DNA of 45,283 nt from contig JAGAKZ010000020.1 in the NCBI GenBank assembly GCA_017848115.1, forward strand, positions 1 through 45,283. The letters are read 5' to 3'. Numbering within the stretch: position 1 is the stretch's first letter; the number at the start of each line of letters is the position of its first letter. A program made the position numbers and the translations under genes. A model generated the notes under the pieces. That model did not search any database and was not told the origin of the DNA. It saw only the letters and a list, made by a program, of their open reading frames with translations. The stretch comes from Oscillospiraceae bacterium (GTDB lineage Bacteria; Bacillota; Clostridia; Oscillospirales; Ruminococcaceae). Positions 1 to 45,283 of the stretch are shown piece by piece.

Positions 1-572
1 AATGTATATATAAATAGTATAAAATAAGTTATAGTTATTTTGTGAAAATATCGGTGTAATATAGGATTGTGCCTATAACGATAAAACAGAATATGTTTTG
101 AATTGATTAAATCGTCAGATTTGAGGTAAGAAAAACAGTTCTTCTGTGTCATGGTGCATAACTTGACGCGGAATTTAAAAGTGCTGTAAATGACGTAAAT
201 ATGTGTGTTTTTTATGACAGGTTTCATTTTTTACAGAGTCGTTCTGTCTACATAAAACAGCATAATTAACAAAATTGTCGATGAAAATATAGTGTTGTTA
301 TATGTTTCGGCTTAAAATGCTTTAAAAGATAATACGACAAAATCTAAAATATTCATATTATTTCAAAAATATGGGGTGTGTTTTCTTGAATTTTCCGTTA
401 GCACACACTAACCAAAGTGTGTATTAGTCTATTTTTATAATTCTTTGACTAGTATTTATGTAAAATACACAATTGCAATTTATACCTTGTGATGATATAA
501 TAATATTGTTAGAGTAGTGTGTCTATTTATGCTCTTAGTTGTGATAGTTTATAATTATTCGGAGGTGGTTAA
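1..572. other. Intergenic region upstream of the pilus operon
   Basis: No coding region that I can support. It is very AT-rich. A 7-bp inverted repeat (acacact at 403-409, agtgtgt at 416-422) followed by T-rich sequence could be a weak terminator of a gene left of the window or an operator. The only clear signal is the pilC promoter at 473-501. Confidence 0.5.
473..501 (+). promoter_or_regulatory. Sigma-A promoter of the pilus operon
   Basis: TTGCAA at 473-478 and TATAAT at 496-501 are separated by exactly 17 bases. Transcription would start near 508, giving a leader of about 65 nt before pilC. Confidence 0.7.
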
Positions 573-1751
573 ATGAGTAGATTTTCTGGTGCTCAGGGTT
601 CTGCAGGAAGTGCAGTTGATGGGCTCGATTTTGAAAAGAAGCCGGCAAAGAAAAGTGCTTCGCCAAAAAATCAAAGAGAAAATACTTCAGAAGAAAACAA
701 GTCAACCTACAAATTTAAAACCAAGGATCTGGCTTTTAACTGCAGACAGCTTAGTGCGATGCTGTCGTCAGGGTTGACACTTGTAAAGGCTCTTGACATT
801 TTAAGTAAAGAGCAGGAGAATGATAAGGCAAAGAGAATATGGATTGATATCTATGAACAGGTTCAAAAAGGTGAATCATTCTCGACAGCACTTGAAATGC
901 AGGGCGACGCGTTCCCTCCGTTTCTAAAAAGTATGGTAAACGCAGGTGAGAGCAGTGGTTCACTTGACGTTGTTATGAAGCGTATGGAAGCACACTACGA
1001 CAAAGAAAACAAGATGAATAACACCATCAAAGGTGCGATGATTTATCCTATTATCCTTCTTGTACTGGCAGTTGCAGTTGTTATCGTAATCTTTACTTTT
1101 ATCATGCCGGTATTGCAGCCTTTGTTTGGTGACGATTACACAAAACTTAACGTAATAGCGCAATTCCTTCTTAAAGTAAGTGACTTCCTTAAGTCCAAGT
1201 GGTACATACTTATCATCGTTGCAATCGGACTTTTCTTTGGTATAAGGTATGCTCTCAAAGTTCCGTCCGTCCGTTATAAGTTCGATATGTATAAGATAAC
1301 AGCTCCTAAGATAGGACCTCTCATGGTGAAAATCTATACTGCAAGATTTGCAAGAACACTTTCATCACTTTACTCAAGTGGTATCCCTATGGTAGAGTGT
1401 CTTGAGAGATCGTCAGCTATTCTTAACAACGCTTACATATCAGATAAGTTTGATCAGGTAATCAGTGAAGTTAAACAGGGTGAACCGCTTTCAGCAGCTA
1501 TAACAAGAACTGAAATTTTTGAATCAATGTTCTGTTCTATCATATTCGTTGGTGAAGAAGCCGGTGCTCTTGACGAGATCCTCGAAAAATCTGCTGATTA
1601 CTACGACGAAGAAGCAGACTCCGCAGTACAGAGACTTGTATCTCTCCTCGAACCGGTAATGATCATATTCCTCGGTGTTGTTATTGGTCTTATCCTTGCC
1701 GGTGTATATCCTGCTATTTACGACTCACTTAACGGTCTTGAAAATATGTAG
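573..1751 (+). CDS. pilC: Type IV pilus inner-membrane platform protein PilC (GspF family)
   Basis: Polytopic platform protein that couples the assembly/retraction ATPases to pilin insertion. The 392-residue product has a charged, probably disordered N-terminus of about 50 residues and then two T2SSF domains. The first (about 55-180) contains the typical 'LSAMLSSGLTLVKALDIL' start and the 'NAGESSGSLD' motif; the second (about 258-385) repeats this as 'LSSLYSSGIPMVECLE' and 'VGEEAGALDEIL'. Three hydrophobic segments follow the family pattern (about 155-180, 212-228, 363-383). GGAGGTGG lies just before the ATG. It opens an operon running through 7984 and has its own promoter. The assignment to PilC rather than type II secretion GspF rests on the PilM/PilO/PilT neighbours. 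Confidence 0.93.
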   Translation: MSRFSGAQGSAGSAVDGLDFEKKPAKKSASPKNQRENTSEENKSTYKFKTKDLAFNCRQLSAMLSSGLTLVKALDILSKEQENDKAKRIWIDIYEQVQKGESFSTALEMQGDAFPPFLKSMVNAGESSGSLDVVMKRMEAHYDKENKMNNTIKGAMIYPIILLVLAVAVVIVIFTFIMPVLQPLFGDDYTKLNVIAQFLLKVSDFLKSKWYILIIVAIGLFFGIRYALKVPSVRYKFDMYKITAPKIGPLMVKIYTARFARTLSSLYSSGIPMVECLERSSAILNNAYISDKFDQVISEVKQGEPLSAAITRTEIFESMFCSIIFVGEEAGALDEILEKSADYYDEEADSAVQRLVSLLEPVMIIFLGVVIGLILAGVYPAIYDSLNGLENM

Positions 1752-1802
1752 TATAAAGCAAATGTATAAAAAGTTACTCATAAACAGAGAGGTGGAAAAT
1801 TA

Positions 1803-3476
1803 ATGCTATCTTTTGATATAACAGATAGAAATATACGTATAATTAAAGGTATAGAAAACAAAAACAAAATCAGCATCAGTTCTGCTGCAACTCTTAATGT
1901 TGATGAAGACATCATCGTAAACGGTCACGTTAAGGACGTTCCAAGACTTGCAACACTCATGAACCAGAAAATAAAGCAGAACAAGATGAGTGATAAGGAA
2001 GCTATTGTAAGTATTTCTTCGAACCTGACTATTTTCAAGGAACTCAGCGTAAGAAGAATGGCTAAGGAACAGGACTTTACCAAAGCTGTAAAAGCAGAGA
2101 TGCAGGCAAGAGTTGGTATTGATGATACATATGCTATTTCTTATTCTATAGTTGAAGGTTCTTCAAATGATGCAGATATGGTAACAGTTCTTGCTACAGC
2201 CTGCCCTGCAGAAGTTATTGATTCATACAAGAGAGTTTTCTCAATGCTCGGTATCTCACTTCGCTCGGTTATCATCGGTTGTAACTGTATTACAAAGTTC
2301 CTTCTTTCAGATGATAAGAACAGATCAAAGATGCCGCTTCTCGCAGTACAGATCGACAACAACTTTATCAGCTTGAACATCTATGAAAACAGTCAGCTTT
2401 CGTTCTCAAGATTTGCGTCAATCGATCCTGCTGACTACGACAACTCTGCAGATTATGTTTACGAAGCAGTTAATGAAAACATCTTCAGAATGCTTCAGTT
2501 CCATAAGAGCAAGGGTACAGGCGAGTCTATAAGAAACGTTATACTTTACGGTGATACTAAGGAGTATGTACGTATTTCCAGAGATCTCGAACAGATGGAT
2601 ATAAACACAAGCGTTATCACAGTTCCTAAGAACGTTAAGGGATATCAGAATCTTGAAGTTCCGCTTTACGCAAACGCTATCGGTGCGATGTTCTCAAGAA
2701 ACAAGGCTACTGAGAAGATTAATCTTCTTGAATTTGGCGGTGCTACTCAGGCAATAAGTGACAGAGTTAAATCTGATAATTCGTTTACAGTTATTTTTGC
2801 TGCGTCGTTCCTTGCTTCTATCATTATTATGGGTGGTATAACACTTGGTCTTTGGGCTAAGGATAAAGGATTGCAGAAAGATATAAAAGAGATGAATGAT
2901 TATCTCAATTCTCCTAAAACAGCAGCTGAGCTTGCAAAGAGGGAATCAAGACTTGAGCTTCAGACACAGGTAAAGGAATACCAGACTATGGCTCAGATGG
3001 CTAATGATGCGATGAGATCCAGGCCATATATCGAGAGTGAGGTATACAAAAAGATAGAAGAAATTATTGCACAGACAATAAAGCAGGTACCGGATGCAGG
3101 TATTGTATTTGATCTTGAAAATAAATCAAGTAACTTTGATATAAGAAAATTTGATTATGAAGATGGTATAGTTACATTGGAGTATTGTACTCTTGCCGGA
3201 GAAAAGCCGGCACCTGAGTTTCCGGCACTTTTGGTTGAGAACCTTAAGAAGTCAGATTATTTCTATGATATTTATTATAATGGATATTCTACTGAAAGCA
3301 AAACGAACGTTACATTGTATGATACTTCTACAGTAAGTGATACTGGTACTGCTGCTGCTGTTGGTCAAACGCAGATGAGATGTTTTGCATCAGAAATAAA
3401 AATGATGGTAAAGAGTCCTGTAAAAGATTATACAGAACTTTATGCATATGGTGCCGAGGAAGTAACGGAGGAATAA
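1803..3476 (+). CDS. pilM: Fused PilM-PilN type IV pilus alignment protein
   Basis: 557 residues joining two proteins that are usually separate. Residues 1-300 are a PilM-like actin-fold ATPase domain (start 'LSFDITDRNIRIIKG', later 'LAVQIDNNFISLNIYENSQL'). Residues 306-310 read INLLE, resembling the cytoplasmic INLLP motif of PilN that normally docks into PilM. A membrane helix follows at about 328-350, then a coiled coil and a PilN-like extracellular domain. In other systems PilM and PilN form a cytoplasm-to-membrane clamp with PilO; here the contact would be covalent. GAGAGGTGG precedes the ATG. The next gene starts 6 bases downstream. No stop or frameshift is visible at the junction, so the fusion looks genuine. 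Confidence 0.85.
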   Translation: MLSFDITDRNIRIIKGIENKNKISISSAATLNVDEDIIVNGHVKDVPRLATLMNQKIKQNKMSDKEAIVSISSNLTIFKELSVRRMAKEQDFTKAVKAEMQARVGIDDTYAISYSIVEGSSNDADMVTVLATACPAEVIDSYKRVFSMLGISLRSVIIGCNCITKFLLSDDKNRSKMPLLAVQIDNNFISLNIYENSQLSFSRFASIDPADYDNSADYVYEAVNENIFRMLQFHKSKGTGESIRNVILYGDTKEYVRISRDLEQMDINTSVITVPKNVKGYQNLEVPLYANAIGAMFSRNKATEKINLLEFGGATQAISDRVKSDNSFTVIFAASFLASIIIMGGITLGLWAKDKGLQKDIKEMNDYLNSPKTAAELAKRESRLELQTQVKEYQTMAQMANDAMRSRPYIESEVYKKIEEIIAQTIKQVPDAGIVFDLENKSSNFDIRKFDYEDGIVTLEYCTLAGEKPAPEFPALLVENLKKSDYFYDIYYNGYSTESKTNVTLYDTSTVSDTGTAAAVGQTQMRCFASEIKMMVKSPVKDYTELYAYGAEEVTEE

Positions 3477-3482
3477 TTAACT

Positions 3483-4241
3483 ATGAAATTAAGTTACAGA
3501 GAAAAAATAGGACTTCTTATATTCATTGTTGCAGTTGTAATAATAGTTTTTATTGCATGGCCTATAAAGACTATTAAAGCAAATATAAAAACACATGAAT
3601 CAGAAAAAGAAAAAATACAGGTTACATATGATGATACAGTAAGATTGATAGATCAAATCCCTACTATAGAAGGGAACATAACTAGAATATACGAGGAATC
3701 TAAGGGGCTTTCTGAAGTTTTTACAATTCAAAGAGAAAACTTTGAGATAGATCAATTTATACAGAATATACTTAATAAAGATAAGTATATGCAGTCTTCA
3801 AAAAATCTGGTTTTTGTAGAGGGTGAGTTTACAGAAGAAAATGCAATTGATGGTCCTGTTGAACTGTACTATTATACGCCAGATGTTGTAGTATATCCGA
3901 TACTCGAAGCAGCAGATACAAATGGTGATATGATTGAAAAAACAGATAAGGTTCTTTATGAAAAACTTACCAATGCTCTCATTATGGAAAGTTTTGAGGA
4001 ACAAGATGTAGAGTTGCATACAGCTTCTGTTGATATGAAGTTTACAAAAGAAGGACTTCTTGCTTTTCAGGATGAATTAAAGGAACTTGATAAAGGTGTG
4101 CGTATAACTTCTGTTACAATAGATGATTATAAATTCGGACTTATTGACGAGTTACCTGAAAATATAGGTTATTCAACAGGTAAAGTTACCTTTAGTTTCT
4201 ATACAATGCAGCAGATTCAGGAACCTGTATTTGCAGATTAA
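3483..4241 (+). CDS. pilO: PilO-like pilus alignment protein
   Basis: 252-residue bitopic protein: short cytoplasmic N-terminus, one membrane helix at about 9-27, a coiled-coil stretch (about 30-90), and a mixed alpha/beta extracellular domain. PilO partners PilN in the envelope part of the alignment complex. Sequence conservation in this family is low, so the call rests on architecture and on position directly after the PilM-PilN gene and inside the pilus operon. Its SD (GGAGG) lies in the last codons of the preceding gene, so the two are probably translationally coupled. Confidence 0.7.
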   Translation: MKLSYREKIGLLIFIVAVVIIVFIAWPIKTIKANIKTHESEKEKIQVTYDDTVRLIDQIPTIEGNITRIYEESKGLSEVFTIQRENFEIDQFIQNILNKDKYMQSSKNLVFVEGEFTEENAIDGPVELYYYTPDVVVYPILEAADTNGDMIEKTDKVLYEKLTNALIMESFEEQDVELHTASVDMKFTKEGLLAFQDELKELDKGVRITSVTIDDYKFGLIDELPENIGYSTGKVTFSFYTMQQIQEPVFAD

Positions 4242-4256
4242 TTATTGTAGATTTTA

Positions 4257-4283
4257 AGGGAGGTTGTCAAGTGCGATCTCCCT
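4257..4283 (+). other. Hairpin between pilO and the large minor pilin gene
   Basis: AGGGAG (4257-4262) pairs with CTCCCT (4278-4283), and the stem can extend inward with GU pairs. It is followed by an A-rich, not a T-rich, run, so it is not a classical terminator. It might tune mRNA processing or expression of the downstream gene. Low certainty. Confidence 0.3.
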
Positions 4284-4325
4284 AAAAATGTAAAGTTGAG
4301 ATTTTATCAGAAAGGTGGAGGAAAA

Positions 4326-6680
4326 ATGAAAAACGGCAAGGAAAAAAAGCCAAAGGTTTTTAAGGGTGCTGTTTTATTTACTGTTTTGGTAATCATGGTT
4401 GTTATGCTTATAATGATGCTTACAACTATAGCTTTGGCAGGTACAGCGAGTAAAAGAGCATATTCTGAACATTTTGATCATCAGTCTATGAGTACTGCTA
4501 GATCAGTTGTTGATTCTGTCATTTATTCATTGAGATCTGATAATGCAACACTTGGTGAAGAAATAGTTACACAGCTGACTTCTGTTGGTGATGTGGTTGA
4601 TGTTCAGGTGAATGACGGGAATAATCTCGGTGAAGGATTTGGTACAGTACAAAATATCAGATTTGAATATGTAGGTAGCGATGACGAGTATGGTTACAAC
4701 ATAATGGGTACTGGTAAGCCTATAATCAAAGTTACTGCTAGTGTTGAAACTGGTGGGGAAACTTCAACGTTTTCACAGTATGTTATAGGGTCAAAAACTA
4801 CTAAAAATTCCACAAGTTCCGGTGGTGGTCTTATCGCACTTGGTGGATATTCAGGTGCAGAATCTCCTCAGCTTACAGCGGTAGCGCCTGCTTATATTGG
4901 TATTAATGATGCATTTAAATATTCAAATGTAGTTTCATTTACAGATGATTTTGTATTTACTTCATTGCTGGTAAATAGTTCTATACAAGTTAAAACACAT
5001 CCGGCAAATGCTCTTGCCAAGGGCATGGGAATGTCTGTAATGGGTAATATGTTTACCAGTGATGGTGTGTTTACTATGAATTCAAGTTTTTTGCCAACAG
5101 ATAGTGATGTTATTACAGATTTGCCATATCTGTATGTAGATGGAGCGCTAAATATAAATGATGGTATAAGTGTTGGTTCTTTAGATACACCAATGAATAT
5201 TTATTGTGGAAGATATATTGGTCCTGGAAATGGTGCTTCTTCTGGATATGCTAATATATATTGTTACAATACCGGAAATTCTCCTAAGCCTGTAGATTAT
5301 TCTTTTTCATTGTCATCAGGCGAGCTTGCATCTGAAGCATATGCCAAAGAATCTTGGAGTTGTCTAGGCGCGGCAGCAGAAACAAAACTTCTTTCATGGG
5401 CTCAAAGCACACTCTCAACAGATGCTAAAAGAACAGAATTTCAAACAGGAAACTTTTATACTATGGGAAATCTTGAACTTAAGCAAAAAGTTCAGGTAGA
5501 TGGTGACATATATGTAGATGGTGATTTACATGTAGGTACTATTGAGGGAAATATAAACGGTAATATATATGTAAAAGGTAATGTAAGTGGAGATACTGCG
5601 GCTATTGCCTCAAAAATATATAATGGTGCTGCGATTCCGGAAAATATATATAATCCATTCCCGGCTGCTTTGCCGTCAGGAGTAAACAGTTTCTTATCAG
5701 GAAACCTCAGAAAAACTAGTTTGCTTGCAGATGTAGTTGTTACTACGGATGCTGTAAGAAATGAGTTTTATGATAGTACAACAGGTGGCTTTAAAAACGC
5801 TGTAAACGCATCTGACGGTGATATAAGTTCATCAGGATATCTTGTTTACAAAGGTGGTAATGCTGGAAACATAACCGCTCAGTATATTGATGGTACTTCT
5901 GTTCCCAACATAAAGAAAAGTCCTCGTGTTAATGTGGTAGGCTATGAGTATGATGTTATTATAACCAACTCTTGTATGCTTACAGGAAGTTTTCAGGGAA
6001 TAAACTTCTATTTTAAACCGACAACAGATATCTGGATAAATCTCGAAAATGTTACACTCAACAACTGTAATATACTTGTTGATGATTCAGCAGGTTCTGT
6101 TAATTTTTATCTTCCAACTGAAAACAGCCAATTAAAAGGAAATACTGCAGATATAGCATTGTACAACGGACTTAAGTCACCAAGAGAACCGGGAATTCCT
6201 GCAGAGTTTAAGAATTATTTTATAACCAGGTCAGATACCATTATCATGACACAGAATTATTATAATAAGTTTAAAACAGAAAGTAATATCAATATAGTAC
6301 AGTATCCGACAACAGATTCAGATCCTGATAATGACTGGATGGTTCCAGATATAAATTTCCATGCAGCAGAAGGTGCAAATGTTTTTATTAAATTTGAAAA
6401 CCCGATCACTCTTACAGGTGATATCTGTACTCCGGGAGGTACTATAGATATCAATAAGGATGGTTCCAGTGCTATTACATATCCTGCAACTCTTACATAT
6501 GAGGGGAATGCAATGGAAAAACCAGTTGGTTGTATAGGATCGATAATAGTAGATAGAGTTCAGAAACTTTCAAACGAATACAACATTTATTATGTAAACT
6601 ATCCGGCTGCATTGCCTCCTGGTGGCGGCATTATTGGAGTTTATGAATGGATTCCTCTGGAAGGTTTTGCTGACTATTAA
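4326..6680 (+). CDS. Very large PilX/GspK-like minor pilin with beta-helix-like passenger
   Basis: 784 residues from the ATG at 4326, chosen because AAAGGTGGAGG stands just before it; an in-frame ATG at 4296 lacks an SD. The N-terminus has a prepilin-like 'KVFKG|AVLFTVLVIMV' segment with a basic stretch, Gly at the likely cleavage site and a long hydrophobic helix, but no Glu at mature position 5. Absence of Glu5 is typical of GspK-type tip pilins. The remainder is extracellular and Gly/Asn/Thr-rich, with a run of short beta repeats near residues 395-425 ('VDGDIYVDGDLHVG', 'INGNIYVKGNVSGD') that recalls bactofilin-like or beta-helix folds. Probably a tip-located adhesin-type minor pilin. The binding target is unknown. 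Confidence 0.7.
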   Translation: MKNGKEKKPKVFKGAVLFTVLVIMVVMLIMMLTTIALAGTASKRAYSEHFDHQSMSTARSVVDSVIYSLRSDNATLGEEIVTQLTSVGDVVDVQVNDGNNLGEGFGTVQNIRFEYVGSDDEYGYNIMGTGKPIIKVTASVETGGETSTFSQYVIGSKTTKNSTSSGGGLIALGGYSGAESPQLTAVAPAYIGINDAFKYSNVVSFTDDFVFTSLLVNSSIQVKTHPANALAKGMGMSVMGNMFTSDGVFTMNSSFLPTDSDVITDLPYLYVDGALNINDGISVGSLDTPMNIYCGRYIGPGNGASSGYANIYCYNTGNSPKPVDYSFSLSSGELASEAYAKESWSCLGAAAETKLLSWAQSTLSTDAKRTEFQTGNFYTMGNLELKQKVQVDGDIYVDGDLHVGTIEGNINGNIYVKGNVSGDTAAIASKIYNGAAIPENIYNPFPAALPSGVNSFLSGNLRKTSLLADVVVTTDAVRNEFYDSTTGGFKNAVNASDGDISSSGYLVYKGGNAGNITAQYIDGTSVPNIKKSPRVNVVGYEYDVIITNSCMLTGSFQGINFYFKPTTDIWINLENVTLNNCNILVDDSAGSVNFYLPTENSQLKGNTADIALYNGLKSPREPGIPAEFKNYFITRSDTIIMTQNYYNKFKTESNINIVQYPTTDSDPDNDWMVPDINFHAAEGANVFIKFENPITLTGDICTPGGTIDINKDGSSAITYPATLTYEGNAMEKPVGCIGSIIVDRVQKLSNEYNIYYVNYPAALPPGGGIIGVYEWIPLEGFADY

Positions 6681-6700
6681 TTTGCAGGGAGGAGTTTTTT

Positions 6701-7048
6701 ATGAAAAAGAAAAAGACTTTTAAAGGTATGACACTTATGGAAGTCATTATCGCAATGGTTGTTATGGTTATTGCGTCATCACTCCTTGTTGTAAGTGCTG
6801 TGTCTATTATCAACAATACACGAACAGCAAGACGTGTTGTCAATAAGGTCAATGAACAGGCACCGGTTGTTGAGAATGAGGCTGTAGTGAGTGCATATGT
6901 TACAGAAGAAGAACTTAAGTTACAGATTGTTGGTGCAGCAGCTGAATATACTCTCAAAGTTGACAAATTTGAAGCTCCGACAACCCAGGCGCCTGAAGAT
7001 GAACGTTCAGGTAATCTCAGGTATTTTAAACCTGTGAGTGGAACATGA
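6701..7048 (+). CDS. Small minor pilin (type IV prepilin)
   Basis: 115 residues with a class III signal: 'KKKKTFKG|MTLMEVIIAM', i.e. basic leader, Gly-1 and Glu+5, followed by a hydrophobic helix. The extracellular part is short (about 75 residues), acidic and without cysteines. GGGAGGAG precedes the ATG. It lies 20 bases after the large PilX-like gene and 15 before another pseudopilin, as in minor-pilin operons (pilV/W/X or gspH-K). It probably belongs to the tip/priming complex. The exact equivalent (PilV or GspI) is not decidable by eye. Confidence 0.75.
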   Translation: MKKKKTFKGMTLMEVIIAMVVMVIASSLLVVSAVSIINNTRTARRVVNKVNEQAPVVENEAVVSAYVTEEELKLQIVGAAAEYTLKVDKFEAPTTQAPEDERSGNLRYFKPVSGT

Positions 7049-7063
7049 TGAAGGGAGCAGTTT

Positions 7064-7984
7064 ATGAAAAACAATAACAGAAAAAAGCTAAAAGGTTTTA
7101 CTTTGATTGAACTTGTTGTTGTAGTTGCTGTTTTTGGATTGTTGATAGCCGCGACACTTACATTTATTGCACCCGTGATGAATATACACAGAGATACTGT
7201 TCAGTATTCAGAATCAGCAGCAGTAGTTGATAATGTAAGAAGAACGATTGAAGATAACCTCAGATTTGCAAATAGAATGGATGTTTATGTAGGTCCGGAT
7301 ATTGGTATGAGTGAAACTGCATTTATAGAAAATAGTGTAGAGCAACTCAGAAATGACTTTATATTTGAAGAAACTACTGACAAAAAACGAGTAACACATT
7401 TTAATGATATTGTTTATGTAATGAAGATAAACAATCCTGAAACTTTTAAGGATATATCAAGTACAGCAGAGGAGCCCGGTAAAATATCGATATGGAGATA
7501 TGATAACGGTGTACTTAATGCTGCATCTTCAAAAGAGTGGGCTGTAAGCCAGGCACTTTATAATGAGTATGCTTTTTCTCTTTCTTTTGGTATAACTTAC
7601 AATACTTCGATGAAGACGGTTGCAGGACAAAAAAGAGAACTTATAGACAGTGCTGTTTATGATTCATATGGTGATTTTGTATCGCCTTCAAACTTTAATC
7701 TTGTTCTTGATATTTATGGTATTGATTATGCTAACAGAGCTAATACTGCTTCTTCAGATTACACCCTTTGCAGAACAAATGTTTCCAATAGTGTTGCACT
7801 TTCATTTGTCAACATGACTTCAAGTGCATCCTTGACAAATGAAGAGGTGTGTTATATCGATAAAACAGTGACTCCTCAGATTGAAAAAATAGAGGATGTG
7901 GTTCGTTACAGTTATAACCCTAGACCAGCAGGCTCTGTATCAAATGACATTTATTTTGTTTATACAGTTCCGAACCTTGCTTAA
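7064..7984 (+). CDS. PilW/GspJ-like minor pilin
   Basis: 306 residues. Class III prepilin signal 'KKLKG|FTLIELVVVVAVFG' with Glu+5, then a hydrophobic helix and a large extracellular domain of about 260 residues. Size and operon position, last of three minor pilin genes, fit PilW/GspJ-type subunits that help prime the pilus. GGGAG lies upstream of the ATG. The gene ends at a strong bidirectional terminator shared with the convergent prepilin peptidase gene. Confidence 0.75.
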   Translation: MKNNNRKKLKGFTLIELVVVVAVFGLLIAATLTFIAPVMNIHRDTVQYSESAAVVDNVRRTIEDNLRFANRMDVYVGPDIGMSETAFIENSVEQLRNDFIFEETTDKKRVTHFNDIVYVMKINNPETFKDISSTAEEPGKISIWRYDNGVLNAASSKEWAVSQALYNEYAFSLSFGITYNTSMKTVAGQKRELIDSAVYDSYGDFVSPSNFNLVLDIYGIDYANRANTASSDYTLCRTNVSNSVALSFVNMTSSASLTNEEVCYIDKTVTPQIEKIEDVVRYSYNPRPAGSVSNDIYFVYTVPNLA

Positions 7985-7996
7985 AAGTTTATAAAA

Positions 7997-8024
7997 ATGC
8001 AGCCTTGCACTTGCAAGGCTGCAT
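7997..8024. terminator. Bidirectional intrinsic terminator
   Basis: Perfect 12-bp stem (7997-8008 with 8013-8024) and a 4-base loop, flanked by A-rich and weakly T-rich sequence, between the convergent minor pilin and prepilin peptidase genes. Confidence 0.8.
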
Positions 8025-8034
8025 AAAATGTGAT

Positions 8035-8871
8035 TTACACCTGAGGATAAGTAAACAGTGACATATACCAGTCAATTATCTGATTTCCCCAGAGTGTACC
8101 AAATACTATTCCAATAGCAAGGTACGGTCCAAAAGAGATTTTTGATTCTTTTCCTCTTATCTTGCCTATTACTCCGACCACTGCAGCTGTGAATATTCCG
8201 ATAAATGCAGAAGCAACAATACATTTTGTTCCGATAAGCAATCCGGCACACAGCATAAGTAGTGTGTCTCCAAGCTCGATTCCTCTGATTCTTTCACCAT
8301 ATTTCTTTTTTGTGTATATAGTTGATACTTCACCTATGATAAAGAAAGGAACACTGATGCATACAGCGCCGATAAGTCTTTCGGGTATGGTAAGTACATC
8401 TGTGAAAATTGCGGAAAGAACAGCGAGAACGGCTAACATTACAAGATGACTGCCGTAGATTTCCATTGTGTCATAGTCAATAAAACCTATAACTATCAGC
8501 AGTGAAAATGATATAGCAGTGATTAATCCATGAACAGGATAAGTAAAAACATCAACAAAAGTGAGTACAAGTAAGTACAGAACACAGTTGAGACTTTCGA
8601 CAAGCGGATAACGTCCGGATATCTTTTCACCGCAGCCACGGCATTTTCCTTTTAGAAAAAGCCAGCTGAACACAGGGACAAGATCATAAAAACGGATTTT
8701 TGTACCGCAGGTCATACAGTGTGAAGAACGCTTTACAAGTGATTCTCCCTTTGGAATACGGTATATACAGACATTTAAAAAACTGCCTATACACAGTCCG
8801 AAAAATGAAGTGATGAGATAAGCAATCAGATATGCTCTGACATCAAGGAACCGGGAATCAAGAAATATCAT
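8035..8871 (-). CDS. pilD: Prepilin peptidase / N-methyltransferase (PilD/ComC family)
   Basis: 278-residue polytopic membrane aspartic protease that would cleave the class III leaders of all local prepilins and N-methylate the new N-terminus. Visible features: the N-terminal 'GSFLNVCIYRIP' motif, a cytoplasmic zinc-type tetracysteine (CMTCG ... CRGCG), and two catalytic aspartates, in 'GFIDYDTMEI' and in 'GIELGDTLLM'. The second motif is usually GxGDxK; here the Lys position is Thr, a mild deviation. GGAGG precedes the ATG on the minus strand. It is the only pilus gene on this strand, convergent with the minor pilins and divergent from pilB. Confidence 0.92.
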   Translation of the reverse strand: MIFLDSRFLDVRAYLIAYLITSFFGLCIGSFLNVCIYRIPKGESLVKRSSHCMTCGTKIRFYDLVPVFSWLFLKGKCRGCGEKISGRYPLVESLNCVLYLLVLTFVDVFTYPVHGLITAISFSLLIVIGFIDYDTMEIYGSHLVMLAVLAVLSAIFTDVLTIPERLIGAVCISVPFFIIGEVSTIYTKKKYGERIRGIELGDTLLMLCAGLLIGTKCIVASAFIGIFTAAVVGVIGKIRGKESKISFGPYLAIGIVFGTLWGNQIIDWYMSLFTYPQV

Positions 8872-8963
8872 AAGATTTTCCTCCTTAAATTTTTCTTATA
8901 TCATCATTTTAGCATAAAATAAACTATTATTCAATAAAAATTTAAATGATTTGGAGGCTGGTT

Positions 8964-10634
8964 ATGAGAAACATACCAATAGGTCAATACTTAGTAGAAC
9001 AGAACATGATCACAACTGAGCAGCTCGACAGAGCTCTCTTTGCCCAGAGAGAGGCACAGGGCCAGAAACGTTTTGGTGAAGTGATCGTAGAAATGGGGTA
9101 TATGTCAGAGATCAAGTTTGCCCAGGCACTTGCAGGAAAACTCAAAGTACCTTATGTAGATCTCCAGACATTCAAAATCGACGATGAAGCGGTAAGCAAA
9201 ATTCCTGAGTCACTTGCAAAGAAACATACGGTTATAGCTATTGATATAGTCGGCAAAAGACTCACAGTTGCTACAGATGACCCGATAAACTTTAATATCC
9301 TCGAAGACGTAAAGGTTATCACAGGTATGGATACTATCCCTGTACTTGCAACACGTTCAGCAATCAACAAAGCTATCGGTGACAAGTACACCATGGCAAA
9401 TATCGACAGCGTAAACGAGAGTCTTAACCAGTTCGGCATGGACGATGCAGATGATGAAGCATCCAAGGAAAGAGTAGAAAGCGCTCCTATCGTTAAGCTT
9501 GCTACTACAATAGTTGAAAACTCATTCAGAGCAGAGGCTACCGATATTCATATCGAACCTTTTAAAACTTATACAAAGATCCGTATCCGTGTAAACGGTG
9601 ACCTTATGGAACTCATGAGCATATCTCCGGCAGTTCACACAGCACTTACAACACGTATAAAACTTATAAGCGGTATGAACATCGCTGAAAAGCGTGTACC
9701 GCAGGACGGTCGTTTCTCACAGGTCGTAGACGGTTGCGAACTCGACGTCCGTGTATCCGCACTTCCTATGGTATGCGGTGAAAAGATAGTTATCCGTATC
9801 CTTTCAACAGGTCAGATCTCACTTCGTAAGATCACAGACCTCGGTATGAATGACTACAACTATAAGATGTTTGAAAGCATGATCAAGTGTCCTCATGGCG
9901 TTATCCTCGTTACAGGACCTACAGGTAGCGGTAAATCTACAACACTTTACGCAGCGCTCGGCGAACTTGCAAAGCCTGATGTAAACGTAGTTACAGTTGA
10001 AGACCCGGTAGAAAAAAATATCGATGGCGTAAACCAGTGTCAGGTAAACGTAAAAGCAGGTATGACATTCTCAGCTGCTCTTCGTTCTATTCTCCGTCAG
10101 GACCCTGATATCGTTATGATCGGTGAAATGCGTGACTCGGAAACAGCCGATATCGCTATCCGAGCAGCTATCACAGGTCACTTGGTTCTCTCCACACTTC
10201 ATACAAATGACGCTGCATCAACTATCGTTCGTCTTGTAGATATGGGTGTTGCTCCGTACATGGTTGCTACATCACTTATCGGTGTTGTTGCACAGCGACT
10301 TGTAAAGGTACTCTGTCCAAGATGCCGCAGACCAAGAATGTCAAACGACGAAGACAATCAGCTCATGCATATTCCTGCATCTGTTCAGATCTATGACGCT
10401 GTAGGTTGCCCAGAGTGTAACAATACAGGTTATAAGGGAAGAACTGCTATTCATGAAATCATCCACTGTTCATCAGGTATATCCACACTTATCGCTGAGG
10501 GAGCAGGTAAGGAACAGCTTGAAAACGCTGCTAAGAAAAACGGTACAAAACTCCTCAGAGATAACGTATCCGAACTCGTTCAGTTAGGTAAGACTACTAT
10601 AGACGAGCTTGTCAGAGTAACATATTCTGTATAA
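8964..10634 (+). CDS. pilB: Type IV pilus assembly ATPase PilB
   Basis: 556 residues from the ATG at 8964, preceded by TTGGAGG; an in-frame ATG at 8946 lies upstream of this SD and is rejected. An N-terminal MshEN-type domain covers about residues 1-150. The GspE-type ATPase core has Walker A GPTGSGKS at 318-325, Walker B 'DPDIVMIGEMRD' and the His box 'GHLVLSTLHTND'. A zinc-binding tetracysteine (C451-x2-C454 and CPEC near 481) distinguishes extension ATPases from PilT. It powers pilus polymerisation at the PilC platform. pilT follows 45 bases downstream, probably in the same transcript. Confidence 0.95.
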   Translation: MRNIPIGQYLVEQNMITTEQLDRALFAQREAQGQKRFGEVIVEMGYMSEIKFAQALAGKLKVPYVDLQTFKIDDEAVSKIPESLAKKHTVIAIDIVGKRLTVATDDPINFNILEDVKVITGMDTIPVLATRSAINKAIGDKYTMANIDSVNESLNQFGMDDADDEASKERVESAPIVKLATTIVENSFRAEATDIHIEPFKTYTKIRIRVNGDLMELMSISPAVHTALTTRIKLISGMNIAEKRVPQDGRFSQVVDGCELDVRVSALPMVCGEKIVIRILSTGQISLRKITDLGMNDYNYKMFESMIKCPHGVILVTGPTGSGKSTTLYAALGELAKPDVNVVTVEDPVEKNIDGVNQCQVNVKAGMTFSAALRSILRQDPDIVMIGEMRDSETADIAIRAAITGHLVLSTLHTNDAASTIVRLVDMGVAPYMVATSLIGVVAQRLVKVLCPRCRRPRMSNDEDNQLMHIPASVQIYDAVGCPECNNTGYKGRTAIHEIIHCSSGISTLIAEGAGKEQLENAAKKNGTKLLRDNVSELVQLGKTTIDELVRVTYSV

Positions 10635-10679
10635 GGTTTATAGTGCGATATAAAAAAATGTAAAACGGAGGTTTATTTG

Positions 10680-11753
10680 ATGACAGCTATAGATATTGAT
10701 AAGATTCTCGATGAAGCCAGAGTGCTTGGGTGTTCAGACTTGCACTTCACTTATGGCATAGCACCTGTAGTAAGACTTAACGGTGCTCTGAGAAAACTCA
10801 GCTCTTACGATATAATGGACGAAGAAACTATCGTAGACGTTGCAGAACAGATTATTCCGGACGAAATGAAAGATCGTCTTCATGCACACCTTGACTGTGA
10901 CTTTTCATTTACCACAAAGAGAGGTTACAGACACAGAGTAAATGTATTCAGACAGAGAGAAAAGACAGCTATTGCTATACGTCTTCTCAGAAATGATATT
11001 CCTACACTTGAAGATCTTATGCTTCCGCCTATCCTTGCGGACTTTGCAATGAGACCGAGAGGACTTGTTCTTATAACAGGACCTACAGGTAGTGGTAAGT
11101 CAACAACTCTTGCAGCTATGCTTGACTATGCAAACTTAAACAAGAGTGCTCATATCATCACTATCGAAGACCCTATAGAATACGTTCATGAACACAAACG
11201 CTGTATGGTAAACCAGCGTGAAGTCGGACCTGACGTTCCTGACTTTGCTGCTGCGCTTCGTTCCGCACTCCGTGAAGACCCGGATATCATCCTCGTTGGA
11301 GAAATGCGTGACCTTGAAACAGTTACAGCTGCCGTAACAGCCGCTGAAACAGGTCACCTTGTACTTTCTACACTTCATACAACCAGTGCGGCAGATACCA
11401 TCAACCGTATCATCGACGTTTATCCTGAACATCAGCAGGTACAGATCAGAACACAGCTTGCAAACGTTCTTGTAGGTATCATGGCTCAGACACTTATCCC
11501 TAAGGCTGACGGAAAAGGCCGTATAGCTGCTATGGAAATTCTCAACGTTACAGATGCTTGCTCTGCTATGATCAGAGATAACAAGGTTCATCTTATCCAG
11601 TCTGCTATTCAGACAGGTAAGCAATTCGGTATGATGTGTCTTGACCAGGAACTTGCACGTATGACAAGACAGGGCATCATTCACGAATCCGATGCGCTTG
11701 AACGTTGTCAGGATAAGCTTGAATTCTATCGTTTTCTTAATGCAGGGGAATAA
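10680..11753 (+). CDS. pilT: Pilus retraction ATPase PilT
   Basis: 357 residues. Begins with the PAS-like 'LDEARVLGCSDLHFTYG' segment typical of PilT. Walker A GPTGSGKS at 134-141, Walker B 'DPDIILVGEMRD', His box 'GHLVLSTLHTTSA', and a C-terminal 'AMIRDNKVHLI' equivalent to the AIRNLIRE motif linked to retraction. No tetracysteine. Its presence implies retractile, twitching-type pili. I place the start at the ATG 10680 (GGAGG plus 8 bases); a TTG three bases upstream is a weaker alternative. Followed by a clear terminator. Confidence 0.94.
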   Translation: MTAIDIDKILDEARVLGCSDLHFTYGIAPVVRLNGALRKLSSYDIMDEETIVDVAEQIIPDEMKDRLHAHLDCDFSFTTKRGYRHRVNVFRQREKTAIAIRLLRNDIPTLEDLMLPPILADFAMRPRGLVLITGPTGSGKSTTLAAMLDYANLNKSAHIITIEDPIEYVHEHKRCMVNQREVGPDVPDFAAALRSALREDPDIILVGEMRDLETVTAAVTAAETGHLVLSTLHTTSAADTINRIIDVYPEHQQVQIRTQLANVLVGIMAQTLIPKADGKGRIAAMEILNVTDACSAMIRDNKVHLIQSAIQTGKQFGMMCLDQELARMTRQGIIHESDALERCQDKLEFYRFLNAGE

Positions 11754-11770
11754 TTGATTAATATACATAA

Positions 11771-11794
11771 AAACAGCGGTTTTATCCGCTGTTT
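11771..11794 (+). terminator. Intrinsic terminator of pilBT
   Basis: Stem 11771-11779 with 11786-11794 (core ACAGCGG/CCGCTGT), 6-base loop, T-run directly after. Confidence 0.85.
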
Positions 11795-11912
11795 TTTGTT
11801 ATATATTTATATTGAAAAAAGCGTTGTTTCTTACGAAAGAAAAAAACGACTAGTCAGTACAAATCTATACAGTCACTTTCAACAAACTTTATATACAGAT
11901 GTGTAAAACTTA

Positions 11913-11941
11913 TTGACAATGGGTTGCGGTAATGTTATAAT
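11913..11941 (+). promoter_or_regulatory. Consensus sigma-A promoter of the first pilin gene
   Basis: Exact TTGACA (11913-11918) and exact TATAAT (11936-11941) with 17-base spacing. Transcript start near 11948, leader of about 70 nt. Confidence 0.85.
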
Positions 11942-12017
11942 TTAGACAAGATAAAAAATATTGTATATGAAGCAGGTAAAAACTTGTTTCGCAACAAATA
12001 GAAGGGATCTGATTTTT

Positions 12018-12539
12018 ATGAAGAAGTTTAAGGGATTTACACTTATCGAGCTTATAGTGGTTATTGCAATTATCGGAGTTCTGGCGGCTATACTTGTTCC
12101 AGCAATGATGGGGTGGGTTGTAAGATCAAGAATTACAACATACAATAATAATGCAAGCGAAATATGCAGTCAGATGCAGATTACTATGACAGATCTTAGT
12201 ACCGGTTCAGATGGGTTTATACTTAATGATTATGTTGTTGTATGTAATAATGGCAGTATCAGTACGACACCTGCAATAAGTGATACGGATGTTCTTGACA
12301 GAATTGCGGATATAAATAATAATCTCACAGATGTTTCAAATGTTGACTGGGCAGTTAAGATTGAAGATAGTATAGTAAGAGGTGTCGCTTTGTCAGGAAA
12401 CAATTGTTCTAATGTAGGAGGTTTTCCGGTACAGTGTCCGTCAGCTAAAGATTATAAGATGTTAGCAGGCTCCAGTATTGAGGATTATCTTGATTGTGCG
12501 CAAGGAACTGAAGATTGGGCAGACAAGAAGATTTCATAA
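12018..12539 (+). CDS. Type IV pilin (second major-type pilin)
   Basis: 173 residues from the ATG at 12018; the longer in-frame start at 11961 would put extra residues before the leader. Canonical prepilin signal 'MKKFKG|FTLIELIVV' with Glu+5. Its first 34 residues are identical to those of the pilin at 12891, while the DNA differs at many synonymous sites. The head is divergent but keeps the motif 'DWAVKIEDSIVRGVAL' followed by GGFP (134-137), in the same place as the GGYPN of the other pilin. Four cysteines outside the helix region may form disulphides. It has its own consensus promoter and terminator, so it is monocistronic and independently regulated. Confidence 0.88.
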   Translation: MKKFKGFTLIELIVVIAIIGVLAAILVPAMMGWVVRSRITTYNNNASEICSQMQITMTDLSTGSDGFILNDYVVVCNNGSISTTPAISDTDVLDRIADINNNLTDVSNVDWAVKIEDSIVRGVALSGNNCSNVGGFPVQCPSAKDYKMLAGSSIEDYLDCAQGTEDWADKKIS

Positions 12540-12551
12540 AATGTTAAAATT

Positions 12552-12594
12552 AAAAATAATGCTATGCATTTCAATTTTGCATAGCATTATTTTT
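12552..12594 (+). terminator. Intrinsic terminator after first pilin gene
   Basis: Long AT-flanked stem (12552-12568 with 12578-12594; core ATGCTATGCA/TGCATAGCAT) with T-run in its right arm. Confidence 0.85.
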
Positions 12595-12740
12595 TTAATA
12601 AAATCTCAAAAACATTTGAGATGCACACTAGAAAAAACACATTAATTATGTATTTTGTAGTAAACGAAATGAACTTAATCGTTTAAGTTTTAGTTATTTT
12701 AATCAATCATACAATCTTCCCTTTGAGCATTCCAAATTCG

Positions 12741-12769
12741 TTGACAAACGAAAACAGGGGTGATATAAT
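12741..12769 (+). promoter_or_regulatory. Consensus sigma-A promoter of the main pilin gene
   Basis: Exact TTGACA (12741-12746), 17-base spacer, exact TATAAT (12764-12769). This is as strong as a sigma-A promoter gets and fits a highly expressed structural subunit. Confidence 0.88.
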
Positions 12770-12776
12770 ATGAACA

Positions 12777-12890
12777 TAGAGTACAGGAGATGAACACCTC
12801 GGACGTCAGGGGTAAGGTTCATACGGATACTTACATACGTTTTAAAAAAGGTTAAAATAATTTTTATTTATATTTTAGGAGGAATTTATC
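12777..12890 (+). ncRNA. Structured 5' leader of the main pilin gene (class unknown)
   Basis: About 115 nt between the predicted transcript start and the pilin ATG. ATGAAC (12790-12795) can pair with GTTCAT (12817-12822), and GTAAG (12812-12816), which lies in that loop, can pair with CTTAC (12830-12834), giving an H-type pseudoknot. A competing inner stem ACCTC/GGGGT (12796-12800/12809-12813) excludes the pseudoknot partner. I cannot match it to a riboswitch class that I remember. The rest (12835-12890) is an unstructured AT-rich run ending in AGGAGG. Confidence 0.45.
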
Positions 12891-13382
12891 ATGAAAAAAT
12901 TCAAAGGTTTTACACTTATCGAACTTATCGTTGTTATCGCTATCATCGGTGTACTTGCTGCTATTCTCGTACCTGCTATGATGGGTTGGGTAAGAAAGGC
13001 TTCAATCAACTCAGCTAACTCAAATGCTAAGTCTGTATTTACAAATGCTCAGACAGTAGCTCAGGAATTTGAGACACTTGGACAGGTAGTTAGTAATGAT
13101 GTTTCTTTTGCGGGTGGGACTGCTAGTAATGATGTAACTTTTACTCCAGCTGGTGCAACTGCACAACGTTCATATGTTAATGAAGTAAATGATTCTATGA
13201 CATCTTCAAACGCTAGTTCAGCATGGGCTGTAAGAGTTAATAATAATATTGTTGAAGCTGCTGTGTTCTCTACTAATGGTGCAACATATATGGGTGGTTA
13301 TCCAAATCCAGCACCTACTGATTCTTCAAGACTTTGGTCTGTTGGCGGTCTTTCATCAGCAGTAAGTGGTGGTTCATGGTAA
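12891..13382 (+). CDS. pilA: Major type IV pilin
   Basis: 163 residues. Leader 'MKKFKG', then mature 'FTLIELIVVIAIIG' with Glu5, the hydrophobic N-terminal helix, an amphipathic helix (about 42-62, 'NSNAKSVFTNAQTVAQEF'), and a Ser/Thr/Asn-rich head. The head contains 'AWAVRVNNNIVEAAVF' (111-126) and GGYPN (135-139). No cysteines. AGGAGG stands 8 bases before the ATG. The exact consensus promoter, the structured leader and preference for C-ending Ile codons in the conserved part suggest this is the abundant fibre subunit. The head motif recurs five times in the protein encoded at 19348-21756. Confidence 0.92.
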   Translation: MKKFKGFTLIELIVVIAIIGVLAAILVPAMMGWVRKASINSANSNAKSVFTNAQTVAQEFETLGQVVSNDVSFAGGTASNDVTFTPAGATAQRSYVNEVNDSMTSSNASSAWAVRVNNNIVEAAVFSTNGATYMGGYPNPAPTDSSRLWSVGGLSSAVSGGSW

Positions 13383-13427
13383 TCGATCAGCGAGTTTTTA
13401 AAGTTCATTAATTTTTATTGAATATTT

Positions 13428-13468
13428 AATATAAGAGTTATGGAATATTGTTCTGTAACTCTTATATT
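13428..13468 (+). terminator. Intrinsic terminator after the main pilin gene
   Basis: 13-bp stem (13428-13440 with 13456-13468), 15-base loop, followed by TTTTGTTTT. Confidence 0.8.
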
Positions 13469-13494
13469 TTTGTTTTATTGGATGGTTATGAGTT

Positions 13495-15921
13495 ATGAAG
13501 AAATTTAAAGATGTGAAAATAGGCTGTATAAAAGTTTTTATAATCAGCTTCTGTATTATGCTAATTATTCAGCTCCCCGATATGATAGTTAATAGTGGTT
13601 ACTTTGTTTATGGTGGCGATTATTCAATGCAGATGATACCTTTTTATCGTCATGGAGTGGAAACTGTCAGGAACGGAGCAGTAGGCTGGGATTGGATAAC
13701 CGGTTTGGGAACAGATTTTATCGGATCGTATGGATATTATTTTTTTGGCTCTCCGTTTTTCTGGATAATGTGTTTACTGTCGGAAAAATTTACGATTATC
13801 ATTATGCCTTTTATGACTGCATTAAAAGTAGGTGTTGCAGCTGTTACAGCGTATATCTATATAAAAAGATATATTAAAGATTATACTATAACTTTTATAT
13901 GTGCTTTTATGTATGCTTTTTCAGGATATCAGCTTTATAATCTGGTATATTATTTCTTTAATGATGTTACTGCACTGTTTCCTTTGCTTTTGCTTTCTTT
14001 TGATAAACTTGTAAAAGAAGATAAAAGAGGGCTTTTTGCTTTGATGACGGCTGTTATGGCTTTTACAAATTATTATTTCTTTTTTGGTCAGGTAATATTT
14101 GTTGTTATATACTATATTGTAGGGTGCGTGACTAAGGAGTTTAAGTTTACACTTAAAAGCTTCGGTTTGATAGCGTTTGAAGCAATTTTGGGTGTGACAA
14201 TTTCATGTATAATTCTTGTTCCAACGATAATCACTGTTATGTCTGGTTCAAGAATATCAGATGTGTTGTGTGGTGTTGATCTTGTTTCTTATTCTGACAA
14301 TACAATTATCCCTAAAATAGTACAAAGTCTTTTTATTCCACCAGATTCACCGTCTTATGCACAATTATTTTTATCAAGCGATAATACTCATAACTGGGCA
14401 TCAATATCACTTTATATTCCTTTTTTTGCATCAGTCGGGGTTTTTTCTTATATTGTAGCTAATAAAAAGTCATATATATCGATATTGTTGATTATTTGTT
14501 CAATCATGTCGTGTGTTCCGGTGCTTAACAGTATGTTTTATATGTTTAATTCTTCGTATTATGCACGATGGTTTTATATGCCTGTTCTATTTATGTGCAT
14601 TGCAACCGGTAAGTGTCTTGATGATAATGTTGAGCTTAGACCAGGAATCATTTTTCACGGAATCGGACTGTTTATATTATCTGTAATTGCTTTATTTCCT
14701 GATGAAAAATTTTCTACTGAACAGATGGCATCACAGCGTTTGGGACTCTCTTTGTTATCAGATACTCAAAATGAGATTTCTTTCTTTAAAATGTGTAAAT
14801 CTCCTATAACATTTTGGCAAAATATAGCGTTTGGAGTTATATCGTTACTACTTATATTTGTTTATATCAAACAAAGAGAAAATGATAAAAAGATTCTAAA
14901 AAAATTCAGTGTAATTATTGTGAGTTTTACAGCAGTTATTTCTTTCATATATGTAGATAATACAGAAGGAATTCTTGACGTAAACGATTATGACAAAAAA
15001 GCTATAGATTTTAAACCTGTTGTTGAAAGTAATGATGAATTTTATAGAGTATCTGATAGTATATCAAGCGGTAGAATATCAAATCTTAATATTATGTGGA
15101 ATATGAATGCTATTAACACCTTCCATAGTATAGCACCCGCATCTGTTGATAAATTCTTTATGGGGGTAAGAGGAAAGCCAAGAATGATGGGTGCACGTTA
15201 TGGAGAAGAAGACTATGCTGTTTTAGGATTACTTTCTCATAAGTATGCTTTTAGCGAAAGTACAAATGATGAGTTGAATGTTGAAAATTATCGTACTGAT
15301 ATAAATGGTTTTGAATTGTATGATAAGCAAGGGTACTATTATGTATATGAAAACAAGCATTTTATACCTATGGGATTTATGTACGATTATTATATCAGTC
15401 AGAGTGATATTGATAAATTTCTCAGTACAGTTGAATTTTCGGATGAAGATGAAAAATATCGTTATAAACAGCTTATAATGATGCGAGCTTTGATACTTGG
15501 TGATGAGGATAGTAAAAAGTATTCTGGCATACTCAATAAAATATCTGATGATATGATGGAAAATTTGAACGAGGATTCGTACTATGCTGACTGTGAAGAT
15601 AGAAGTAATATGTCATGTTGCAGTTTTGAGTACAATGAGGATGGTTTTTGCGCTAATATAAATTCAGATAATACTGGACTTTTGTTTTTCAGTGTTCCTT
15701 ACAGTGAAGGTTGGACTGCAGAAGTGAATGGTGAAAAGACGGATATAGTGATATCTCATTATGGATTGATGTCAGTTATGGTTGAAGAAGGAGAAAATAA
15801 TGTTATATTTTCTTATGAAACACCAGGATTGAAAGTCGGAACGTATATGACAGTTGCGGGTATTTTGATTTTAGCTTTGTATGTCGTATTTTGCTTCCGG
15901 ATGAAAAGACATGAAGGTTGA
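13495..15921 (+). CDS. YfhO-family polytopic membrane protein (putative GT-C-type glycosyltransferase)
   Basis: 808 residues, about a dozen predicted membrane helices, mostly in residues 10-480, then an extracellular beta-rich C-terminal part and a last membrane helix near 785-803. The first loop 'VYGGDYSMQMIPFYRHG' with its Asp and the late 'FSVPYSEGWTAEVNG' segment are typical of YfhO proteins. In Bacillus, YfhO works with CsbB in glycosylation of lipoteichoic acid from a lipid-linked sugar. Here it lies just after the main pilin gene, so a role in glycosylating pilin or other surface polymers is possible but only inferred. The SD is weak. The pilin terminator separates the transcripts at least partly. 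Confidence 0.75.
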   Translation: MKKFKDVKIGCIKVFIISFCIMLIIQLPDMIVNSGYFVYGGDYSMQMIPFYRHGVETVRNGAVGWDWITGLGTDFIGSYGYYFFGSPFFWIMCLLSEKFTIIIMPFMTALKVGVAAVTAYIYIKRYIKDYTITFICAFMYAFSGYQLYNLVYYFFNDVTALFPLLLLSFDKLVKEDKRGLFALMTAVMAFTNYYFFFGQVIFVVIYYIVGCVTKEFKFTLKSFGLIAFEAILGVTISCIILVPTIITVMSGSRISDVLCGVDLVSYSDNTIIPKIVQSLFIPPDSPSYAQLFLSSDNTHNWASISLYIPFFASVGVFSYIVANKKSYISILLIICSIMSCVPVLNSMFYMFNSSYYARWFYMPVLFMCIATGKCLDDNVELRPGIIFHGIGLFILSVIALFPDEKFSTEQMASQRLGLSLLSDTQNEISFFKMCKSPITFWQNIAFGVISLLLIFVYIKQRENDKKILKKFSVIIVSFTAVISFIYVDNTEGILDVNDYDKKAIDFKPVVESNDEFYRVSDSISSGRISNLNIMWNMNAINTFHSIAPASVDKFFMGVRGKPRMMGARYGEEDYAVLGLLSHKYAFSESTNDELNVENYRTDINGFELYDKQGYYYVYENKHFIPMGFMYDYYISQSDIDKFLSTVEFSDEDEKYRYKQLIMMRALILGDEDSKKYSGILNKISDDMMENLNEDSYYADCEDRSNMSCCSFEYNEDGFCANINSDNTGLLFFSVPYSEGWTAEVNGEKTDIVISHYGLMSVMVEEGENNVIFSYETPGLKVGTYMTVAGILILALYVVFCFRMKRHEG

Positions 15922-15955
15922 AAATATATGTAAATTGTGAATTGGCTTAAAAATA

Positions 15956-15984
15956 TTGACTTTTAAATGAGTAAATTGTATAAT
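15956..15984 (+). promoter_or_regulatory. Sigma-A promoter of the cohesin-CAP gene
   Basis: TTGACT (15956-15961), 17-base spacer, TATAAT (15979-15984); the ATG follows 24 bases later, so the leader is very short and contains the SD AAGGGGG. Confidence 0.75.
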
Positions 15985-16007
15985 TTATATGTAAGGGGGA
16001 ATTGTAA

Positions 16008-17936
16008 ATGAAGTTAAATAATACAAGGAAAATATGTGCATTGACAGCAGCGGTTTTATTGATTCAAGGAACACATATATCTGCTGCCGGAAATCTCGAT
16101 ATGCATAAACATATATCAAACCTTAAGTATGGATTGCTTATGCTTGGCGGTGATTATTATAATTATGTGTTCGACTATGATATTAACTCTGATGATAAGA
16201 CAAATGTGCTTGATCTGTGCCGAATGAAGAGAAGTATTCTCAATAATGACAGTCAGGAAATCCTTGATTCTCTCGCTATAGAGAAGCTTGATGTCGTTTT
16301 GGGTGAGTGCATAAAATCGCAGAATAATGACAGGGTTTTTACGATACCTGTTATGCTGGAGAATAATCACAAGGGTATATCTGCTCTTCAGTTTGACTTT
16401 TCTTATGATGAAAGATATTTTACTTTGCAGGATGTCTATACAGTCGATGTTTCAGGTGATGTATCTGTTTCAAGCAACAAAAAAACTGTCCAGTTTATTG
16501 AATCAAATGGTTATAACGTTGAGGGAGATAAGGTTGTTTTGTATGCAGAGTTTTGTTATGATGCCCGAATACCTGACGGAAGTTATGATTTTGGTTTATA
16601 TAATATATCTGCATCAAATCTTACTAAAAAAGGACAGAGAATGCTCGTTGATGAAGAAATTGAAGAATATTCGTATGGATATATGTTCCATACAAGTGAA
16701 TTTTCAGTTCCTGTAACATCAGCCACAACAGTAACGACTACGACATCGGTTCCTCAGACAACAACTATTACAACCTTACCGACGACGATTACAACAACTA
16801 CTACAACCTTACCAACGACAATTACAACAACTTTACCGACTACGATTACAACTACAACAACACCCTTGCCAACAACTACAACAGTGATAACAACTACAGA
16901 TCCGCCGCCACAGACGACCGTACCCAAATATGAAGATGGTTCTGTGTATTTTCAAGTTGGTCAGCCGCAGGAAAATCACAATGACAATGTTTTGAAAATA
17001 CCAGTATATGTTCAGAACAATACAATAGGTGTTTCTGCTGCAAATGTTACTTTAAATTATAGAAACGACCTTTTTGACATAAAGCATGTATCCATAGGAG
17101 ATTTTCCCGGACAAGTCAGTGCTTCACAGAAAACAGGAGAAATATCATATGTAGCAGATAGTGAAGCGAAAGTAAACGGAATCGTTTTTTATATTGAATT
17201 AGCACCTAAAGCATATATATCACCGATGCTTTTGGAATTTTCTCTTTCTTCAATAGAAGCAGTTACATTATTAAATGACAAAACAGCGTGGAATATTCCG
17301 AAAGATAAATGTCCTGAAAAATCTTCTGTAGCGTATTTCTGGACAAATGGAATGCAGTCATCTGTTGTAACTACAACTGTCACACCTACTACAACTATTA
17401 CAACTCCTACACCTGTACCAACAACGACGATAACAACGACCACAACACCTGCACCGACAACGACGGTAACAACAACTACAACACCCGTACCAACAACAAC
17501 GGTAACAACTATAACTACACCAACTCCGACTACTACGGAAGAGCCGCCTTTGAACCTTGAGCAGGTCGAATATGATGCAGCTGAGCTTTTGAATAATTAC
17601 AGAACATCAAACGGCAAAGCAGAACTTACGTTGTCTTCGTCTTTATGCAAAATGATGGAGATAAGGGCTCAGGAATTGATAAAATCTTGTACGATTGAAA
17701 GACCTGATGGTTCTGATGTGTCAACACTTTACAGAGAACATGGAATATCTGTTGGAGTACATATACATTTGGTGGTATATGGATATTCAAGTGCAAGAGA
17801 GGTGATAAACTTTTTTACTTCAAATTATAGTGATGAAATCCTTAGAAGAACACACAGAAAAATAGGTATTGCTCATTATTATGACCCCGATTCTACTTAT
17901 AAGCATTATTGGGCATTTGCGCTTACTTCAAGTTGA
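16008..17936 (+). CDS. Secreted scaffold-like protein: half-dockerin, two cohesin-like domains, CAP domain
   Basis: 642 residues. Signal peptide about 1-27; one dockerin-like Ca-binding helix motif at about 54-80 ('VFDYDINSDDKTNVLDLCRM'), with no clear second half; cohesin-like beta-sandwich 1 at about 92-235; Thr/Pro linker 237-305; cohesin-like domain 2 at about 312-448; second Thr linker 455-512; CAP/SCP domain at about 516-642 ('AAELLNNYRTSNG', 'RKIGIAHYY', 'KHYWAFAL'). Cohesins bind dockerins to build multi-enzyme surface complexes; CAP domains are secreted folds of varied function. The combination suggests a small anchoring or organising protein rather than an enzyme. The cohesin assignment is by strand pattern ('IPVMLENN', 'VLKIPVYVQNNT'), not by alignment. 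It has its own promoter and terminator. Confidence 0.72.
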   Translation: MKLNNTRKICALTAAVLLIQGTHISAAGNLDMHKHISNLKYGLLMLGGDYYNYVFDYDINSDDKTNVLDLCRMKRSILNNDSQEILDSLAIEKLDVVLGECIKSQNNDRVFTIPVMLENNHKGISALQFDFSYDERYFTLQDVYTVDVSGDVSVSSNKKTVQFIESNGYNVEGDKVVLYAEFCYDARIPDGSYDFGLYNISASNLTKKGQRMLVDEEIEEYSYGYMFHTSEFSVPVTSATTVTTTTSVPQTTTITTLPTTITTTTTTLPTTITTTLPTTITTTTTPLPTTTTVITTTDPPPQTTVPKYEDGSVYFQVGQPQENHNDNVLKIPVYVQNNTIGVSAANVTLNYRNDLFDIKHVSIGDFPGQVSASQKTGEISYVADSEAKVNGIVFYIELAPKAYISPMLLEFSLSSIEAVTLLNDKTAWNIPKDKCPEKSSVAYFWTNGMQSSVVTTTVTPTTTITTPTPVPTTTITTTTTPAPTTTVTTTTTPVPTTTVTTITTPTPTTTEEPPLNLEQVEYDAAELLNNYRTSNGKAELTLSSSLCKMMEIRAQELIKSCTIERPDGSDVSTLYREHGISVGVHIHLVVYGYSSAREVINFFTSNYSDEILRRTHRKIGIAHYYDPDSTYKHYWAFALTSS

Positions 17937-18008
17937 TTAAAATATTGTAGAAAGTTGCGAACCGTAATAAATTATAGTGATTATTTAACTGTTGATAAAA
18001 GAGTAATA

Positions 18009-18047
18009 AAAGGCTTTTGATGCATATAGTATGCAGATGAAGTCTTT
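18009..18047 (+). terminator. Intrinsic terminator after the cohesin-CAP gene
   Basis: Outer stem AAAGGCTT/AAGTCTTT (18009-18016/18040-18047, one GU pair) around an inner stem TGCATA/TATGCA, followed by a T-run interrupted by one G. Confidence 0.75.
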
Positions 18048-18200
18048 TGTTTTTTTGCAAATTTGACAATTTTTAAGTTTGTAAGTGTATATTTCACAAC
18101 AATATATAGAATGAAAACAATACATATTTAATTAATTTTTTTTGTTATAAATAAACATTTGAAAATTGTATTGATATGTATATTTTGTGTAAAAAATAAA

Positions 18201-18229
18201 TTGAAAATATTTCTATAAAATGATATTAT
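18201..18229 (+). promoter_or_regulatory. Promoter of the dockerin-CAP gene
   Basis: TTGAAA (18201-18206), 17-base spacer, TATTAT (18224-18229). The block 18183-18229 matches 22008-22054 upstream of the LRR gene at 43 of 47 positions, so the two genes may be co-regulated. Confidence 0.7.
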
Positions 18230-18343
18230 TATATTGTAAGTACAAGTTTGTATTATACATTACATCAATAAAAGGAATGATAGTCAATTGTACATAAGCT
18301 GACTAAAAGAAATCATTTCGCAACAAAAGGAGAAAATAGAAAT

Positions 18344-19288
18344 ATGACAAATTTAACAAAGAGAATTTTAAGTGGGGTTATCAGCTGCAGTTTGGTATTT
18401 GCATCTATGGGTTCATATAAAGCGAATGCTGAAAATGAGAAATTAGCAGGAGATATTAATGTAGATGGTTTTGTAACATCATCAGATTATCCGAAAATGA
18501 TTAGTTATTTTACAAATCAAATTGAATTTGATGAAGCAGCATTTATAAACGCTGATATGAATGAAGACGGGAAGCTCAACATAGTAGATGTTGTAATGTT
18601 AAAAGAATTACTGCTTTCAACAAACATACCGGAAGTAATTACGACAGTAACGACAACGACACCTGAACCAACCACAACAGTAACAACAATCACGACACCT
18701 GAACCAACCACAACAGTAACAACAATCACGACACCTGAACCAACTACAACAGTAATAACAACAACGACACCCGAATCAATCACAACAGTGACGACAACCA
18801 CGACACCTGAACCAACTACAACAGCGACGACAACCACGACACCTGAACCAACTACAACAGTGACGACAATCACGACACCTGAACCGACTGCGACAGTGAC
18901 AACGACAACAACTACTATACCTGATATTTCTGAAGAAAAGCTACAATTTCTTAATAAAGTAAATGAGTTTAGGGCGGCTAACAATATGGAGCCTATGGAA
19001 GCTCACGCTAAAGCTTGTGTTGCAGCGGACGACAGAGCAGCACAGTTAGCAACATCGCTTGGTGGAAATCTTCCTGAAATTAAGCGATTTTTATACAATT
19101 ACAAAATATTCCCGTTCTGCATTTCGCAATATACAAACAATTCTTTCTCAACATGGGATGATATGTATAGCAGTTATATAAGTCAGGTTAGAGCAGCGTT
19201 GCTTAATAAAGATTATGATAGGTTAGGAATAGGTCATTATGTAAATGAATCCGGAAGACATTACTGGGTTGTTTTAACATTTGGTTGA
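18344..19288 (+). CDS. Secreted dockerin-CAP domain protein
   Basis: 314 residues. Signal peptide about 1-29; full type I-like dockerin at about 35-93 with two Ca-binding loops ('GDINVDGFVTSSDYPKM' and 'ADMNEDGKLNIVDVVML'); Thr-rich linker with seven 12-residue units (105-188); C-terminal CAP/SCP domain at about 197-314 ('LNKVNEFRAANNMEPM', 'YDRLGIGHYVNESGRHYWVV'). It would be exported and attached to a cohesin, possibly one of those in the neighbouring gene. The enzymatic or binding role of the CAP domain is unknown. AAAAGGAG lies before the ATG. Confidence 0.82.
   Translation: MTNLTKRILSGVISCSLVFASMGSYKANAENEKLAGDINVDGFVTSSDYPKMISYFTNQIEFDEAAFINADMNEDGKLNIVDVVMLKELLLSTNIPEVITTVTTTTPEPTTTVTTITTPEPTTTVTTITTPEPTTTVITTTTPESITTVTTTTTPEPTTTATTTTTPEPTTTVTTITTPEPTATVTTTTTTIPDISEEKLQFLNKVNEFRAANNMEPMEAHAKACVAADDRAAQLATSLGGNLPEIKRFLYNYKIFPFCISQYTNNSFSTWDDMYSSYISQVRAALLNKDYDRLGIGHYVNESGRHYWVVLTFG
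18656..18907 (+). repeat. 36-bp tandem repeat encoding a Thr/Pro linker
   Basis: Seven imperfect 36-bp units encode TTPEPTTTVTTI and variants. The array is in frame, so unit gain or loss changes linker length only. Such linkers are flexible and commonly O-glycosylated. Confidence 0.85.
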
Positions 19289-19300
19289 TCTATAAAACAC

Positions 19301-19340
19301 AAAACCCTTCTGCAATAAATTTATACTGCAGAAGGGTTTT
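19301..19340. terminator. Bidirectional intrinsic terminator
   Basis: Perfect 14-bp stem (19301-19314 with 19327-19340), A-run on the left and T-run on the right, between convergent genes. Confidence 0.9.
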
Positions 19341-19347
19341 AGTATTT

Positions 19348-21756
19348 TTACCATTTAAAATCCGGGAATGATGCTTCACGCAATGTATTCTCTGAATATT
19401 CTATTTCCATATCATCCGGAATAGAGTTTGGGTAAGCGCCTGATTTGAATGTATTATCAGTACATATGACGCTTGCAACTTTATTTTCTTCAATAAGAAT
19501 CATATACGATGTATTTTTGGGTATGTAGTCTATTTTTCTGAGTAATGTTTCTTCGAAGGAGTAAAGGATTTCGTCTTTATCGTTTATTTCTATAAAAGAA
19601 TCGAATTTTTTATCACCTGTCAGGGCGAATTCATAAAACGGCATTACATTTCTTTTGGCATTTGTAAATTCTTCGATAGTCTGTTGTGCGGCTTTATATA
19701 TTTTATCCGCACATACATTGAGTTCACTTACTGTCAGTTCCGGATAATCAGGGAGAAATGCTTGTTTATCACCGGTAGCTTTGTATTCTTTGAGCTGTGA
19801 CCAGTCAAAAAGAATGTCAGCTGCTTCGTGTGTGAATGGGTGTTCCTTATCAAAAGGTATGTTCATATTCTGAGGAACAGCGTTTGGATAAGCACCTGAT
19901 TTAAGTTTTGTATCAGAACAAATAACAGATAGAATTTTGTTGTTTTCGATACTGATTTTGAACGTAACGTTTTTAGGCAGGTGTTTTATTTCTTCGATTA
20001 GTATGGATATAAAAGGTTTTTCAGACGTATCATCCGTACTTGGATGGAGTGAATTCCAGGAATCCTTGTCTGAAAGAGAAAACTCATAAACAGGTTCAGG
20101 TGTTCCTCCATTGTTTATAAACTCTTCGATAGAATGTTCTGCAGCCTTATATACATCTGATGCCCATGAGTTCAGTTCATTGACAGAGAGTTCAGGATAA
20201 TCGGGAAGAGCAGACTGTTTTTCATCATCGGATTTGTATTCTGTAAAGTATGACCAGTCAAAAAGAATGTCAGCTGCTTCGTGTGTGAAGAGGTTTTCCT
20301 CAAAAGGTATGTTCATATTCTGAGGAATAGCGTTTGGATAAGCGCCCGATTTAAGTCCTGTATCAGAACAAATAACAGATAAAAGTTCGTTGTCGATGAT
20401 ATTGATTCTGAAAGTAACGTTTTTAGGTAAATATTTTGAGTCTTCTATCAGCGTACTTTCAAAGGATTTTCTGATTGTGTCGTCTGAATCGTACCAGATT
20501 GATTTCCAGTTGCCGTCGTCAGAAAGGGAGAATTCATAAACAGGTTCAAGGGTTCTTCCATCGGCTATAAATTTTTCGATAGTCTGATCTGCAGTTTTGA
20601 ACATCTCTGAAGCCCATAAGTTGAGTTCGTTTACCTGAAGTTCGGGATAATCAGGAAGATTTGCCTGAGCTGTATCCGTAGATTTGTACTCTGTTAGCTT
20701 TGTCCAGTCAAAGAACAAGTGGGAAGCTTCATATTTATAAGAATTTGTGTCGTCATTGTATGGGATGTTCATATTTTGAGGAATATTATTTGGATAAGCA
20801 CCTGATTTAAGTCTGTTATCAGAGCAAACAACAGATAAAGGTTTTCCATCCTGTATAAAGAGTTTAAAAGTTATATTTTTAGGCAGATACTTTATGTTGT
20901 CTATCAATGTACGTTCAAAAGAAGGGATAATTTGACCATCATCAGTAATTCCAGATGAATGATTAAAGTTATCATCTGTAAGTGAAATTTCATAAAAATC
21001 AAGAATATCTGTATTGTTAAATTTTCCTGTAGTTTTTTCAGCGGCTTTGAAAATATCCGCTGCCCATGCATTAAGCTCATTTACAGAAAGTTCAGGATAG
21101 TCGGGAAGAGCAGCCTGTTTTTCATCATCGGCTTTGTATTCGGTAAAGTATGACCAATCAAAAAGAATATCAGTAGTTTCGTGTACGAAACGATTTTCCT
21201 CAAAAGGTATGTTCATGTTCTGAGGAATATTATTTGGATAAGCACCGCATCTGCTGCCGTTATCGGTACAGAGTACACCTGATACTTCTCCTTCAGACAT
21301 AACTACAGAGTATTTTATATCCGCCGGAATATCGTTTCCGATGCATTCTGTGAGTGAAACTATAAAATCATCATCAGAGTTGTTTGTAAAACTATGGTTT
21401 AATTTTATACCGTTGGATATGTATTTGTCTGCAACCAGTTCAGCGTTTTCAAAAATTATCTTTGCATAATTATTGAGCTTTTGCACTTCGGAAGAAGTTG
21501 AGGTAGTAGCAGATTGGTTTATTACAGCGTTTTTTAATCGTATCATATCAACTATATTGAGAGTACTGTCGTTATTGATATCATACATCTCTGTTTGTGA
21601 TTTATCTGCTTTTTTAATGTTAAGCAGAAGTTCACTTAGTGATTTTATATCGGTTGCCTTAAAATCAACAATGCCGCTGACTGCGGTTGCGGATATTGTA
21701 CCGGCAATCATACATAGTGCTGTAATTCCTGATAGTGTTTTCTTCAATTTTTTCAT
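19348..21756 (-). CDS. Secreted protein with dockerin-like segment and five tandem pilin-head-like domains
   Basis: 802 residues from the ATG at 21756 (AGAGGAC SD; the ORF is open 25 codons further without SD). Signal peptide about 1-28. Residues 33-80 contain one clear dockerin-type Ca-binding half ('YDINNDSTLNIVDMIRLK'). Then five repeats of about 150 residues start near 92, 225, 375, 525 and 676. Each has a helix (VNELNxWAxxxxKAAE), strands, an 'LPKNVTFKI' strand, then 'LSVICSD' and GAYPN (171, 319, 471, 621, 773). The helix plus the two strands and the G-[AG]-Y-P-N motif match the main pilin head (its residues 42-62, 95-139) in order and spacing. There is no class III prepilin leader, so it cannot enter the pilus as a normal subunit. 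The role is unknown; a pilus-associated or pilin-mimicking adhesin is one possibility. Confidence 0.8.
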   Translation of the reverse strand: MKKLKKTLSGITALCMIAGTISATAVSGIVDFKATDIKSLSELLLNIKKADKSQTEMYDINNDSTLNIVDMIRLKNAVINQSATTSTSSEVQKLNNYAKIIFENAELVADKYISNGIKLNHSFTNNSDDDFIVSLTECIGNDIPADIKYSVVMSEGEVSGVLCTDNGSRCGAYPNNIPQNMNIPFEENRFVHETTDILFDWSYFTEYKADDEKQAALPDYPELSVNELNAWAADIFKAAEKTTGKFNNTDILDFYEISLTDDNFNHSSGITDDGQIIPSFERTLIDNIKYLPKNITFKLFIQDGKPLSVVCSDNRLKSGAYPNNIPQNMNIPYNDDTNSYKYEASHLFFDWTKLTEYKSTDTAQANLPDYPELQVNELNLWASEMFKTADQTIEKFIADGRTLEPVYEFSLSDDGNWKSIWYDSDDTIRKSFESTLIEDSKYLPKNVTFRINIIDNELLSVICSDTGLKSGAYPNAIPQNMNIPFEENLFTHEAADILFDWSYFTEYKSDDEKQSALPDYPELSVNELNSWASDVYKAAEHSIEEFINNGGTPEPVYEFSLSDKDSWNSLHPSTDDTSEKPFISILIEEIKHLPKNVTFKISIENNKILSVICSDTKLKSGAYPNAVPQNMNIPFDKEHPFTHEAADILFDWSQLKEYKATGDKQAFLPDYPELTVSELNVCADKIYKAAQQTIEEFTNAKRNVMPFYEFALTGDKKFDSFIEINDKDEILYSFEETLLRKIDYIPKNTSYMILIEENKVASVICTDNTFKSGAYPNSIPDDMEIEYSENTLREASFPDFKW

Positions 21757-21877
21757 GATTAATGTCCTCTTTCTGTTTTTATTTATTTTTCTCCAAATTT
21801 TTTTATAATTTTGAATTATATTTTGACGCATAATTGAGTCTTTATTATAATTAAAATTATAACAGGATTATTTTTAT

Positions 21878-21906
21878 ATTGTAGCATATACAGAAAAAAA
21901 TTACAA
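21878..21906 (-). promoter_or_regulatory. Promoter of the pilin-head-repeat gene
   Basis: On the minus strand TTGTAA (21906-21901), 17-base spacer, TACAAT (21883-21878); leader of about 115 nt. Confidence 0.6.
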
Positions 21907-22025
21907 TAATTTTTTTGAAAATATAGTACTATATAAATTTAAAATATGGTATTTAAAAAATATTTCTAGTGCAAATATACGGATGCTAGTGATAATGGTG
22001 TGATATGTTTTGTGAAAAAAATAAA

Positions 22026-22054
22026 TTGAAAAATTTTTTATAAAATGATATTAT
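22026..22054 (+). promoter_or_regulatory. Promoter of the LRR-dockerin gene
   Basis: TTGAAA (22026-22031), 17-base spacer, TATTAT (22049-22054), inside a 47-nt block shared with the dockerin-CAP gene. Confidence 0.7.
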
Positions 22055-22110
22055 ATAGTTGTATAATACGAACTTGTGTTATGCGATTGTAGATAATATA
22101 TAAAAGCAAG

Positions 22111-22150
22111 AAAGGAGTGCCGGATTTATAAAATCCGGCAAAAAGAGAAG
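22111..22150 (+). promoter_or_regulatory. Hairpin-bridged ribosome binding site
   Basis: A strong SD, AAAGGAG (22111-22117), is 33 bases from the ATG at 22151. A perfect 10-bp hairpin with 3-base loop (22118-22127 with 22131-22140) begins at the very next base. Folding it leaves only 10 bases between SD and ATG, a normal spacing. No other SD is visible near the ATG. An in-frame ATT at 22125 at SD-like spacing is a less likely start. Confidence 0.55.
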
Positions 22151-24439
22151 ATGAAAAGTAAAAGAATAATAGCAGGTGTGCTTGCAGCAACAGTATGTTT
22201 TACAGTGATACCGGCAGGAGTATCTGAGATCGATGCAGGTAAGGTTGCAGCAGTGACTGTACAGGAAGACAACAATGCAGTGGAATCAGAGAAAAACGAT
22301 ATTGTAACGGATGCAGACAAATTTGAGGTTATCCGCAGTGGAAATATCAGTGAAACTATTACATACAAAGTTTATGATAATGGTCTTATGGTGATAACAG
22401 GTTACGGAAGCCTTTATGGAAGTGATATTGACAAAACGGGTGTTACGTCTGTTATTGTTGAGGATAAGGATGTTGATAATGACGAAGTTATTGATACTAT
22501 TGAGTGTGATGCATTTTTAGGATATACAGAGCTTGAGAGCTTGGTATTGCCGGATAATGTTAGCTTAATAGGTGAAAACGTTTTTGGCGAATGTATAAAT
22601 TTGTGTGAAATATCTATGCCAGTTATAGAGAAATATATTTTACAAGACGGTACTATAAGTTATAATTACGGAGATAGTTTTGAAGATACACGTCTTGTTA
22701 TGTCAGATATTTTAGGTTGCACAGACGTAGAGAAAGTAACGATCACAACAGGAAAAACAATTCCAAGCAGAATGTTTGAAGAAATGACTTCGCTTGAAGA
22801 AGTAATATTGCCGGAAAGTTTAACGACTATAGGTTCATGTGCTTTTAAAGGTTGTAAAAATATTACAGAGATAGATTTACCTGAGAGTGTGAAGTATATA
22901 CAAGACAGTGCATTTGAGTCATGTACCGGATTGAAAGAAATAAAATTACCTTCACAGCTTGAAAGTATAGATTATTTTGCGTTTTTCGGTTGTTCGTTAT
23001 TGAAAGAGATCGTAGTGCCCGATAGCGTTCGGAGTATTTATCCCGGAGCATTTAGTTCTTGTGAAAACCTTGGTAGTGTTGTTATGGGTGAGAACGTAGG
23101 TGTGTTGGGTGAGAATATGTTCAAAGATTGTCCTAACCTTTTTGAGATAGCAATGCCCTCAGAGTGTGATGTCATACTTATGGATGGATCGATTTTCAGC
23201 ACTGATGCCAATTACACTGGTCGACCGCTTTTATCGATTGCACTTGGTTGTAAGACAGTGAAGAAAGTAACAATCACTAAAGGTGAGGAGATTCCGGATT
23301 TTGCATTTAGTGGATGTACTTCTTTGGAGTCAGTGATTATTCCATCTACAATTAAAAAAATTGAATGTTATGCGTTTAAAGATTGCACTTCTTTGAAATC
23401 AATAACAATTCCGTCTACAGTCAAGGAAATCAGATACAGAGCATTTGAGAAATGTACAGAACTTACTGATGTAACTTTTGAGGATGGTGTAGAGGAAATT
23501 TATGGTGAGGCTTTTATTGGTTGTACTAAACTTAGTAATATAAATTTCGGAAAGACTGTTACCTACTTGGGAGATTATGCTTTTAGAGGTTGTACATCAT
23601 TAAAAAAAGTTATAGTTCCTGATAGTATCAAAGCTCTTGGATTAGGTGTATTTGCTGAGTGTGAAAGTCTTGAAAGTGCTGTTATTGGTAACGAAATGAT
23701 ACAAATAGGTGAGAGTGTATTTAGAAATTGTTACAATTTAAAAGAACTGTCAATGCCGTTGTATAATTTTATCATCGATACTAAGGAAGATGGATATTTT
23801 TATCCCGAAAGCATCTGGGTTAGTTGGGATCCTGATAATGAAGTACGCTTGGCAAAACTTTTTGATGGAATGCGCGATCCTGACCAGTACGCTTTGAGAA
23901 AGTTAAATATCACAAGTATGGAAAATAGTAATATTTTGACTACATTTATAGGCTATGAAAATGGTGAATTGGTATCTGAAGCAGCGTATGGCGTTCCTGA
24001 AAAATTATTTGAAGGAATGAGTATGTTGACAGATATTACATTTGGCGACACAGTTATGAGCGTATCGGCAGGTGTATTTTCCGATTGTACAAACCTTGAA
24101 AATTTAACTTTTAAATCTGAGAATGTACACATTGAAGAGGGCGCACTTTTAGAAACAGATGCAGTAGTACATTGCTATGAAGACTCTATGGTACACAAGT
24201 ATGCTGTAAAGAATAACTTGCCGTATGTTTTGTTAGAAGAAGATGCTGTATTAAGAGAAGTCGGTGACTTAAACAATGACAGTGTTGTTGAACTCACAGA
24301 CCTTACGATATTGTCCCTTTATCTGATAGGTGACAGATCGCTTGATGAAAGTGATTTGGTATATGCAGATGTAACTAAAAACGGTAAAGTAGATATTGCA
24401 GATCTGGCGGCACTCAAACAGTATATTATGAAAAGTTAA
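22151..24439 (+). CDS. Secreted leucine-rich-repeat (BspA/LRR_5 type) protein with C-terminal dockerin
   Basis: 762 residues. Signal peptide about 1-30. An N-terminal region with an atypical beta segment is followed by roughly a dozen LRR_5 units of the form 'F.GCTSLxxVxIPxSIKxIGxxAF' spread over about 120-690. A complete dockerin closes the protein at 705-762 ('GDLNNDSVVELTDLTILS' and 'ADVTKNGKVDIADLAALK'). LRR_5 proteins are bacterial surface adhesins; the dockerin would fix it to a cohesin on the cell or in a complex. It shares a promoter block with the dockerin-CAP gene, and translation probably depends on the hairpin-bridged SD. Confidence 0.85.
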   Translation: MKSKRIIAGVLAATVCFTVIPAGVSEIDAGKVAAVTVQEDNNAVESEKNDIVTDADKFEVIRSGNISETITYKVYDNGLMVITGYGSLYGSDIDKTGVTSVIVEDKDVDNDEVIDTIECDAFLGYTELESLVLPDNVSLIGENVFGECINLCEISMPVIEKYILQDGTISYNYGDSFEDTRLVMSDILGCTDVEKVTITTGKTIPSRMFEEMTSLEEVILPESLTTIGSCAFKGCKNITEIDLPESVKYIQDSAFESCTGLKEIKLPSQLESIDYFAFFGCSLLKEIVVPDSVRSIYPGAFSSCENLGSVVMGENVGVLGENMFKDCPNLFEIAMPSECDVILMDGSIFSTDANYTGRPLLSIALGCKTVKKVTITKGEEIPDFAFSGCTSLESVIIPSTIKKIECYAFKDCTSLKSITIPSTVKEIRYRAFEKCTELTDVTFEDGVEEIYGEAFIGCTKLSNINFGKTVTYLGDYAFRGCTSLKKVIVPDSIKALGLGVFAECESLESAVIGNEMIQIGESVFRNCYNLKELSMPLYNFIIDTKEDGYFYPESIWVSWDPDNEVRLAKLFDGMRDPDQYALRKLNITSMENSNILTTFIGYENGELVSEAAYGVPEKLFEGMSMLTDITFGDTVMSVSAGVFSDCTNLENLTFKSENVHIEEGALLETDAVVHCYEDSMVHKYAVKNNLPYVLLEEDAVLREVGDLNNDSVVELTDLTILSLYLIGDRSLDESDLVYADVTKNGKVDIADLAALKQYIMKS

Positions 24440-24454
24440 TAGCAAATAAAAATA

Positions 24455-24500
24455 GAAAATCCCTCAACACCATGTTATTTGTTGGTGTTGAGGGATTTTC
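24455..24500. terminator. Bidirectional intrinsic terminator
   Basis: Perfect 18-bp stem (24455-24472 with 24483-24500) with a 10-base loop between the convergent LRR gene and the 35-residue peptide gene. Confidence 0.92.
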
Positions 24501-24511
24501 GTCATATTGGA

Positions 24512-24619
24512 TTAGTCGTCAAATACGATTTCAGGAAAGTCGATTTCTTTTGATGCGATAATGATATCTTCGTTTTCAAAAGAAATGATCTCCATTTCAG
24601 GTGCCTGATATTTTTCCAT
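24512..24619 (-). CDS. Small 35-residue peptide, translationally coupled
   Basis: The ATG directly follows the TAA of the 1292-residue gene (TAAATG), and GGAGG stands 9 bases upstream inside that gene's last codons, so translation is very probably coupled. The peptide starts MEKYQAPEMEIISF and continues with NEDIIIASKEI; it is strongly acidic, without cysteine and without a signal peptide. From memory it resembles a recurring group of very short clostridial ORFs with a Y..P..E......D[IV]I..S pattern, of unknown function. It is followed at once by a terminator, as expected for the last gene of a transcript. Confidence 0.7.
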   Translation of the reverse strand: MEKYQAPEMEIISFENEDIIIASKEIDFPEIVFDD

Positions 24620-27600
24620 TTAATTTTCCTCCATTGTCTGAATGTAATTTTCAATTTCTTTATTATAGAAATATAAAGCTTTCATCATATTTGTAAGTTT
24701 GATGTCATAGTTTCCTTTAAGGATACTTCTGACATAGGTGAAACAGCTGTATTTTATAGATGCATAGTCTGTACTGTCAAGCTTTGATTCAGCTTTGAAG
24801 AGATACATCTTATCATAGTTATCGGGAGAAATACCGTCTGCTGTTACAATATAGTAATCACCTGATTTTACAGGAATAACAGTTTTTCCGTCAACTGTAA
24901 ACTTATAATCATTAATATCTGCATTGTCATCAAGTGCAAATTTAATATTGATTTTTATAAGTTCAGATAAAGAAAGACTTGCTGATTTAATCGATATGAT
25001 ATCGCTGTTTACAGTTCTTACAGTTTTATATTCGTCGCTGATAACAACCTGGGTGTTATCAAGTGGTTTGTTAAGTTCTGCATTTACAAGATTATCAGTG
25101 TTATGATCTGAATAGATCTGTGCGTATCCGCCAAAGTTTACAAGTGCTTCAATACTGCTTACAACAGCTTCGTCAAAGCTTTCTCTGTGGGTAAGTATAT
25201 AATCAGTATACTGTTTGATGCTGTATTCAATATATGAACCTTTGACATTATCAGAATAACATATCTGTGCCTTGATAACATCTGTCATCTTATTGGCAGG
25301 AATCTTACATTCAAAAGTATATGTGTCGTTTCCGTTATTTATTGCATCTTTAAGAAGCTGAGCTTTTTTAGTTCCGTCTGCAAATTCAAAGGAAACAAAA
25401 GCTTCGTTATCATTTGATGCTTTTCTTGTGATATGAGCAATAAATTTGAGAGTAACCACTTTTCCGAATGATATACTTGCACGTGTAAATGCGTCACGAC
25501 CGTTTTTGAGTTCATCGCATTCTTTACATTTTCCTGTGTTGCTGAACTGATGGCGAATATCAGCATAATAAGTAACAGGATGTTCGCCTTCGCCTGCTAC
25601 AAATGGCTTAAAACTCTCTGTAAATTCAGGATCGGAATACCAGCCGTTAAAATCACATTTTCCTGAAAGATCAGGAAGCTTAACAGGCTGACCTATTAAT
25701 GTTTTCATTATTTCTGTTCTGCCGTCCCAGTAAACGAGAGTAATGTATTTGCATATATCACCTAAACAGTTTGTATAGTCATCAATTTCTCCGTCCATTA
25801 TTATACTTGCACCGTTTGAGAATATAATGTTTGCATAAGGAGTAACAATGAGTTTTACGTTTTCAGGTATTATGAGATCTTTGTCAATTGTAATATCCCC
25901 AAATATTGAAACCTCAAGGTTTTCATTACTTTCTTTTGCAAAGTTTACTGCATCATAAACGTTCTGGAATATTTCTCCGTTACTTAACATTGCTGTGCAG
26001 ACTTTATCAATGAGTTTTGAACTCATAAATTTACCACATGTTTCACAATACTGAACAGCTGTACCATAATTTTGCGAATCAGGAGCGCCTGCTACATAGT
26101 AGTTACCGCCTTTACATTCGTGCTGAGGAACGCTTATGAGCGGATATTCAACTTCTTTTCCGTCTGAATATACTACATGAACGATAGCATCTTCATCGGG
26201 TCTTAAAGCCTTTATTTCTATAAGAGCATCATCGTTTAATGTAAATATGCCGTTGTTGTATTCATAGTTACCGTCTACTACATTGAGCTGATATGACGGT
26301 TCCTGTGAAGCCAATACTGCCATTTCCATAAGGAGTGGGGAACGAAGTGAAAATGCACTCTGTTGCTGAGCCTGAGCAGATATTATATTTTCGTTTGAAT
26401 CTGTTATATAGACCAGAGCTGATACTTCGTCTTTTGGTTTTTTGAAGATTTTATAAACGTCTTCACCTACAGTGATTATATCTGTTACCGGAATCTTGAC
26501 GCCTTTTATTTTAACAGAATCTTTACCTACTGCGGTCAGAGCGTCGTTTAAAGCACTTACATTGATAGGTGTACCTGTTACTAATTCAAGATAATCAGCA
26601 CTGTATTTTTTGCAGAAAACTTCGTAGGTCATTGTTCCGTTATTGACTTTTTCTGCATCTTCTATCATGTCCTGGCCGAGATCATAGTAAAAATCCAATC
26701 TCTGAACATAATACTTTCCTGCATAATAGAATTGCTTTACTCCATCCGGAACGCCTTCTGCACCGAAAGCTGCATCGGCAAGAGCGCCTCCGAAACTGAA
26801 TGCGTGATCGTAAATAAATTCATCTGTGTAATCTGTTATAATTACTTCGTAAGGAATTTCGGTTGTAGAACCTTCAAGTGTAGTTACGACAAAGCTGTCA
26901 AGGATGTGAACCACTGTTATTCCGCCAAGTGTACTTGACGCAAGTGAAGCACAGAAACTTGCGATAGGCATCTTTCCTAATCCGAGTTTGAGAGCATCAA
27001 TAAAGAGTTTGCTTGCTTCAAGATCTTTTTGAAGCGGTGATTTCCAGAGGTCGTTTATAGAGAGTTCAAGAACAGCAGACTGTCCCGGTAAGAGTTCGTC
27101 AACAGCCACACTTGCAGTACCGCCTCCGCTGAGGTTTACCTTGCTTGTGGTGTGAGTTACATTTCCATGGTCGTTGATTGTTTTGTATAAGTAGTAACCA
27201 TGTTCAACATTTTTTATTCTGTTTTCGAGGTTGTATATTGGCTTATCAGAAACGTTAGTTAAGGCAATCTTCATTGTATATGTTTCACCATAGCATGAAT
27301 ACCCCGGTGCTTCAATAGTCATTTTAAGAGCGTTTCCGGCATAAACATGAAGATTGTTTCTTGAATGGAATTCATAAGAAAATTCATCGCCATCATTTTT
27401 TCCTGTAAATAATGCGCTGAGTGAATAATCGCCTGCTTCATCGCCACGGAGATACCAGTGAATATCCTTTACTCCGCCTGAAACAAGGTCGCCAACAAAC
27501 TGAGTCTGCGAACTGTTGCAAAGAGTAAGTCCCATAGGAACGTTAAGCGTTGCAGAACAATCTTCAAGTGTTTCGTTGTCACTGTTGAATACTATAAGCT

Positions 27601-28498
27601 GTACATCATAAAATTCTTTTAGCCATTTGCTTTCACCGTAAACTATGATAAACATTTCCTGTTTTTCGTATTCATAGTATCCGACAGTAGCTTCCATTTC
27701 GGGAACATACACACTTTGTCCGGGTGATACCTTTACAGGTTCACTGTCAACAGCCGGAGTGAATACAACCTGTTTATGTTCAGTTGAAACGTTTCCGCCA
27801 CTGCTTACGGCTTCATACTTAGTAAAGATAATAGGTTCATCATGAAATTCCATCTCAATTGAGTAATTGAAATAGTGATAATTATCAGGTGCGGATAAAT
27901 CAATACCGGCATTGATGATATCTTCTTTTGTCATCGGAGTAACCGACATCTCACCGGTAATATTGAGTTTGTGATTTTTCTGTTTCTCTATTACTTTTTC
28001 GATTTCAGGATCGTATTCTGTTGTTACTTCTGCAAAAGGTTCTCTTGTAGTGGTTGTAGTGGTTGTTGCAGGTGATGTAACAGTTGTGGTTTCCTGTACA
28101 GTTGTTGTGACAGGTGCTTCTGTTATTGTGGTAGTTGTAGTAGTAGGAGCAGTGACTGTGGTTGTTGTGACAACAGCCGTAGGATTAAAATCACCACATA
28201 CTTCGCAATATCCTTCTCTGTCATAACTGTGACCGGTTGCTTTATTTTCTGCGTCAGAACGTCTGAATGTTTCATCATGTTTCAGACCGCAGTTTACACA
28301 GCTTTTTGACCATACGGCATTTTCAGTACAGGTGGGAGGAGAAATTCTTTCGTCCCAGTCATAAGTGTGCCCTGTAGTTTCCTGTTCTGTTGACGCACTG
28401 ACATAAAATGAATTGATATCATTAAATGGCATTGTTCCTACCAAAACAGCAAATGCACAGCACCCTGCCAGCAAACGCTTGATTTTGTGTTGTTTCAT
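24620..28498 (-). CDS. Large secreted surface protein with Cys motifs, Thr linker and InlB-type repeat
   Basis: 1292 residues from the ATG at 28498 (AAAGGA plus 6 bases); upstream in-frame ATGs at 28522 and 28504 have poor SD spacing. Signal peptide about 1-35. Residues about 42-105 carry CxxC-type motifs (CVNCG, CEVCG) within two 'GH[TS]YD' segments. A Thr-rich linker covers about 108-152. A long middle region has Ig/CARDB-like beta segments. An InlB B-repeat-like unit is near 935-975 ('CDFNGWYSDPEFTESF'). The last 280 residues hold two related domains ending 'YSIKQYTDYILTH' and 'YSCFTYVRSILKG'. No dockerin, sortase or hydrophobic anchor is visible, so cell attachment is unclear. No enzymatic motif is recognised; it is probably an adhesin or structural surface protein. 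Confidence 0.6.
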   Translation of the reverse strand: MKQHKIKRLLAGCCAFAVLVGTMPFNDINSFYVSASTEQETTGHTYDWDERISPPTCTENAVWSKSCVNCGLKHDETFRRSDAENKATGHSYDREGYCEVCGDFNPTAVVTTTTVTAPTTTTTTITEAPVTTTVQETTTVTSPATTTTTTTREPFAEVTTEYDPEIEKVIEKQKNHKLNITGEMSVTPMTKEDIINAGIDLSAPDNYHYFNYSIEMEFHDEPIIFTKYEAVSSGGNVSTEHKQVVFTPAVDSEPVKVSPGQSVYVPEMEATVGYYEYEKQEMFIIVYGESKWLKEFYDVQLIVFNSDNETLEDCSATLNVPMGLTLCNSSQTQFVGDLVSGGVKDIHWYLRGDEAGDYSLSALFTGKNDGDEFSYEFHSRNNLHVYAGNALKMTIEAPGYSCYGETYTMKIALTNVSDKPIYNLENRIKNVEHGYYLYKTINDHGNVTHTTSKVNLSGGGTASVAVDELLPGQSAVLELSINDLWKSPLQKDLEASKLFIDALKLGLGKMPIASFCASLASSTLGGITVVHILDSFVVTTLEGSTTEIPYEVIITDYTDEFIYDHAFSFGGALADAAFGAEGVPDGVKQFYYAGKYYVQRLDFYYDLGQDMIEDAEKVNNGTMTYEVFCKKYSADYLELVTGTPINVSALNDALTAVGKDSVKIKGVKIPVTDIITVGEDVYKIFKKPKDEVSALVYITDSNENIISAQAQQQSAFSLRSPLLMEMAVLASQEPSYQLNVVDGNYEYNNGIFTLNDDALIEIKALRPDEDAIVHVVYSDGKEVEYPLISVPQHECKGGNYYVAGAPDSQNYGTAVQYCETCGKFMSSKLIDKVCTAMLSNGEIFQNVYDAVNFAKESNENLEVSIFGDITIDKDLIIPENVKLIVTPYANIIFSNGASIIMDGEIDDYTNCLGDICKYITLVYWDGRTEIMKTLIGQPVKLPDLSGKCDFNGWYSDPEFTESFKPFVAGEGEHPVTYYADIRHQFSNTGKCKECDELKNGRDAFTRASISFGKVVTLKFIAHITRKASNDNEAFVSFEFADGTKKAQLLKDAINNGNDTYTFECKIPANKMTDVIKAQICYSDNVKGSYIEYSIKQYTDYILTHRESFDEAVVSSIEALVNFGGYAQIYSDHNTDNLVNAELNKPLDNTQVVISDEYKTVRTVNSDIISIKSASLSLSELIKINIKFALDDNADINDYKFTVDGKTVIPVKSGDYYIVTADGISPDNYDKMYLFKAESKLDSTDYASIKYSCFTYVRSILKGNYDIKLTNMMKALYFYNKEIENYIQTMEEN

Positions 28499-28659
28499 AA
28501 TCATTCCTTTCGATTTCGGCATAGCCGTATTTTATTGCTCTGTAAGTTAATTTAAAAGCAATAATTTTCCCTTTATTATCCCTACATATTTTGTGTAAGT
28601 GATATACAAAAAAGTATATCATATTAAATAAAAATTTACAATAGAAAATTAAAAAAAAT

Positions 28660-28696
28660 CCCTTACACTTAGTTTACTTCAACCCAAGTATAAGGG
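28660..28696 (-). terminator. Intrinsic terminator of the GH5 gene
   Basis: On the minus strand an 11-bp stem (28696-28686 with 28670-28660, one non-Watson-Crick pair) is followed by eight T after one A. Confidence 0.85.
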
Positions 28697-28708
28697 TATC
28701 TTTCTATA

Positions 28709-29875
28709 CTATTCAAGCCCTTTCATAAGCCCTTCTAAAACATCTCTGAATATCCATCTGTTACTGTTACGGCTGTAGAGTCCGAACAACTCACCGCCGC
28801 CCATATACGCACCGTTGTCCCACCACAGACATGGTATACCGACTTCTTTTGCCTTGCGTATATAGTATTCGCTCCACTGTGCACGATCTTCGATATTATC
28901 TCTGTTTACAGCTCCCATTTCGCCTATTATAACAGGTGTTCCTTTGTCTATGAAAGCATCTTTGAGTGTTACCATAAGAGTGTCGATTTCTCTTGTGCAG
29001 TTTTCGTCATCAAGAGACCACTGAGCTACTCCGTGTTCTTTTGATGCGAGAGCAAAATTGTATGGTATATATGCATGTATTGAAACTATGAGTTTATCAT
29101 CATTTTCAGGAACTTTCATTGCATATATGGCATTGCTTGTACTGCTTGCGGCATATGTAGGGATCATAAGATGACGTTTCGGATTGTTTCCGCCCAGACC
29201 TCGTATTGTCTGAACAAACAGTGCATTCATCTGATTTACAATATCCTGGCCTTCCTTATCACCGCCGTTCCATTCTACAGAAGTTCCGCGTTTTCTGGGT
29301 TCGTTAAGACCTTCAAAAATCAGTTTTTCGCTGTATCCTTCAAATCTGTTGCCGATCTGAGTCCACAGCTTTACAAACTGTTCCTTGTTCTGCTCTAAAT
29401 GTTCAGCGTCAGGGAAGAACCATTCTTCATGGTGAGTATTTAGTATGACATACATTCCGCAGTCAATGCCGTAGTCAACTACTTCGTTTACACGATCGAG
29501 CCATTCTTCATCGATTGTATAGTTTCCGTCATCTGAAAGATGCTCGCCCCATGATACAGGAACACGGAGGACATTAAAACCTGAATCTTTGATACCTTTT
29601 ATTGTATCTATCGTAGTTATGGCATTTCCCCAGCCTTTTTCGTATTTTTCAGGTATTTCATTATTTTTACCGATAGTTGATTCAAGAGTGTTTCCAAGAT
29701 TCCAGCCTATTTTCATTTCACTTACCAGCTCAGATGCTGTAATATCACGTATTTCCTGAGTCTTTTTATGTATTGAAGTTGAGGAAGTTTCAGAAGATTC
29801 GGTGTTGGTAGTGCATGATGCAGCCATAAAAGGAATCATTGAAAGCAGAATCAATGATTTTGAAATTCTGTTCAT
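28709..29875 (-). CDS. GH5-family endoglucanase-type lipoprotein
   Basis: 388 residues. Lipoprotein signal with lipobox 'MAAS|C21', so the mature enzyme should be tethered to the outer face of the membrane. The GH5 (subfamily 4-like) fold is marked by 'IGWNLGNTLES', 'LRVPVSWGEHL', 'LNTHHEEW' (148-149 His pair), the acid/base Glu192 in 'GLNEPR', 'SIHAYIPY', and the nucleophile Glu319 in 'VIIGEMGAV'. All catalytic residues appear intact. Likely substrates are beta-1,4-glucans, xyloglucan or mixed-linkage glucans; subfamily 4 members vary. No dockerin or carbohydrate-binding module, unlike typical cellulosomal GH5, so it probably trims oligosaccharides near the cell. Monocistronic with its own terminator. 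Confidence 0.93.
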   Translation of the reverse strand: MNRISKSLILLSMIPFMAASCTTNTESSETSSTSIHKKTQEIRDITASELVSEMKIGWNLGNTLESTIGKNNEIPEKYEKGWGNAITTIDTIKGIKDSGFNVLRVPVSWGEHLSDDGNYTIDEEWLDRVNEVVDYGIDCGMYVILNTHHEEWFFPDAEHLEQNKEQFVKLWTQIGNRFEGYSEKLIFEGLNEPRKRGTSVEWNGGDKEGQDIVNQMNALFVQTIRGLGGNNPKRHLMIPTYAASSTSNAIYAMKVPENDDKLIVSIHAYIPYNFALASKEHGVAQWSLDDENCTREIDTLMVTLKDAFIDKGTPVIIGEMGAVNRDNIEDRAQWSEYYIRKAKEVGIPCLWWDNGAYMGGGELFGLYSRNSNRWIFRDVLEGLMKGLE

Positions 29876-29905
29876 ATTACATTATCCTTTACTGTATTAT
29901 CTAAT

Positions 29906-29938
29906 AAAGCTGTAACGATCATGAACCGTTACAGCTTT
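29906..29938 (-). terminator. Intrinsic terminator of the aquaporin gene
   Basis: Perfect 12-bp stem (29906-29917 with 29927-29938), 9-base loop; T-rich sequence follows on the minus strand. Confidence 0.8.
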
Positions 29939-29951
29939 GTTAAACGGGTTA

Positions 29952-30743
29952 TTACTTTTTCTTCTTGTTGTTTGAGTTGTTTTTGTTATTGTTGTTTTTG
30001 GCAGGTGCCGGCTGTCTTACAGGGACAGTTTTATCAACAACAACTTTTTTACCTTCAAGGAATTTGTAAACAAATGCTGCAAGTGCCGCACCAACAAGCG
30101 GACCTACGATAAATACCCAGATGCAAGCTATAGGATCAGGTTTTCCGTCTATAGCAGCTACGATAGCAGGGCCGAGACTTCTTGCAGGATTTACAGAAGT
30201 ACCTGTAAGACCTATTCCGAGAATATGTACAAGTACGAGTGTGAAACCTATTACAATGCCACCGAAAGAACCGTGATTTGCTCTTTCTGAAGTAACACCA
30301 AGAATAGTGAGTACAAAAACAAATGTGAGAAGAATTTCAACAATGATACCTGCAACATAGCTTCCGTTTACACCTGACAGACCGTTTGAACCAAATCCGC
30401 CTGTTTTATCGGTTACTTCTCCGAGAGAAAAGATAAGTGCAAGTAAACCTGAACCGGCAAAAGCGCCAAGACATTGTGAAAAAACATATCCTATAAAATC
30501 AATTGCTGTCATTCTTCCGCTCAGAAGCACACCGAGTGAAACTGCCGGATTGATATGACATCCGGAAATATTGCCTACGCAATAAGCCATTCCGACTATA
30601 ACAAGTCCAAATGCAAATGCAGTGAGTATGTATCCACCGCCGTTTGCAGCATCGCATCCTACTAACATGGCTGTTCCGCAGCCAAGAAGCACAAGTGTCA
30701 TGGTACCGATAAATTCGGCAACATACTTTCTAAAACTTTCCAT
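29952..30743 (-). CDS. MIP-family aquaporin (AqpZ-like)
   Basis: 263 residues, six membrane helices plus two half-helices with both signature motifs: 'HINPAVSLG' (NPA 65-67) and 'TSVNPARSLGP' (NPA 185-187, Arg188). Phe in 'TAFAFGL' and His173 in 'LVHILGIG' match the selectivity filter of AqpZ-type water channels rather than glycerol facilitators. The C-terminal 20-odd residues are almost only Asn and Lys, an unusual tail of unknown use. AGGAGGG precedes the ATG. The transcript has a long leader with a terminator-like hairpin, which suggests control by attenuation. Confidence 0.92.
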   Translation of the reverse strand: MESFRKYVAEFIGTMTLVLLGCGTAMLVGCDAANGGGYILTAFAFGLVIVGMAYCVGNISGCHINPAVSLGVLLSGRMTAIDFIGYVFSQCLGAFAGSGLLALIFSLGEVTDKTGGFGSNGLSGVNGSYVAGIIVEILLTFVFVLTILGVTSERANHGSFGGIVIGFTLVLVHILGIGLTGTSVNPARSLGPAIVAAIDGKPDPIACIWVFIVGPLVGAALAAFVYKFLEGKKVVVDKTVPVRQPAPAKNNNNKNNSNNKKKK

Positions 30744-30783
30744 AATTAACCCTCCTGAAATATAAAAAAATAAAAATATAAAA

Positions 30784-30813
30784 AGCAGCCCGAAACGATA
30801 GTCCGAAGCTGCT
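30784..30813 (-). terminator. Terminator-like hairpin in the aquaporin 5' leader (attenuator candidate)
   Basis: On the minus strand AGCAGC and GCTGCT (30813-30808, 30789-30784) enclose an inner CGGA/TTCG stem, and TTTTTAT follows. It lies about 40 bases upstream of the aquaporin ATG and within its predicted transcript, the layout of a riboswitch or attenuator expression platform. The upstream leader (about 30867-30814) contains two AUAGGGG-like repeats. I do not recognise the class. Confidence 0.55.
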
Positions 30814-30873
30814 CAAAGCGACACAATTCTCACATATTTCCCCTATATAGCTCCCCCTATGCTATTGATTTTA

Positions 30874-30902
30874 ATTTTAGCACAAATATATATGTATGTC
30901 AA
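30874..30902 (-). promoter_or_regulatory. Sigma-A promoter of the aquaporin gene
   Basis: On the minus strand TTGACA (30902-30897), 17-base spacer, TAAAAT (30879-30874). Start near 30867 gives a leader of about 120 nt. Confidence 0.75.
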
Positions 30903-31137
30903 ACGTTTTTATAAAAAAATGACAGGATAGCTGTAAGTTTGTTTATTTTATCAACTATGATTATGTATTGTTCTTTGTGTTGTGGTGATTATTATCATAA
31001 ATTGCGAAAAACTGTGGTCGGTACATAATTATTTTCTGACAGACTTTTGTGCTTTTCTGTAGCATTTATCGAAAAATGGAATATGATATAAGGAACACTT
31101 TATTAGAGTGTTTTAAATCATAGAATGGAGGATCGAA

Positions 31138-31992
31138 ATGAGCAGACAAAATATGTTTAATGACAATAATAATTGTTGTAATGATAATTACAATGAAAAT
31201 TATCGCAGAGCAAATGATTGCAGAGGACAAAAAGAAAATAACTGCGATTGCGTTATTTGTCCACCCGGTCCGATGGGACCACGCGGAATGCAGGGACCTC
31301 CGGGACCAAGAGGCCCACAGGGAGCGACAGGTCCACAGGGACCGATAGGAGAAACCGGTCCAATAGGTCCGCAGGGACCGATAGGAGAAACCGGCCCGAT
31401 AGGTCCGCAGGGACCAACAGGCGAAACCGGTCCGATAGGTCCACAGGGACCAACAGGCGAAACCGGTCCGATAGGTCCGCAGGGACCAATAGGCGAAACA
31501 GGCCCGATAGGTCCACAGGGACCAATAGGCGAAACCGGTCCGATAGGTCCGCAGGGACCGGCAGGTACAGTTCTGGGATATGCAGATTTCTATGCAGTTA
31601 TGCCACCTGATAATGCTGAAACAGTTGGTCCCGGATCCGATGTCAGCTTTCCTCAGAGCGGTACTAACAGTGGAACCGGAATTACAAGAATAGATGATGG
31701 TTCTTTTAATCTGAGTGATATCGGCACGTATCTTATAGAGTTTCAGGTAAGTGTTGATGAACCCGGACAATTACTTCTCACTTTAAACGGCGCAGATCTT
31801 GACTATACTGTTGTGGGTCGTGCGACAGGTACTTCACAGATCGTCGGAACAGCAATAATAACAACTACTGCAGTCGATTCTGTTTTAACGGTACGAAATC
31901 CGGAGGAAAATGCAACTGCATTGACTATTACACCACTCGCAGGCGGAACACGTCCTGTATCAGCACATCTCGTAATTTTACAGCTTGCATAA
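31138..31992 (+). CDS. Collagen-like (Gly-X-Y) protein with BclA-type C-terminal domain
   Basis: 284 residues. Asn/Cys-rich N-terminus (1-43, cysteines in 'NNCCND', 'NDCRG' and '[10 protein letters not shown]'), then 33 uninterrupted Gly-X-Y triplets (44-142) made largely of the unit [12 protein letters not shown], then a 140-residue beta-rich C-terminal domain ('[29 protein letters not shown]') resembling the TNF/C1q-like trimerising domain of BclA exosporium proteins. No signal peptide, as for BclA-type spore-coat proteins that are deposited from the mother cell. It should form trimeric triple-helix stalks. A spore-surface role is likely by analogy but not shown. GGAGG precedes the ATG. Ends at the first copy of the 65-bp repeat, whose hairpin acts as terminator. 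Confidence 0.85.
31330..31563 (+). repeat. 36-bp tandem repeat in the collagen-like gene
   Basis: Six full 36-bp units plus a half unit encode GPQGP(I/T)GETGPI. Such arrays in collagen-like genes vary in copy number between strains. Confidence 0.85.
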
Positions 31993-32056
31993 AATTATCT
32001 GACTAAAATTTTTAAAAGGCACATTTTCTTGTTTTGATTTGAAAATGTGCCTTTTT
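31992..32056. repeat. 65-bp direct repeat, copy 1, with bidirectional terminator
   Basis: 58 of 65 bases match copy 2 at 36708-36772, in the same orientation. It contains a 15-bp stem (32014-32028 with 32041-32055) with A-run and T-run, which would end both the collagen-like and the histidine kinase transcripts. The two copies bracket the whole immunity-like operon. Confidence 0.85.
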
Positions 32057-32106
32057 AACTTGTTAAAATTTTTCTTGTACATGTTTGCAGTAAATACAAA
32101 CGATTA

Positions 32107-33162
32107 TCAATTACATGGCAACTCAATTACAAAAGTTATTACATCATTTTTATAGTTAAAACTAATATTACCATTATGTGCTTCTATAATTTCTTTTGCA
32201 ATCGGAAGTCCGATACCGCCATAGCCTCCGGAGTTTCGTGAATCATCGATTCTGTAACTGCGTTCAAATATTCTTTTTAGCTGGGGCTCGGAAATAGGAG
32301 AAGTTTTATTTGAAAAATATATAGTGACTTTATCCTGAGAAATTTTATGAGAAATTTTAATCGTGGAGCTGTTATATATATAATTTACTGCATTCCTTAT
32401 TATATTTTCAAAAGCTCTTCCTATTTTATTTCCGTCTGCTTTGATAGTTACCGCTTTAGTGTATTCAAATTCTATACTCAACCCCTTGGCTTCAGTGATA
32501 GGATAAAACTCATCTGCCAGCTGTTCTATAAGCTGTGTCAGATTTATTTCTGAATAATTTAAGGGTATTTCGCCAAGAGATATCTGTGTTAATTCAAAAA
32601 ATTCGTTAATAAGCTTGTTGAGTTGTTCGGATTTTTCTACGCAAATATTTGTATATTTTTTTCTTATACTCAGAGGCAGATCTTCTTCGTCGTTTAAAAG
32701 CATCAGATACCCTGAAATAGACGTAAGCGGAGTTCTTAAATCATGAGCAATATTTGAGATCATTTCATTTTTTTTGTTTTCTTCTTCAAGTGATTTTATC
32801 CGTAATTTTAAAAGAATGTCTTTTAATTCTTTGTATTCGTCATCAATTTCAGGTATTTCCGAATTGGTTAAAAAGTATGATATATATTTTTTTATTTTAT
32901 TCTGTTCTGCTTTTTTTATTTTTTTACGCAAAACTGAAGGAATGATGAAATATATCACGATAAATGAGAAAATAAGAAGTAAAAAAGATGCATATAAAAA
33001 AAGACGAAGACTTTCCCAGCCGTATGAAAATTTTTCGTAAAGCAGTTTATAAGTATACTCTCGTATAGTTCCGTTTAAAATTACATCAATTACTAACCAT
33101 AAAAGAAATGTTAAAATAGTGGCAGTGCTGACAGCGATACAGATTTTTTTCTTGTTATTCAA
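32107..33162 (-). CDS. Sensor histidine kinase of the immunity-like operon
   Basis: About 351 residues. Two membrane helices (near 10-30 and 55-75) enclose a very short extracellular loop, as in intramembrane-sensing kinases that respond to antimicrobial peptides. HisKA with phospho-His in 'ISNIAHDLRTPLTSISG', an N-box ('ENIIRNAVNYI') and a G-box ('GGIGLPIAKEI'). No ATG fits; TTG at 33162 (12 bases after GGGGAG) or TTG at 33174 (SD abutting) must be the start, and I favour 33162. It overlaps the end of the response regulator gene, which implies coupled translation. The cognate partner is that regulator. Confidence 0.88.
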   Translation of the reverse strand: MNNKKKICIAVSTATILTFLLWLVIDVILNGTIREYTYKLLYEKFSYGWESLRLFLYASFLLLIFSFIVIYFIIPSVLRKKIKKAEQNKIKKYISYFLTNSEIPEIDDEYKELKDILLKLRIKSLEEENKKNEMISNIAHDLRTPLTSISGYLMLLNDEEDLPLSIRKKYTNICVEKSEQLNKLINEFFELTQISLGEIPLNYSEINLTQLIEQLADEFYPITEAKGLSIEFEYTKAVTIKADGNKIGRAFENIIRNAVNYIYNSSTIKISHKISQDKVTIYFSNKTSPISEPQLKRIFERSYRIDDSRNSGGYGGIGLPIAKEIIEAHNGNISFNYKNDVITFVIELPCN

Positions 33163-33850
33163 TTTTATATCCAACTCCCCATACTGTTTTTATATAATCG
33201 GGATTACCGGGCGGTTCATGCATTTTATCACGAATATGGCGTATGTGTACCATTACAGTTTTATTACCGGTATAATATTTCTCTTTCCATATATGCTCAA
33301 AGATCTCTTCTGAACTTATCACCTGATATGGTCTGGCGCACAGCATCCACAATATATCAAACTCAGTCGGAGTGAGTACAAGTTCTGTATTGTTAAATAT
33401 ACATTTATGAGTCAGGCGATTCATAGTGATTCCACGATAGCTGATTTCGTGTTCAGGAGCTTTTTCTTTGTTTGTAACATTATATATTTCAGCTCTTCGT
33501 AACTGCGCTTTTACTCTTGCGATCAGTTCGAGTGGATGAAACGGCTTTACCATATAGTCATCAGCACCTATTGATAAGCCATTTATCTTGTCTGTAAATT
33601 CAAATCTGGCTGTAAGTATTATTATCGGAAAAGAAAACTGTTCTCTGATTTTACGGCACAGATCAAAACCGTTCATTTGTGGCATCATAACATCTACTAT
33701 GGCAAGAGAAATTTCATTGCTCTCAAGGACATTTTGTGCCTGTAAGCCATCATAACATTTTATAACACCAAAACCTTCGTTACAGAGATATACTTCAATA
33801 AGGTCAGTTATTTCTGCATCATCATCAACGACAAGAATAGTTTTTTTCAT
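33155..33850 (-). CDS. OmpR-family response regulator
   Basis: 231 residues. Receiver domain with acidic pocket 'VVDDDAE', phospho-acceptor Asp53 in 'AIVDVMMPQMNG', Thr in 'IILTARFE' and Lys in 'YMVKPFHP'; then a winged-helix DNA-binding domain ('TPTEFDILWMLC', 'VMVHIRHIRDKM', 'IKTVWGVGYKIE'). A likely target is the pair of 11-bp-spaced TTAAAC boxes (36681-36697) upstream of the permease gene, as OmpR-type regulators bind direct repeats with that period. Closest relatives by eye are VanR/lantibiotic-type regulators. Confidence 0.92.
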   Translation of the reverse strand: MKKTILVVDDDAEITDLIEVYLCNEGFGVIKCYDGLQAQNVLESNEISLAIVDVMMPQMNGFDLCRKIREQFSFPIIILTARFEFTDKINGLSIGADDYMVKPFHPLELIARVKAQLRRAEIYNVTNKEKAPEHEISYRGITMNRLTHKCIFNNTELVLTPTEFDILWMLCARPYQVISSEEIFEHIWKEKYYTGNKTVMVHIRHIRDKMHEPPGNPDYIKTVWGVGYKIE

Positions 33851-33892
33851 TTTACCACCTCGTTATCAGTATATAACAAACGGACATGAAAT

Positions 33893-34462
33893 TCAATATT
33901 TTCGGGGCTGTATTCTGAGATCTATGCAGTCTTTTGTACCATCATTCCAGAGAATAGAGAAAAGTTCGATGTTTGATGAGTAATCATTTTTGTAGCTTCT
34001 TAATGCTTCTGAATAATCTACATTCTTTATACTTTCGATTATAGCGTCTTCATTATAATCTGTATTCAGTTCTTCGGATATGATCCTGATTACTTCATAT
34101 AGATTTGTCATTGTTTTTTCGTCATCGAGCGGATATTTCCTATAAATTGTGAAATATATGGTTTTTACTTCTTTTCCGCCTGATACAATTTCAAAATATT
34201 CTGATTTTAGTGTGACAGTATCAGCTTTTTTATCATAAGAATATTCGTATCCGTCAAGTTTTTTGATTTTTTTCCATATTTTCATACCGTTCTCGCTGAG
34301 TGTGGCAGAATATTTTACAGCATCATTTTCTTCTTTGATTGCCTGTTCATTTACAGTATTATTTTCGTCATTGCTTCGTCCGTGTGCTGTATAATCACGG
34401 CATCCGGTAAGGCATACTAAAAGTATGCAGGTTAATAACAAATATATCTTTTTATTTTTCAT
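33893..34462 (-). CDS. Lipoprotein of the immunity-like operon
   Basis: 189 residues from the ATG at 34462 (GAGG plus 9 bases); an ATG two codons upstream is too close to the SD. Signal with lipobox 'VCLTG|C', so it should be anchored outside the membrane. The mature part is charged, has no cysteine besides the lipidated one, and shows no recognised domain. It overlaps the ATPase gene by 11 bases. In lantibiotic producers a lipoprotein (LanI) sits beside LanFEG and binds the peptide; this gene has the right place and type, but no sequence similarity to LanI can be claimed by eye. Confidence 0.7.
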   Translation of the reverse strand: MKNKKIYLLLTCILLVCLTGCRDYTAHGRSNDENNTVNEQAIKEENDAVKYSATLSENGMKIWKKIKKLDGYEYSYDKKADTVTLKSEYFEIVSGGKEVKTIYFTIYRKYPLDDEKTMTNLYEVIRIISEELNTDYNEDAIIESIKNVDYSEALRSYKNDYSSNIELFSILWNDGTKDCIDLRIQPRKY

Positions 34463-35096
34463 TGACATTTACCTCGTTAATTATTTTACCATTATCCATT
34501 TCATAAACTTTATCGCATAGTCTTTTTATATCCGAATCATTATGAGATGTCAGCAGTATAGTTACTTTTTCTTTTTTTAGCTGTTCGAGTAACTTTATTA
34601 TCTCAGAATATCCCGTTTTGTCCAGACCGTTAAACGGTTCGTCAAGTATCAGAATTTCGGGATATTCCATAATAGCTTGTGCGATCCTGAGACGTTGTTT
34701 CATTCCCAGAGAATATTTTCTGTATTTTTTGTGTTTTGCATCGCCTAATCCTACGATTTTTAAGACCTCATCAATACGTTCATCATCTATTTTTGAATTT
34801 ATCTCTGCAAGTGCTTTAAGATTGTTATAACCGCTCATGCTACCTATAAAATCGGTTTCCCCTATAATTATACCGGCGTTTTTTATAAATTTTCCGTTTT
34901 TGATAATTTCTCCGTTGCATTTAACTGTACCGTCAGTTGACATATATCCGGCAATCGCCCGCAAAAGCATAGTTTTTCCACAGCCGTTTGTTCCTGTAAA
35001 ACCACAGCAAATACCTTTTTCGATTTTTATATTGATCTCTTTTAAAATGTACAGATTATTGATGATTTTACTTACATTTTCAAGTTCAATAAACAT
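34452..35096 (-). CDS. ABC transporter ATPase (LanF/BcrA type)
   Basis: 214 residues. Walker A 'GTNGCGKT' (35-42), signature 'YSLGMKQR' (128-135) in place of LSGGQ, Walker B 'ILILDEP' followed by the D-loop, and a switch His in 'LLTSHNDSD'. The Q-loop region reads 'IGETDFIGSMSG', with Glu80 where Gln is usual. A Glu there (E-loop) has been described for lantibiotic-immunity ATPases. It would drive the two neighbouring permeases to expel a membrane-active peptide. Overlaps both neighbours, so the operon is tightly coupled. Confidence 0.88.
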   Translation of the reverse strand: MFIELENVSKIINNLYILKEINIKIEKGICCGFTGTNGCGKTMLLRAIAGYMSTDGTVKCNGEIIKNGKFIKNAGIIIGETDFIGSMSGYNNLKALAEINSKIDDERIDEVLKIVGLGDAKHKKYRKYSLGMKQRLRIAQAIMEYPEILILDEPFNGLDKTGYSEIIKLLEQLKKEKVTILLTSHNDSDIKRLCDKVYEMDNGKIINEVNVNEK

Positions 35097-35787
35097 ACAG
35101 CCCTCTCTTTCTGCTGATACAAATATCTGTTACAGTTACAGCAAGCATAAGTATAATTAGTGTGATTATATCAGTTGTTGAATGATTATATGTATTGTAT
35201 AAAACAATATCAAGGTTCGGTATATGCATATCAAAAAGATAAACAAACATCAGTATGATAAGGCTTGACATAATTGCAAAACCGCTGTTGCCTGATTTGT
35301 ATATCAAAAACGCAATACGGCTTAAAAAATATATAAATATGATATAAACAACAGTCATAGTGAAGATATCAATATAGTTGTTTTTTTGTTTGCATTGTAT
35401 TGCTATGACCAGACTATAGGATAAGACATAAAAAATGATTTTGCAAAGAGGCTTTCCATAAATTATTTGGTACAGTTCTTTATAATTTTCTGTTCTGCAA
35501 GCAATCATGGAATAATATTTTTTAGGTTTGGATAAAAACTCACAACTTAATAATAATCCGACAAAAAGAAAGCTTATTGGAATCATAAGTATCATAATAT
35601 TTTGTTCGTCTATATATTCAATAGTTTTATAATCGTTATTGATAAAAATCAAATTTAGTATATCATTATTATCAAATCTGCTTATATCGTTGTCATAATG
35701 CTTTATAAGAGTACTTGATGCCATACAAAATGATATTTCTCCGATAATTCCGCCAATCGCTGACGCTATAATATTTTTTCCTACCAT
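35086..35787 (-). CDS. ABC-2-type permease subunit 2
   Basis: 233 residues with about six hydrophobic segments and little else that is diagnostic. It overlaps the first permease gene by 7 bases and the ATPase gene by 11. Size, topology and partner genes match the paired small permeases (LanE/LanG, BcrB-like) of peptide-immunity ABC transporters. I recognise no family motif. Confidence 0.65.
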   Translation of the reverse strand: MVGKNIIASAIGGIIGEISFCMASSTLIKHYDNDISRFDNNDILNLIFINNDYKTIEYIDEQNIMILMIPISFLFVGLLLSCEFLSKPKKYYSMIACRTENYKELYQIIYGKPLCKIIFYVLSYSLVIAIQCKQKNNYIDIFTMTVVYIIFIYFLSRIAFLIYKSGNSGFAIMSSLIILMFVYLFDMHIPNLDIVLYNTYNHSTTDIITLIILMLAVTVTDICISRKRGLYVY

Positions 35788-36611
35788 TTCACTGCATTCC
35801 TTTGTTTAAAAATATAAATCAATATAATAAATATCGATATAATAAAAAACGGCAACAGAGGAATGAAATTTTCAAAAGTTGAATAAACAGTATTAAATGC
35901 ACACACACAACCAAATATCTGATATTTATATAATCCTAAAATTCCGCCCAAAATATATGAATCACCCAGATACAGTAGCATGGGGACGATTATAACATAA
36001 TGCTTTTTTCTTGTTATAAGTGCAATAGAACAACCCAGAAGACTAAAAACAAATCCTATTGCAAAGTATATGGTAAAACTCATAAAAATAAAAAACAGAT
36101 AAGGATGTCTGTGGTAAAAACCATCAGGAAATACAGAGGCAAAACCGCCGATATTTTGTATTTGTGGTACCATAAAAACCGCACCGACTGAGAAAAAAAC
36201 CGAAAAAACTGCTGAAATAACAAGTCCGCCGATAAAAGAATGATTAATTATTCCGTAAGCTAAATTTTTGCCGTAGTTTTTAAATCTTGCAGGGTAAGAA
36301 TAGTATCCGTTTAATTCATCACAAAAAGGTAAAACTGTTATAAGAGAAAATAACGGGAAAATATATACTGTATACCGCATAGCAGAATCGATATATCGTT
36401 CCCACGTTAAAATTCCGATAATAAATTGATATTTTGCGTTATCGGCTTCTTCTTTGGTGGATATAGCAAGATCCTCTGCATAATAATCCATTGTGATTAT
36501 TTCAATAAAATAACTCGCAAACGCCCATGAGATCCATAGAATTAACAGCATTGATGTAAAACTGACAACATTATACTTATTGAAAAATCTGTATTTTGAT
36601 ATAACCTTCAT
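35781..36611 (-). CDS. ABC-2-type permease subunit 1
   Basis: 276 residues, about six membrane helices, with an extracytoplasmic acidic stretch between helices 1 and 2 ('MDYYAEDLAISTKEEADN'). First gene of the six-gene minus-strand operon, with GGAGG 8 bases before its ATG and regulator boxes upstream. Presumed membrane half of the immunity-like transporter. Low direct sequence evidence beyond topology and context. Confidence 0.65.
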   Translation of the reverse strand: MKVISKYRFFNKYNVVSFTSMLLILWISWAFASYFIEIITMDYYAEDLAISTKEEADNAKYQFIIGILTWERYIDSAMRYTVYIFPLFSLITVLPFCDELNGYYSYPARFKNYGKNLAYGIINHSFIGGLVISAVFSVFFSVGAVFMVPQIQNIGGFASVFPDGFYHRHPYLFFIFMSFTIYFAIGFVFSLLGCSIALITRKKHYVIIVPMLLYLGDSYILGGILGLYKYQIFGCVCAFNTVYSTFENFIPLLPFFIISIFIILIYIFKQRNAVKW

Positions 36612-36680
36612 TCCGTCACCTCCGATATCTATATAATAAAGGATTTGGAATGGTTATGTTTTAATTTATGATTATTAAAT

Positions 36681-36697
36681 GTTTAAGAAAAGTTTAA
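36681..36697 (-). promoter_or_regulatory. Candidate response-regulator binding site
   Basis: On the minus strand TTAAAC occurs at 36697-36692 and again at 36686-36681, spaced 11 bases from start to start, about 70 bases upstream of the first permease gene. This is the usual layout of OmpR-family operators, and it suggests autoregulation of the cassette. No near-consensus -10 could be fixed. Confidence 0.5.
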
Positions 36698-36707
36698 TGT
36701 ATACGTG

Positions 36708-36772
36708 AAATTATCTGATTAAAATTAAAAAAAGGTACATTTTCATGTTTGGATTTGAAAATGTGCCTTTTT
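36708..36772. repeat. 65-bp direct repeat, copy 2, with terminator-like hairpin
   Basis: Second copy of the repeat at 31992-32056 (7 mismatches). Stem 36730-36744 with 36757-36771, one GU pair. No gene on either strand clearly reads into it: the operon to its left runs away from it, the antitoxin starts after it, and the tRNA has its own terminator. So it looks like a leftover copy. Confidence 0.8.
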
Positions 36773-36856
36773 CATTATGCTGCTGTTAATTTATTCGAAG
36801 AATTATGCTACAATAATAACAGCAAAAACATTTATGAATTTTTTAGGAGGGATTTT

Positions 36857-37099
36857 ATGCCGAATATCAAACCTGTATCGGATTTGCGAAATTATACAGA
36901 AGTTCTTCGTGATATTGCTGTAGGTGAACCTGTATTTCTAACTAAAAACGGAAGAGGGCGTTATGTGATTTTAGATATAGAAGAATATGAGAAACAGTGT
37001 GCGTCTTTAAAGTTACTTTCTGCACTTTCAAATGCTGAAAAAACTGCTGAGGAGCAAGGTTGGCTTTCTAAAGAAGAAGCTGATAATTTATCAAAATAA
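36857..37099 (+). CDS. Phd/YefM-type antitoxin (orphan)
   Basis: 80 residues from the ATG at 36857 (AGGAGGG plus 6 bases), not the longer open frame from 36749, which would start inside the repeat. 'IKPVSDLRNYTEVLRDIAVGEPVFLTKNGRGRYVILDIEEYE' is the typical Phd/YefM N-terminal DNA-binding fold. The C-terminal part, which normally wraps the toxin, is present but short. No RelE/Doc toxin follows: a terminator and a tRNA on the opposite strand come next. Either a solitary regulator or the remnant of a toxin-antitoxin pair. Confidence 0.85.
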   Translation: MPNIKPVSDLRNYTEVLRDIAVGEPVFLTKNGRGRYVILDIEEYEKQCASLKLLSALSNAEKTAEEQGWLSKEEADNLSK

Positions 37100-37105
37100 A
37101 AAAAT

Positions 37106-37142
37106 AATCCGAACACCTCGTTACTAAAACAGTGTTCGGATT
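37106..37142. terminator. Bidirectional intrinsic terminator
   Basis: 11-bp perfect stem (37106-37116 with 37132-37142) between the antitoxin gene and the convergent tRNA gene. Confidence 0.85.
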
Positions 37143-37156
37143 TATTAATATTCCAG

Positions 37157-37240
37157 TGCGGATAACAGGACTTGAACCTGCACCGGGTTGCCCCGACTAG
37201 CACCTGAAGCTAGCGCGTCTGCCAATTTCGCCATATCCGC
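37157..37240 (-). tRNA. tRNA-Leu (anticodon CAG)
   Basis: 84 bases on the minus strand. Acceptor stem GCGGATA/TATCCGC with discriminator A, anticodon stem CTAGC/GCTAG with loop TTCAGGT (anticodon CAG, 37206-37204), a long class II variable arm (TCGGGGCAACCCGG), and T-arm GGTTCAAGTCC. CCA is not encoded. Confidence 0.95.
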
Positions 37241-37264
37241 ATATATGTTATTTACGACTTAACA

Positions 37265-37293
37265 ATTATAACATATTTATAATGAAAATGCAA
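37265..37293 (-). promoter_or_regulatory. Promoter of tRNA-Leu
   Basis: On the minus strand TTGCAT (37293-37288), 17-base spacer, TATAAT (37270-37265), 24 bases before the mature 5' end. Confidence 0.7.
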
Positions 37294-37327
37294 GCTTTTT
37301 TTTACAGAAAAAATATCTATTTTTATA

Positions 37328-37355
37328 TTGACTTTTTTGTCAGGTTTGTTATAAT
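37328..37355 (+). promoter_or_regulatory. Promoter of the polysaccharide operon
   Basis: TTGACT (37328-37333), 16-base spacer, TATAAT (37350-37355); leader of about 95 nt. The 357-base gap 37100-37456 otherwise holds the tRNA, its promoter and the terminator at 37106. Confidence 0.65.
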
Positions 37356-37456
37356 GAAAAGTGTGCGTATATGATTGTTTGAGCACGGGGATTATGTGGT
37401 CGGAATGAAAAGAAATTAATTTATATATGTATAATTAACAGGATTTTGATAATATT

Positions 37457-38812
37457 ATGAAAAAAAGAGACAAGTATAAAAGAACGCTTCATTTGGCGTC
37501 AGCTATTGTGAATATTTCACTTCTTACTGCAGCGTTTGCTCTGGTATGGTATTTATGCTATTCTAAAGAAATAGTTCTTCCTTTTTACAGGAAGGGTAAC
37601 TGGATGGTCATAGGGATATATGCAGTTATAACTATAATATTCAATAAAGTATACGGAAGTTATGACGTAGGTTATCTCAAAAAGACAGAAGCTTTTTACT
37701 CTCAGATAATTTCTGTTTTTGTGGTCAATACTATAGAATATTGTCAGATAAGCGTGATAGGGCGTGATTTCATGCACTTTATGCCTATCGTATTTCTTAC
37801 TATGCTGGATATAATAATAGTACTGACATGGACGCTCTTATACGGGGCGCTGTACAAAAAACTTTATCCGCCACGGAAAATGATAATAGTCTACGGCAGT
37901 AAAAATGCAAGCAATCTTGTTATGAAGATGTGCAGACGTGAAGATAAATACATAATAGCCGAATCAATAAGTGATGACAAGGATTTTGAAGTTATAAAAC
38001 AGAAAATTGATGAATACAATGGTGTAATAATGTATGACCTTCATGATACTTTCAGAAATGATATACTGAAGTACTGCTTCGACACATCAAAGAGAGTCTA
38101 TCTTGCTCCGAAGATATCGGATATAATCATAAGAGGAGCAGATGAGATAAATCTTTTTGATACCCCATTGCTTTTGTGTCGCAATGACGGTCTGGCATTT
38201 GAGTCGAGGGTAGCCAAGAGAATATTTGACGTGGTATTTTCTTTGATACTTATACCTTTTCTTGCACCTTTTATGCTTATTGCTGCGATAGCGGTAAAGA
38301 TGTACGATAAAGGACCTGTTATATATAAACAGGAACGACTTACTATAAACGGAAAAAGATTTTTTGTATATAAGTTCAGAAGCATGATAACTGATGCCGA
38401 AAAAGATGGAGTTGCCCGTCTTGCATGTGACGATGATGACAGAATAACTCCTGTGGGAGCTTTTTTGAGAAAGTGTCGGCTTGATGAACTGCCTCAGATC
38501 TTCAATATTTTAAAGGGTGATATGTCTTTTGTAGGTCCGAGACCCGAACGTCCGGAACTTGCAGAAGAATATGAAAAAGAAATGCAGGAGTTCAGTTTCA
38601 GACTCACGGTAAAAGCCGGACTTACGGGTTATGCTCAAATCATGGGAAAATATGACACAACACCGTATGATAAGCTGAAAATGGACCTCATGTATATAGA
38701 AAAGTTCAGTATGTTAAATGACATAAAAATAATACTGATGACTATTAAAACCATGATTTTTCCGGGTTCAACAAATGAAACCGAAAATATGTCAGGGAAA
38801 GGGAAAAAGTGA
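37457..38812 (+). CDS. Polyprenyl-phosphate sugar-1-phosphate transferase (initiating enzyme)
   Basis: 451 residues. Four membrane helices in about 1-130, a CoA-binding-like soluble domain (about 140-245), a further membrane helix at about 268-290 and the bacterial sugar transferase domain (to about 440) with 'KRIFDVVFSLILIPF', 'YKQERLTINGKRFFVYKFRSM', 'RKCRLDELPQIFNILKGDMSFVGPRPERPE' and 'GLTGYAQIMGKYDT'. Such enzymes load the first sugar phosphate onto undecaprenyl phosphate at the inner membrane face. It heads the operon of sugar-nucleotide and glycosyltransferase genes. The first sugar is not predictable from sequence alone. Confidence 0.92.
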   Translation: MKKRDKYKRTLHLASAIVNISLLTAAFALVWYLCYSKEIVLPFYRKGNWMVIGIYAVITIIFNKVYGSYDVGYLKKTEAFYSQIISVFVVNTIEYCQISVIGRDFMHFMPIVFLTMLDIIIVLTWTLLYGALYKKLYPPRKMIIVYGSKNASNLVMKMCRREDKYIIAESISDDKDFEVIKQKIDEYNGVIMYDLHDTFRNDILKYCFDTSKRVYLAPKISDIIIRGADEINLFDTPLLLCRNDGLAFESRVAKRIFDVVFSLILIPFLAPFMLIAAIAVKMYDKGPVIYKQERLTINGKRFFVYKFRSMITDAEKDGVARLACDDDDRITPVGAFLRKCRLDELPQIFNILKGDMSFVGPRPERPELAEEYEKEMQEFSFRLTVKAGLTGYAQIMGKYDTTPYDKLKMDLMYIEKFSMLNDIKIILMTIKTMIFPGSTNETENMSGKGKK

Positions 38813-38840
38813 AAAACAGGCGAAAGGAAATGGTTGATTA

Positions 38841-40983
<2,143 letters not shown>

Positions 40984-41000
40984 GAATGTGAGAGGACAGT

Positions 41001-42149
41001 ATGAATATTTCATTTGATGTACTGCCGCTCATAAGTGATAACATGTCCGGAATAGGATATTGTCAGGCGGGCCTCGTGGGTGAGATGGTAAAGTCACACC
41101 CTGAGGACCGTTATTTATACGAATATTTTTCGAGAAAAGACCATGAAGTGAAACGTAACAGACTCAAAGCGTATATGCATGAAAATTGTGATATAAATGA
41201 ATCACATTTTTCAGGTTTTCTTTACAGGTGTATAATGAATATGATACCTGTACCGTATAGTCTGTTTTTTGGAAAAAAATCAGAGCTTACACATTTTTTT
41301 AATTATATAATACCACCTTTTGTACATGGGAAAAAGGTAGTTACTATTCACGATATGGTTGTGAAAGCTTATCCGGAAACCGTAAGATTCCGCACAAAGC
41401 ATCTTCTCAATACCGGAATGAAAAAATCAATGAAGCGTGCAGATGTAATAATAACAGATTCAGAGTTCAGCAAGTCTGAAATAGAAAAATATTTTCCTCA
41501 GTACAGCCATAAAGTACAGGTTGTATACTGCGGAGTAAACAGTGATAAATTTTATCCTGTTGAAGATAAGAGCGTTGTAGAAAAAGTGAAGAGATCACTT
41601 GATATCGAAGGCGAGTATTTCTTGTATCTCGGAACTATAGAGCCGAGAAAAAATCTTGAACGTCTTATAGAAGCGTACAGCCTTCTTCTTAAAAAAGATG
41701 AAAATGTTCCGCGCCTTGTTATGGCAGGCGGAAAAGGGTGGCTCAACAGTAATATTTATCAGAAGGTCGTAGAACTTAAACTTGAAAAATATGTTCAGTT
41801 TACAAAATATATACCCGATGAAGACCTCTGCCCGCTTATAAACGGTGCAACGGCATTTGTGTTTCCGTCTATTTATGAGGGATTTGGAATGCCACCTCTT
41901 GAGGCTATGGCGTGCGGTGTTCCTGTTGTATGTTCAAAAGAGGCATCACTGCCTGAAGTAGTAGGTGATTGTGCTGTTATGACAGATGCATATGACCCTC
42001 AGTCCATAGCAGACGGAATGTACAGGATATATTCGGACAAGGCTCTTGCTGAAGAACTCAGAGTACGCGGTCTTCAGCGTGCAAAGGAATTTACATGGCA
42101 CAGATTTTCAGAAAAATTACACGGAATATATGAGGCGGTTTTAAAATGA
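41001..42149 (+). CDS. GT4-family glycosyltransferase
   Basis: 382 residues, GT-B fold. The C-terminal half has '[20 protein letters not shown]' and '[24 protein letters not shown]' (EX7E-type motif), typical of GT4 mannosyl/rhamnosyl transferases. N-terminal '[20 protein letters not shown]' is the acceptor side. No signal peptide; cytoplasmic, membrane-associated. It probably adds mannose or D-rhamnose to the lipid-linked oligosaccharide. Overlaps the next gene by 4 bases (ATGA). Confidence 0.88.
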
Positions 42150-43264
42150 AAATTTTACAGGTAAATAAATTATACAGTCCTCATATAGGCGGAATAGAGC
42201 GTGTAATACAGGATATTTCAGAAGGGCTTAACAACAGACACGATATAAATGTACTTGTATGTCAGCCGAAGGGAAAAACAGCTGATGAAGTGATAAACAA
42301 TGTCAGAGTCAGACGTTCGGGCAGTATCGGAACATATTTTTCCTGCCCTGTTTCTTTTAAGTTTTTATCACATTTTAGAAAAATGGCAAAGACTGCTGAT
42401 ATTGTTCACTGTCATCTCCCGTTTCCGCTTTCGGATATAGCTTGTCTGTTGTCAAAATATAAGGGGAAAGTAGTAATAAGCTGGCACAGTGATGTGGTAA
42501 AGCAGAAAAAACTCATGTTTTTTTATAAGCCGATAATGAATGCGTTTTTAAAACGTGCCGATCGTATCTTTGTAGCTACTCCCGGTCATATAGACGGTTC
42601 AGCCTATCTGAAACCCTACAGGGAAAAATGCAGTATAGTTCCGTATGGTCTGGATATAAGTGCATATGAAAATGCAGAATTTTCTCCTGTACTTAGCAAT
42701 AAACTTACAGTCAGTTCCTCGAAAAAACTGCTTTTTACAGGAAGACTTGTCTATTACAAAGGAATAGATGTACTTCTGAGAGCTTTGAAATATACAACCG
42801 ACTGCGAGCTTTTCATAGCCGGTGACGGAGTACTTCGTGAAATGCTTTTGCAGGAAGCGCAAAAGAGCGGTATAACAGACAGAGTTCATTTTCTTGGTGT
42901 TCTTTCTGATTCAGACTTAAAATCTGCTATGCATGACTGCGATGTGTTTATACTTCCGTCAGTAGAAAACAGTGAAGCTTTCGGAATAGTACAGATGGAA
43001 GCTATGGTTTACGGAAAACCGGTAATAAACACATCATTACCTACAGGCGTTCCTTATGTGAGCCTTGACGGAGTGAGCGGTATTACTGTTCCGCCAAAAG
43101 ATGAAAAGGCACTCGGAGAGGCGATAGAAAAGCTTGTCCATGATGATATACTGCGTGAACAGTACGGAAAAAAAGCATATGAACTTGTAAGAGAAAAATA
43201 TGCTATGGAAAAAGTGATCAGCAGAATAGAGGATATATATACAGAACTTATAAAAGGGGAGTGA
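42146..43264 (+). CDS. GT4-family glycosyltransferase
   Basis: 372 residues, GT-B fold. 'VNKLYSPHIGGIERVIQDIS' at the N-terminus is the usual nucleotide-sugar/acceptor Gly loop, then 'LLFTGRLVYYKGIDVLLRAL' and 'FILPSVENSEAFGIVQMEAMVYGKPVINT' with the EX7E motif. Start overlaps the stop of the previous transferase, so both are made together. Donor is likely GDP-mannose or GDP-D-rhamnose; not provable from sequence. Confidence 0.9.
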   Translation: MKILQVNKLYSPHIGGIERVIQDISEGLNNRHDINVLVCQPKGKTADEVINNVRVRRSGSIGTYFSCPVSFKFLSHFRKMAKTADIVHCHLPFPLSDIACLLSKYKGKVVISWHSDVVKQKKLMFFYKPIMNAFLKRADRIFVATPGHIDGSAYLKPYREKCSIVPYGLDISAYENAEFSPVLSNKLTVSSSKKLLFTGRLVYYKGIDVLLRALKYTTDCELFIAGDGVLREMLLQEAQKSGITDRVHFLGVLSDSDLKSAMHDCDVFILPSVENSEAFGIVQMEAMVYGKPVINTSLPTGVPYVSLDGVSGITVPPKDEKALGEAIEKLVHDDILREQYGKKAYELVREKYAMEKVISRIEDIYTELIKGE

Positions 43265-43271
43265 GAATGAT

Positions 43272-44213
43272 ATGAAAGCATTGATAATAGGTGCAGCCGG
43301 ATTTGTAGGCGGATATCTTATAAATCATTTAAGCAGTGATTGTGGTTTTGAAGTATGTGCTACAAAACTCTGCGGTGAGAAAATAGAGAATGAAAATATT
43401 TCAGTATATGACCTTGATATCATGAACAAAGAGGATATCATCTTACTTCTTCAGAAAGAAAAACCTCAGCAGATATATCATCTGGCGGCTCAGAGTTCTG
43501 TAAGTGTTTCATGGGACAAACCTCAGCTTACAGCAGATATAAATATAAAAGGAACGATAAATCTTCTTGAAGCGGTTCGTGAATCAGGGTATTCTCCGAA
43601 AATACTTCTTGTAGGTTCAGGAGAGGAATATGGGTATGTGCTAAATGGAGAAGTCCCGATAACCGAAGATACTCTCATGCGTCCCGGAAATATTTATGCT
43701 GTTACAAAAGCCTGTCAGGGTATGCTCGGAGAAGTTTATGCGCGCGCATACAATATGGATATAGTTATGGTTCGTGCTTTCAATCACATAGGACCTTTGC
43801 AGTCAGATACATTTGTTATAGCTGATTTCTGCAAACAGGTAGCATTTATAGAGGCTGGGAAAAAGCCTCCTGTAATAAGTGTCGGAAATCTTGACGCAAA
43901 GCGTGATTTCACCGATGTTCGTGATATAGTAAGAGCATATTCGTTGCTCATGCAGAGCGGAAAAAAAGGTGAAACCTACAACGTAGGAAGCGGAAAAGCA
44001 GTAAGTATCAGAAATATGCTTGATAAAATACTTTCATATTCAAAGGTGAAGATCAATATAGAAACCGACCCGAAACGTTTAAGACCAAGTGACGTTCCGA
44101 TAATAGAAGCCGATATATCAAAACTTTGTGCTCATACGGGCTGGAAGAGAAATATCTCCATAGATGACACGATAGAGGATATATTGGAATATTGGAGAAA
44201 TATAGCGAAATAA
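43272..44213 (+). CDS. rmd: GDP-6-deoxy-D-mannose (GDP-D-rhamnose) reductase
   Basis: 313-residue short-chain dehydrogenase/reductase: 'LIIGAAGFVGGYLINHL' nucleotide-binding loop, 'YHLAAQSSVSVSWDKP', catalytic 'GSGEEYG' and YxxxK in 'NIYAVTKACQG', then 'VRAFNHIGPLQS' and 'DAKRDFTDVRDIVRAY'. These segments fit RMD better than GDP-fucose synthase, which is why D-rhamnose is proposed as product. Together with manC and gmd it forms a complete path from Man-1-P. Fucose synthase or a related reductase remains possible. Last gene of the operon; a terminator follows. Confidence 0.82.
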   Translation: MKALIIGAAGFVGGYLINHLSSDCGFEVCATKLCGEKIENENISVYDLDIMNKEDIILLLQKEKPQQIYHLAAQSSVSVSWDKPQLTADINIKGTINLLEAVRESGYSPKILLVGSGEEYGYVLNGEVPITEDTLMRPGNIYAVTKACQGMLGEVYARAYNMDIVMVRAFNHIGPLQSDTFVIADFCKQVAFIEAGKKPPVISVGNLDAKRDFTDVRDIVRAYSLLMQSGKKGETYNVGSGKAVSIRNMLDKILSYSKVKINIETDPKRLRPSDVPIIEADISKLCAHTGWKRNISIDDTIEDILEYWRNIAK

Positions 44214-44215
44214 TA

Positions 44216-44255
44216 AAAAAGACATGGCATCAGGTAGTGAAAGTCATGTCTTTTT
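44216..44255 (+). terminator. Intrinsic terminator of the polysaccharide operon
   Basis: 11-bp stem AAAAAGACATG/CATGTCTTTTT (44216-44226 with 44245-44255) with an 18-base loop. Confidence 0.85.
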
Positions 44256-44335
44256 GTATTTGTTTATGAGTGGATTTTTTTCCTCAAATATAGTATAATG
44301 AATATGATAATCAACGAGAACGGAGGAAGGAAAAT

Positions 44336-45283
44336 ATGGGAACATACTTCAACCCTTCAAACGGAGGATTCAGAAAAGCGTCAAGAGATGAGATATATGT
44401 AGACAAGACAGGTCTTATAAATATATTGAACCGCAGACTCATGGCAGAAAAAAACTGTATATCTGTAAGCCATGCCCGCAGATTCGGAAAATCACAGGCA
44501 GCACGAATGATAGATGCATATTACAGTCGTGGTTGTGATTCAAGAGAATTGTTTACGGGCTTAAAAATATCGGAGTCAGAGGATTTCTTAAAGCATCTTA
44601 ACAAGTACAATGTAATTCATATTGATATGGCGTCAATGACAGATGGACATTCAGATGATTTTCTTGAAAATATGAAGAGAAAATTATACGAAGATATAAA
44701 TGAAGAATTGAATACAGAAATAAATCCTGTACAGGATATTTCAGAAACTATAAATAAAATTTATAAAAAGACAAAAACAACTTTTGTAATTATAATAGAT
44801 GAATGGGACTGCGTTGTCAGAAACTTTTCATACACACCCACACTTGTACACGAATATCTGCAGTTTCTGCACTCGCTGTTTAAAAGTGAAGAATCACAGG
44901 AGTTTCTTGCACTCGGATATATAACGGGAATACTGCCGATAAAGAAAATAGAAGATGAATCAGCACTTAACAATTTTCTGGAATACACTATGATCGATTC
45001 AGAAGAATTGACAGAATATTTCGGATTTACAGAAAAAGAAGTAGAAATACTTTGTGAAAAATACGATATGAATACAGATTCGGTGAAGGAATGGTATGAC
45101 GGATATCTGATAGACGGACAGCATATGTACAATCCAAATTCGGTATACAATGCAATGATGAGAAAAAAATTTGATTCATACTGGAAAAATACATCGGCAT
45201 TCAGTACAATAAATACATTCATTACGATTAATTTTGACGGACTCAAAGAAGATATAATGAAAATGTTATCCGGAGAGATGGTA
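44336..45283 (+). CDS. AAA-ATPase-like protein (PF09820 type), 3' end outside the window
   Basis: Starts at the ATG 44336 (CGGAGGAAGG before it) and stays open to the last base, giving 316 residues. 'EIYVDKTGLINILNRRLM' and the P-loop-like 'SVSHARRFGKSQAARMI' are hallmarks of the AAA-ATPase-like family, and 'FVIIIDEWDCVVRNF' is its Walker B. In most members the P-loop region reads SRPRRFGKS; here it is SHARRFGKS. Full proteins usually end in a PD-(D/E)XK nuclease-like domain, which would lie beyond the window. Function of the family is unknown; it is common in many copies in gut anaerobes. Confidence 0.85.
   Translation, partial: MGTYFNPSNGGFRKASRDEIYVDKTGLINILNRRLMAEKNCISVSHARRFGKSQAARMIDAYYSRGCDSRELFTGLKISESEDFLKHLNKYNVIHIDMASMTDGHSDDFLENMKRKLYEDINEELNTEINPVQDISETINKIYKKTKTTFVIIIDEWDCVVRNFSYTPTLVHEYLQFLHSLFKSEESQEFLALGYITGILPIKKIEDESALNNFLEYTMIDSEELTEYFGFTEKEVEILCEKYDMNTDSVKEWYDGYLIDGQHMYNPNSVYNAMMRKKFDSYWKNTSAFSTINTFITINFDGLKEDIMKMLSGEMV

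Follow-up and report, generated by a model that had tools for sequence, protein, structure and literature searches.

A type IV pilin normally has a single head on a single helix, and filament contacts run chiefly through that helix. In the split pilin of Geobacter the head is encoded by a separate gene; this lone head is assembled into the filament together with the helix subunit. Among the ruminococcal pilins, Pil3 of R. flavefaciens 007C shares 51% identity with CbpC of R. albus 8, a cellulose-binding protein, rises 19-fold on Avicel and was found attached to cotton, and Pil4 is described as highly similar to CbpC (PMC3672088). The cellulose-adhesion protein CttA of R. flavefaciens (PMC3672088) is anchored to the scaffoldin ScaE (PMC4081043), and a survey of the dockerin proteins of R. 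flavefaciens FD-1 counts 155 unknown domains and mentions truncated "group 2" dockerins (PMC2930009). Here we analyse a stretch of 45,283 nucleotides from an Oscillospiraceae bacterium, referred to as the window, which holds a type IV pilus biogenesis cluster and a gene for a protein with five tandem repeats resembling the pilin head (Table 1).

Table 1. The tandem-head gene and other features of the window
Feature	Position	Strand	Basis and remarks
Tandem pilin-head protein, 802 aa	19348..21756	-	ORF; gene flanked by one convergent and one divergent neighbour
Sec-type signal peptide, ~aa 1-26	21679..21756	-	Hydropathy; cleavage site by eye
Degenerate dockerin, aa 34-78	21523..21657	-	Pfam Dockerin_1 E 0.0035, under cut-off; first helix without calcium loop
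Pilin-head repeat 1, aa 89-224, 136 aa	21085..21492	-	Pilin-head profile iE 1.3e-8
Pilin-head repeat 2, aa 225-374, 150 aa	20635..21084	-	Pilin-head profile iE 0.12, weakest of five
Pilin-head repeat 3, aa 375-524, 150 aa	20185..20634	-	Pilin-head profile iE 0.029
Pilin-head repeat 4, aa 525-675, 151 aa	19732..20184	-	Pilin-head profile iE 1.4e-5; AlphaFold2 model
Pilin-head repeat 5, aa 676-802, 127 aa, C-terminal end of protein	19351..19731	-	Pilin-head profile iE 8.4e-4
Terminator-like hairpin, 18 pairs, T-rich tail	19300..19341	-	Just past stop codon; pattern match only
Type IV pilus biogenesis cluster	573..11753		Pfam; gene list compared with PMC3672088, section 8
T2SSF	573-1751		Pfam
PilM	1803-3476		Pfam
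Minor pilin	6701-7048		No Pfam match; pilin by leader motif
Minor pilin	7064-7984		Pfam
Prepilin peptidase	8035-8871	-	Pfam
PilB-like T2SSE ATPase	8946-10634		Pfam
PilT-like T2SSE ATPase	10677-11753		Pfam
Prepilin at pil3 position, more distant head	11961..12539	+	N_methyl E 3.2e-9
Prepilin at pil4 position, closer of the window pilins to the repeats	12891..13382	+	N_methyl E 2.6e-9; pil4 by gene order against PMC3672088
Secreted 642-aa protein with CAP domain, beside the pilin-head gene	16008-17936	+	Pfam Cohesin E 1.3e-5 at 16323-16583
BspA-type leucine-rich-repeat protein, C-terminal dockerin	22151-24439	+	Pfam; divergent neighbour of pilin-head gene
Collagen-like protein	31138-31992	+	Pfam Collagen E 3.4e-16

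Read from its sequence, the window protein is, with near certainty as regards anatomy and origin, a row of five Pil4-type heads that has an export signal, lacks the assembly helix and stands behind a worn dockerin. The initial annotation had described five tandem repeats, a Sec signal, half a dockerin and no prepilin leader, and each of these elements was borne out, the repeats occupying aa 89-802. Its gene coordinates are likewise correct: the open frame begins at 21831, and MKKLKKTL at 21756 opens a normal-looking signal peptide. Hydropathy peaks at 1.74 at aa 11 and its mean reaches at most 0.79 after aa 35; neither a second hydrophobic stretch nor the hydrophobic N-terminal half of an assembly helix is present by this measure. 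A motif search of the protein for the class III leader (G/A-F-T-L-x-E) was negative and Pfam N_methyl gave no match at E 1, unlike the prepilins of the window, which do have a leader and an N-terminal methylation segment (Pfam N_methyl). Nor does the protein contain an LPxTG motif or, as judged by eye, a lipobox. Its Dockerin_1 match scores 18.0 bits against a Pfam cut-off of 22.9 bits and retains, by the loop motif, one intact calcium loop, the second (DINNDSTLNIVD, aa 59-70), which sets it apart from two-loop dockerins above the cut-off. Of the four motif pairs quoted earlier as shared by pilin and repeats, NAKSVF.../WASDVY..., RSYVNEVNDS/KSFESTLIED and GGYPNPAP/GAYPNAIP fall in the same alignment columns and WAVRV.../TFRIN... 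is one column off. The accompanying statement of near-identical spacing was generous, the loop between helix and sheet being variable in length. The alignment also revealed a tail of the form IPQNMNIPF...W in the repeats that is not common to Pil4-type pilins.

To compare the repeats with the pilin head we used a profile of ten Pil4-type heads of the genus, from which the helix and all repeats were left out, and searched it against 1001 distinct open frames (at least 90 aa) of the loci examined together with 1001 shuffled frames. These and related comparisons showed that: 1) with the pilin-head profile the window protein is recovered at E 3.3e-27, against 0.13 for the top-scoring shuffled frame, and all 12 tandem proteins of the genus at a full-sequence E of at most 1.5e-4. 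2) The reverse profile, for which the five window repeats were the sole input, performs less well: the window pilin is matched at E 5.5e-5, and of the 23 head-bearing prepilins eight, the window pilin among them, have an E no higher than 0.0051, the best decoy being at 0.11. 3) In hhalign, a profile-profile comparison of the kind that the initial annotation had proposed as a check, the window repeats match ten full-length pilins with a probability of 96.0 (E 3.8e-9), and the alignment begins at pilin residue 31, beyond the membrane half of the helix. 4) Local alignment of the head of the pil4-position pilin with repeats 1 to 5 gives z of 5.5, 1.4, 4.2, 6.0 and 6.0 (500 shuffles each), the value for repeat 2 thus not being significant; the pil3-position pilin gives no z above 2.8. 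5) The window pilin as a query finds stretches inside the tandem proteins of two other genomes of the genus, G009 (E 9.6e-14, 44% identity) and G007 (E 2.0e-9, 43% identity). The last heads of these two proteins, ...YTPLSYYWIKKAAVNSANANAKSVF and ...YTPNIRYLVRKSSVDSANANAKSVF, restart at residue 27-28 of the pilin, ...VPAMMGWVRKASINSANSNAKSVF, and the hydrophobic half that precedes this point in the pilin is missing from them. The claim that a head has been freed from its assembly helix and multiplied is thus supported by the profiles in both directions, by hhalign, by the bridging heads of G009 and G007 and by predicted secondary structure.

A chance or convergent likeness of an unrelated repeat to the pilin head would be in keeping with the z of repeat 2 and with the single-sequence genome searches, in which window protein and window pilin were not linked at E 0.001. 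Profiles and relatives do join the two, and the agreement of the two-way profiles, the bridging relatives at 43-44% identity, hhalign and the order of predicted secondary-structure elements makes coincidence extremely improbable; in our view it is already refuted. Of the two outcomes that the initial annotation had named as refuting, an unrelated predicted fold and a placement of the repeat in some other family, neither was observed: the repeats drew only weak, scattered matches from Pfam and NCBIfam, all of them below the respective cut-offs and set aside, and the predicted fold was compared with that of the pilin by secondary-structure order. We also searched the sequences of solved structures with two profiles, A1 (repeats and heads) and A2 (whole pilins), and neither identified a solved relative of the head. 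A1 matched no pilin, its best match being ElxO at E 0.012, which we take as chance. A2 matched pilins, every one from residue 1 or 2, among the entries of this search being the helix part of Geobacter, named "geopilin domain 1" in the PDB. It also matched four unrelated chains over head positions only, namely three beta-propeller proteins (E 1.7e-5 to 3.3e-5) and Scone-E (E 0.0032); no single stretch of these passes by itself, and we regard these matches too as chance.

Structure prediction points in the same direction as the profiles. An AlphaFold2 model of repeat 4, computed from a 45-row alignment of repeats and pilin heads, has a mean pLDDT of 84.6 and a pTM of 0.80, with the elements H2-24, E32-37, E43-45, H53-65, E74-80, E83-90 and E96-99 followed by two short helices. 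The pil4-position pilin, modelled from ten pilins with no repeats in the input (pLDDT 79.5, pTM 0.69), shows H3-56, E64-68, E71-73, H89-96, E105-111, E114-122 and E127-131 followed by one short helix. Helices and strands thus follow one another in the same order in repeat 4 and in the pilin head, the first helix of the repeat representing the second half only. A common fold of repeat and pilin head is therefore supported at the level of predicted secondary-structure order.

A sample of 11 genomes of the genus, that of the window (G000) counted in, yielded 12 tandem proteins with 40 heads, two to five in each, distributed over seven genomes including the window's; an eighth, G004, has a contig-end fragment that by eye resembles the end of the G008 protein. 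We found no tandem protein in G001, G003 and G006, which possess pili and cohesins; in G006 there was one weak match (E 1.9e-4) within a 163-aa frame. Among the ten other genomes there is no close ortholog of the window protein, segments of which are 23-40% identical to other tandem proteins, and the genome contigs gave no match with it as the query. The same search with a four-protein alignment (A4) returned two loci, G009:C13 and G008:C319, both among the tandem loci already known. Cohesins exceed the Pfam cut-off in all 11 genomes, with 13 matches in G000. Dockerin_1 does so in five of the 12 tandem proteins: the five-head proteins of G009, G007 and G008 have two-loop dockerins of 49.9, 40.9 and 44.5 bits respectively (the loops called by pattern in G009 and G008 and by eye in G007, where the pattern took an overlapping stretch), and two more proteins lie just above the cut-off, at 23.4 bits, with one half only. 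A further four score 17.8-20.8 bits, under the cut-off, so that half dockerins of 17.8-23.4 bits are found in seven tandem proteins including that of the window. The tandem proteins of loci L007 and L041 have no Dockerin_1 match at E 0.1 and, read by eye, a single calcium loop. Judged from these sequences, scaffold binding appears doubtful for seven of the 12 proteins, namely the window's, the four under the cut-off and the two without a match.

Head phylogenies shed some light on the history of the tandem form. The heads of the G007 and G009 proteins correspond one for one at all five positions, and for those of G008 the correspondence covers positions 1, 2 and 4 in both trees, with position 5 added in one of the two; all three genes have a putative serC within ~9 kb. 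On account of these correspondences and of the common neighbour, the five-head form looks old and inherited. Heads 2-5 of the window protein are closer to one another than to any other head in the 117-head tree. In a 59-head tree, from which four near-duplicates among 63 heads were dropped, all 36 tandem heads lie on one side of a branch (100/98). The 117-head tree, for which 8 of the 63 were dropped and SH-aLRT is the sole support measure, leaves 50 of its 114 inner branches open; in it, three proteins have last heads that cluster with Pil4 pilins (SH-aLRT 85), away from the other 29 tandem heads. A single origin of the tandem heads is hence not established, and these placements would be compatible with a possible second capture of heads or with gene conversion. 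The dN/dS ratio was 0.29, 0.31, 0.35 (a pair with dS 1.5) and 0.45 in the four pairs tested, all of them from other tandem proteins; no close ortholog of the window protein being found, these values say nothing direct about it.

The window gene stands alone, between its convergent dockerin-CAP neighbour and the divergent BspA-type gene, and lies 6 kb from the pil4-position prepilin, the last gene of the pilus cluster. In the surrounding 3 kb there are three terminator-like hairpins against 1.4 in shuffles, and promoter-like matches show no excess (12 versus 13.9). The convergent neighbour has a half dockerin recognised by eye, Thr-rich linkers and, besides its Pfam cohesin, a second cohesin-like stretch by eye; it is possibly an adaptor scaffoldin. 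Elsewhere in the window, the C-terminal domain of the collagen-like protein weakly resembles BclA_C (E 3.7e-7, under the cut-off). The genus also has a second pilus-like locus (L077 11527-16653, L079 2726-12301, L082 11294-17002), in which prepilin-type leaders stand on giant open frames of 1,708 to 4,730 aa. Among the tandem genes whose surroundings were read, that of the window alone is near a pilus cluster; the stretches covered around the others extend up to ~10 kb on each side, less at contig ends. As to whether the repeat always accompanies pilin genes, a question raised by the initial annotation, pil heads and a close pilT are present in six of the seven genomes with tandem proteins. 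In the seventh, G005, two tandem proteins and a lipoprotein head were found, a pil3/pil4 head was not, and pilT is present only as a 49%-identical paralogue; its assembly is in ~340 contigs and a gap is possible.

Heads without a prepilin leader are not confined to the tandem proteins. At E 1e-4, with up to 11 candidates scored per genome, the head profile matched in 61 of 396 genomes of the family, the window's genus included. The places examined further were selected, first for long frames and later for ordinary prepilins, so the counts that follow are not frequencies. After removal of duplicates, 62 heads of 75 aa or more remained at E 1e-4. Sorted by motif, 35 of them have a prepilin leader, 13 sit on lipoproteins (12 proteins in all, of which one is two-headed and five belong to the window's genus), ten are on zinc-ribbon proteins and four on others, two of which look like degenerate prepilins. 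In the window's genus and eight other genera, heads without a leader are borne by lipoproteins, by zinc-ribbon proteins and by two further membrane proteins. The pilin-only profile is weak on several of these (e.g. L117 0.0046, L129 752-1639 0.078, L130 0.23), and for L113, L120 and L121 the first stretch that it lists is not within the head; such cases depend on the joint profile, in which the tandem heads are included and which gave no match under E 0.5 against 890 shuffled frames. In the genus, lipoproteins ending in a single pilin head are found at L107 2741-3961, L108 2458-3798, L109 3385-4653, L110 3847-5055 and L111 3638-4321; the first four have, by eye, ~200 aa in common before the head, and no Pfam family was found in that of L107. 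At L119 1681-3993 (three in a row) and L122 1623-2417 an N-terminal zinc ribbon is followed by a membrane helix and a pilin head, and in L119 1681-2616 and 3217-3993 and in L122 this helix is still pilin-like (e.g. GILAAILLPAMSGYVSKSK), as if the leader had been swapped out. Leaderless forms fall at several places among the pilins in the 117-head tree, and this scatter suggests several separate relocations of heads. The pilin head might accordingly be a portable surface module of this bacterial family, cut from its helix several times, placed on tandem dockerin proteins, on lipoproteins (in one case as a pair of heads) and on zinc-ribbon or other anchors in the membrane, and keeping one ligand throughout; the balance leans against this broader proposal. 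If it is true, cells wear one binder on pilus, scaffold and membrane, and the dockerin form unites in one protein both cellulose-adhesion systems of rumen ruminococci, the pilus and the cellulosome.

The reading that we favour for the window protein is a pilin-derived multivalent fibre adhesin held by its dockerin, to which we assign as a whole a probability of about 0.42. The protein would be exported by Sec and kept on a scaffoldin cohesin or on the cell surface by its dockerin, which has two loops in three relatives and one loop here. Its five heads, presumably unable to enter the filament, would display the ligand-binding surface of the pilin many times over and would bind what the pilus binds, in all likelihood a plant-cell-wall polysaccharide such as cellulose. 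Export, anchoring and the repeated ligand surface would together couple the pilus and cellulosome modes of holding fibre. The adhesin function as such we likewise place somewhat short of even odds. The link to cellulose comes by way of the literature on related pilins, and the binding surface may not be kept, since identity between repeat 4 and the 11 pilin heads of alignment A1 is only 13-24%. The worn dockerin of the window protein, the weak or missing ones of six relatives, and the three genomes with pili and cohesins and no tandem protein also count against this reading. Of the functional guesses made in the initial annotation, a ligand common to pilus and tandem protein fits best.

That annotation had also envisaged action on the pilus itself, by lateral binding or competition. 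In such a role, contacts between heads would attach the tandem protein along the pilus or at its tip, where it would bundle, cap or regulate the filament or act as a competitor of pilin subunits. This would account for the proximity of the window gene to the pilus cluster and for the co-occurrence with pil heads and pilT in most of the genomes. Against it stand the other tandem genes, around which no pilus cluster was seen in the stretches read, the lack in the tandem protein of the helix, the main site of filament contacts, and G005, which has tandem proteins without a detected main pilus cluster, subject to the possible assembly gap; we thus hold an accessory role at the pilus to be unlikely, and action on the pilus less likely than a common ligand. 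Shed heads might instead serve as a decoy or shield, absorbing phages or antibodies that bind the pilus or blocking its receptor for competitors. Multivalency, the export signal and use of the same domain as the exposed pilus subunit would suit this role; far divergence of the heads from the pilin, dN/dS below 0.5 in every pair tested and a dockerin that would keep the decoy on the cell or scaffold instead of releasing it make it quite improbable. Somewhat unlikely, in our estimate, is the option that the pilin head is a general extracellular small-ligand or structural module which, on various anchors, senses or binds something other than plant fibre, the tandem protein being one case of such reuse. 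It draws on the leaderless heads of the lipoproteins, zinc-ribbon and other membrane proteins across the genera; however, among the forms examined the dockerin was seen only with the tandem form, and every genome of the genus that was searched has cohesins.

In the window protein the pilin head has become a free, multiplied module provided with an anchor, and surviving relatives reveal the point of the cut. A long-standing question, whether the pilin head alone, off the filament, binds plant fibre, is thereby made testable. The window bacterium is a relative of rumen fibre degraders, and the findings suggest that it has a second means of holding plant fibre. Pilin head and dockerin are each known; in the titles and abstract openings of the open-licence literature we came across neither a combination of the two nor free heads in tandem. 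As in the split pilin of Geobacter, the heads are encoded apart from the helix; those of the window protein differ in being tandem and in having a signal peptide of their own and a dockerin. In its role the protein may be comparable to CttA, as a non-catalytic adhesin on a scaffoldin, a likeness of function that implies no kinship. With the dockerin proteins of R. flavefaciens FD-1 it shares a signal peptide, a dockerin, truncated in some of those proteins too, and unannotated domains (PMC2930009). The main text of that survey contains neither "pilin" nor "type IV"; here, by contrast, we identify the unannotated domain as a pilin head. Models of Pfam and NCBIfam all stayed below their cut-offs on it, and the identification may put a name to one of the many unknown domains of ruminococcal dockerin proteins (PMC2930009). 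Close to it, too, are Pil3 and Pil4 of R. flavefaciens 007C and CbpC: the window shows like biogenesis genes and pilin positions (PMC3672088), and the head domain of its pilins at the Pil3/Pil4 positions is homologous to the tandem repeats. Pil3, Pil4 and CbpC have a class III leader, an assembly helix and one head, whereas the window protein has neither leader nor helix, and instead five heads and the remnant of a dockerin.
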